Of a stretch of DNA of 37,950 nucleotides, positions 1 through 37,950 are shown piece by piece. The notes under the pieces are model-generated. The model made no database searches, had not been told where the DNA came from, and saw nothing but the letters and a program-made list of their open reading frames with translations. A program made the translations under genes and the position numbers. The stretch's first letter is position 1; each line of letters begins with the position of its first letter. Origin of the DNA: Gammaproteobacteria bacterium (GTDB lineage: Bacteria > Pseudomonadota > Gammaproteobacteria > SZUA-152); contig JAKISS010000026.1 of the NCBI GenBank assembly GCA_021648485.1, forward strand, positions 1 through 37,950, in the 5' to 3' direction.

Positions 1-975
1 AGTACCACAGGTATAATTCCAATAGGTGTTGCAGGTTATCGGTGGTCGATAGACAGTTTCAAGACTGCCATTAATTTTATACTCAATCCAGAAATAAAGA
101 TCAGGTTTATCGCCTGAGCATTGATAATTGACAACTGTGGAAAAGCGACCGTTTGAGTCTGTTTCGACAACAATAATTTCATCACAACGTAGACGCCACC
201 ACCACCAGGGCCATAGACAGAAATACGGCAGTATCAACTGAAAATTGTTAGCAAGTGTTGTGCGTACCATATTTACCGAGGATGACAGCAATGCGCTATG
301 GGTGCTGAATGGGATTGCCTGTTTTAAGTTGGGTAAATTTTGGGGCTCAATTGAGTTTTCCGGTAAAGAAGGCTCAGGCCGTGGGTTAACATTGGCGAAG
401 TCGGTATTAATAAATGAATCATCAAAAAATGGAGCAGGGTCCGGTCGTGGGAGTGGAGGGCGAATATCCGGTTTTTCAATGAGGTTCAGCAGGTCATCTC
501 TTAACCGAAAAATATCCGGTTCGGGGAGCTTCCATATCCACCGCCAAATCTTGTCAACTTCACAGATATGTACTTTGGCCTTACAAATTGGCAGACCGGA
601 ATCATTTTGTATGACTTGCCCGCGTACCCAGCAAAAACATAAAGGCCAGGCATCAATAATAGTGCCGGGAATGAAGATAGTATCGACGAGTTTTCCGTTG
701 TCGGTAATGGGTACTTCAAATCCTCCGATACGTTCCATCATTTTAATTGAAACACTACCTTTATCATTCTGATCCGGTATCGGAGCAATAAATAACCGGC
801 TTTTGACAAGATTTATTTCGTTGATGCCAAACGAAATTTTTCCGGATTTTAATTCAGATTTTTCCAGCAGATTGCCGGCTGAATCAAATGCAAAAGCACC
901 AACACGACCACAAAATTCAGGGCGCGCATCGAGTGAAATTTCAAATGTGATATTTTGTTTTTTTGCGGAAGTCAT
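1..975 (-). CDS. Hypothetical protein with Trp-rich beta-sandwich-like domain (C-terminus cut by window edge)
   Basis: An open frame of 325 codons runs from an ATG at 973-975 to the first base of the window without a stop, so the C-terminus lies outside. A Shine-Dalgarno-like AGGAG lies about 9 bases upstream of the ATG. The N-terminus (MTSAKKQNITFEISLDARPE) has no signal peptide. A segment near residues 115-135 (CFCWVRGQV, then CKAKVHICEVD) resembles the start of a carboxypeptidase-regulatory/transthyretin-like beta-sandwich. A Pro-rich linker follows (about 155-205), then a striking WPWWWWRLRCDEI motif (about 255-268) and a second beta-rich part (DSNGRFS, DLYFWIEY). I recall similar Trp-rich proteins only as uncharacterised. 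Function unknown; the reading frame is secure, the fold is inference. Confidence 0.7.
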   Translation of the reverse strand, partial: MTSAKKQNITFEISLDARPEFCGRVGAFAFDSAGNLLEKSELKSGKISFGINEINLVKSRLFIAPIPDQNDKGSVSIKMMERIGGFEVPITDNGKLVDTIFIPGTIIDAWPLCFCWVRGQVIQNDSGLPICKAKVHICEVDKIWRWIWKLPEPDIFRLRDDLLNLIEKPDIRPPLPRPDPAPFFDDSFINTDFANVNPRPEPSLPENSIEPQNLPNLKQAIPFSTHSALLSSSVNMVRTTLANNFQLILPYFCLWPWWWWRLRCDEIIVVETDSNGRFSTVVNYQCSGDKPDLYFWIEYKINGSLETVYRPPITCNTYWNYTCGT

Positions 976-1253
976 GATTTACTCTCCTGATAATTACTTC
1001 ATGAAGAGTCTTCAGCATACACAGACTGAAAAATATGTAATGTAATTTTTCCGCAGTTTGAAGGAGGACTATTTACTTTTCTTGTTTAGAATTAAATAAA
1101 ATTATCTTTTTATAATTTTCTAAAAAGTGTATATGTTTTTAACGATTTGTGAAGCCTTATTCTGCGATAAAATAAATCTGTTGTAAATATGCCGTAAATA
1201 AATTATCTGCTATCCGCAGTTGTAATCATAGGTGCTGTTTTTTGTGGGAGCGT
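976..1253. other. AT-rich intergenic stretch
   Basis: This stretch lies between the edge gene and the terminator of the OmpA-like gene. Apart from the ribosome binding site of the edge gene (about 981-988) I see no convincing gene or RNA here. It must contain the promoter of the minus-strand gene that starts at 975, but no single -10/-35 pair stands out. Confidence 0.4.
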
Positions 1254-1282
1254 AAAAAATGATGCCCGATAAATCGGGCGTC
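1254..1282 (-). terminator. Rho-independent terminator of the OmpA-like gene
   Basis: A nine-base-pair stem (1261-1269 with 1274-1282, one G-U pair, four-base loop) is followed on the minus strand, after one base, by six T residues (A6 at 1254-1259 on the plus strand). It sits 36 bases past the stop of the OmpA-like lipoprotein gene and is oriented to end that transcript. Confidence 0.8.
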
Positions 1283-1317
1283 AGATATCTTTATCTAGGA
1301 GTTTTTTTGAAAGAATG

Positions 1318-2121
1318 TTAAGGCGCTACTTTTGGAAGCTCGCTGGAAAGAATATCAAGATTCGGCAGCATAATAATTTCTATACGGCGATTGAGTTTTC
1401 GGCCTTCTTCCGTTGCATTATCCGCTCTTGGGTGAAATTCACCAAAGCCAGCGGCAGAAATATTTTCAGGAGTAACACCCATATCTGTCAGTAGATGGAC
1501 AACCGTCAGTGCCCGGGATGTGGATAATTCCCAATTGCTGGGGAACCGGGCACTTTTAATGGGCATATTGTCAGTATGTCCCTCAATTTGAAACCGCCTG
1601 TCAGAGAATTGACTCAGTACCGCAGCGATTTGGGTCAGGGCTTCTTTACCTTCAGGATTTAAATTAGCGCTTCCACTTTTGAACAGGACATTGTTGGGAA
1701 GATTAATCACAATCCGACCTTGTTCAATACTCACTGTTAACTGGCCACCATCGATCATGGTTTTTAGCCGGTTGACAAATTGTGCATATATTTCATTTCG
1801 GCGTTTGGTTTCGGCTTCAATGTTGCTTAATGTCGCCATTTTTTCCTGTGAGTCAGAAAGCTCTTTCTGAAGCGCTTGTTTTTTTGCTTCAAGTTCTGCC
1901 AGCTCATCCTGTGTTGCGGTTACTTTCGCTCTGGCGGCGGCTAATTCCTGTTCTGCCTTTTTAAGTTGCTCTTTATTGCGGCTGATTTCATTTTGCGCGC
2001 TTTCCAGGGACTGGCTCATCGCTTCCTTTTCTGCCAGTGCAGCCTCAAACTTACTGCTGGATACACAGGCGGACATTAATAGTATAAAAGGAATGGTGGC
2101 TATAAGCGTGACGAATCTCAT
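1318..2121 (-). CDS. OmpA/MotB-family peptidoglycan-associated lipoprotein
   Basis: 267-residue lipoprotein. The signal peptide ends in a lipobox (LLMSAC, lipidated Cys at 19). Residues about 25-100 form a heptad-rich coiled coil rich in Glu, Lys and Ala. The C-terminal third is an OmpA/MotB domain: LFKSGSANLNPEG, then EGHTDNMP, SNWELSTSRALTVVHLL and LNRRIEI are the usual peptidoglycan-binding signatures. It should sit in the outer membrane with the coiled coil spanning the periplasm and the C-terminal domain holding the cell wall. AAGGAGCC lies just upstream of the ATG. It is a single-gene unit with its own terminator. The coiled coil distinguishes it from Pal and is reminiscent of MotB-like or PomB-like stator-associated proteins, but no transmembrane helix other than the signal peptide is present. 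Confidence 0.9.
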   Translation of the reverse strand: MRFVTLIATIPFILLMSACVSSSKFEAALAEKEAMSQSLESAQNEISRNKEQLKKAEQELAAARAKVTATQDELAELEAKKQALQKELSDSQEKMATLSNIEAETKRRNEIYAQFVNRLKTMIDGGQLTVSIEQGRIVINLPNNVLFKSGSANLNPEGKEALTQIAAVLSQFSDRRFQIEGHTDNMPIKSARFPSNWELSTSRALTVVHLLTDMGVTPENISAAGFGEFHPRADNATEEGRKLNRRIEIIMLPNLDILSSELPKVAP

Positions 2122-2212
2122 GATGGCTCCTTGAGTTTATGTTGATCCGGATTTTATTGAATTTAATTATCTGCATTGAGTTGAACGCAATTGTCTGTCT
2201 TGTTGTTCCCGT

Positions 2213-2230
2213 TTATCCTGAACAGGATAA
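2213..2230. promoter_or_regulatory. Palindromic operator-like site
   Basis: TTATCCTG-AA-CAGGATAA is a perfect 8+8 inverted repeat with a two-base centre, too tight for a good RNA hairpin but typical of a dimeric repressor site. It lies in the divergent intergenic region between the OmpA-like lipoprotein gene and the chalcone-isomerase-like gene, so it could control either. No regulator can be named. Confidence 0.4.
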
Positions 2231-2240
2231 CGGTCATGCA

Positions 2241-2266
2241 AAAGTGTCTCTTAATAGAGACACTTT
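2241..2266. promoter_or_regulatory. Long perfect hairpin in divergent intergenic region
   Basis: AAAGTGTCTCT-TAAT-AGAGACACTTT is an 11-base-pair perfect stem with a four-base loop. The A-rich left and T-rich right arms would let it act as a weak bidirectional terminator, but no T-tract follows and there is no convergent gene pair here. It may instead be a leader structure or a second operator next to the palindrome at 2213-2230. The short open frame across this region (2191-2382) has no coding character. Confidence 0.4.
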
Positions 2267-2424
2267 GTGGTTTCATTCCAGAGAAATTTTGTCGCTATGA
2301 GTATTATTCCCGTATTGAAAGATGCCATGCAGCGCTTATGACAGACTTGTTTTTTTATTCTGATCACCAGGCTGTGCTATAACTCGGGCGATGAACCTTT
2401 GTCGTTAAATCAGAGGAGCCTGAA

Positions 2425-2991
2425 ATGAATATCCGCTTTACATTACCCGGTTTGTTATTGTTGTGCTTTTTGTCTACCAATGGTTATGCGCAAGAGGTGG
2501 CCGGGGTCAAGGTGCCGGAGCAGGTGACACTTGCTAATACCGTGCTCAAACTGAATGGTGCCGGTACTCGCAGTAAATTCTTTTTTAAAATTTATGTAGG
2601 GGCGCTCTATTTGCCGCAGAAAACAAATGATGCTGAGACAGCTATCAGTATGGATGGCCCTAAACGTTTATTGATGCGCTTCCTCTATAAAAAAGTTGAA
2701 AAAGAAAAACTCATCGAAGGCTGGGTTGACGGCTTTAAAAATAATCATACCCACGAGCAATTGGATGCACTTAATACAAAGCTGGAAGCTTTCAACGCGC
2801 TGTTCGTCACCGTCAAACGCGGTGATCGTATCGAATTGGATTACCTGCCAGAAACCGGCACCCAGGTGCGTATTAATGATCAGATAAAGGGCAGTATTCC
2901 CGGCAGGGCGTTTTATTCTGCTCTGCTCAGGGTCTGGCTGGGAGAAGAACCGGCAGATTCGGATTTGAAAGCGGCAATGCTTGGCGAGTAA
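2425..2991 (+). CDS. Chalcone isomerase-like periplasmic protein
   Basis: 188 residues with a cleavable signal peptide (MNIRFTLPGLLLLCFLSTNG, cut after YAQ). The mature part has the hallmarks of the bacterial chalcone-isomerase-like family: an opening EVAGVKVPEQV, a LNGAGTRSKFFFKIYVGALYLP strand region (shown here in part), a central RLLMRFLYKKVEKEKLIEGW helix and a C-terminal KGSIPGRAFYSALLRVWLGE. In this family the bacterial members are exported, bind small lipophilic ligands at most, and generally lack flavonoid isomerase activity. Length is typical. A strong GAGGAG ribosome binding site precedes the ATG. It is monocistronic, 300 bases from its divergent neighbour. The physiological role is not known. 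Confidence 0.85.
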   Translation: MNIRFTLPGLLLLCFLSTNGYAQEVAGVKVPEQVTLANTVLKLNGAGTRSKFFFKIYVGALYLPQKTNDAETAISMDGPKRLLMRFLYKKVEKEKLIEGWVDGFKNNHTHEQLDALNTKLEAFNALFVTVKRGDRIELDYLPETGTQVRINDQIKGSIPGRAFYSALLRVWLGEEPADSDLKAAMLGE

Positions 2992-3117
2992 TTCAAGTGA
3001 CTTTTCAGGCGTTTGGTCAGCATTCTTCATATGTTACGACTTCCAAAATGGCGGTAAATAGGGTTAGATACGCAAAACCTTTTTCCGCATGGGCAGCGTT
3101 TCGCGATTCAAACAATC

Positions 3118-3615
3118 ATGGCCGTATACGACGTAGACAAATTGATGCACAAGGCTCGCAAGCTGGCGGCGGATTATCGCCGGGCCACGGGGCAGGCGCT
3201 GGGCATCAGTAATGAAATTGCCACTCATGATGTGATTCGCCTGATGAAGCTGGTACCCGCAGAGCCCGGCGCGGGGGGGTACGATGCTATTGGTACCGGG
3301 GGCCGTGAGGGTAAGTATATTCAGATTAAAGGCCGCACCATTTTTAATGATAAAAAGAGTGGCCAGCGTGTCGGGCAAATCAAAATGGAGCAGGATTGGG
3401 ACAGCGTCATGCTCATCCTGATGAATGAAGACTACGAAGCGCAGGCAATTTATGAGGCAGACCGCGAAGTGCTGGTGGAGGCAATGGCAGAAGCGTCTGA
3501 AAAACGCGCCAGGCGGGGAGCCATGTCGGTGGCGAAATTCAAGGCTATCAGCACGCGGGTTTGGTCAGTAGATGATGTAGACGAAGAACATTTTCCTGAT
3601 GAGCAGGCCTCCTGA
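3118..3615 (+). CDS. Conserved hypothetical protein with a possible PD-(D/E)XK-like core
   Basis: 165 residues, cytosolic, no signal peptide. The middle of the protein reads GGYDAIGTGGREGKYIQIKGR (positions about 53-73, given in part): an Asp on one strand, a turn, then Q-I-K-G on the next strand, the spacing seen in restriction-endonuclease-like folds where the signature is D-(n)-(E/Q)xK. A basic helix (EKRARRGAMSVAKFKAI) follows and the tail is acidic. No strong ribosome binding site is visible before the ATG. It lies 29 bases upstream of the yoaA-like helicase on the same strand, so the two may be cotranscribed, which fits a role in DNA metabolism. The nuclease assignment is inference from a short motif only. 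Confidence 0.6.
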   Translation: MAVYDVDKLMHKARKLAADYRRATGQALGISNEIATHDVIRLMKLVPAEPGAGGYDAIGTGGREGKYIQIKGRTIFNDKKSGQRVGQIKMEQDWDSVMLILMNEDYEAQAIYEADREVLVEAMAEASEKRARRGAMSVAKFKAISTRVWSVDDVDEEHFPDEQAS

Positions 3616-3644
3616 GGCTGCCCACGCTATTTTCTGTCATTTTT

Positions 3645-5579
3645 ATGCAAACCATTGTTGATATTCTGGGGCCGAATGGCCCTCTCGCAAAACATGTGTC
3701 CGGTTTTGCGGCCCGCAGCCAGCAGCAGGACATGGCCGAGGCCACTGCCCGTGCGCTGGAAAATAATGAAATGCTTATTGCTGAGGCGGGTACCGGCACA
3801 GGCAAAACCTACGCTTATCTTGTGCCAGCCTTACTTTGCGGTAAAAAGGTGATGATTTCCACGGGTACCAAAAATCTGCAAGACCAGCTTTTTCATCGTG
3901 ATCTGCCCACTGTGCGTAAAGCGTTAGGGGTATCCACCTCCGTGGCACTGCTCAAAGGACGTGCCAATTATTTGTGTCACCACCGCCTGGAAAAGGTGGA
4001 AGGGCAGCGTTTACGCCCTGAACAGCAGGATCAACTGGCACGTATTCGTACCTGGCTGGGGCGGACAACGTGTGGTGATATCGCCGAGCTGAGTGCTGTG
4101 CCGGAAGATGCGCCTATCTGGCCAAAGGTGACTTCCACCATGGATAATTGCCTGGGTGGTGAGTGTCCGGTTTACAGCGACTGTTTTGTGGTAAAAGCGC
4201 GTAAAACCGCGCAGGCTGCCGACGTGCTGGTGGTTAATCATCACCTGTTTTTTGCGGATCTGGCGTTGCGTGATGAAGGGTTTGGTGAGTTGCTGCCCGG
4301 TATTAACGCCTTCATTTTTGATGAAGCCCATCAACTGCCCGATGTGGCCAGTACGTTTTTTGGCAGCAATCTCAGTGCGCGACAGCTTAACGAACTGGCG
4401 CGCGATGCACTGGTTGATGTGCTTACTGAAGCGCAGGACGCAGATGCGGTACAAGCTAGTATTGCCCGCCTGGAAAAAGCTGTGAGGGATTTTCGCTTAG
4501 CTCTGGGTAATGATACAAAACGTGCGCCCTGGGCCTCCATGGATGACAATGTGGCACTGGCTACAGCCACTGAAGACTTGATGGCATCGTTAGTGTGTCT
4601 GGAGTCAGACCTGGAGCCACTGGCCGTGCGGGGCAAAGGGCTGGAGCGCAGCTGGCGACGCTGTCTGGACCTGAAAGCCCGCCTGGGCCAGTTCGTGAGT
4701 GGCGGCAGTGACGAGCAGGGTGTCATCCAGTGGTTCGAGACGCATGCGCGTGGTTTTGCGCTACACATGACACCGCTGGAAATCAGTGAGACTTTTCGCG
4801 GTCATGTTGACAAGCATCAAAGTGCATGGATATTTACCTCGGCGACACTGGCGGTGGGTGATGATTTCACACACTTTTCCCGTGAATTAGGTATCGAAGA
4901 TGCCCATGCCCGGCGCTGGGACAGCCCTTTCGACTTTGCCAGACAAGCGTTGCTGTATGTGCCTGCTGCGTTGCCAGCACCCAATACCCCGGACTACACC
5001 GCAATGGTGATCGAAGCCGCACGACCGGTGATCGAAGCCAGCGGTGGGCGTACCTTTTTCCTGCTCACCAGTTACCGCGCGCTGAATATTGTCGCCCATG
5101 CACTGGAAGGCACGATCAATTACCCGCTGTTAGTACAAGGCAGCTTGCCGCGTGGCGAGTTACTGGATCGCTTTCGTGAACTGGGCAATGCCATATTGGT
5201 GGGTACCAGCAGCTTTTGGGAAGGCGTGGACGTGCGCGGTGAGGCACTTTCCTGCGTGATTATTGACAAACTGCCGTTCAGCTCACCGGGTGATCCGGTG
5301 ATGCAGGCGCGACTGGAAGCCATGCGCACACAGGGTTTGAATCCGTTTTTTGATTATCAGGTGCCGCAGGCGGCTATTACGCTTAAGCAGGGGGCGGGAC
5401 GGTTGATTCGTGATGTGCATGATCGTGGTGTATTGATGATTTGTGACCCGCGTCTGTTTGGTAAGAGTTATGGTCGTATTTTTCGTAACAGCTTGCCGCC
5501 CATGCCGATCAGTCGGGATGTGGCGGATGTACAGACATTTTTTGCGGGTGAGCAAAAACAGGAGAGGGTAACCCCGTGA
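3645..5579 (+). CDS. yoaA: DinG/YoaA-family iron-sulphur ATP-dependent DNA helicase
   Basis: 644 residues, closer to YoaA than to the longer DinG. It is an XPD-like superfamily 2 helicase that unwinds DNA 5' to 3'; in Escherichia coli YoaA works with the HolC clamp-loader subunit in replication repair. Motif I AGTGTGKT is at 48-55, the DEAH box (FIFDEAHQLPD) at 226-229. Four cysteines between motif I and the DEAH box (C111, C169, C174, C180) match the 4Fe-4S ligands. Later motifs include TSATL (about 400) and the C-terminal QGAGRLIRD motif VI. The protein appears complete. Its stop codon overlaps the GTG start of tsaB (GTGA), so translation is probably coupled, an arrangement also seen in other gammaproteobacteria. 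Confidence 0.92.
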   Translation: MQTIVDILGPNGPLAKHVSGFAARSQQQDMAEATARALENNEMLIAEAGTGTGKTYAYLVPALLCGKKVMISTGTKNLQDQLFHRDLPTVRKALGVSTSVALLKGRANYLCHHRLEKVEGQRLRPEQQDQLARIRTWLGRTTCGDIAELSAVPEDAPIWPKVTSTMDNCLGGECPVYSDCFVVKARKTAQAADVLVVNHHLFFADLALRDEGFGELLPGINAFIFDEAHQLPDVASTFFGSNLSARQLNELARDALVDVLTEAQDADAVQASIARLEKAVRDFRLALGNDTKRAPWASMDDNVALATATEDLMASLVCLESDLEPLAVRGKGLERSWRRCLDLKARLGQFVSGGSDEQGVIQWFETHARGFALHMTPLEISETFRGHVDKHQSAWIFTSATLAVGDDFTHFSRELGIEDAHARRWDSPFDFARQALLYVPAALPAPNTPDYTAMVIEAARPVIEASGGRTFFLLTSYRALNIVAHALEGTINYPLLVQGSLPRGELLDRFRELGNAILVGTSSFWEGVDVRGEALSCVIIDKLPFSSPGDPVMQARLEAMRTQGLNPFFDYQVPQAAITLKQGAGRLIRDVHDRGVLMICDPRLFGKSYGRIFRNSLPPMPISRDVADVQTFFAGEQKQERVTP

Positions 5580-6247
5580 AACTACTGTCCATTGAAACCG
5601 CCACCGATGCCTGCTCCGCAGCGCTGTCCATCGACGGTGAGCTACGCGAGCGTTTTGACATTGCACCACGCGCGCATACAGAACTCATTCTGCCGATGAT
5701 CGATGAGCTCATGGCCGAGGCGGGAATCAGTATTTCACAAGTGGATGTGATGGCTTTCGGTCGTGGCCCTGGTGCATTTACCGGTGTGCGCATTGCGGTG
5801 GGTGTGACACAAGGCATTGCTTTTGCGGCGGATTTACCCGTGGTGCCGGTTTCGACACTGGCAGCGCTAGCACAGGGTGCGAAAGGAGACCGGGTGCTGG
5901 CCGCGCTGGACGCGCGCATGAATGAAGTCTACTGGGGTGCCTACCAGCGTAATGCGGCAGGCCTGATGGAACGGGTTGATGAAGAATGTGTTTCTCCTCC
6001 TGAGAATGTGCCATGCCCCCCGGGCAATGACTGGCAAGGGGCGGGAGCAGGTTGGGCAGCTTATGAAACGATATTATCGGCACGTTGCGCAGGACAGCTG
6101 ACATCGTGGGATGGTGCGCGCTTTCCACATGCCCGTGATGTGGCGCTGCTCGGAATAGCGGGTTATGAAGCCGGGCGGGGGGTCAGTGCCGAGCAAGCCC
6201 TCCCGGTGTATTTGCGCGATAAAGTTACCTGGAAAAAAGTCCGATAG
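5576..6247 (+). CDS. tsaB: tRNA threonylcarbamoyladenosine biosynthesis protein TsaB
   Basis: 223 residues, usual length for TsaB. It starts with GTG overlapping the helicase stop by four bases; AGGAGAGGG lies upstream inside the helicase gene. The N-terminal LSIETATDACSAAL and the FGRGPGAFTGVRI motif (about 61-73) are diagnostic of the ASKHA-fold partner of TsaD. TsaB is not itself the catalytic carbamoyl transferase; it scaffolds TsaD and TsaE in making t6A37 on ANN-decoding tRNAs in the cytosol. The C-terminal half is shorter and less conserved, as usual, ending in a PVYLRDKVTWKK motif. No truncation seen. Confidence 0.95.
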   Translation: MKLLSIETATDACSAALSIDGELRERFDIAPRAHTELILPMIDELMAEAGISISQVDVMAFGRGPGAFTGVRIAVGVTQGIAFAADLPVVPVSTLAALAQGAKGDRVLAALDARMNEVYWGAYQRNAAGLMERVDEECVSPPENVPCPPGNDWQGAGAGWAAYETILSARCAGQLTSWDGARFPHARDVALLGIAGYEAGRGVSAEQALPVYLRDKVTWKKVR

Positions 6248-6313
6248 ACTTAGAGCATTTTGTACAAATGCGATATTATCGCACTGAAGAACAAGGTTTT
6301 TTGCATACGCCGG

Positions 6314-6337
6314 GTTTCAGGCAATATAGCCTGAAAC
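6314..6337. terminator. Hairpin between tsaB and the pentapeptide gene
   Basis: GTTTCAGGC-AATATA-GCCTGAAAC forms a perfect nine-base-pair stem with a six-base loop, 67 bases after the tsaB stop and 22 bases before the next ATG. There is no T-run, so it may be a factor-dependent end or mRNA-stabilising structure rather than a classical terminator. Confidence 0.45.
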
Positions 6338-6359
6338 ATCATAAAATACGGAAAACTCA

Positions 6360-7559
6360 ATGGCTGTAAAGACGTGCCGATTTCACATTATTCTGTTGGT
6401 GGTTTCATTACTGCTTATTGTTTTGGCGAGCTGCGGCGGTGCGCCCACTAAAAGCAACGCTGCGGCATTCGCCAAGCCCATGTCCAAACTGGAATTGGTG
6501 CGCACGCTTGCGGGGCGGGATAAAAACAAAGTAATTACCTTTGCGGGCAAAAATCTTGCCGGTCTCGAACTGCGTAATTTTAATTTCCAGGCCGCCATAT
6601 TTACCCAGGCCTATCTGGCCAGAACCGATTTCCGTAATGCCCGTCTCCGGCAGGTGCGTTTTGATAAAGCTGATTTAACCGGGGCAATCATGGTGGAAGT
6701 GGATCTGCGACAGGCAGACTTCCGTGGTGCCAATCTTACCGGCGTGGATTTTACCGGAGCCAACCTCAATGGTGCGGATTTGTCCGGTGCCAACCTGCAA
6801 GGTGCGATATTTAATCGTTCGCTATTGCAGGGCATTAAATTGAAAGATGCGGTTTTGTATGATGCGCAGTTCGTGAATGTGTATCTGGGAGCCACCGACC
6901 TCAGCGGCCTGGATTTGCGCGAAGTCAATTTTCAGGGCTCAGACTTGAGTAACAGTATTTTGCGCGGAGCCAATCTGGAAGGGACGGACTTGAGCGGTAT
7001 CAATTTACGTGCGGCAGACCTGGGCTCGGCCAATCTGGCACGGGCCAACCTGGATTCAGCGATTCTCAGCGAAGCCTTGTTGACCAGTGTCAATTTTATA
7101 GACGCCAGCCTGGAAGGTTGCGACCTGCGTGGCGCTAATTTATTTGGTGCCCGTATGCAGGAAGCTAACTTGAAAAAAGCCTTGTTACGGGGCGCTAATC
7201 TGAGTGAGGTCAACCTGACGGGCGTTGATCTGCGCGGGGCCAGTTTATTGAATGTGAGCGCGGTTAATTCCAGTTTTGCCTGGTCGGACATGCGGGGAGC
7301 GGTACTTACCCGGGGCGATTTTACCGGCTCAAATTTCAGTGATGCCAAATTGAATAAAGCGATTTTACTGAAAAGCGTACTGGTCAGAGCCCGTTTGGTG
7401 GCAACCAGCCTGATCGGTGCCAACCTCAGAGGTGTCGATTTTAACGGTGCCGATGTACGTGGTGCCAATTTCCGTGATGCCGATTTACTCGATGCAAAAA
7501 ATCTGTCGCGCGCCCAAGGCCTGAATAAGGCGAGGCATCTTGACAAGGCTGTGTTGTAA
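6360..7559 (+). CDS. Pentapeptide-repeat lipoprotein
   Basis: 399 residues. A type II signal peptide ends at LASC (lipidated Cys25). From about residue 62 to 385 the protein is almost entirely A(D/N)LxG-type pentapeptide repeats (for example ANLTGVDFTGANLNGADLSG), predicting a long right-handed quadrilateral beta-helix of roughly sixteen coils displayed on the membrane. The last part (LDAKNLSRAQGLNKARHLDKAVL) is a typical capping motif of pentapeptide proteins. Members of the superfamily include gyrase-protecting Qnr/MfpA proteins, but those are cytosolic dimers; an exported lipoprotein is unlikely to act on gyrase. Function unknown. The repeats generate a 283-codon antisense open frame that is not a gene. 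Confidence 0.88.
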   Translation: MAVKTCRFHIILLVVSLLLIVLASCGGAPTKSNAAAFAKPMSKLELVRTLAGRDKNKVITFAGKNLAGLELRNFNFQAAIFTQAYLARTDFRNARLRQVRFDKADLTGAIMVEVDLRQADFRGANLTGVDFTGANLNGADLSGANLQGAIFNRSLLQGIKLKDAVLYDAQFVNVYLGATDLSGLDLREVNFQGSDLSNSILRGANLEGTDLSGINLRAADLGSANLARANLDSAILSEALLTSVNFIDASLEGCDLRGANLFGARMQEANLKKALLRGANLSEVNLTGVDLRGASLLNVSAVNSSFAWSDMRGAVLTRGDFTGSNFSDAKLNKAILLKSVLVRARLVATSLIGANLRGVDFNGADVRGANFRDADLLDAKNLSRAQGLNKARHLDKAVL

Positions 7560-7607
7560 CGCGAGTATATTTTTAAATTACACCTGTCAGGGATGAACGG
7601 TACATAC

Positions 7608-8003
7608 ATGCAGATTTCTTCTACCAATAATGCAGGGTTTGTGGCTGGTTCGGGGTTGTCAGTCGCCTTATCGACAGCACGCAGACCCGTTGCTGAGCCG
7701 CCCGCTACCGCGCATACCGATGTCTCTTCGGCGGTTAATGCGCGTGCATTGCAGCAGATAGCCCCGCCTGTTGCACCCACCAATACTTCAGTTAATGCAG
7801 CAAACGATGCCGATGCTTCGCATGCATTGGTACTGGCACGTCAACGTGAAGGGTTTGATGGTTTACAGAGCAACATACAGGCAGGAAGGCTAGGTAACGA
7901 AGCTGTGGCGCAGCGTGCCATCATGGAATATGACAATGTGGCTACGCAGGAACAGCGATTTGAATTGATCAGCGTACTTGCAGGGATCGATGTTTTTGCT
8001 TGA
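7608..8003 (+). CDS. Small hypothetical protein
   Basis: 131 residues from the ATG at 7608; an in-frame ATG at 7593 is possible, but there the AGGG sequence directly abuts the start, while an ACGG lies seven bases before 7608. The N-terminal two thirds are low-complexity and Ala/Pro/Thr-rich (MQISSTNNAGFVAGSG, then PVAEPPATAH), and the C-terminal 45 residues form predicted helices (ALVLARQREGFDGLQ, AIMEYDNVATQEQRFEL). There is no signal peptide or membrane helix. The composition recalls small flagellar or pilus-associated regulatory proteins, but I recognise no family. It lies 48 bases after the pentapeptide gene and could be cotranscribed with it. Confidence 0.6.
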   Translation: MQISSTNNAGFVAGSGLSVALSTARRPVAEPPATAHTDVSSAVNARALQQIAPPVAPTNTSVNAANDADASHALVLARQREGFDGLQSNIQAGRLGNEAVAQRAIMEYDNVATQEQRFELISVLAGIDVFA

Positions 8004-8033
8004 AAGTGCTGCTGTTATTGGCTTTCGGGATTC

Positions 8034-8059
8034 AAATGTGGATTAAGTGTTAAAACACC
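8034..8059. repeat. Dispersed intergenic repeat, copy 1
   Basis: The motif AAATGTGGATTAAGTGTTAA plus ACAC here matches 30455-30480 with one substitution and a one-base indel. In both places it lies between genes and is followed by GCG-rich sequence of the kind found in intergenic repeats (GCGTTCTCTGCGCC at the second copy). It is part of the 207-base gap 8004-8210, where I see no gene; a ten-base palindrome ACCTATAGGT (8173-8182) is the only other structure. Confidence 0.5.
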
Positions 8060-8210
8060 CTTGTCCCAAAGACGCTGGGTATTTAACGCGAAGACCGCAC
8101 GGTTTATTCTTTTCTTTTTGCATCCCTCGCGTTTTTGCGATCCTGCAACGTTGCCCGGTCAGGGTTGCCTATACCTATAGGTCGGAGTACACCCGCAACC
8201 TGTTAAATGG

Positions 8211-8948
8211 CTAAAAACGCACACCAATTTTGGCACTGGTGGATGTGTTATCACCTGTTTGCTCGGTTTCAGCGGCAAAATTCACCAGCCCCAGGTTGAA
8301 ATTGATACCGAGAAAATATTTGTTTTTGGTGAGACTCTCGTCTTCCAGTTGCCCTTCATTGGTTTCGCTGTTAATCCACACCTGACCGATACCGGCATAG
8401 GGTGTGAAAAAGGCAAACCCTTTGGAAACGGACAGCTCCAGTCCCCGGGTACTCAAGTCCAGCTGATCCACACCGGTCAGCCGTGAAAAGGTGCCGCGAA
8501 TGGAAACAGCCGGACTGAGCATGCCACCCTCAAGCAGCGCGTAACTGAGTTCGCCGCCGATCAGCCCGATATTACTGGAGGGCACAGATGTGTAAAATGC
8601 GCCGACATCAAAACCGAAAGGCAGCCCCTTGCTGACATGCAATTTGGGCACCAGTAACTGGCTGGATGTCGCTTCACCGCCAGTTGCGCTTTCCAGCGCA
8701 GAACTTTCCAGGGATGTACTGCTCACCTCAAAGCCGATATCAAAACCCAGACTGCCCAAGGGCTCAGCGGGGCGAATAGCCTTGTAGCTAAGTGCGGCAC
8801 CAAGGTCTGAGGTGAGGTCTTTGAACAGGCTTTGGGTAAGACCGCCGACATTGTTGATGTCACCACCGGCCCAGGTCACAGGGGGCAAAGCAAGTGTTGC
8901 CAGTACTGTGATAATGCATTTCCAGTTCGGGTGTTTGGTTTCCAGCAT
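8211..8948 (-). CDS. Putative outer-membrane beta-barrel protein
   Basis: 245 residues from the ATG at 8946-8948, chosen because GGAGCAG lies eight bases upstream and a clean signal peptide follows (IITVLATLALPPVTWA, cut before GGDIN). An upstream in-frame ATG at 8987 would add 13 residues and spoil the signal. The mature protein alternates short amphipathic strands with turns (LGFDIGFEVSST, LPFGFDVGAFYTSVP, GLELSVSKGFAFFTPYAGIG) and ends in an aromatic residue (KIGVRF), a classic outer-membrane assembly signal. About ten to twelve strands would fit. It resembles uncharacterised DUF-type barrels of gammaproteobacteria. Ligand or function unknown. Confidence 0.75.
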   Translation of the reverse strand: MLETKHPNWKCIITVLATLALPPVTWAGGDINNVGGLTQSLFKDLTSDLGAALSYKAIRPAEPLGSLGFDIGFEVSSTSLESSALESATGGEATSSQLLVPKLHVSKGLPFGFDVGAFYTSVPSSNIGLIGGELSYALLEGGMLSPAVSIRGTFSRLTGVDQLDLSTRGLELSVSKGFAFFTPYAGIGQVWINSETNEGQLEDESLTKNKYFLGINFNLGLVNFAAETEQTGDNTSTSAKIGVRF

Positions 8949-9126
8949 GTTTACTGCTCCAGGCTTTTGTTGATTACGGCTGCGCACTATACCTGTGTCA
9001 TCCTTGACAGCCTGTGATCCTTTTCACAGGCCGTCAGGAAACACAAGTATAGCGTTGTTATAAGGGTTTGGTGTAGTGGACGCCGCATTTTTTGGGATTT
9101 ATCCTGAGGGCGGCGGCCCAAAGAGA

Positions 9127-10137
9127 TTAAAAAACGACCTCATTAATAATACGCTGGTAGCTCGCAAAACGATCCCTGGATATTTTCCCGGCGCTGATTG
9201 CCGCCTGCAAGGCGCAATCCGGCTCAACATCGTGGCGGCAGTTACTGAAACGGCATTGCCCAAGAAAAGGGTGAAATTCTCGAAAGCCTTCAGTAATTTG
9301 CGCAGTGCTGGCATGCCCCAACCGAAAAGCGCGCACTCCGGGTGAATCAATGAGTTCACCACCCTGCGAAAAATGATACAGCCGCGTGGTTGTGGTGGTA
9401 TGGCGTCCTTCGCCGCTGCTTTCGGATAAGGTGTTAACGCGCAACTCCTCTTCCGGCAATAACACCTGGATCAACGAGGATTTACCGACGCCAGACTGGC
9501 CGACGAAAATGCTGGTTTTATCCCGCAGGTATACCAACAGATTATCCAGCCCATGCGTACGTTTGGTCGTGGCATAGATAACACCGTAACCAATGTCCTC
9601 GTAGGCCTGAAAACGCTTTTTTAATTTGGCAAAGGCAGCATCGCTGAGCAGGTCAATTTTGTTGATAATCAGTACCGGTGGTATTCCGGTCATCTCTGCC
9701 GCCACAAAATAACGATTGATCAGGTCTACATCCAGCGCCGGTTCCGGTGCCGCCACCACCAGAATTTGATTGATATTGGCAGCAACCGGCTTGAGCTGAT
9801 TATCCGCATCCGGCCGTTCCAGCAAACTGTGGCGAGGCTCCATGGCCACCACCACGCCAGTGTCATTGGGCCCGGCCTGCCAAACTACCTTGTCACCACA
9901 CACCAAAGGTGGCAGATTCCGACGCAACAGACAGCGGTGCAGTTTTTGTTGCCCGTCTTCGAGATCAACCTGTGCGCCGTAGCGGGTAATAATGCGCCCT
10001 GGCTGTTCCGGGCCAAGCTCACTGCCTTGCAGCTCATCCGCCAAACGAGTGTTCTTTTTCTGGGAGCGGACAAGGCGTTCGGCCTGAATTTTCTCTGCAC
10101 GCCACTCCTGACGGCGAGTGAGTTTACGCTTGGCCAT
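9127..10137 (-). CDS. rsgA: Ribosome small-subunit-dependent GTPase A
   Basis: 336 residues from the ATG at 10135-10137 (MAKRKLTRRQEWR is the usual RsgA start; the open frame extends 27 codons further but overlaps the upstream gene). RsgA is a circularly permuted GTPase that helps mature the 30S subunit. An N-terminal OB fold covers about 45-105. The G motifs appear in permuted order: G4 NKID at 159-162, G1 GQSGVGKSS at 213-221, the GRHTTTTT switch at 244-251 and G3 DSPG at 264-267. The zinc ligands C295, C300, H302 and C308 are present. The gene overlaps the end of the dehydratase gene upstream by 14 bases, so the two are probably translated together. Confidence 0.96.
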   Translation of the reverse strand: MAKRKLTRRQEWRAEKIQAERLVRSQKKNTRLADELQGSELGPEQPGRIITRYGAQVDLEDGQQKLHRCLLRRNLPPLVCGDKVVWQAGPNDTGVVVAMEPRHSLLERPDADNQLKPVAANINQILVVAAPEPALDVDLINRYFVAAEMTGIPPVLIINKIDLLSDAAFAKLKKRFQAYEDIGYGVIYATTKRTHGLDNLLVYLRDKTSIFVGQSGVGKSSLIQVLLPEEELRVNTLSESSGEGRHTTTTTRLYHFSQGGELIDSPGVRAFRLGHASTAQITEGFREFHPFLGQCRFSNCRHDVEPDCALQAAISAGKISRDRFASYQRIINEVVF

Positions 10138-10480
10138 GAGCACCGTTATCAACGGTGAGTAACGCATCGATTTTAGCGGCACAAATAAAATCGTTTTGTG
10201 ATAACCCGCCAATAGCATGGGTACTGTATTGAATCAGACAGTGGTTATAACCCACCGTCATATCCGGGTGATGATCTTCCTGATGGGCAATCCAGGCCAC
10301 AGCGTTGACGAAAGCCATGGTTTGATAATAATTTTTGAAATGAAAGTCCTGCTGAATTGTCTTGTCATCATCAAGGCACCAGCCGTTTAATTCCTCCAGC
10401 ATGATGTGTGCGTCATTGCTGTTCAATGGTTTGACACCACCCTCGCAAGGTTGACAGGTTTGTTCAGCAAGAGTGGACAT
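10124..10480 (-). CDS. phhB: Pterin-4a-carbinolamine dehydratase
   Basis: 118 residues. It dehydrates 4a-hydroxytetrahydrobiopterin to the quinonoid dihydropterin, recycling cofactor for aromatic amino acid hydroxylases; some bacterial members serve other pterin reactions. The family motif is clear: AWIAHQEDHHPDMTVGYN (about 68-85), with the His pair and Asp of the active site, followed by STHAIGGLSQNDFICAAKID. The N-terminus carries a CQPC motif, seen in many proteobacterial members, with CEGG following. No phenylalanine hydroxylase gene lies in the window. It is the middle gene of a minus-strand trio, 14 bases downstream of the cytochrome gene and overlapping rsgA. Confidence 0.93.
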   Translation of the reverse strand: MSTLAEQTCQPCEGGVKPLNSNDAHIMLEELNGWCLDDDKTIQQDFHFKNYYQTMAFVNAVAWIAHQEDHHPDMTVGYNHCLIQYSTHAIGGLSQNDFICAAKIDALLTVDNGAHGQA

Positions 10481-10494
10481 AGTCTATCGCCGGA

Positions 10495-10788
10495 TTATTT
10501 CCCGAATTTGTAAAAATCGACATTGAGATATTCCACGACATCGTTGAGATCGTTCGATGAAAAATTCGCATTGGCGGCCCCATCACAAAATTTCACCCGG
10601 GCGCGTAAATCCTCAAAGGTATGAATAATACGATTAGGGCGAGTGTACTGACTGTTGTCATGGCAGCTCATGCAGCTTTTGCTGTGCAATGTTTTACCGT
10701 GAACAGCATCCGGGATGCGCTCACCGGCCCATGCTGATGTCAGTGAAAAGCCTGCCATTACAAGGAATACAAACGTTTTCGTTATCAT
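10495..10788 (-). CDS. Small periplasmic c-type cytochrome
   Basis: 97 residues from the ATG at 10786-10788, which begins a standard signal peptide (MITKTFVFLVMAGFSLTSAW, cut near AGA/AGE). The frame extends upstream to 10863 but those 25 residues would precede the signal. One haem-binding CMSCH motif is present. After it I find no methionine at all, so the usual Met sixth ligand is absent; His in RIIHTFEDL is the only obvious candidate. A further Cys (VKFCDG) is unpaired. Electron-transfer partner unknown. It heads the minus-strand unit with the pterin dehydratase and rsgA, spacing 14 bases. Confidence 0.82.
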   Translation of the reverse strand: MITKTFVFLVMAGFSLTSAWAGERIPDAVHGKTLHSKSCMSCHDNSQYTRPNRIIHTFEDLRARVKFCDGAANANFSSNDLNDVVEYLNVDFYKFGK

Positions 10789-10910
10789 ATTGGTCACCAC
10801 CGTAATGTCTTTGATGTTCATCTTTTGTACCGTTATAACCGACAGATGCGATTGAACAGTCATAGCGACAGTATACCTGCAAATGAGGCTAACGAAATAT
10901 ATACCCGTGC

Positions 10911-10975
10911 GGTTGATTGAGGTTTCGGTTTTTTGGCGATGAATTTTTAAAAACAGAGGGGGGAGGGGAGCATAG
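10911..10975. repeat. Imperfect direct repeat, left copy (flanks the MITE pair)
   Basis: The sequence GATTGAGGTTTCGGTTTTTT through ACAGAGGGGGGAGGGGAG resembles 11504-11573 (GATTGAGACCCCGATTTTTT through ACAGAGGAGAGGGGAG), with a short insertion in the second. The two copies bracket both MITE-like elements and suggest an older repeat into which, or next to which, these elements inserted. Confidence 0.4.
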
Positions 10976-10981
10976 CCGTCA

Positions 10982-11191
10982 GGCTAAGGAATGGAGCACA
11001 ATAACTTACGACCATTGGCATCTTTGCTTCAGCCCGCCTTCGTCCGTTCTTCAATCACAAAAGTTCGAAATAGAACGACTATATCCTGCACTTTTGTTCA
11101 ATCAGAACGAACACCAACAGTAGGTGCTTTAGCGAATACAGACCAAACCAGAGCACCACTTGTATAAATTATTGTGTTCCATTCCTAAGCC
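10982..11191. mobile_element. MITE-like element A with terminal inverted repeats
   Basis: The left end (10982-11009, GGCTAAGGAATGGAGCACAA then TAACTTAC) is matched by the inverse of the right end (11165-11191, beginning TAAATTATTGTGTTCCATTC). About 24 of 27 positions pair. The element is about 210 bases, has no credible reading frame, and directly abuts a second element at 11195. A short internal GTTC/GAAC-rich region may fold. It looks like a non-autonomous element whose transposase is elsewhere. Confidence 0.55.
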
Positions 11192-11194
11192 GGG

Positions 11195-11388
11195 GTAGGG
11201 TGGAACAAGCGTAGCGGTTCCACCAGTGGGCGACAAGAAACCACAAACAGCCTCTGTGCCCACCACCACTGACAAAAACAACAATCTGACCGCCTGAAAC
11301 CGGAGAAAAAGCCTTCATGCAATAATGGTTCACCGGTAAATGCTGGTTTTCCCGTTTGATGGAACCGCTACGCTTGTTCTCCCCTACC
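11195..11388. mobile_element. MITE-like element B, copy 1
   Basis: The ends are GTAGGGTGGAACAAGCGTAG CGGTTCCACC (11195-11224) and its imperfect inverse at 11358-11387. Each arm is itself near-palindromic (GGTGGAAC...GTTCCACC). A shorter copy lies at 30262-30405 with the same arms and shared interior text (CAGCCTCTGTGC / CGCCTCTGTGC, CTGACAAAAA). Repeats of the type GTAGGGTGGAACAAGCG are widespread intergenic elements in gammaproteobacteria. The minus-strand open frame through this copy (11169-11657) is fortuitous. Confidence 0.65.
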
Positions 11389-11638
11389 ATTTTACTTTGT
11401 ATTGAAAAGAGCAGAACAAAAAACAGGTAATACCCCAGCTTTACTCTGGCCTGCGCCAGAATGACGGTATTCGCAGCAAACTGCGGGGAATCAAACCCAG
11501 CGAGATTGAGACCCCGATTTTTTGGAGGTGAATTTTTTGTTACAGAAAAAAACAGAGGAGAGGGGAGAGCAACGCCAATTTTATTGGCAGCTCTGATAGT
11601 ATCGTGGCCAGATACAATAACCTTGCGAGAGAGCGGCC
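11389..11638. other. Non-coding stretch before orn
   Basis: No gene is visible. It holds text typical of intergenic repeats (CTCTGGCCTGCGCCAGAATG at about 11444-11463, then GCAAACTGCGGGGAATCAAA) and the right copy of the direct repeat (11504-11573). The last 60 bases before orn should hold its promoter; TGATAGTATCGT near 11595 is a possible -10 region. Confidence 0.4.
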
Positions 11639-12196
11639 ATGCCTGACACCCTGACACCCAACAAAAAAAACCTGATCTGGATTGACTTGGAAATGACCGG
11701 ACTGGACACCCAAACCGATGTCATCATCGAAATTGCCACCATTGTTACCGACAGCGAACTGAATATATTGGCCGAAGGGCCCATGCTGGCGATACATCAA
11801 AGTGATGAAATTATGGCAGGCATGGACGAATGGAATACCAAGCAACATGGTGGTTCGGGGCTGACTGAGCGGGTGAAAAACAGCAACATCACCGAAGCGG
11901 AAGCCGAACGGCAGACCCTTGCCTTTTTGCAGCAATATGTCCCCAAAGGCAAATCCCCCATGTGTGGTAACAGCATTTGTCAGGACCGCCGTTTTCTTGC
12001 GCGCTGCATGCCGGAGCTGGAAGCTTTTTTTATGTACCGCAACCTGGATGTCAGCACCCTCAAAGAACTGGCCAGCCGCTGGGCACCGGATGTCGCCAAA
12101 AGCTTTAAAAAAGACTCCAGCCATCTGGCGCTGGATGATACACGCGACTCTATTAATGAATTAAAACACTACCGGGCGCATTTTATCCGGTTTTAG
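11639..12196 (+). CDS. orn: Oligoribonuclease
   Basis: 185 residues, the normal length. It is the essential DEDDh 3'-5' exonuclease that degrades two- to five-nucleotide RNAs, including pGpG from c-di-GMP breakdown. Exo I is [11 protein letters not shown] (about 14-24), Exo II is [11 protein letters not shown] (about 108-118) and Exo III is [18 protein letters not shown] (about 161-178), with all catalytic acids and the His present. The ATG follows a GAGAG purine run. In many gammaproteobacteria rsgA and orn are neighbours in divergent orientation, which is the arrangement here apart from the inserted genes and MITEs. The pGpG link is interesting given the HD-GYP gene at 25272. Confidence 0.97.
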
Positions 12197-12208
12197 TTTA
12201 TTCCGGTA

Positions 12209-12340
12209 ATGAGTGACCTGCCTGAAATTGAAAACGAAAAACTGGCCGCCTGCACGTCGGCAGAACTGATTGACATCATGATAGTGCATGAAGACCGGGT
12301 GCAACGATCCTTGCCCGTGTGGCAGCGGAAAAAAATATAA
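12209..12340 (+). pseudogene. Short frame, probable 5' remnant of a truncated gene
   Basis: 43 residues: MSDLPEIENEKLAACTSAEL, then IDIMIVHEDRVQRSLPVWQRKKI. It starts 12 bases after the orn stop and reads like the structured, acidic N-terminus of a longer cytosolic protein (the AELIDIMIVHEDRV helix is well formed), then ends in a basic tail and stop as the AT-rich cassette begins. I think the rest of the gene was lost at an insertion boundary, but a genuine small protein cannot be excluded. No strong ribosome binding site; translation could be coupled to orn. Confidence 0.4.
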
Positions 12341-12372
12341 AAAGAGTTGTCTGGGGAAGATGGAGAGATAAC

Positions 12373-12513
12373 ATGAATATTTATTCAATGAATAATTTCA
12401 TTCAAATGCCTGGGCTGCTATTTTCTGCATTCCCGCAGTGTGTTACAGGTGTTGTTATTCTGGTGCAGGTTAGCGGAAGTTGTGCCCCCATAAATAAGAA
12501 AGTGGTTACTTAA
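12373..12513 (+). CDS. Possible small hydrophobic protein
   Basis: 46 residues starting MNIYSMNNFIQMPGLLFSAF, with GGAGAG five bases before the ATG, a good ribosome binding site. A hydrophobic stretch (VTGVVILVQV) ends in SGSC, loosely lipobox-like but preceded by an unusually long N-terminus. It stops three bases before the left direct repeat of the ATPase cassette. No family recognised; it may be chance. Confidence 0.3.
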   Translation: MNIYSMNNFIQMPGLLFSAFPQCVTGVVILVQVSGSCAPINKKVVT

Positions 12514-12515
12514 AG

Positions 12516-12568
12516 GGTAATTTCACACAAAAACACGGCTTGTCATATTTGTCAGTGCCCTGCAATAT
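12516..12568. repeat. Left imperfect direct repeat flanking the ATPase gene
   Basis: The text GGTAATTTCACACAAAAACA then CGGCTTGTCATATTTGTCA is repeated in the same orientation at 17623-17677 (GGTAATTTTTCACGTAAAAA then CGTGGCTTGTCATGTCTGTCA). About three quarters of positions agree and most differences are transitions. The pair encloses the 12691-17235 gene, as expected for a duplicated target, recombination site or the ends of an acquired cassette. The remaining gap to 12690 has no other recognisable feature beyond an AT-rich likely promoter. Confidence 0.5.
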
Positions 12569-12690
12569 ATAGCCGTAGCGATTGAGTTTTAGCTTTATTG
12601 CACGCCCTCTTCATTTCATGGCAGCATTGAAATTTCTCGCAATAGTCCGGTTGCTACTCCTTATTTTGATTTTTCAAAGAGTAAATAATA

Positions 12691-15600
12691 ATGTCAGGGA
12701 AAGCAGAAGACTGTAAAGACAAATATATATGGAATCGAGAAGAGCCCCAGCCTATTGCGGTTCCGCTTCCTGAGTATCATGCACAACACAACACCGATGT
12801 GGATAGTGATGATTATGGTTTTATTGGGAGGGAAGATTTAACAAAAGAACTCATAATGGTTTTGAATGCAACAGAGAGGGCGCGCGGTTGTTATCTTATC
12901 TCTGGTTATCGTGGCTCAGGTAAAACGAGTTTAATAAATCGAGTACTTTCTCTGTATAACAAAACATCCAAACAACCAAATTGGTTTCCTTTAAACAATT
13001 CAGAAAAAACAACGCTAAAACATCTGATTCGAGAAGGAAAAAGGAAAACGTATGAGACCGTTCAGCATCAAGCAGATAAGCAAAAATTAGACTGGTTTTG
13101 CCATAAAATAACTGGATTTTTTTCTACCTTCAGAACCAGGTTTAGGCACTTTAGAAGAGAGAATTTTTCCTTTTTTCCTCTCGTTTCTGTCAAAGTGAAT
13201 CTTGGTTATGACCAATTGCTGGAGCCGAAGGAAGTGTTGTTTAATACCACAACGCTATTGTATGGAGCCCTTAAAAGAAAAAGGCAATGGTATGCCGTTG
13301 CAGGATATGCGTTATTAATCGTTGTTTTGGCTCTTTTTATTACACTAAATTCCTCACTGGAAGCGCATCCTAAAGAAAGTATGTTTTTTGGTCTTGGCGC
13401 ATGGCTTCAAAGTCTGACAGGCTATAAAAACTTCCTGACTGTAACAGATCAAAAATGGGTTTTCCTAGCTTTCGGGATTGTTGGTTTCCATTATTTGCGG
13501 ACACGAGTGCTTCCGAGCTATTCGCGTGTATTACATCGATTAAAAAACCTCAATAAACGAATGGCATCTACTCTGGAAATAAACAGTGGCATAAAGAACA
13601 GAAGTTTTACATTTGGCACGAAAGAAACCATGCCTGCACTGGATGTTCGCCAAATTGAAAATGAATTGCTTGAGGTTTTAGAAGATTGTCGAAAAATCCC
13701 CTGGTTCTTCGTTAAACCCAATGTTGTGTTCATCTTTGATGAGTTGGATAAAATATCAAATCACAGCTCAAGTAATGTAAAAAAAGCTGAGTCACAACTT
13801 TCAGCTGAACGAGATTTATATGAACGAAAACAAAAGGTAGACTCTCTTCTGGGGGCGCTTAAAAACTTTATTACTCATGGCCAAGCCCGGTTTTTCTTTA
13901 TTGCAGGCCGAGAAATGTTAGACAGCTATCAAGCGGAAAGAGGTAGCACCAGTTCTCTTTATGAAAGCTTATTTAATAAAACATTCGAAGTTCCCAGCTT
14001 GCTTACAGATTCGTCAGATAAAAACTCACACGTAATGCATAGCCTATTAGAAGTTTTCGTGTGTCGAAAGTTGATAGACCCGAAGATAGCAATCTATTTA
14101 TGGCTACAGGATACGAACAATCACAGTAGTGATGATCCATATTGGGAGAACGACCTGTATAGAAAGCTACAGTATTCACCTTTTTGCCTTCGTACTTATT
14201 ACCATTACCTTTGTATGCTGCCTGACATTAAAGGAGTTGAAGCCCGTCGTATTGTACTAGGGCTTCGTAACTTTATTCAATTCCTGACAGTGCATTCATG
14301 GGGGAATCCCAAGAGAGTGATATCATTGTTCGAGCATTTCACCAAGCCTGTAGAAAGTGTCGATTGGCGTCAAAAAGAAAACATTAAAAAAATTTCACCA
14401 TTAAAAAAAATAAATTTAATGCTGCAATTTGGGCTTTTGGATCAACAGCGCATACTGTTAGCGTCCAATTTATATACACACCTTTCTCATGACCTGGGAA
14501 GGCAGCTTACTAACAGTGGTGATAAGCTTACGGTTTCTGCGATGGCGGCATTTCAGTATATTCTAAAATTCCACCGCCATCCATTCAGCCGGTATCATCT
14601 TGAGCGTATGTCGGAAGCATTGAATGTCTATCGTTCACCTGAGCTTAATGTGATCATAGACACACTAGTATCCAAGGTTCTGCATTCACAAATTCGACGC
14701 ATTCGTAATAGTCATTACCGTTATCGTTTCAATGGTGATTTTGAACAAGAGTTGCGTTATATCTCGCGAATAAGTGATATTGAGTCTGCGGCATTTAATT
14801 TTTCATTAGATGCTTCCGCCCCCATTAAATCCCATTATCTCAATCAATTAAATCGATTAATGCAGTATGGTGAAGAAGATGAAACAACCGGATTTCGATT
14901 GTTTGGTAAAAGTGAAATCGGGATTTATGAGCTTTGCTTAATTCTCGGGGATTTATATGCATTAGAACAGTCGCTTGATCAGGCGATTGTTTATTACCAA
15001 AGAGCAGTTGATATTTTCGAGAATTGTACGGAAGAATACTTTATTAAATTCGCTCACTTATCTGTTAAGGCATTATTGCGCCTTGGTGAAACATATGAAC
15101 AGAGGCAGCGGTACGATCAAGCAGCGAATGCCTATCTTCGAGCCCGTTCTATAGTAAACAAGCTGGGTAAATCAAAGCGGTTTGAATGGGAAAATGCACT
15201 TAAAGATGGAGATTCAAAATGGGATGTTTTTCGGCAGCCATTTTGGGCTTATTGGTTCCTTCAACTCAAACGTAGTCCGGTGTCATCCAGGGGAAAATTA
15301 CCACCCAAAAGCGAATACCCATTTACAAAAGGAATAGATGATCCTGTTAATCACTATCGAGCAGGACAATTGGCTTTTTTCTATAGCTGTCACTATACGG
15401 CTGTTGGTAGTTTTGTTAAGGCTATTCAATGTAGTGGTATAGAAGAGGCTAATACTGAAAAAACGACTTATCTGGGTGCTTATGCTTACCTTCATCTCGG
15501 TGAAAATATATTTTCAGGCATGATGCGTTATCTTATGGTGCGTGATTTACAACAAACAACTACTGATTTGAATGGATTGAAAATTCAGGTTAATAAATTT

Positions 15601-17235
15601 CTGAAAACTATTCTGAAAACAATTAAAGGGATGGAAAACATATCTAGCCTTGATGATCTTGAAAAAGCGTTTTCTGGAAACAAAAATCAATATATGAGGG
15701 AGCTTAAGAAGATCAAAAGTCAAACATCTTTCCTTGATAAGGTTGATGTATGTAAAACATTGGCAATGATGGTTTATGCGGCCAGACTAATGAGTGATCG
15801 AGGTTTACATTACCATGCTTCTTTAGCTTATATGAAGGTACTTTCTATTTGGGGTATGTTCGCTGAAACACTATTTTCACTCACAGAAATAGACGGCGAC
15901 AATAAGGCGAGACTGAATAAAGGAAAGCCTCATCAAGCCTCTAGTTCCGTAGACTCTAGTTCCGTAGACTCTAGTTCCGTAGACTCTAGTTCCGTAGACT
16001 CTGTTTTAAGAAAATCTGAATGCTGGATTTCAGAAATCAGGGAGTGTGCTGCTGAAAATATTACTGATTTTTCATTAGAGGGGTATAGTCGTTTTCATAC
16101 TCGCTGGAAACTTCAAGACGTTGCCTCTCCACTTAAAGAAGGCACAAAAACAACTTCGGACGGTCATGAATTATCAAAATTTCTCACTAATGAATGGGTA
16201 AATAATATTAAGCCCATATTTGAAGAACAGGAAAAAGCAAAACCTGATTTTGATTTAGATGAAAACATTGTATCCGGTTTCGAACTAAAAAATATGCTCA
16301 ATCTGTTGTTTCCAAAAATAAAAAATAACGAAATACGATCTTACGTGAAAGAAAAAGTTGAATCTTATGTAGCGGAAAAAATTAAAGGGGGCAGTGAAGT
16401 TACTAGAGAAGATCGATTAAAATATAAAAATGAAGTCATAAATAAATGCTGTTTTAAACAAACTATCAATGCTCCAATATTTATGCAGCGATCAATGATG
16501 GGGCAAAAACTAATTTATTTTGCAATTTGGGAATATATGTCAAAGATTCGGTTTCGTACGAAACGCAAACCGATGACAATTTCACATGAAACAATGGTTC
16601 CTCACAGTACACGTAGCCTGTTATTTTCACATTGGTTAGCAGGGAGGCGATATTTACAGTGGTCAATTTTAGATAAATTGCCAGAATTAACAAATCCTAA
16701 TGAGGAAGAAATAAAAGACCTCTATGATTCAGTTGCTGCTGCAATACACAATTTTCATCGATCCATTTATTACATGAAGCAGCTTACCGGTAATGATCAG
16801 GATCTTATATTTCCTGACCCTTCCATGATTTTTTATGATTTGTGGCAGCTTCTTTATGCTTTGGTAAAATTTGAAATAAAAATACGAGAGAAGACGTTTG
16901 AATTTGCTGTTAATCATGTGAAAAAAGAACTTTCATCCTCAAAGCTTCGTAACAATAACATAAGCACTAACTATTATGACTTTCATAGTATGAAGAGGCA
17001 GGCTACAAAACACCTTCGAGATATTGAACATTTAAATGACATTACCAATCGTGTCAGGTCCGATGCTATCAGGACTCGTGACTTTTTAGCAGATGACTAT
17101 GAAGATCCACGCTTTCATTTGGATTGGACGTTGATACAGATGTATGGCCCGGCTGCTGGGGTTCAAAGACGTTACATCACGTTGAAAAGCGAACAGTTAA
17201 AAACAGGTGATGATGCGGATAGAAGTGGTGAGTGA
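12691..17235 (+). CDS. Large membrane-anchored P-loop NTPase (KAP/STAND-like) with helical-repeat C-terminus
   Basis: 1514 residues. The ATPase module has Walker A GYRGSGKTS (72-80) after FIGREDL, Walker B VVFIFDELDK (345-354) and a following strand ARFFFIAGRE (399-408). Between the Walker motifs lie two hydrophobic segments (about 201-219 and 256-268), the membrane-hairpin insertion characteristic of KAP-type P-loop ATPases. After a winged-helix-like region (about 480-700) come TPR-like repeats (about 744-830: ELCLILGDLYALEQSLDQAI, LLRLGETYEQRQRYDQAANA). The rest is helical and unlike anything I recognise, with a 4x5-residue SSSVD repeat at 1084-1103. Such sensor-NTPase architectures are common among bacterial antiphage and conflict proteins, so defence is a reasonable inference, but no effector domain is identifiable. 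It is single-gene, AT-rich, bracketed by direct repeats and close to mobile remnants. An AGAG lies 13 bases upstream of the ATG. Confidence 0.85.
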   Translation: MSGKAEDCKDKYIWNREEPQPIAVPLPEYHAQHNTDVDSDDYGFIGREDLTKELIMVLNATERARGCYLISGYRGSGKTSLINRVLSLYNKTSKQPNWFPLNNSEKTTLKHLIREGKRKTYETVQHQADKQKLDWFCHKITGFFSTFRTRFRHFRRENFSFFPLVSVKVNLGYDQLLEPKEVLFNTTTLLYGALKRKRQWYAVAGYALLIVVLALFITLNSSLEAHPKESMFFGLGAWLQSLTGYKNFLTVTDQKWVFLAFGIVGFHYLRTRVLPSYSRVLHRLKNLNKRMASTLEINSGIKNRSFTFGTKETMPALDVRQIENELLEVLEDCRKIPWFFVKPNVVFIFDELDKISNHSSSNVKKAESQLSAERDLYERKQKVDSLLGALKNFITHGQARFFFIAGREMLDSYQAERGSTSSLYESLFNKTFEVPSLLTDSSDKNSHVMHSLLEVFVCRKLIDPKIAIYLWLQDTNNHSSDDPYWENDLYRKLQYSPFCLRTYYHYLCMLPDIKGVEARRIVLGLRNFIQFLTVHSWGNPKRVISLFEHFTKPVESVDWRQKENIKKISPLKKINLMLQFGLLDQQRILLASNLYTHLSHDLGRQLTNSGDKLTVSAMAAFQYILKFHRHPFSRYHLERMSEALNVYRSPELNVIIDTLVSKVLHSQIRRIRNSHYRYRFNGDFEQELRYISRISDIESAAFNFSLDASAPIKSHYLNQLNRLMQYGEEDETTGFRLFGKSEIGIYELCLILGDLYALEQSLDQAIVYYQRAVDIFENCTEEYFIKFAHLSVKALLRLGETYEQRQRYDQAANAYLRARSIVNKLGKSKRFEWENALKDGDSKWDVFRQPFWAYWFLQLKRSPVSSRGKLPPKSEYPFTKGIDDPVNHYRAGQLAFFYSCHYTAVGSFVKAIQCSGIEEANTEKTTYLGAYAYLHLGENIFSGMMRYLMVRDLQQTTTDLNGLKIQVNKFLKTILKTIKGMENISSLDDLEKAFSGNKNQYMRELKKIKSQTSFLDKVDVCKTLAMMVYAARLMSDRGLHYHASLAYMKVLSIWGMFAETLFSLTEIDGDNKARLNKGKPHQASSSVDSSSVDSSSVDSSSVDSVLRKSECWISEIRECAAENITDFSLEGYSRFHTRWKLQDVASPLKEGTKTTSDGHELSKFLTNEWVNNIKPIFEEQEKAKPDFDLDENIVSGFELKNMLNLLFPKIKNNEIRSYVKEKVESYVAEKIKGGSEVTREDRLKYKNEVINKCCFKQTINAPIFMQRSMMGQKLIYFAIWEYMSKIRFRTKRKPMTISHETMVPHSTRSLLFSHWLAGRRYLQWSILDKLPELTNPNEEEIKDLYDSVAAAIHNFHRSIYYMKQLTGNDQDLIFPDPSMIFYDLWQLLYALVKFEIKIREKTFEFAVNHVKKELSSSKLRNNNISTNYYDFHSMKRQATKHLRDIEHLNDITNRVRSDAIRTRDFLADDYEDPRFHLDWTLIQMYGPAAGVQRRYITLKSEQLKTGDDADRSGE
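15940..15999 (+). repeat. In-frame 15-base tandem repeat (4 copies)
   Basis: TCTAGTTCCGTAGAC is repeated four times without a mismatch at 15940, 15955, 15970 and 15985, encoding Ser-Ser-Val-Asp-Ser units inside the large NTPase. The unit is a multiple of three, so copy-number changes alter linker length without breaking the frame. Perfect identity implies recent expansion. Confidence 0.9.
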
Positions 17236-17340
17236 ATTGTAATGGCCCCGGTTTAATCTGGCATCTGACTTGAAAAACAGGGGATACCGGCTTTGATTGA
17301 AGTGCGAACTTTCACTTAAAAATACAAAGAGGTAAGCCTC
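17236..17340. other. Non-coding stretch after the NTPase gene
   Basis: No gene or clear terminator is visible immediately after the NTPase stop. Together with the following features it makes up a 737-base region (17236-17972) of decayed sequence: an IS481-like remnant, a direct-repeat copy and one CRISPR-type repeat, but no intact gene. The minus-strand frames at 17197-17472 and 17366-17590 show no coding signs. Confidence 0.4.
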
Positions 17341-17440
17341 ATGATTAATAGTAACGAACGAATGATTAAACACAAAATCGGTTCTGGGTCTGGCCGAAGA
17401 GCTTGGCAATGTCTTCTCTAAGGCATGAGAAAGACATTCC
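17341..17440 (+). pseudogene. Decayed IS481-like transposase N-terminus
   Basis: An ATG (17341) preceded by AGAGGTAAG reads MINSNERMIKHKIG, then after one frame change LGLAEELGNVFSKA followed by a stop. This resembles the helix-turn-helix start of IS481-family transposases (typically HK-x-G-LL-x-LA-x-x-LGNVSKAC). The region downstream to about 17590 does not continue in any frame, so only a fragment is left. The match is short and the call tentative. Confidence 0.35.
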
Positions 17441-17622
17441 AACCGGACTCTTGCGGGTAAAAATACATTCACCGAAGTCGATGCCCCGGTGAGATTGACT
17501 GGAATAAGCTTTCCAGGTGCCTGTGTTTCTGTTTTTCAATTCAAGCGAATGCACCAATAGCCAAAATTTCCGGGTTGCGGTGTTTGTCAAATTTCCAAGG
17601 GTAAAACCATCGTTATGTCAAT

Positions 17623-17677
17623 GGTAATTTTTCACGTAAAAACGTGGCTTGTCATGTCTGTCACGCTCATGCAGTAT
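17623..17677. repeat. Right imperfect direct repeat flanking the ATPase gene
   Basis: Partner of 12516-12568, same orientation. In this copy the centre CACGT-AAAA-ACGTG forms a five-base-pair hairpin that the left copy has lost. Distance between the copies is about 5.1 kb, enclosing the large NTPase gene and the IS481-like fragment. Confidence 0.5.
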
Positions 17678-17789
17678 TCATCAGCAATAACAATAAATAT
17701 AAACTGAATTCTGCAAGTAGTCGCTTGCAGCGTGTGAGCGTTTGATCTGTATAACGAGATGAAAAAGAAGCAAAGGATCTTTGGATGAT

Positions 17790-17821
17790 GTCGCGCCTTC
17801 ACGGGCGCGTGGATTGAAAAC
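17790..17821 (+). CRISPR. Solitary type I-C-like CRISPR repeat (orphan)
   Basis: The sequence begins GTCGCGCC, has a TTCACG loop, then GGCGCG and ends TGGATTGAAAAC. A six-base-pair GC stem (17792-17797 with 17804-17809) and the 3' ATTGAAA tail are the hallmark of type I-C direct repeats, which usually begin GTCGC and end ATTGAAAC/T. I find no second copy upstream or downstream within two spacer lengths and no cas gene in the window, so this is an isolated unit, not an array. The 3' tail orientation would put any leader to the left. Confidence 0.6.
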
Positions 17822-17954
17822 CCCAGTCATATTCTCTACCGTTTTTAATAATCCAGAGTATTAAACAGTCTGACAAGTTTATCTTCATTACTGGATATTG
17901 CTTTTCTGATTGTTGCCATGTCGTTGAGTTTTTGCTGGGCGCAACCGTGACAAA

Positions 17955-17979
17955 ATGAAATGCCACTACTTCCTAGTGG
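17955..17979 (-). terminator. Weak terminator at the end of the FHA/pilus-ATPase unit
   Basis: On the minus strand CCACTA-GGAAG-TAGTGG (17963-17979) forms a six-base-pair stem overlapping the stop codon of the last FHA gene, followed by the T-rich CATTTCATTTTG. The stem is short, so termination may be partial. Confidence 0.4.
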
Positions 17980-18650
17980 ATAAAATAAAACTCGACTTCA
18001 AAGCCGGAAATACTGATGACATCTTCCGGCTTGAGGGTGATGGCTGCTGGGCCGAGCTTTTCACCATTGAGCAGAACTTTGTCTGATGAGCGGCGGCTTT
18101 TTGTGGGGGTCACCGGGCTGATGGTGTAGTCTTCCAGACCCCGGCTGATTAGCGCCATTTTATGGCCTTGAAAACCGATGGTGCTGAATGGCTTACGCAG
18201 CTCCATTATGGTTCGCGTCAGTGGGCCGTTGAGTGTTCGCAGGCCGGCCAGTGGTTGCCCTTTGATGCTTTCTGCGCGGGATTCCCAGTCCGGTAGTACC
18301 ATTTGGGTTTCATCCAGTTCGGCTTTGATAAACATGGTGGGTTCATACTGGGTGTTGCCTTCGGTGAGGAAGGTGAATTGGTGGTGTCCCATCTGGATAA
18401 TGTCGCCGTGCCTAAGGGTCACTTTTTTGATGTGGTTGCCGTTGACCAGGGTGCCGTTGGTACTGCCAAGGTCTTCAACAAAGACCTGGTCTGGTTGTGT
18501 TTGGCTGATCATGGCGTGACGACCGCTGACGGTCAGGTCGTTTAACTGGATGTCGTTGGTGTGTTTGCGACCGACACTGAGTGTTTCCGTTTCCAGTGAA
18601 TTCTCATTGATGATTTCACCGTCCAGTGTGAGGATGAGTTTACTGTTCAT
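17973..18650 (-). CDS. FHA-domain protein (phosphothreonine reader), last gene of the cluster
   Basis: 225 residues, cytosolic. A canonical FHA domain fills residues 5-95: LSVGRKHTNDIQLNDLTVSG (Arg28), SGRH (42-45) and LGSTNGTLVNG (61-71), the residues that bind phosphothreonine peptides. The C-terminal half (about 140-225) looks like a second, degenerate FHA-like sandwich (FSTIGFQGHKMALISRG, VLLNGEKLG, EDVISISGFEVEFYF) without the GR/SxRH/NG set. It is a paralogue of the upstream FHA gene (18755-19561), sharing both halves. It lies 104 bases after that gene on the same strand as two PilT-like ATPases and a kinase, so its ligand is plausibly a protein phosphorylated by that kinase. Confidence 0.9.
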   Translation of the reverse strand: MNSKLILTLDGEIINENSLETETLSVGRKHTNDIQLNDLTVSGRHAMISQTQPDQVFVEDLGSTNGTLVNGNHIKKVTLRHGDIIQMGHHQFTFLTEGNTQYEPTMFIKAELDETQMVLPDWESRAESIKGQPLAGLRTLNGPLTRTIMELRKPFSTIGFQGHKMALISRGLEDYTISPVTPTKSRRSSDKVLLNGEKLGPAAITLKPEDVISISGFEVEFYFIH

Positions 18651-18754
18651 GCAGGCAATATTCCTTGCGAGGTGTTGGCGGGGCAGAGTGGCTAATGAAG
18701 TGTTGTTGCCGGAGTTATTTAATCAACGATACTTTAACTTTTAATTTTTAACCT

Positions 18755-19561
18755 TTAGCTCAGATAATAAAATTGTATTTCAAATCCGGCGATATTGATA
18801 ATGTCGCCTTCACTTAATAAAAACTGTTCGGTGCCCAGCTCTTTTCCATTGATTCGTGGTATGTCGCTGGCCCGGCGGCTGCGGGTGCCGATAACTGAGG
18901 TGATGCTGTAGCCTTCTGAGCCGCGTGTGATCAGGGCCATGCGTTTGCCTTGAAAGCCGATGGTGTTGTAGGTTTTGCGCAATTCCATGACGGGTTTTGG
19001 GATATGCCCATCCACTGTGCGCAGGCCGGCCAGGGCGAGGCCGGTGATCAGTGCCTGATTGATTTCGTTATCGTAAATAAATTGTGTGTCATCCAGTTCC
19101 GCTTTTACAAACATGGTGGGTTCATAGCGGGTTTCCGGTTCACACATGTAGGTGAGCTGGTGGTGGCCAACCTGGATAATGTCGCCGTGCTCAAGTGCAA
19201 TTTTTTTCACATGATTGCCATTGACCAGGGTGCCGTTGGTGCTGCCCAGGTCTTCGATGAAGACATAATCGGGGATGCTGGAAATCAGTGCGTGGCGTCC
19301 GCTGAGGGTTAAATCGTTTAACTGGATGTCATTACCATGTTTGCGGCCAATACTCAGGTTTTGCTGGCCGATGGAAAATTCTTGAAGAATTTTACCTTCC
19401 AGGGTGAGAATCAGCTTGCGTTCCGGTTCAATAACACTGGCAGGTGCTGTTTGTTGCGTCAGTTGCTCATGTTCCGGTGATACGGGATGTGTTTCATCCA
19501 GCTTGGACAGGGTGGTGACATTATTGGAATTTGCTGGCTGATGTTGGGTCGGTTGAGTCAT
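18755..19561 (-). CDS. FHA-domain protein with N-terminal extension
   Basis: 268 residues. The first 45 residues are a polar, Gln/Thr/Pro-rich tail containing several Thr-Pro/Thr-Gln sites that could be kinase targets (inference). The FHA domain follows (47-140) with Arg73 in LSIGRKHGND, SGRH at 88-91 and LGSTNGTLVNG at 105-115. A degenerate second FHA-like half runs from about 175 to 268 (YNTIGFQGKRMALITRG). It is clearly a duplicate of the downstream FHA gene. Its start lies inside the 3' end of the PilT-like gene (41-base overlap), implying tight cotranscription and translational coupling with the motor protein. Confidence 0.9.
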   Translation of the reverse strand: MTQPTQHQPANSNNVTTLSKLDETHPVSPEHEQLTQQTAPASVIEPERKLILTLEGKILQEFSIGQQNLSIGRKHGNDIQLNDLTLSGRHALISSIPDYVFIEDLGSTNGTLVNGNHVKKIALEHGDIIQVGHHQLTYMCEPETRYEPTMFVKAELDDTQFIYDNEINQALITGLALAGLRTVDGHIPKPVMELRKTYNTIGFQGKRMALITRGSEGYSITSVIGTRSRRASDIPRINGKELGTEQFLLSEGDIINIAGFEIQFYYLS

Positions 19562-20618
19562 CTTGTTCCCTATATTGTTCGAAGTTCGATTTCAGCCGGG
19601 CCTTTCGATAGGCTTCTTCGCCGGTGATCAGTTTTTCGTCGAGCAAACGGCGTAATGCAGTGTCAATATTTTGCATACCTTGCAAGGCACCACCCTGCAT
19701 CACATTTTCCAATTGTTCGGTTTTACCCTCGCGGATAATGTTGGAAGCAGCCGAATTATTGACCAGAGTTTCCACGGCTGCAAGTCGGCCACGATTATCG
19801 GCGGTTTTCACCAGCTGTTGGGAGATAACTCCACACAGTGAAGTTGATAGCATGGCACGAATATAAGGCTCTTCGCCAGGTGGGAATACGTTGATTATCC
19901 GGTCGATGGCGGCGGCGGCTCCATTGGTGTGCAGGGTGGCCAGAATCAGGATACCCATTTCTGCGGCGGTGACTGCGAGACTGATGGTGTCCAGGTCGCG
20001 CATTTCTCCGACGAGGATAACGTCGGGGTCTTCGCGCAGGGCGGAGCGCAGGGCAGAGGCGAAGCTGTCTGTATGGTCGCCGACTTCACGTTGGCTGATC
20101 AGGCAGCCTTTGGGCATGTGGACATGTTCCACGGGGTCTTCGATGGTAATGATGTGGCCTTTGCGTTCGCGATTGATGAAATCAATCATGGCTGCAAGGG
20201 TGGTGGATTTGCCTGAGCCGGTGGGGCCGACGACCAGAATCAGTCCTTTACGTTGCCGGGCCAGTGTTTTGAGCACGGCGGGCATGTTCAGGGTGTCCAG
20301 GTCGGTGACGGCGCTGGGGATGGCTCGGAACACGGCACCCATGCCGCCGAGGTGGCGAAAGACGTTGACGCGAAAACGTGATATGCCGGGTATTTCATAG
20401 CTAAAGTCGGCCCCCCCCAGTTTTTCAAAGGTGTGCTTGACTCGTTCCGGCATGATCTCAAACAGCAGGCTTTGGGTTTCACTTTCGGTCAGCTCACGGT
20501 ATTTAACCGGGTGGATTTCACCGTAAAGGCGGATGCGCGGTGGGTTGCCGGAGACCAGATGCAGGTCGGACCCGGATTGTTTGATCAGCAGTTCAAGAAA
20601 GGCGTTGACGCGGCTCAT
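19521..20618 (-). CDS. PilT/PilU-family type IV pilus retraction ATPase (paralogue 1)
   Basis: 365 residues, close to PilT length. It is a hexameric secretion-type ATPase acting at the inner-membrane base of type IV pili to power retraction. N-terminal PAS-like domain: SDLHLVSGNPPRIRLYGEI. Walker A is GPTGSGKST (131-139), the Asp box is TIEDPVEHVH (about 157-166), Walker B is DPDVILVGEMRD (about 194-205) and the His box LATLHTN (about 227-233). The C-terminal AASNIIREGKTEQL resembles the PilT AIRNLIRE motif needed for twitching. The tail (DDSTDPTSASKFQ) overlaps the FHA gene. It is distinct from, and additional to, any housekeeping pilT-pilU pair. Confidence 0.92.
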   Translation of the reverse strand: MSRVNAFLELLIKQSGSDLHLVSGNPPRIRLYGEIHPVKYRELTESETQSLLFEIMPERVKHTFEKLGGADFSYEIPGISRFRVNVFRHLGGMGAVFRAIPSAVTDLDTLNMPAVLKTLARQRKGLILVVGPTGSGKSTTLAAMIDFINRERKGHIITIEDPVEHVHMPKGCLISQREVGDHTDSFASALRSALREDPDVILVGEMRDLDTISLAVTAAEMGILILATLHTNGAAAAIDRIINVFPPGEEPYIRAMLSTSLCGVISQQLVKTADNRGRLAAVETLVNNSAASNIIREGKTEQLENVMQGGALQGMQNIDTALRRLLDEKLITGEEAYRKARLKSNFEQYREQDDSTDPTSASKFQ

Positions 20619-20635
20619 GAGTGGGTGCTCATTAT

Positions 20636-21730
20636 TCAGCTGACAGCCAGGTCAATCTGCGGCAGCAGATCCGGGTTTGTGACAAAGCGTTGGAATTGTT
20701 GTTTGTTGGTGGCGTGCAGGTAGGCGTCATCGGGGTCAATTTCTTTGTTTTGAAGTGCTTCTAACAGTGCCTGGTCCATGGTTTGCATGCCTTTGTCACG
20801 CCCGGTTTGCAATATGGAGGGAATCTGGAAAATTTTGCCGGTGCTGATGAGGTTGGCGATGGCGGGGGTATTGATGAACACTTCTACAATGGCTTTGCGA
20901 CTGCGTCCGTCCACAGTTTTTACCAGTTTCTGGCTGATGACTCCCTGTAAATGTTGAGCAAGAAAGCTGGTGGTCTGGGTCTTTTGTTCGGTGGGGGTGG
21001 CGTCGATAATGCGGTCCAGGGTTTTGGTGGCCGAGGTGGTATGCAGAGTGCCCAATACCAGATGGCCGGTTTCGGCGGCGGTCATGGCCATGATGATGGT
21101 TTCCGGGTCGCGCAGTTCGCCTACCAGAATCACGTCAGGGTCTTCGCGAAGGGCGGCGCGCAGGCCATTGGCGAAGGTATCGACATGGGTACCGATTTCA
21201 CGTTGGACCACGAGGGATTTCTGGCTGTGGTGGATGTATTCGATGGGGTCTTCGAGGGTGATGATATTCAGCCGACGGTTGCGGTTGAGCCGATCCAGCA
21301 TAGAGGCCAGGGTGGTGGACTTGCCGGTTCCTGTGGCTCCTGTGACTAATACCAGTCCTTGATGGGCATCGATAAATTTTTCGACGATGGGGGGCATGCC
21401 CAGATCATGCAGGGAGGGGATGTCGGTGTTCACCAGCCGGAAAGCGGCACCCACGCCGCTGACTTTGCGAAACAGGCTGACGCGAAATCGTCCTACATCG
21501 TCACTTTGGTAGGCAAAGTCGATGTCCTGGCCATTGTCGAAATCGGTTTTTTGCTGACGGTTCAGTATTTCGATGATCAGGCTTTCCAGTTCCTGATCGG
21601 TGAGATCCCGGTATTTAATGGGAATAAGGTCGCCCAGATTGCGTAGTAAGGGCGGCATGCCGACGGCAAAATGGATGTCGGTGCAGCCTTGTTCGCGGCC
21701 AAGCTTGAGGAAGGCGTCGATTCTGGCCAT
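20636..21730 (-). CDS. PilT/PilU-family type IV pilus retraction ATPase (paralogue 2)
   Basis: 364 residues. N-terminal domain CTDIHFAVGMPPLLRNLGDL; Walker A GATGTGKST (131-139); Asp box TLEDPIEYIHH; Walker B DPDVILVGELRDPET; His box LGTLHTTSATKTLDRI. The C-terminus has AIANLISTGKIFQI and GMQTMDQALLEAL, the conserved PilT ending, with the AIRNLIRE box altered to AIANLIST. It starts immediately after the kinase stop codon and ends 17 bases before the second ATPase, so the pair is cotranscribed with the kinase. Paralogue 1 and this protein are only moderately similar, so they may form hetero-motors as PilT with PilU do. Confidence 0.92.
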   Translation of the reverse strand: MARIDAFLKLGREQGCTDIHFAVGMPPLLRNLGDLIPIKYRDLTDQELESLIIEILNRQQKTDFDNGQDIDFAYQSDDVGRFRVSLFRKVSGVGAAFRLVNTDIPSLHDLGMPPIVEKFIDAHQGLVLVTGATGTGKSTTLASMLDRLNRNRRLNIITLEDPIEYIHHSQKSLVVQREIGTHVDTFANGLRAALREDPDVILVGELRDPETIIMAMTAAETGHLVLGTLHTTSATKTLDRIIDATPTEQKTQTTSFLAQHLQGVISQKLVKTVDGRSRKAIVEVFINTPAIANLISTGKIFQIPSILQTGRDKGMQTMDQALLEALQNKEIDPDDAYLHATNKQQFQRFVTNPDLLPQIDLAVS

Positions 21731-24277
21731 TCAGAGAGTCTCCAGCACAGTTTCCAGTTTTTCACGCAATTCGTCAAAAGTCTGAAACCGTTGTTCGGGG
21801 TTGACGGCCATGGCTTTGATGATAACAGCCTCCAGTGATTCGGGCAGCTCCGGGTTGATCTTTCGCGGTGGCGTTGCCGAGCCTTCCACATGCTGAAACA
21901 GGATGGCCATGGATTCGTCACCGGTGTAGGGGGCTGCACCGACAAACATTTCATAGAGAATGATGCCCAATGTGTAGATGTCGGTACGTGAATCAATGGT
22001 GCGGCCACGTACTTGTTCGGGAGCCATGTAGGTGGGAGTGCCGACCAGAATACCGCTTTTGGTGAGCCGCGAATCTGCTTTGCGTGCGGCGGCGGCAAGA
22101 CCGAAGTCAACGATCTTCACCAGGTCGTCATCGTTAATCAGAATGTTTGCGGGTTTGAGGTCGCGATGTACCACGCCCATGGTTTGTGCCTGGGCCATGC
22201 CACGACAAATGCTGCATAGCAATTGAATGCCTCGATGAATCTCACAGGTCTGTTTTTGTTTTTTGCGTTTATTCAGTTCGTCGGCCAGGGAATGGCTGGG
22301 GAAGTATTCCATGGAAATGGCGTAGGACTGATCAATGGTGACCAGGTCATAAATACGAATAATGTTTTCGTGGGTGATCTTGCGGGCATAGCGTAACTCG
22401 TGCATGAAACGTTCGATCATACTTTGGTCAGCGGCCACATGCGGGTTGAGAAATTTGAGAATAAACTGGTCGCCCACCATGACATCTTCCACCAGCCACA
22501 CGACACCAAAGGCACCTTCGCCGATTTTACGAATAACGTGATAGCGATCTGCGAGCACAGTGTTGGGGGCCAGGCGTGAGGGGTCAAAAATATGGGTGAA
22601 GTGCTGGCCGTCATCACCCCGGGTGGTTGTGCCGCCGGATGATGTGAACGAGCCACTGGTATGCATGGCTTGCGTTTGTCCGGAGGTGTTGGCCATCGGG
22701 GAGCTGCTGAAACTCAATGTAGGCTGGTCCTGGGTATCTATTTCCTCTTCCTCCGCTTTTTCCATCGGAGTGGACGATGCGGGATTGTCGATAAAGGTGG
22801 CACTGTGAGCAGTTGTTCCATTGGTGCGATCTCCAAAACGCATGATCAGGCTTTGCATGGTTTCGTTGGCGATGGTGCGCAGATCACTGGTACGTGAGGT
22901 GGTTAGCTGGGTTGTCGCTTCTTGTACTCGTTGTGCGTTGCTGTCATCAGTCAGGGTTTCCAGAGCCCGTAGTGCTTCTTTGCGCAAGGCGTTATTGGTG
23001 TTGTCGAGTTGTTTGAGCAGGGGAGTGACGGCTTGTTTGTCGCCCAGGGTGGCCAGGGCGCGTATGACCACTTGACCGGCTTCCGGGTTTTCTTCCATCA
23101 TGGTGACCAGATGTGGTACAGCGCGGGTGTCGCCGATAGCCGCCAGGGCATCCACGGCACGCTCCCGTACCCACCAGTCTTCATCGCGCAGGGCTTCAAT
23201 GAGCCGGTCCACGGCACGCGGGTCTTTGCTGGTGTTGAGGATTTCCACGGCGGTGCGGCGCAAAAACTCATCTTTGTCGGTAATCAGGGCGAGCACGGCA
23301 TCAAATACTTTGGGCCCACCGATGGCACCCAGCGCGTCGGCGGCACGCACTTTCACCCACCAGTCCACATCGCGCAGGGCATTGAGCAGGTCTTTTACGG
23401 CGTTTTGATCACCCACTTCATTGAGTACTTCCACGGCGGCGCGACGTACGTATTCGGATTCATCCTGCAATACGGTAATCAGGTGTTTGACTGTGTGAGG
23501 TGAGCGAATTTTGGCCAGAGTTTCGATGGCGGCTGATTGCACGGTGAGGTCACTATCGCTTAACAGGGCGCAGATATCACCGACATTTTCTGTGGCGTGG
23601 AGCCTGGCCAGACCATTGAGTGCTGCCTGGCGTACGGCCTTGTTGGGGTCATTCAGTGCTTTGACCAGTCCTTCGCGGCTGGGGGCTGTGTCAAAGCGGG
23701 ACAACAGTTGAAGAAGGTGCGCGCGCACCAGTGGCTGATTGCTGTCGAGTCGTTGACTGATATCGGGTACCAGTGTTTCGTTGGCGATATCATCCAGCAG
23801 GCGATATAAAATGGGCCGTACCTTGCTGTCTACCTGGTCCAGCAGACCCAGTAACAGGTTGGCATTGATGCGTTCGGCGTGGGCAGTGAGCACTTTCCCC
23901 AAGGCCGTTTTGGAGACTTCCTCGCCATCCACAGGCTGGCTGAAGTAGGGGAATAATTCGTTGGGGTTAAAGTCCTGGGCACGTTTGAGTACACGGGTCA
24001 CGCCATCGATGATGCGCTGGTCACCATGGGCGAGCCCCACCAGAAACAGTGGCAGGCTGCGGTTGCGCACAAAACCTACTAACAGTTGTTCCAGCGTGGC
24101 GGTGTGCTGGGGGTTTTCCAACGCTTCAATGAGTTTGGGAATCGCGGCCTCGCCAATGTGTTTGAGTTTGTACAGGGCACGTTTGCCTTCTGCCGTGGCT
24201 CCGGCATCCTCGGCGAGGAGGGTGGCAATGGCACGACCGGTTTTGAAGTCGGACAGCAGACTCACGAACCGCTCCAT
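21731..24277 (-). CDS. HEAT-repeat / Ser-Thr protein kinase fusion
   Basis: 848 residues. Residues about 20-480 form a run of HEAT/PBS-lyase-like repeats (e.g. NALRDVDWWVKVRAADALGA, EALRDEDWWVRERAVDALAA), a large protein-binding solenoid. A low-complexity, Thr/Ser-rich linker (about 490-565) follows, then a complete Hanks-type kinase from about 575: RKIGEGAFGVV glycine loop, ILKF Lys (about 607), VVHRDLKPANIL catalytic loop (about 703), VDFGLA (about 724), VGTPTYMAPEQV activation end (about 750) and SRTDIYTLG. No transmembrane helix, so it is a cytosolic kinase, unlike PknB-type receptors. It opens the minus-strand unit of motors and FHA readers; the linker Thr residues could be autophosphorylation sites recognised by those FHA domains (inference). 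The ribosome binding site is weak. Confidence 0.93.
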   Translation of the reverse strand: MERFVSLLSDFKTGRAIATLLAEDAGATAEGKRALYKLKHIGEAAIPKLIEALENPQHTATLEQLLVGFVRNRSLPLFLVGLAHGDQRIIDGVTRVLKRAQDFNPNELFPYFSQPVDGEEVSKTALGKVLTAHAERINANLLLGLLDQVDSKVRPILYRLLDDIANETLVPDISQRLDSNQPLVRAHLLQLLSRFDTAPSREGLVKALNDPNKAVRQAALNGLARLHATENVGDICALLSDSDLTVQSAAIETLAKIRSPHTVKHLITVLQDESEYVRRAAVEVLNEVGDQNAVKDLLNALRDVDWWVKVRAADALGAIGGPKVFDAVLALITDKDEFLRRTAVEILNTSKDPRAVDRLIEALRDEDWWVRERAVDALAAIGDTRAVPHLVTMMEENPEAGQVVIRALATLGDKQAVTPLLKQLDNTNNALRKEALRALETLTDDSNAQRVQEATTQLTTSRTSDLRTIANETMQSLIMRFGDRTNGTTAHSATFIDNPASSTPMEKAEEEEIDTQDQPTLSFSSSPMANTSGQTQAMHTSGSFTSSGGTTTRGDDGQHFTHIFDPSRLAPNTVLADRYHVIRKIGEGAFGVVWLVEDVMVGDQFILKFLNPHVAADQSMIERFMHELRYARKITHENIIRIYDLVTIDQSYAISMEYFPSHSLADELNKRKKQKQTCEIHRGIQLLCSICRGMAQAQTMGVVHRDLKPANILINDDDLVKIVDFGLAAAARKADSRLTKSGILVGTPTYMAPEQVRGRTIDSRTDIYTLGIILYEMFVGAAPYTGDESMAILFQHVEGSATPPRKINPELPESLEAVIIKAMAVNPEQRFQTFDELREKLETVLETL

Positions 24278-24521
24278 GGGCCATGGGTGGGCGAGGCAGT
24301 GAAAGGCAGGAAAGGCAAAATGAAGACCACGGGAAAGACCTAGTACTCCGCCCTGGTGATACGGACGGACTCCGCTGACCTGTCAGCCCGCAGGGCGCTA
24401 TTGACAGTCGCTTTTTTAAGAGAGAAACAAAATGCAGTTCCGGGTGCTGACAGGCCAACCCTTCGGGCGTGTTTGTTACATTCTGCAACGCTGAGCCCGT
24501 GCATATCACCTGAGCGGAGCA
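24278..24521. other. Unassigned intergenic region between two minus-strand genes
   Basis: This 244-base gap contains moderate-GC sequence with short open frames on both strands (24340-24522 minus, 24356-24568 plus) that lack ribosome binding sites and family resemblance. A GGCCAACCCTTCGGGCGTGT stretch (about 24452-24471) looks like a dispersed repeat rather than a gene, but I see no second copy in the window. The promoter of the kinase operon should lie here. Confidence 0.4.
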
Positions 24522-25049
24522 CTAGCCTGCTTCCTGGGTTTCAGTATGAGTGGTACCGATGTCATTAACATGAACGTGATTGATGTACGATTTGTTAATG
24601 AGATAAATCAGTCCGTCTTCCATGTGTATTTTGATGAAAGCTTCGTCATTGCGATTCAGGTAATCCAGCAGACGGGCGTGACTGGGTGGCAGGGATTCAT
24701 GAATGCTGCCATCGATGTATGAGCCATCCATTAACTGCAAGTGACAGTGCATAGGGGTATTTGTACTGTCGTTGCTGACGGCTTCATCCTCTTCCGTGGT
24801 TTCGTATTCGATACGAATCACTGATTTTATGTTATAGAATCGCAGCTCAGCAGGTTCGTCGCGATTAAATACCAGAAAACTCTCGCAGGCATTCAACACT
24901 TCGAGAGGTTGTTCGCTGCCTGCATGGTGTGGACTTTGAGTGCGCAGATAAATGGAACCGACAACGCGACCTTCCGGGTGTACCCAGAGAGTGACGGGGC
25001 GGAGTTTTTTGGGTACTTTCAGAGTATTGTTAAGAGTATCGTTATCCAC
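24522..25049 (-). CDS. Conserved hypothetical protein of the signalling cluster
   Basis: 175 residues, cytosolic, acidic in the middle (YETTEEDEAVSNDSTN). It appears to contain two related beta-rich halves: residues about 15-80 (LRPVTLWVHPEGRVVGSIYL, then FLVFNRDEPAELRFYNIKSV) and about 98-165 (MHCHLQLMDGSYIDGSIHES, then AFIKIHMEDGLIYLINKSYI). Both have the form substrate-facing strand, G-S-I turn, then a strand ending in N-K/IKS-hydrophobic, so an internal duplication of a small barrel is likely. I recognise no named family. It is the gene nearest the divergent promoter region facing the FHA-GAF-HD-GYP gene, and 244 bases upstream of the kinase on the same strand. Confidence 0.75.
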   Translation of the reverse strand: MDNDTLNNTLKVPKKLRPVTLWVHPEGRVVGSIYLRTQSPHHAGSEQPLEVLNACESFLVFNRDEPAELRFYNIKSVIRIEYETTEEDEAVSNDSTNTPMHCHLQLMDGSYIDGSIHESLPPSHARLLDYLNRNDEAFIKIHMEDGLIYLINKSYINHVHVNDIGTTHTETQEAG

Positions 25050-25060
25050 AGCCTGTCCTT

Positions 25061-25072
25061 TGTGTTAACACA
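25061..25072. promoter_or_regulatory. 12-base perfect palindrome upstream of the hypothetical gene
   Basis: TGTGTTAACACA lies 11 bases before the minus-strand start codon at 25049, inside the 222-base divergent region with the FHA-GAF-HD-GYP gene. A site so close to the start would block transcription or translation of the minus-strand gene when bound. The regulator is unknown; the match could also be chance. Confidence 0.4.
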
Positions 25073-25271
25073 GGTCTACATTACATACGTAAACCTGCCG
25101 ACCTATTATACGCCAGTTATGCCAGAGCGTTTGTGTCAAAACACCCGTTTGTTTCTGTTTTTCATCTCTGCGCAATATAGCGACCGGAATACACGAAACA
25201 TATAGCAGCTATTGCTTCTATGGGACAGGCTGGTTACCTTCTGACACTATATCACCTATATACGAGTCAAT

Positions 25272-27332
25272 ATGAACGACGATCAATCCCAACAACCGGC
25301 AGCAGCCTATCTGGAAATCCTTAACGGGTCTTTAGTGGGCACCCGTTTTCTGTTAGGGACAGAGACCATTATCGGGCGTGATGACGAGGATGTGCCGATG
25401 CAGGAAGGGGGTATTGATCTGGCCGATACCCGGGTAAGCCGTAGGCATGCGCGTATTTATACCCAGCGTGGCCGGTATTATCTGGAGGATTGCAATTCCA
25501 CTAACGGTACCTTTCTCAACACGTTTCGTTTACAGCCGGGCGCGCCTTGTATTTTACGCGAGGGCAGTAATGTGCAAGTGGGAGGAGTGCATATGCGCTT
25601 TCGACCGACGCTGAACCCGGCAGAAACATCTGGCGACAGCAATGCTGCTGCACCCTGGGCATCCGAAATTGGCTTGAATGAAGAAATATTTGATTTATCG
25701 CTCACGGCTAACCCGGACGCGAGTGCATCACAGGCCAATATCTCCATGTTGTTTTGCCCGGTTGATTTTCCGGAGCCGGAGATCAGTGTGGTGTTGGATG
25801 CCCCGGCAGTGGTGGATGCCTTGCGGGAGGCAATAACGGATAATGAAAACGCATCAGAGAGTGATGATCTGCGCCGTTTGCGGGCCATGGCACAGGTCAG
25901 CATCGGCCTCGGTGGGGAACATGACCGGGAATCGCTGTTCGCCAAAATTATGGATTTTATTTTTGTCATTTTTCCCACCGCTGAGCGTGCCTTTGTGGTC
26001 TTGCGTGATAAAGAATCCCAGGAATTCAAACCCGCTGCGGCTTCCACACGTGAGCCGTCCGGGGAAGGAGAAGTGCTGGCGCTGTCAGAGGCTATTGTTG
26101 ATGAAGTAGTGAGCCAGCAGCGCAGTATTTTGTCCAACGACGCGGCAGATGATCACCGGTTTGACGATCAGCAGTCTATCCGGCGTTTGGGTATTCGCAG
26201 CATGATGTGCGTACCGTTGCTGGTGAACAACGAGGTCATGGGGCTGATTCAGATTGATACGCACAGAAAAACACATTCTTTTTGTGAAGAGGATTTACAA
26301 ATTCTCACGGGCATTGGTGCGCAGGTAGCCATTGCACTGAAAAACTTTGTGCTCTACGAAGATATTGGTCATTTATTTGAAAGCTTTGTCACCGCGTCGG
26401 TACATGCCATTGAAGCACGCGATCCTACCACCGCCGGTCATTCATTTCGCGTCGCTGAATATTCCCAGCATCTGGCGACTGTGGTGGATCAGTCCGAGCA
26501 GAAAATTTTACGGGATATTAATTTTAGCCGGGACCAGATGCGGGAGTTGCGTTATGCCTCATTGCTGCATGATTTTGGCAAGGTAGGTGTGCGTGAGCAT
26601 GTGCTGATTAAAGCGCGAAAACTGTATCATTCCGAAATGGATGTACTGGAAGAGCGATTTCGCTATGCATACGCCAGTCTGGAGCGGCAGGCATATCGCG
26701 AATTGATCGACCAGCATGGAGAATTATCGTCGGCAGAATTCAAATTGCGTCGTGCGGCCATGGAAAAACGTCTGTCCCGTGAAGCGGCTCAATTACAGCG
26801 GTTTATGGCCATGATTCAGCACGCGAATGAACCCTCGGTACTGGATGATGAAGTGACAGATGATTTACGTGCAGTAGCTGATTTTATTTTTCCCGGTAAC
26901 GATGGTGAGCATGTACAATTGCTCACTGCACCGGAGCTGGATGCGCTGACCCTGGCACGCGGCAGTTTAACACCGGTGGAGCGTCTGGAAATTCAGTCGC
27001 ATGTGAGTCACACGTTTGCTTTTTTGAGTCATATACCATGGACAGCGTCATTATCCGCTGTTGCCGATATTGCCCATGCCCATCACGAAAAACTGGATGG
27101 CACAGGCTATCCGCTGGGTCTGGTGGGGGATGAAATTCCTGTTCAATCACGCATTATGGCTGTGACAGATATTTTTGATGCGCTGACCGCAGGTGACCGG
27201 CCCTATAAATGCAGTTTGGGTGTGGATCAGGCGCTGGATATCCTGCATCATGAAGCCAGCACCGGTAAAATTGATCCGATTTTAGTCGATGTATTTATCG
27301 ACAGTCAGGGTTATCAATTGTTTAGCCAATAA
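25272..27332 (+). CDS. FHA - GAF - HD-GYP signalling protein (probable c-di-GMP phosphodiesterase)
   Basis: 686 residues, cytosolic. FHA domain at 10-115 (ETIIGRDDEDV, RVSRRHARI, CNSTNGTFLN). GAF domain about 195-365 (from LRRLRAMAQVSIGL to ILTGIGAQVAIALKN). HD-GYP domain about 370-680: ARDPTTAGHSFRVAEYS, HD pair H433-D434 in LLHDFGKVGVREHVL, HHEKLDGTGYP (604-614) and the following RIMAVTDIFDALTAGDRPY. The metal-binding His/Asp residues and the GYP triplet are kept, so hydrolysis of c-di-GMP to pGpG or GMP is expected. Between HD and GYP sits an insertion of roughly 100 residues rich in Glu/Arg/Leu helices, larger than in typical HD-GYP enzymes. The FHA head suggests recruitment by a phosphothreonine on a partner of the neighbouring kinase. 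Confidence 0.93.
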   Translation: MNDDQSQQPAAAYLEILNGSLVGTRFLLGTETIIGRDDEDVPMQEGGIDLADTRVSRRHARIYTQRGRYYLEDCNSTNGTFLNTFRLQPGAPCILREGSNVQVGGVHMRFRPTLNPAETSGDSNAAAPWASEIGLNEEIFDLSLTANPDASASQANISMLFCPVDFPEPEISVVLDAPAVVDALREAITDNENASESDDLRRLRAMAQVSIGLGGEHDRESLFAKIMDFIFVIFPTAERAFVVLRDKESQEFKPAAASTREPSGEGEVLALSEAIVDEVVSQQRSILSNDAADDHRFDDQQSIRRLGIRSMMCVPLLVNNEVMGLIQIDTHRKTHSFCEEDLQILTGIGAQVAIALKNFVLYEDIGHLFESFVTASVHAIEARDPTTAGHSFRVAEYSQHLATVVDQSEQKILRDINFSRDQMRELRYASLLHDFGKVGVREHVLIKARKLYHSEMDVLEERFRYAYASLERQAYRELIDQHGELSSAEFKLRRAAMEKRLSREAAQLQRFMAMIQHANEPSVLDDEVTDDLRAVADFIFPGNDGEHVQLLTAPELDALTLARGSLTPVERLEIQSHVSHTFAFLSHIPWTASLSAVADIAHAHHEKLDGTGYPLGLVGDEIPVQSRIMAVTDIFDALTAGDRPYKCSLGVDQALDILHHEASTGKIDPILVDVFIDSQGYQLFSQ

Positions 27333-27370
27333 GCATTTTTTTGGTTACTACAACAACGAGAAATTAATTT

Positions 27371-28096
27371 ATGGCATTTAGTACCTGTGGACACGTTACC
27401 CATGTGGGTAACGTGCGCACGCATAATGAAGATTGTTATGAAGTGGATGCTGATGCCAACTTTTGCGTACTGGCCGATGGTATGGGCGGTCACGAAGGTG
27501 GCGAGATTGCCAGTCGCATTGTGGTGGATTGTGTCAGCCGTGAAATTCGTAACGGTAAACCCATGGCCGAAGCACTGGTGCAGGCGCATTATGCTGTGCG
27601 CAAGGCAGTGGATAATGGGGAAGGTAAACCCGGCATGGGTTCTACCGCCGTGGCGTTAAAGCTGGAAAATGGTTATTTTGATGTAGTGTGGGTGGGGGAC
27701 AGTCGTGCCTATGTATGGGATGGTACGCAGCTCACGCAAATCACCAAAGATCACTCACTGGTACAGCATATGGTGGATGAGGGCCGCATTACACCCGAAG
27801 AAGCTCTGGTACATCCGCAACGCAATTACATTACCCAGGCGATTGGCATGTCTGACTTGTACAAAATGGAAGTAGGGCGTGTACAGGGTCGCCTGCAACA
27901 TGGTCAGCAATTATTGTTATGCAGTGACGGATTATCCGGTGAAGTATCGACCGGGGAGATGATCGAAATCCTTCAGCTGGACCTGAATGAAAGCCAAAAA
28001 GTGGATTTGATGATTCAGAAATCACTGGACAATGGTGGTGCTGATAATGTTACCGCATTATTGGTGACGGCTGTTGTTAGCCCGGATATTTCGTAA
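27371..28096 (+). CDS. PP2C-family Ser/Thr protein phosphatase (Stp/PppA-like)
   Basis: 241 residues, the length of bacterial Stp1/PppA enzymes. All metal-binding motifs are present: VRTHNEDCYEVD (about 15-26), VLADGMGGHEGGEIAS (about 33-48), VVWVGDSRAYVWDG (about 103-116), CSDGLSGEV (about 180-188) and GGADNVTALLV (about 224-234). It removes phosphate from Ser/Thr with two Mg/Mn ions in the cytosol. It follows the FHA-GAF-HD-GYP gene by 38 bases with AACGAGAAATT upstream of the ATG, so they form one operon. It is the natural antagonist of the HEAT-kinase encoded divergently. Confidence 0.95.
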   Translation: MAFSTCGHVTHVGNVRTHNEDCYEVDADANFCVLADGMGGHEGGEIASRIVVDCVSREIRNGKPMAEALVQAHYAVRKAVDNGEGKPGMGSTAVALKLENGYFDVVWVGDSRAYVWDGTQLTQITKDHSLVQHMVDEGRITPEEALVHPQRNYITQAIGMSDLYKMEVGRVQGRLQHGQQLLLCSDGLSGEVSTGEMIEILQLDLNESQKVDLMIQKSLDNGGADNVTALLVTAVVSPDIS

Positions 28097-28153
28097 CCCT
28101 ACAAAATGTTCGGGTTTAAAATTACTATTTTTCAAGTTTTAATTGATCAGTTT

Positions 28154-28543
28154 ATGCCCCGTTTGCTGATTGTATTTTCCTTTGTTTTGTTGGCGGCATG
28201 TGCGAATCAAGTTAAACAAAATACTGTTGTTCTCAATTACTCAGATTTTGGGCCACAAGTGATTGCTAGTGAAATTATCGGAATGGAGTGGTGGCAATGG
28301 CAGTCACATGGCGAATCGAGGCCCGCAGTTTATGATGTCAAAGTAGTAGTGTTTCAGGATATTCCTTTAAAAGAAGTTAAGAGGTTATATCCAGTAAATC
28401 CAGATAGGCAAAAGGATTATCGATATTTGAAATATGAGAAAGCACTTGATTTTCTGAATTCTAAAATTGATGATAATGTTCTGGAAAAGGTCACAAGTGT
28501 TTTAGTGGAAACTCGAACAAAATTGATTGGCAAGTTTGATTAA
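28154..28543 (+). CDS. Small lipoprotein of unknown function
   Basis: 129 residues from the ATG at 28154, chosen because it starts a lipoprotein signal MPRLLIVFSFVLLAAC (Cys16); the frame opens 16 codons earlier at 28106. No strong ribosome binding site for either. The mature part (YSDFGPQVIASEIIGMEWWQ, then YDVKVVVFQDIPLKEVKRLY) is mixed alpha/beta with an IGMEWWQW motif and a PVNPDRQKDYRYLKYEKALDF helix. I recognise no named family. It is more AT-rich than the flanking phosphatase and exonuclease genes, so it may be an insertion. Confidence 0.7.
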   Translation: MPRLLIVFSFVLLAACANQVKQNTVVLNYSDFGPQVIASEIIGMEWWQWQSHGESRPAVYDVKVVVFQDIPLKEVKRLYPVNPDRQKDYRYLKYEKALDFLNSKIDDNVLEKVTSVLVETRTKLIGKFD

Positions 28544-28669
28544 GTAGAAAATAAAAAGGTAGATTCTTTACCGTTATGCATTCCAGAATTTTGCGTTTAG
28601 GTATATAACTCTCTGTTTTAATAAGACCCTGCACATTATTTTACTTGAGCCAGTGTGAAAAATAATACG

Positions 28670-30184
28670 ATGGCAATAACCCGTTCAAACCGACAGCAGA
28701 CCGATAATCCCCCCAGCCTCTACTGGCACGACTATGAAACCTTTGGAGTCGATCCGCGCCGTGATCGTCCCGTGCAATTTGCAGGTATCCGCACCGACCT
28801 TGAGCTGAATGTTATCGGTGAGCCTTTAAATATTTTTTGCAAACCGGCCAATGATTTCCTGCCTCACCCAAAAGCCTGTCTGGTTACCGGTATCACCCCA
28901 CAGCAGGCGCTGGCAGAGGGTGTGCCTGAAGCAGAATTTATCCGCCAGATTCATGATGAATTTTCCCAGCCCAATACCTGTGTGGTGGGTTACAACAATT
29001 TGCGTTTTGATGATGAAGTCACACGCTTCACCTTGTACCGTAATTTTTATGATGCCTATGCACGGGAATGGCAAAACGGAAACTCACGCTGGGATATTAT
29101 CGATGTGGCGCGACTCACCCATGCCTTGCGACCGGAAGGCATCGTCTGGCCAACACATGACAACGGGGTAGCCAGCTTTCGACTGGAACAACTGACTGCC
29201 GCCAATGGCATTACGCATGATGCGGCACATGATGCCGTATCGGACGTGTTGGCCACGATTGCCATGGCGCGCCTGATTCGTGAAAAACAACCCAGGCTGT
29301 ATCATTATGTTTTTACACATCGCAGCAAACAGGCAATAGCACAACAGTTGAATGTGTTCAGACCCACACCCGTGCTGCATGTCTCGTCCATGTATCCAGC
29401 CGAACAGGGCTGCATCAGTCTTGTGGCACCACTGGCACAACACCCGACGAATAAAAATGAAATTATCGTTTATGATTTGCGCATTGATCCTGCCCGGTTT
29501 TTTTCGCTGACTGAGAATGAACTGAAAGACCGCCTGTTTGCCCGCCAGGATGAGTTGCCTGACGGGGATATCCGATTACCCGTTAAAACCATTCACATTA
29601 ACAAAAGCCCGGTGGTGGTTCCTGCAAAGACACTCACAGTAGATGCCGCGACACGTTGGCAGCTTGATCCGCAACGGGCACAGCACCATCTTGATCAATT
29701 GTCGGCACAACCCACATTTATAAAAAAATTGCAGGGAATTTATCGCAGCCCGGTATTTGAAACCATCACTGATCCTGACTTTATGCTTTACAGTGGCGGA
29801 TTTTTTTCCAATGATGACCGGGCGTATATGGAAAAAATTCGCAATACACCGCCTGAAAATTTGACGGATCTGGATCTTCCTTTTAAAGATGCACGTCTTG
29901 CGGAAATGTTATTTCGTTATCGTGCCAGGAATTATCCCGATACACTGAATGATGGTGAAAAAAACCGTTGGGAAGCGTTTCGTATGGCGCGTTTGACAGG
30001 TTCCAGCCCCGGAGCCGGTATTGGTTTTGATGAGTACAATGCATGTATTACAGAATTACGGACTAATGATAAATTGAATGCTGCACAATTGGCACTGCTG
30101 GACAAACTTGATGAGTATGCACAAATGCTCATGCATCAGGAATCTACTGAAAATAGAACGTCTGCGCCGGGATATTTCCTATGA
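28670..30184 (+). CDS. sbcB: Exodeoxyribonuclease I
   Basis: 504 residues from the ATG at 28670; a GTG at 28655 with GAG five bases upstream is an alternative start (509 residues). Slightly longer than the 475-residue E. coli enzyme. It is a processive 3'-5' ssDNA exonuclease used in mismatch repair and recombination. The DEDDh motifs are WHDYETFGVDPRRDRPVQFA (ExoI), YNNLRFDDEVTRFTLYRNF (ExoII, with the typical NFYDAYARE after it) and HDAVSDVLATIAMARL (ExoIII). The SH3-like and C-terminal helical domains follow, including FFSNDDRAYMEKIRNTP and LLFRYRARNYPDTL-type text. No partner gene nearby. Confidence 0.95.
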   Translation: MAITRSNRQQTDNPPSLYWHDYETFGVDPRRDRPVQFAGIRTDLELNVIGEPLNIFCKPANDFLPHPKACLVTGITPQQALAEGVPEAEFIRQIHDEFSQPNTCVVGYNNLRFDDEVTRFTLYRNFYDAYAREWQNGNSRWDIIDVARLTHALRPEGIVWPTHDNGVASFRLEQLTAANGITHDAAHDAVSDVLATIAMARLIREKQPRLYHYVFTHRSKQAIAQQLNVFRPTPVLHVSSMYPAEQGCISLVAPLAQHPTNKNEIIVYDLRIDPARFFSLTENELKDRLFARQDELPDGDIRLPVKTIHINKSPVVVPAKTLTVDAATRWQLDPQRAQHHLDQLSAQPTFIKKLQGIYRSPVFETITDPDFMLYSGGFFSNDDRAYMEKIRNTPPENLTDLDLPFKDARLAEMLFRYRARNYPDTLNDGEKNRWEAFRMARLTGSSPGAGIGFDEYNACITELRTNDKLNAAQLALLDKLDEYAQMLMHQESTENRTSAPGYFL

Positions 30185-30261
30185 ACAGCTTTCAGTAGTA
30201 CTAAGGTAATCGATTGTGAATCCCTGAATATTTCTGATATCAGGGTGTAGCCAGTAAAACC

Positions 30262-30405
30262 GTAGGGTGGAACAAGCGTAGCGGTTCCACCAACAGGCTA
30301 TCATTATTAAGAAACAACAAATCGCCTCTGTGCTCACAAGCGCTGACAAAAAAATCAAAACCCTGCTTCTCCTTTGGTGGAACCGCTACGCTTGTTCCAC
30401 CCGGT
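30262..30405. mobile_element. MITE-like element B, copy 2
   Basis: The left arm GTAGGGTGGAACAAGCGTAG CGGTTCCACC (30262-30291) is identical to the left arm of copy 1; the right arm (30376-30402) is its near-perfect inverse. The interior is a shortened version of copy 1 (CGCCTCTGTGCTCACA, CTGACAAAAA). It lies 78 bases after the sbcB stop and could provide a transcription-stopping stem-loop there. Confidence 0.65.
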
Positions 30406-30454
30406 TTTCTCATATTTTTGGATGTGGTAGCGCCTCTTTTATTGACGCTCAATT

Positions 30455-30508
30455 AAATGTGAATTAAGTGTTAAAAACACATTACTCTTTGCGTTCTCTG
30501 CGCCTTAA
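30455..30508. repeat. Dispersed intergenic repeat, copy 2
   Basis: AAATGTGAATTAAGTGTTAA plus AAACAC matches 8034-8059; it is followed by CTTTGCGTTCTCTGCGCC, which resembles the arm TTTGCGTCCTCTGCGT at 37801-37816. The three sites look like degenerate members of one intergenic repeat family. The rest of the gap to 30872 is AT-rich; I see no gene there, and it should hold the promoter of the T6SS effector operon. Confidence 0.45.
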
Positions 30509-30872
30509 TTCACTGTTAATATTTAATCCATATTTTACTTGTTATTCAATAAAAAAAGATACACTTGATTGTGTGTATGTTTTTTGTACAGCAACGGTTT
30601 GTCATTCTTTTGTGTATCAATTTCAACGATCAGTGCCGATTCTTCTTTGATTTTTCCAATGTGTTTTTTGACGAATAAAAATGACTTGTATTTTTGACAT
30701 TGATTCATTATTATTTTTCCCTGCATTGGGCTTTCTTGTTTTTTTTGATGCTGGGCTGGTAATTAACATCACGATATGAGACTCAATGCGACATAAGCCT
30801 GCCTGAATACTCAATATTTCACCCACAGACTCTTCTGAAGCCCCCCGCCTCTAACTAAAGGAAAAGAAATTT

Positions 30873-31358
30873 ATGACACAGCAACACGCTTTAGTGGAAA
30901 GCCAACTCAACACCCCGCGCCGAGGCATTATTAGAGACGTTACCGCAGACGGTATAATTCTCGTAGCAGATCAGCAACTGCCAGAGGTTCTCAGTCATTG
31001 TCACTTCCTGCGCACCAGTGCCGCATCACTGCCGGAACTCACCGCCGGTGATAAGGTGCTCTATCTTGCCGCCAGTGGTGATGAAACACTCGGTTGTGTG
31101 ATGGGTCTCGTGCAGCCCTACCAACAACGCCGCTCCGCATTAGCAGAAAAAACCGATGCGAAAGGCAATCTTCCCTCAACCACCCTTCTGGAAGACGAGG
31201 TAGTGAGAATCCGCGCCAATAAAGGCCTGATTATTGAATGTGGTAAAGGCTCCCTGATCATCAATGAAGACGGCAAGCTACAGCTAAAAGGTACCGAGCT
31301 GCTGAGTCGTGCATCAGGCATGAACCGCATCAAAGGGGCGGGGGTTAACATCAACTGA
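30873..31358 (+). CDS. DUF6484-type T6SS-associated protein
   Basis: 161 residues, first gene of the effector operon, with AAAGGAAAAGAAA before the ATG. The N-terminal half is a small beta-barrel (RRGIIRDVTADGIILVADQQ, then AGDKVLYLAASGDETLGCVM), and the C-terminal 60 residues form a short beta-helix-like stretch (VVRIRANKGLIIECGKGSLI) ending in KGAGVNIN, reminiscent of the VgrG needle tail. DUF6484 proteins are found beside DUF2169, DUF4150 and VgrG genes in T6SS effector loci. A role in fitting cargo to the spike tip is inferred. It is four bases from the DUF2169 gene. Confidence 0.8.
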   Translation: MTQQHALVESQLNTPRRGIIRDVTADGIILVADQQLPEVLSHCHFLRTSAASLPELTAGDKVLYLAASGDETLGCVMGLVQPYQQRRSALAEKTDAKGNLPSTTLLEDEVVRIRANKGLIIECGKGSLIINEDGKLQLKGTELLSRASGMNRIKGAGVNIN

Positions 31359-31362
31359 ACCT

Positions 31363-32418
31363 ATGGCCTATCAAGGACTCACCAACAACGCAAACTACAT
31401 TGCTGAACAGTACTTGCAACAGGATGAAAACGGTCGTGACCTGCTGATTATCATGGCCAAAGTCACCTATGCCTACGATGTTCAGGGTCGGTTATTCATG
31501 GCGGATGAGGCAGCACCTATCATCCCCGAGGGTGAATATTGGGCAGACCCCGAAAACAGCTCCCTTAAATACGCCCCGGAAGGGACATTTGCCAAACAAG
31601 CCACCGATATTGCCTTAATTGGCCATGCCTGCTCACCCGCAGCACAACCCACCCGTCAATTGGACGTGGGTTTACAAGTAGGCAACCTGAAAAAAATAGT
31701 CAAAGTATTCGGTGACCGTTATTGGGTGAAGAGTGCAGGAATGTTTGGCAGCCACTGGTCACACACCCAAGCCGAGCCTTTTAGCAAAATGCCACTGCTC
31801 TATGAGCGAGCCTTTGGTGGCGAAGACCTCACGCCAGCAGATCCCAAACACCACCGACACGAAGCGCGTAACCCGGTGGGCACCGGTATGATTGCCGACG
31901 AAAGCGCACTCAGCAAGGTCAAGTTACCCAATATAGAAATACCCCATCAGCTGATACAAGCGATTACCGATAGGCCCGAGCCAGCGGGGTTTGGTTTTAT
32001 TGCTCCCAATTGGCAGCCCAGAATGGCTGATGCGGGCCGTTACGACGCAGCATGGCAAAAAACACGGCTACCGCAACTGCCAAGTGATTTTAAGCGCCGC
32101 TTCTTTAATGCCGCCAGCCCAGGGTTAGTCGCTAATGGTTACCTGCTTGGCAATGAAGCCATTACCTTGCATCACCTCAATGCACACGGGCCGATCAGCT
32201 TCTACCTGCCCGGCCACAAACCAGCGATACACGTCGCCTTTGCCCGTGAAGCCGCACAGCCACTAGCGGTCAACCTCGATAGCCTGATTATTAACAGTGA
32301 TCAGCAAACCGTCGAACTTCTCTGGCGTGCCGAGCAGGATGTTTATCAACGCATCTATCAAATAGAAGCAGTCACCCTTACCAGCAGCCGGGTGATGCAA
32401 CAGCAGGCCATTGCCTGA
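31363..32418 (+). CDS. DUF2169-family T6SS effector adaptor
   Basis: 351 residues, typical for DUF2169, an adaptor/chaperone family that helps load cargo on PAAR/VgrG spikes. Recognisable parts: YLQQDENGRDLLIIMAKVTY, ATDIALIGHACSPAAQPTRQ with the LDVGLQVGNLKKIVKVFGDR strand region, PLLYERAFGG (about 144-153), ARNPVGTGM (about 169-177) and PAGFGFIAPNWQPR (about 207-220). No signal peptide or membrane segment. It sits between DUF6484 and the PAAR-like gene with gaps of 4 and 11 bases, a conserved order in T6SS effector islands, so it most likely serves the AHH toxin encoded downstream. Confidence 0.92.
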   Translation: MAYQGLTNNANYIAEQYLQQDENGRDLLIIMAKVTYAYDVQGRLFMADEAAPIIPEGEYWADPENSSLKYAPEGTFAKQATDIALIGHACSPAAQPTRQLDVGLQVGNLKKIVKVFGDRYWVKSAGMFGSHWSHTQAEPFSKMPLLYERAFGGEDLTPADPKHHRHEARNPVGTGMIADESALSKVKLPNIEIPHQLIQAITDRPEPAGFGFIAPNWQPRMADAGRYDAAWQKTRLPQLPSDFKRRFFNAASPGLVANGYLLGNEAITLHHLNAHGPISFYLPGHKPAIHVAFAREAAQPLAVNLDSLIINSDQQTVELLWRAEQDVYQRIYQIEAVTLTSSRVMQQQAIA

Positions 32419-32429
32419 AGGAGAACAAT

Positions 32430-32888
32430 ATGGGTGTTACCGTCGGCGTTAACGGATTATCCGTCGTACATAAAAGCAGTGGCGGCATCTCCATCGCCTT
32501 TCCCGATGTCTGTAAAACCCAGTGCGGGCCACCCATCGTGCCAATTCCCTATCCCAATATCTCCAAATCAGCGGATACCGACAAAGGCAGCAAAACCGTG
32601 ACATGTGACGGTGAATCCATCTGCCTCAAAGACTCCAACTTCAAAACCAGCACAGGTGATGAACCCGGGGCACACAAAGGAATCGCCTCCGGCAAAACCA
32701 AAGGCATATCCGAATTTATCAACTACTCCTTTGATGTCAAAGTCGAAGGCAAAAATGTGCCCCGTGCCTTTGATATGCTCCTGCATAACAATAAAAACAC
32801 CCCACCGGTGCCGGTCTTGCAACCGCCGATTATTGCGGTTATGCCAGATGAAAAACTGATCTGCCATTTTTGCAAAAAAGCCCTTTAA
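32430..32888 (+). CDS. DUF4150 PAAR-like protein (spike tip)
   Basis: 152 residues with AAGGAGAAC before the ATG. The beginning (VTVGVNGLSVVHKSSGGISI, AFPDVCKTQCGPPIVPIPYP, NISKSADTDKGSKTVTCDGE) is the DUF4150 signature: a metal-site-containing beta-cone that caps VgrG. The later part has GAHKGIASGKTKG and a Cys pair in LICHFCKKAL at the C-terminus, a possible zinc site, that replaces a fused toxin. It therefore belongs to the unfused class whose effector is a separate protein, consistent with the AHH toxin two genes further on. Confidence 0.93.
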   Translation: MGVTVGVNGLSVVHKSSGGISIAFPDVCKTQCGPPIVPIPYPNISKSADTDKGSKTVTCDGESICLKDSNFKTSTGDEPGAHKGIASGKTKGISEFINYSFDVKVEGKNVPRAFDMLLHNNKNTPPVPVLQPPIIAVMPDEKLICHFCKKAL

Positions 32889-32917
32889 ATCGTCATCAAC
32901 GAGTGAACTGATCAATC

Positions 32918-34054
32918 ATGAACCCGCCAGACCCGCCCCCGCAACACGCCTACCTCAGTGCGCTGGGTGCCTGTACTCCACTGGGGGACAGCATCAGCAG
33001 TGCCGCTGCTTTTCGCGCGGACATCAACAGACTGGAAACCTTAGAGGGCGTTGGCGTTGATGACGACGACATAGAAGAAGCACCGCGTTACAGCGGCTAC
33101 ACCTGCCAGTCGTTTACCGGCAAGCTCGAAGGGCTCGCCCGTTATATCCGCATGGGATCAGCAGCCATCAACGAATTAAAGGCACAAGCCCCCAGCGCTG
33201 ACTGGCAAACCAGCGGTAATACCGCCTACATCTGCACCCTGGCTAACTTTCTCGAAGAGCCGATCGATGAACTTGGTCTGGATCAAACGATGGAAGAAGA
33301 GATCAATAACGAAATACGCAGTGAAGAAAACCACTACATCAAACGCTTGTTCAACGGCATTGGTGCCGAGTGTGGTCTGACCATCCCCGAGGCACAACAA
33401 TTCTACCTGTTTAGAGGCAGCATCGGTTTTTTCAAAGGCATCAATAAAGCCATCGAACTACTCAATAACCAACAGTGCCAATATGTCGTAGTCGGGGCCA
33501 TTGATAGCCTGGTTGATCCCGCCAGACTTGAAATGCTGGAGGGCGAAGGGCGCTTAAAAGATACCAACAACCCCACTGGTATTATCCCCGGAGAAGCCGC
33601 CTGTTTTCTGCTGCTGACCCTCAACGGGCCCGCCAGTAACCCCAAAGTGCAGATCAACCCCGCACATTTTAGCCAGGAGCCCCAGCACTACTTTAGCGGT
33701 GAACCCGCTACCGGCGAAGGGCTTAAAGCACTGCTGGCCCCCGCCATGGCAGACCCGGCAGAAAACAGCCCACTCGCCCAGGCCAGCCTCTATCATGATC
33801 TGAACGGCGAACCTTACCGCGCCTATGAGTGGGGCATTACCGAAGTGATGCTCAAACAGGGCATGCCCGTTGAAAGCTGGCCCCGCCACCTGCCAGCAGA
33901 GTCTTTTGGTGACACCGGCGTCGCCTACGGTGCGCTGGCCACCCTGCTGGCTTGTCGTGCCATTATTCGAGGCTACAACTGGGGCCAGCCCCTTATCCTC
34001 TGTTCCGACAACCTCGGCGAGCGCGCACTGCTAGCGCCCCAGCCCGTAAACTAA
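32918..34054 (+). CDS. Ketoacyl-synthase/thiolase-like protein lacking the catalytic Cys
   Basis: 378 residues of thiolase-like fold: an opening YLSALGACTPLGDS (about 12-25), the helix-strand pair GINKAIELLNNQQCQYVVVG AIDSLVD (about 174-200) and GIIPGEAACFLLL (about 221-233). Where ketoacyl synthases have their nucleophile in an A-C-S-x-G turn, this protein has YLFRGSIGFFKG (163-174) with no Cys, and the second catalytic His positions are not evident, so condensation activity is unlikely. Related proteins are found in T6SS effector clusters with DUF2169 and DUF4150 genes, with unknown role; a structural or acyl-binding function is possible. It lies 29 bases after the PAAR-like gene and 9 before the toxin. 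Confidence 0.8.
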   Translation: MNPPDPPPQHAYLSALGACTPLGDSISSAAAFRADINRLETLEGVGVDDDDIEEAPRYSGYTCQSFTGKLEGLARYIRMGSAAINELKAQAPSADWQTSGNTAYICTLANFLEEPIDELGLDQTMEEEINNEIRSEENHYIKRLFNGIGAECGLTIPEAQQFYLFRGSIGFFKGINKAIELLNNQQCQYVVVGAIDSLVDPARLEMLEGEGRLKDTNNPTGIIPGEAACFLLLTLNGPASNPKVQINPAHFSQEPQHYFSGEPATGEGLKALLAPAMADPAENSPLAQASLYHDLNGEPYRAYEWGITEVMLKQGMPVESWPRHLPAESFGDTGVAYGALATLLACRAIIRGYNWGQPLILCSDNLGERALLAPQPVN

Positions 34055-34063
34055 GGAAAAACA

Positions 34064-34603
34064 ATGTCTGATGATCAACATATTGTGCTTGATGGAGAAC
34101 AAAAAGCCGAACTCCATTACCGTAGCGGCTATCGCCAAAAAGGGCATGCTTACATCTCGGGGTGTGGCCGAAAAGATCGTTACAATAGAACAGATGATAT
34201 TAAAAAGGGGTTAAAAAAACTGCGTTTTAAAAAGGTCACAGACCACGCTAAAACCTCCCATGCTGAGCGCTATTACTTTACCTATAAGGATCCCAAGACT
34301 AAACGTAGGGGTAATTTTACCCATTATATGGTTCCCTATTATCATCAAGCCCATCACCTGTTGCCTCAGGATTTTTGGAAGAAGATGACGCCGGAACAAA
34401 AGAAGATTCTAAAACAAATAAAATACAGCATTAATAACGGTGAAAATATTATCTTTTTACCCTCCTGTGATCGAGGGAAAACTATACACAAGCTTCCTCT
34501 TCATAAAGGATTCCACCCTCGATACAATAGGATTGTAATTAAGGACGCAAAGGAAATTAAGGACGATATTCAAAAGGCTGTTAAAAAAATCAGAAGAGTG
34601 TAA
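34064..34603 (+). CDS. AHH-family nuclease toxin (T6SS effector), annotated frame
   Basis: 179 residues in the annotated frame, with TAAGGAAAA before the ATG. The C-terminal half carries an AHH motif (A96-H97-H98 in YYHQAHHLLPQDFW), then NNGENIIFLP (124-133) and H142, H147, H151 in IHKLPLHKGFHPRYN, the pattern of HNH-superfamily AHH endonucleases used in polymorphic toxins. It is expected to cut DNA or RNA of competitors after T6SS delivery. The N-terminal 60 residues are short and lack a PAAR or Rhs part, so it depends on the separate PAAR-like and DUF2169 proteins. It is more AT-rich than those genes. The frame ends soon after a seven-A tract (34583-34589), past which a second frame continues the expected fold (see the next entry). 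Confidence 0.88.
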   Translation: MSDDQHIVLDGEQKAELHYRSGYRQKGHAYISGCGRKDRYNRTDDIKKGLKKLRFKKVTDHAKTSHAERYYFTYKDPKTKRRGNFTHYMVPYYHQAHHLLPQDFWKKMTPEQKKILKQIKYSINNGENIIFLPSCDRGKTIHKLPLHKGFHPRYNRIVIKDAKEIKDDIQKAVKKIRRV

Positions 34604-34730
34604 ATCATATAAACCTTCAGATAAAATTACTGAACGCTTAATGACCCTGCAACGTGCTTACTGGAATATACTTGTCGAATCATATTCAGAGCATGTAAAT
34701 GAGATTGTTGTAGAAAAATCTGCCGTCTAA
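34587..34730 (+). pseudogene. Out-of-frame C-terminal continuation of the AHH toxin
   Basis: From the A7 tract onward another frame is open for 48 codons: KSEECKSYKPSDKITERLMT, then LQRAYWNILVESYSEHVNEIVVEKSAV and a stop. It reads like the helical tail of AHH toxins (an acidic SEEC, a PSDKI turn, then LQRAYW). Removal of one A (A7 to A6), or addition of two, would fuse it to the toxin. Either the real toxin is 226 or so residues and the sequence has a homopolymer error, or the tract switches the gene, or the toxin is truncated by mutation. Confidence 0.6.
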
Positions 34731-34750
34731 ATGAGAAGAAGGAAAACTAT

Positions 34751-35224
34751 ATGGAGTACTTCCCTTGGGAACACGATGAAAGCGATGATGGACTGGCCTA
34801 TATAGAAGATCTGCCGGAATCGATTGATGATGAAAGCTTTCAAATTAAAGAAGAAAAAAGCATCGCTGGTTGGTGGCCAGAAGATGTTATTTTGGACCTG
34901 TCATTGGATTACGGCGGGCTTAAGCTTTCTGACAGTATTCCAAATGCCGTAGGGGTACATATTGTTTCTGAAAAATTAAAAAATATATTGGAAGAGGAGT
35001 GCGGTGAGACTATCGATTTTTACCCTGTTAAAATCCGCAATCAAAAAGGGCGACTCATTAAAAAAACCTATTACCTTGCCCATCTCAGACTCATTATTGG
35101 TGCGATGGATTGGGGTAAATCTGATGCCGACGTCAATGCTATGCACCCAGAATGTGTTGCCACAATCCGACGATTAGTGTTGGATGAAAAAAAATCCCGG
35201 AAAATACCAAGCTATTTGCCCTGA
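34751..35224 (+). CDS. Imm11/DUF1629-like immunity protein, annotated frame
   Basis: 157 residues, AAGGAAAAC upstream of the ATG. The segment SDSIPNAVGVHIVSEKLKNI followed by LEEECGETIDFYPVKIRN and KKTYYLAHL matches the DUF1629/Imm11 pattern (a conserved IPNA, SEKL helix, then the IxFxPVxI strand and YYLA). This family neutralises polymorphic toxins in the producing cell. In the annotated frame the protein ends prematurely right after an eight-A tract (35187-35194); the normal C-terminus is present in another frame (next entry). Adjacent to the AHH toxin, it is its presumed antidote. Confidence 0.8.
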   Translation: MEYFPWEHDESDDGLAYIEDLPESIDDESFQIKEEKSIAGWWPEDVILDLSLDYGGLKLSDSIPNAVGVHIVSEKLKNILEEECGETIDFYPVKIRNQKGRLIKKTYYLAHLRLIIGAMDWGKSDADVNAMHPECVATIRRLVLDEKKSRKIPSYLP

Positions 35225-35349
35225 AAGAGAAGGGAGGGGTATGGCTGGTAAATCGTGAGTTAGGCACGAAAATATATCGAGAGCATGATTGCAGAGGAAT
35301 GATCTTCATCAAGTTAGCGGATTACGGGAAAATGTGGCGACAGACATAA
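35194..35349 (+). pseudogene. Out-of-frame C-terminal continuation of the immunity gene
   Basis: Beginning in the A8 tract a second frame runs for 51 residues: IPENTKLFALKEKGGVWLVN, then RELGTKIYREHDCRGMIFIK and LADYGKMWRQT followed by a stop. This is the usual end of Imm11-like proteins (L-F-x-L, then V-x-x-L-x-x-x-I, then G-x-x-F). One extra A (A9), or two fewer, would join it to the upstream 147 residues. The preserved sequence argues that the gene was intact recently or still is. Confidence 0.75.
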
Positions 35350-35350
35350 A

Positions 35351-35447
35351 AAGGAAAACGATATGGAGTACTTCCCTTGGGAACACGGATGATATGGGCT
35401 CTGAATACACAGCCACAATTCTCTATGATCATTCAGCCGGAGTGTAA
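35351..35447 (+). pseudogene. Duplicated start of the immunity gene (remnant)
   Basis: Bases 35351-35386 repeat 34739-34774 with one mismatch: ribosome binding site AAGGAAAAC, ATG and the codons for MEYFPWEH. After this the frame breaks (CAC GGA TGA). Dropping one G gives MEYFPWEHDDMGSEYTATIL, then YDHSAGV and a stop, which no longer resembles the first copy. This is a duplicated 5' end joined to unrelated sequence, typical of shuffled immunity cassettes. Its last bases supply the GGAGTG ribosome binding site of the Imm49-like gene. Confidence 0.65.
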
Positions 35448-35450
35448 GCG

Positions 35451-36206
35451 ATGAGCTTTAAGATATTTAAAAAGGATCTAATCACTTGGGTGAACAGGTT
35501 GGAAAAACAGATAGCGGAAGCGGGTGATGAGGTTAACCCGAGCGCCTGGTCTCAAGTCTGGATTCATTACCGTGCGGCAGCCATCAGCATTTTGATGGCC
35601 GATGGAGACAAAAAACAGTTTTTCCAGCGTCTAGTCGCTTCTGCCTCTGCAAGAAAACACTATTTAACCCTCATCAATAACGGTCAACTCAAAGCCAGCC
35701 AGCACTACCGTGCCAGTGAGTTTAATCCGTATTTCGATGCGGTGATTGCGGGGCAATATCCATTAGCCAATGAGATTGCCAGCCTCTCACCCGCAGATTG
35801 GAATGAGGATTATGAGTTTGAAGATGACTTCTGTTATGCACAATTCCTGTTTGCCCTGGTCAGTAAACAAGGCCAACTGGAAGCCAGTGACAAGGCATGG
35901 TTAACTCGCTTTGAAGAAGCACTGGAGGGTGATGACAGCCAACGACTGGTGTGGTGTCAGGCGATCTGTGAGCAGGATAGTGAAGCAGCGGTAGCCGCTA
36001 TTTTGGCATTACATGATGAATGGCAAGCCTTCTACAAAGAAAAAAATACTCGCATACCAATAAAGGATTGGGGATTTTTAACGGAAAAAGCGTTGTTTAT
36101 GGAAGGTGTCGCACTGCTAACGATTATGGACAGACTTAAATTGCCCTGCGAGCAGGATTATCCCGATATGCCCAGTTGGGCCAGAATTCAGTTTTATCAA
36201 CCCTAG
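35451..36206 (+). CDS. Imm49-family immunity protein
   Basis: 251 residues, all-alpha and acidic. EFNPYFDAVIAGQYPLANEI (about 84-103), SLSPADWNEDYEFEDDFCYA (about 104-123) and the C-terminal WGFLTEKALFMEGVALLTIM followed by YPDMPSWARIQF are the conserved segments of the Imm49 family, named for immunity genes of polymorphic toxin loci. No toxin that pairs with Imm49 is apparent in the window apart from the AHH protein, so it may be an orphan immunity gene left from an earlier cargo, or it may work with the AHH toxin. A GGAGTG ribosome binding site is 6-11 bases upstream. Confidence 0.85.
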   Translation: MSFKIFKKDLITWVNRLEKQIAEAGDEVNPSAWSQVWIHYRAAAISILMADGDKKQFFQRLVASASARKHYLTLINNGQLKASQHYRASEFNPYFDAVIAGQYPLANEIASLSPADWNEDYEFEDDFCYAQFLFALVSKQGQLEASDKAWLTRFEEALEGDDSQRLVWCQAICEQDSEAAVAAILALHDEWQAFYKEKNTRIPIKDWGFLTEKALFMEGVALLTIMDRLKLPCEQDYPDMPSWARIQFYQP

Positions 36207-36225
36207 CAGCCTGTCCGGGAAGCCA

Positions 36226-37569
36226 ATGCCAACGTTAGCAAATATAAACTTTCCAACCGAGAGTGCGCTGATTGAACTGTATGAATTGCATCTCAGTGAA
36301 TTAGGCTATCTGCTCTATCGTCATCATAATTTAATGGCGATGGATGAGTTTAGTTGGTGTGATCAAATCGAGCTGGAACCGCGTATTGCGGCTCATTTGG
36401 ATGCTTTGGCGTTGGGTGAAGAATTAGCCTTTCGCTGCTCTGAAGTGCTAACCCGTTCCGGTGACGAGGATGAGCTGTTAGGCGCAGTTTATTCGCTGGC
36501 AACGATATTAAATGATGATCAACGAGGCCGTGTGGCACTGAGTGCTTTCTCTGAGGCAGATGATGAGTTGCTGCCGGTGTTTGTGATGGCATTAGGTCAC
36601 GCCACCCACCCTTCAATCAGCGCCACCCTGGTTCAGTTGCTTAGCCACCAGCGGCCCACTGTTTCTCGCGCGTCGGCACAAATACTGGCGTTTCGCCAGG
36701 ATGTTAATCCTAAATCAATCTGGCCCTATTTACATCATGTGGAGCCTTATGTCCGTGATAATGCGCTGTCTGTATATGCAGCGATGGGGGCCACTGAAAT
36801 TATTCCCGCAACCGAGCAGCTACTCTTTGATTCAGGCAAGACAGTCAGTGATGAAAACCTGTGTGCGATGCTTAAACTCGGTTCCCCCCGCGCTATTGAA
36901 CTGGCCCGTAGCCGCTGCGCTAAAGCGCAGAGTACGAGTGCAGAGCTGCTAATGTGGCTAGCAATGCAGGGTAAGCTGTCTGACCTTAACCTTATTTACA
37001 CTGCGGCCAGTTTTCCTGAAATGGGAATTCCAGCTCTACAGGCATTGGGCGTATTGGGCAATGTCCAGGTGATTCCTGCGCTGATTAAGGTACTTCAACA
37101 AAATGATGATGCACTGAAAGTGGTTGTGGCTGACGCTTTGCAATTAATGACTGGGGCGAAGTTAAAAGAACAAGTGACGGTGCCAGAAGAGATGATTGAG
37201 GAGCTTGACCCCGAGGATGTTGCTAATGGTGAGGCGACAGAAAAAATACCTTCACCGCGTAGGGTGGAAATAACCCGCAATAGCACTCACTATCAGCAGT
37301 GGTACGAATGGTGGCAGCAACAGGGTAGTCGTTTTGACAAGAATATCCGCTGGCGTCATGGTCAGCCGTTTTCTGTCAGTGGTTGTATTGCCGAACTGGC
37401 TAAGCCAGGCAGCACTTTACAGACTCGCTTGCGAGCTCATCAAGAGTTGTTATTGTCGGGCAACAGAATCGCCTTTCACCCGGAGTGGATGGTGTCACGT
37501 CAGCGGGAGGTTATTAGTCGGTTACCGTCATGCCAAGACATAAAAAATGAGGCAATAAGGGTAAAATAG
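36226..37569 (+). CDS. TIGR02270-family HEAT-repeat protein
   Basis: 447 residues, last gene of the operon, 19 bases after the Imm49-like gene; no clear ribosome binding site. The N-terminal block LYELHLSELGYLLYRHHNLM and WCDQIELEPRIAAHLDALAL is the TIGR02270 signature. HEAT-like helices follow (about 100-330), e.g. SATLVQLLSHQRPTVSRASA and PALQALGVLGNVQVIPALIK. A conserved C-terminal section begins at QWYEWWQQQGSRF (about 356) and contains the RWRHGQPFSVSGCIAEL motif. TIGR02270 genes are typical companions of T6SS effector loci with DUF2169/DUF4150; the function is unknown, probably scaffolding. Confidence 0.9.
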   Translation: MPTLANINFPTESALIELYELHLSELGYLLYRHHNLMAMDEFSWCDQIELEPRIAAHLDALALGEELAFRCSEVLTRSGDEDELLGAVYSLATILNDDQRGRVALSAFSEADDELLPVFVMALGHATHPSISATLVQLLSHQRPTVSRASAQILAFRQDVNPKSIWPYLHHVEPYVRDNALSVYAAMGATEIIPATEQLLFDSGKTVSDENLCAMLKLGSPRAIELARSRCAKAQSTSAELLMWLAMQGKLSDLNLIYTAASFPEMGIPALQALGVLGNVQVIPALIKVLQQNDDALKVVVADALQLMTGAKLKEQVTVPEEMIEELDPEDVANGEATEKIPSPRRVEITRNSTHYQQWYEWWQQQGSRFDKNIRWRHGQPFSVSGCIAELAKPGSTLQTRLRAHQELLLSGNRIAFHPEWMVSRQREVISRLPSCQDIKNEAIRVK

Positions 37570-37776
37570 GTAGCCCTTTCGAGGTGCAGTTTTAGTTCAT
37601 GAAACGGTATTGTGAACGCCGAGCGTATGCGTAAAAAAATGTACTCTCGATGTCAGGTAACCGAGGGCTGCATACAGCAAATATGTTGAACTGGACACAA
37701 ATGAAGAAACAACTCAGTTTTATCAAAAAAAGATGACCCGTCATTTGAGGTGACAAGGTATTTTCAGCGACTGCTT
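37570..37776. other. Non-coding stretch after the effector operon
   Basis: About 200 bases of AT-rich sequence with no plausible gene. Short frames (for example MLNWTQMKKQLSFIKKR near 37684) have no ribosome binding site. The region ends in a long inverted repeat described separately. Confidence 0.4.
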
Positions 37777-37816
37777 ACGCAGAGGACGCAAACAAAACGC
37801 TTTGCGTCCTCTGCGT
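37777..37816. terminator. 16-base-pair perfect stem between convergent genes
   Basis: ACGCAGAGGACGCAAA (37777-37792) and its exact inverse (37801-37816) enclose an eight-base loop. It lies between the end of the TIGR02270 gene (plus) and the end of the biotinyl-domain gene (minus). Lacking a strong T-run in either direction, it is best called a bidirectional terminator candidate and a member of the GCGTCCTCTGCG intergenic repeat family (compare 30486-30503). Confidence 0.6.
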
Positions 37817-37845
37817 CGTGACAAATTTCGTATCAAACACGTTTT

Positions 37846-37950
37846 TTATTCGATTTCCACCAGTGCTTCGTCCGGGTTTACGCTATCACCTTTTTGTACA
37901 TGCACCGCTTTGATGGTGCCTGCAATGGGTGCCTGAACTTCGGTTTCCAT
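37846..37950 (-). CDS. C-terminal biotinyl domain of a biotin-dependent (de)carboxylase, partial
   Basis: 35 codons read METEVQAPIAGTIKAVHVQK, then GDSVNPDEALVEIE and a TAA stop. This is the second half of a biotinyl domain; the first Met is the one right after the biotinylated Lys of the A-M-K-M motif, which lies just outside the window. The ending and the short tail fit the C-terminus of an oxaloacetate decarboxylase alpha subunit, pyruvate carboxylase subunit B or an acyl-CoA carboxylase carrier protein; the sequence here cannot decide between them. The minus-strand gene converges on the effector operon. Confidence 0.85.
   Translation of the reverse strand: METEVQAPIAGTIKAVHVQKGDSVNPDEALVEIE

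Follow-up and report, generated by a model that had tools for sequence, protein, structure and literature searches.

The locus described here is built around a conserved and widespread core of four genes: gene 1 (two-domain, Sm-like and DUF6812-related), a HEAT-repeat Ser/Thr kinase, and two PilT-family ATPases, PilT1 and PilT2. It lies in a window of 37,950 nucleotides, which is the whole stretch of Gammaproteobacterial DNA that we analyzed. At a probability of roughly 55%, we read the locus as a module dedicated to controlling an auxiliary pair of PilT-type motors through phosphothreonine. The kinase, and often phosphate readers and a cyclic-nucleotide enzyme as well, stand beside the motors, which suggests on/off switching by phosphorylation. 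More tentatively, it may be an unnamed, widespread Gammaproteobacterial machine in which the HEAT-kinase directly phospho-regulates the PilT-type pair, with swapped FHA cyclic-nucleotide enzymes setting motor and messenger together. The first-pass annotation knew of no named system with such genes. We likewise found no paper that names or describes the set in the literature on PilT with FHA, phosphothreonine or PP2C, or on DUF6812, and the motors of PilT type do form a conserved unit with the kinase and FHA genes.

Open reading frame calls and family profiles recover all eight predicted genes of that annotation (Table 1), including the PilT1 start directly after the kinase stop and the 41 bp shared by the PilT2 and FHA_B genes. 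The genes and their contacts are as it described, but its continuous block splits into two divergently transcribed units, with six genes on the minus strand and two on the plus strand, and is not a single operon. The cluster contains no pilin, PilB, PilC or PilQ genes, and promoter, terminator and Rfam scans of the locus were uninformative.

Table 1. Genes and sequence features of the locus, in window positions
Feature	Positions	Strand	Basis
FHA_A: N-terminal pThr-binding FHA, C-terminal beta-rich domain	17973-18650	-	Pfam FHA 3.8e-24
FHA_A linker motif YEPTMF[IVL]KAExxxT (T105, T115), candidate phospho-switch	18294-18347	-	alignment
FHA_B: N-terminal FHA, linker, C-terminal beta-rich domain	18755-19561	-	Pfam FHA 1.9e-20
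FHA_B linker motif, counterpart of that in FHA_A	19073-19126	-	sequence; alignment with FHA_A
PilT2, second PilT-family ATPase, own clade	19521-20618	-	TIGR01420 440.3 bits; tree; motifs
PilT1, PilT-family ATPase, own clade	20636-21730	-	TIGR01420 425.7 bits; tree; motifs
PilT1 C-terminal tail FVT[DN]x.[LI]LP, possible docking site	20639-20686	-	kept in nearly all listed PilT1
HEAT-repeat/PknB-like Ser/Thr kinase fusion	21731-24277	-	Pfam HEAT_2 2.5e-52, Pkinase 5.8e-50
Gene 1, 175 aa, two tandem Sm/Hfq-like barrels, DUF6812-related	24522-25049	-	DUF6812 profile, AF2, Foldseek
FHA-GAF-HD-GYP, c-di-GMP phosphodiesterase-type, divergent accessory	25272-27332	+	Pfam; catalytic motifs
PP2C (Stp1-type) phosphatase, divergent accessory	27371-28096	+	Pfam PP2C_2 3.5e-13; Stp1 model 212.9 bits

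Conservation of the core is far above chance. Outside the window's own family, the four genes lie side by side in one orientation at 27 of 34 Gammaproteobacterial loci, the remaining 7 stopping at contig borders or masked bases, and the same order recurs in about 19 families of the class. Across 369 sampled genomes, gene 1 and PilT1 occur together in 34, gene 1 only in 3, PilT1 only in 11 and neither in 321 (Fisher p=5.3e-35); the 3 genomes with gene 1 only are contig-border or masked cases, in which losses are unproven. An apparent loss of PilT in one genome (G306) led to no conclusion, since the kinase frame there enters masked bases. Where gene 1 is missing, kinase, PilT1 and PilT2 are still complete at 8 of 11 loci, with one more cut at a contig start. 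Thus, kinase and motors form the tightest link. Beyond the class, 398 genomes of the phylum gave only partial DUF6812-like matches to gene 1.

The two motors belong to the PilT family but are neither canonical PilT nor canonical PilU. Both pass the cut-off of the TIGR01420 PilT/PilU family model (319.1 bits), and Walker A and B are kept in both proteins and in most homologs. In the tree, they form two separate clades, each apart from canonical PilT and PilU, and the AIRNLIRE motif is degenerate in both (PilT2 has AxxN(I/L)(I/V/L)REGK at its position), which rules out identity with PilT. Identity with PilU is ruled out by the tree, and the genome encodes a canonical pilT/pilU pair elsewhere, on contig C50, with what by eye is an adjoining YggS-like gene. 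The C-terminal tail of PilT1 was considered as a phosphosite, but T351 is S, N or A in several homologs, so we propose the tail as a docking site only. The earlier label of two retraction ATPases is not supported as it stands: we infer retraction of pili from homology only.

The kinase protein has HEAT repeats at residues ∼40 to 480 and a kinase domain at residues 579 to 833. K608, HRD and DFG are intact in 44 of 44 homologs (one with DYG), in which the activation-loop threonines T739 and T747 are also conserved. A phosphothreonine motif in the kinase linker was discarded as a conserved feature, with PTQ-like motifs present in few relatives. Gene 1, usually the first gene of the core, is probably related to DUF6812: 37 of 38 homologs match at E<=1 (best 4e-7), with the window's own copy at 16.7 bits against a Pfam cut-off of 27.1. 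Its AF2 model (pLDDT 88.9) has two 5-strand barrels, and Foldseek pairs it with single Hfq subunits (prob 0.99, E ∼0.1), while a sequence search of the PDB gave only chance-level matches. An RNA-related role is conceivable on the basis of this Sm/Hfq likeness. An apparent fusion of gene 1 to the kinase (a 1054-aa frame at locus L017) is only an open frame; locus L036 has separate genes.

FHA_A has the features of a phosphothreonine reader. Its binding residues R28, S42, H45, N65 and T67 are invariant in 41 of 41 homologs, and its linker keeps T105 (40/41) and T115 (41/41), each followed at +3 by I, V or L (41/41 and 39/41, respectively). The linker is probably disordered, with an AF2 pLDDT of ∼40 to 55. 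The closest folds include GarA and OdhI, with the DgcB FHA also among the top folds; as to orthology, FHA_A scores 56 bits against a cut-off of 200 for the OdhI/GarA model NF041660 and 58 against 125 for FhaB, and it lacks the ETTS motif, having EPTMF[IVL] instead. The linker threonines could instead be conserved for structure. FHA_B is a paralog of FHA_A restricted to part of the window's family.

The accessory genes vary by lineage. The c-di-GMP hydrolase was correctly described as having intact catalytic residues, with HD and HHExxDGxGYP in 20 of 20 homologs, and the PP2C motifs NED, DGMGGH, SDG and DN are kept in 24 of 24. One lineage carries FHA, PP2C and FHA-GAF-HD-GYP accessories; another has an adenylate-cyclase-FHA protein, encoded next to PilT2; further lineages have a GGDEF-EAL protein or the core alone. 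The PP2C gene is found in 8 of 34 class loci, and, counting against our reading, many genomes with the core lack FHA and PP2C genes beside it. The expectation that the gene set would be conserved in related genomes is thus borne out for the core but not for FHA-GAF-HD-GYP, which lies next to the core within the window's family and at 4 of the 34 class loci. As this gene is not universal, the decrease of c-di-GMP at the pilus base proposed earlier would at most belong to a lineage-specific branch.

How might such a module work? The HEAT repeats may sense a partner or a state, and the kinase would then phosphorylate threonines in the linker of the FHA protein. The FHA domain could bind its own or its neighbor's phosphothreonine, as in GarA, OdhI and DgcB, and this binding would alter its grip on PilT1/PilT2 hexamers, perhaps via the PilT1 tail, or on the kinase. 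PP2C would undo the linker phosphorylation. In lineages with a further FHA-bearing enzyme, whether HD-GYP or adenylate cyclase, this enzyme may be tied to the same phospho-signal, which would couple the state of the motors to a cyclic nucleotide. The motors would most likely tune retraction beside canonical PilT, in a PilU-like manner.

Less likely, in our view, the motors may have given up T4aP retraction. They would then still answer to the same kinase but power or gate a different machine of T4P-like or T2SS-like type, or serve as regulatory ATPases. Their separate clades, the degenerate AIRNLIRE, the canonical PilT/PilU kept elsewhere and the lack of pilus genes beside the cluster are all consistent with this. 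However, Walker A and B are mostly intact, the whole PilT profile is matched at 425 to 440 bits, above the curated cut-off, and every carrier has a PilB-family match (37/37). PilB above the cut-off is not significantly enriched in carriers (30/37, versus 222/332 non-carriers; p=0.09), so the tie of the motors to T4aP is one of homology only. We give still less credence to a kinase that mainly controls expression or second messengers, with the motors as co-transcribed outputs, neither substrates nor partners. The FHA-bearing HD-GYP and adenylate cyclase neighbors, and the conceivable RNA-related role of gene 1, would fit, but the kinase-PilT1-PilT2 trio outlives all cyclic-nucleotide neighbors across families.

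Two other readings were rejected. A pathway like the T6SS TPP (PpkA-PppA-Fha1) would use the same enzyme classes, and T6SS-type effector genes lie nearby (a PAAR-like/DUF2169 toxin locus at 30.9 to 35.2 kb). This locus is outside the conserved neighborhood, and the FHA scores 35 bits against a TagH cut-off of 120. Only 9 of 41 carriers have TssB; the other 32 lack it, and it was not found in the genome of the window (86% complete). We regard this pathway as highly improbable. An anti-phage defense locus, in which the kinase would be of PD-T4-6 or MADS type, is scarcely credible. The kinase matches the PD-T4-6 and mad6 models, but through its generic kinase domain only; the motors match mad8 weakly, a methylase or restriction partner is absent, and conservation is stable and family-wide, unlike that of defense islands.

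The switching of PilT-type motors between idle and active states is poorly understood. A conserved operon in which two motors are accompanied by a Ser/Thr kinase and by an FHA reader would offer a direct, genetically tractable handle on it, and a control module of the kind we favor would put type IV pilus motors among the machines under bacterial phosphothreonine signaling. The swap of c-di-GMP- and cAMP-type enzymes, both FHA-bearing, is a testable tie between phospho-signaling and surface-sensing second messengers.

Among known systems, the T6SS TPP also controls a surface nanomachine, through the kinase PpkA, the PP2C PppA and the FHA protein Fha1, but most carriers here are without T6SS. 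The Arn network of Sulfolobus (FHA protein ArnA, vWA protein ArnB, kinases ArnC/D and PP2A) likewise joins FHA and Ser/Thr kinases in control of a T4P-like motility machine (PMC6509490); however, it is archaeal, targets archaellum expression and has an unrelated gene set. An effect of Stk1 on twitching in P. aeruginosa is reported (PMC8560001). PilT and PilU are also PilT-family ATPases encoded side by side, and PilU acts only through PilT (PMC6762196), so a PilT paralog can act in this way; the pair here differs in its separate clades, its degenerate AIRNLIRE, its linked kinase and the additional presence of canonical PilT and PilU. In Bdellovibrio DgcB (FHA-GGDEF), where a threonine of the protein itself has a hydrophobic +3, a residue stressed in that work (PMC6733907), FHA is likewise tied to a c-di-GMP enzyme, but here the enzyme is a phosphodiesterase or adenylate cyclase, beside kinase, phosphatase and motors. 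In GarA and OdhI, threonines of the ETTS motif in an unstructured segment are phosphorylated and bound by the protein's own FHA (PMC5448819). The present locus shares with them a PknB-like kinase, an FHA of near fold with pThr-binding residues, and a segment, here of low pLDDT and probably disordered, in which a Thr followed by a hydrophobic +3 residue is conserved. In FHA_A, however, the motif follows the FHA domain and precedes a second one, and the neighbors are PilT motors rather than TCA-cycle enzymes.

The block comprises eight genes, whose placement in the first-pass annotation is confirmed by ORF coordinates in the window. The start of PilT1 abuts the stop of the HEAT-kinase gene, and the genes for PilT2 and the FHA-domain protein FHA_B overlap by 41 bp. 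The catalytic residues are intact: the lysine, HRD, and DFG of the kinase in 44 homologs examined (with a single DYG among them), the HD-GYP motifs in 20/20 homologs, and the PP2C motifs in 24/24.

Genes of the block, with coordinates in the window
Gene	Position	Strand	Basis
FHA_A	17973-18650	-	ORF, strong family match
FHA_B	18755-19561	-	ORF, strong family match
PilT2	19521-20618	-	ORF, strong family match
PilT1	20636-21730	-	ORF, strong family match
HEAT-kinase	21731-24277	-	ORF, strong family match
Gene 1 (175-aa unknown)	24522-25049	-	ORF
FHA-GAF-HD-GYP	25272-27332	+	ORF, strong family match; divergent from minus-strand genes
PP2C	27371-28096	+	ORF, strong family match; divergent from minus-strand genes

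Gene 1 is present in 21 of 24 genomes from the order to which the window belongs (a single family). Of 19 loci retrieved, 15 have gene 1-kinase-PilT1-PilT2-FHA unbroken and the remainder mostly end at contig borders, and the divergent HD-GYP and PP2C genes stand beside the core in 15 of the 19; parts are broken or missing in L033 and L038. Sampled evenly, 369 Gammaproteobacterial genomes include 37 with gene 1, which represent 28 genera and about 19 families. Those relatives that are named are MAGs of hydrothermal-type and other Gammaproteobacteria. Outside the window's family, gene 1, kinase, PilT1, and PilT2 are contiguous and co-oriented in 27 of 34 loci, counting L105 (frame-broken PilT2) and L116 (contig-cut PilT2); the other seven stop at contig borders or masked bases. 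PilT1, scored independently of gene 1 at a threshold of at least 601 bits with a clear gap beneath (next score, 447), is present in 45/369 genomes. Both genes occur in 34 genomes, gene 1 only in 3, PilT1 only in 11, and neither in 321 (Fisher p=5.3e-35). Among the 11 loci with PilT1 only, the kinase-PilT1-PilT2 unit is complete in 8, one locus is cut at a contig start, and two are without an adjacent kinase; this trio is therefore the minimal unit and gene 1 its usual companion. Beyond the class, the matches to gene 1 in 398 phylum genomes were all partial and DUF6812-like. The component parts are of known kinds, and the combination is apparently new within the open-access literature searched, where we found no description of this gene set.

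Gene 1 is tentatively a tandem Sm-like protein. Its DUF6812 match is weak but consistent (37/38 homologs at E<=1, best 4e-7), with the window's copy under the Pfam cut-off. The AF2 model predicts two five-stranded barrels (pLDDT 88.9), one of which Foldseek aligned to Hfq subunits (probability 0.99, E-values near 0.1).

The accessory genes vary by lineage. Among the 34 class loci, an FHA gene follows PilT2 in 12, and in a thirteenth, L101, another FHA gene lies close by but matches FHA_A and FHA_B only weakly; PP2C is adjacent in 8. A second lineage carries an adenylate/guanylate cyclase-FHA protein beside PilT2, confirmed by Pfam in L096, L099, and L106, split across two ORFs in L105, recognized by sequence inspection in L208 and L214, and represented by an FHA fragment in L107. 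Two nearly identical proteins elsewhere in the window's genome (L155 3-905, contig C71; L156 9352-10305, contig C76) have the reverse domain order, FHA then cyclase-like. A third lineage has a PAS-GGDEF-EAL gene upstream (L116 and L117 by Pfam, L118 by homology). The c-di-GMP arm of the pilus control proposed in the first-pass annotation is possible where the HD-GYP gene is present, but it is not general, as FHA-GAF-HD-GYP is adjacent in only 4/34 class loci; we therefore limit it to lineages with that gene.

PilT1 and PilT2 form separate clades in a maximum-likelihood tree, both apart from canonical PilT and PilU (the few "other" rows within these clades are repeat retrievals of the same genes). 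A canonical PilT/PilU pair, adjoining a YggS-like gene on contig C50, and two more PilT-like genes are likewise encoded in the window's genome. The window's PilT1 and PilT2 retain both Walker motifs, A and B. The AIRNLIRE motif, kept in PilT and absent in PilU, which functions only via PilT (PMC6762196), is degenerate in both: AI(A/G)xLI in PilT1 and AxxN(I/L)xREGK in PilT2. The C-terminal tail of PilT1, FVTxxxLLP, is clade-specific. On contig C15 of the window's genome (L150 7500-9617), another PilT-like gene adjoins the gene of an FHA protein that has a hydrophobic segment at its C-terminus, a second FHA-PilT pairing that is kept in a genus relative (L159).

The phosphopeptide-binding residues of the FHA domain are invariant in 41 proteins. 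Between this domain and the second lies YEPTMF[IVL]KAExxxT, whose threonines (FHA_A numbering) are kept in 40/41 (T105) and 41/41 (T115); the +3 residue is I/V/L in 41/41 and 39/41, respectively. AF2 confidence is low here (block values of 55, 40, and 49, against 74.5 for the whole model, with 22 sequences). The linker is probably disordered, and conservation that persists in such a stretch argues for a short motif. The paralog FHA_B is confined to some members of the window's family.

We infer that the kinase would phosphorylate this linker, and that the FHA domain would close onto it or bridge to the kinase or a motor, with PP2C as the reset. FHA-bearing cyclic-nucleotide enzymes could be recruited via the same phospho-mark, and PilT1/PilT2 would tune pilus retraction alongside canonical PilT. 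T4aP would be their putative target. A PilB-family match occurs in 37/37 carriers, and PilB scores above the cut-off in 30/37 carriers versus 222/332 non-carriers, a non-significant difference (p=0.09). The two motors may act outside T4aP, and the role of the kinase may be mainly regulatory. A reading of the block as a T6SS TPP pathway is rejected on the distribution of TssB, which occurs in just 9/41 carriers and was not found in the window's 86%-complete genome; an anti-phage defense locus is unsupported.

Other loci were observed in the same genome. Positions 30873-35224 (+) of the window form a T6SS-type antibacterial toxin-immunity locus, with DUF2169, Tox-PAAR-like, and ketosynthase-like proteins, a nuclease of the AHH family, and an Imm11 immunity gene, although no TssB was found in this 86%-complete genome. 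At 12691-17235 (+) lies a 1514-aa P-loop/AAA_16 protein with TPR repeats and membrane segments predicted by eye, for which PADLOC returned no match. Contig C15 (L150 11396-18001) encodes a LysM protein and large proteins that, by eye only, resemble phage-tail or contractile-injection baseplate parts. Contig C53 (L154 5396-9115) carries a CHASE2-Ser/Thr kinase, a PP2C, and a small FHA protein whose C-terminal end, FETTTVILPD, is a possible pThr tail.

A resemblance of the linker arrangement to FHA switches of the GarA/OdhI/DgcB type is predicted. The top folds for the N-terminal FHA domain include GarA and OdhI, with DgcB lower in the list, and the proteins fall far under the OdhI and FhaB cut-offs. 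The FHA domain of GarA binds the protein's own ETTS threonines, which lie in an unstructured extension (PMC5448819), and recognition by DgcB depends on the +3 residue (PMC6733907). The cluster's FHA proteins are near these in FHA fold and have conserved threonines, mostly with I/V/L at +3, in a probably disordered stretch, but carry EPTMF where GarA has ETTS.
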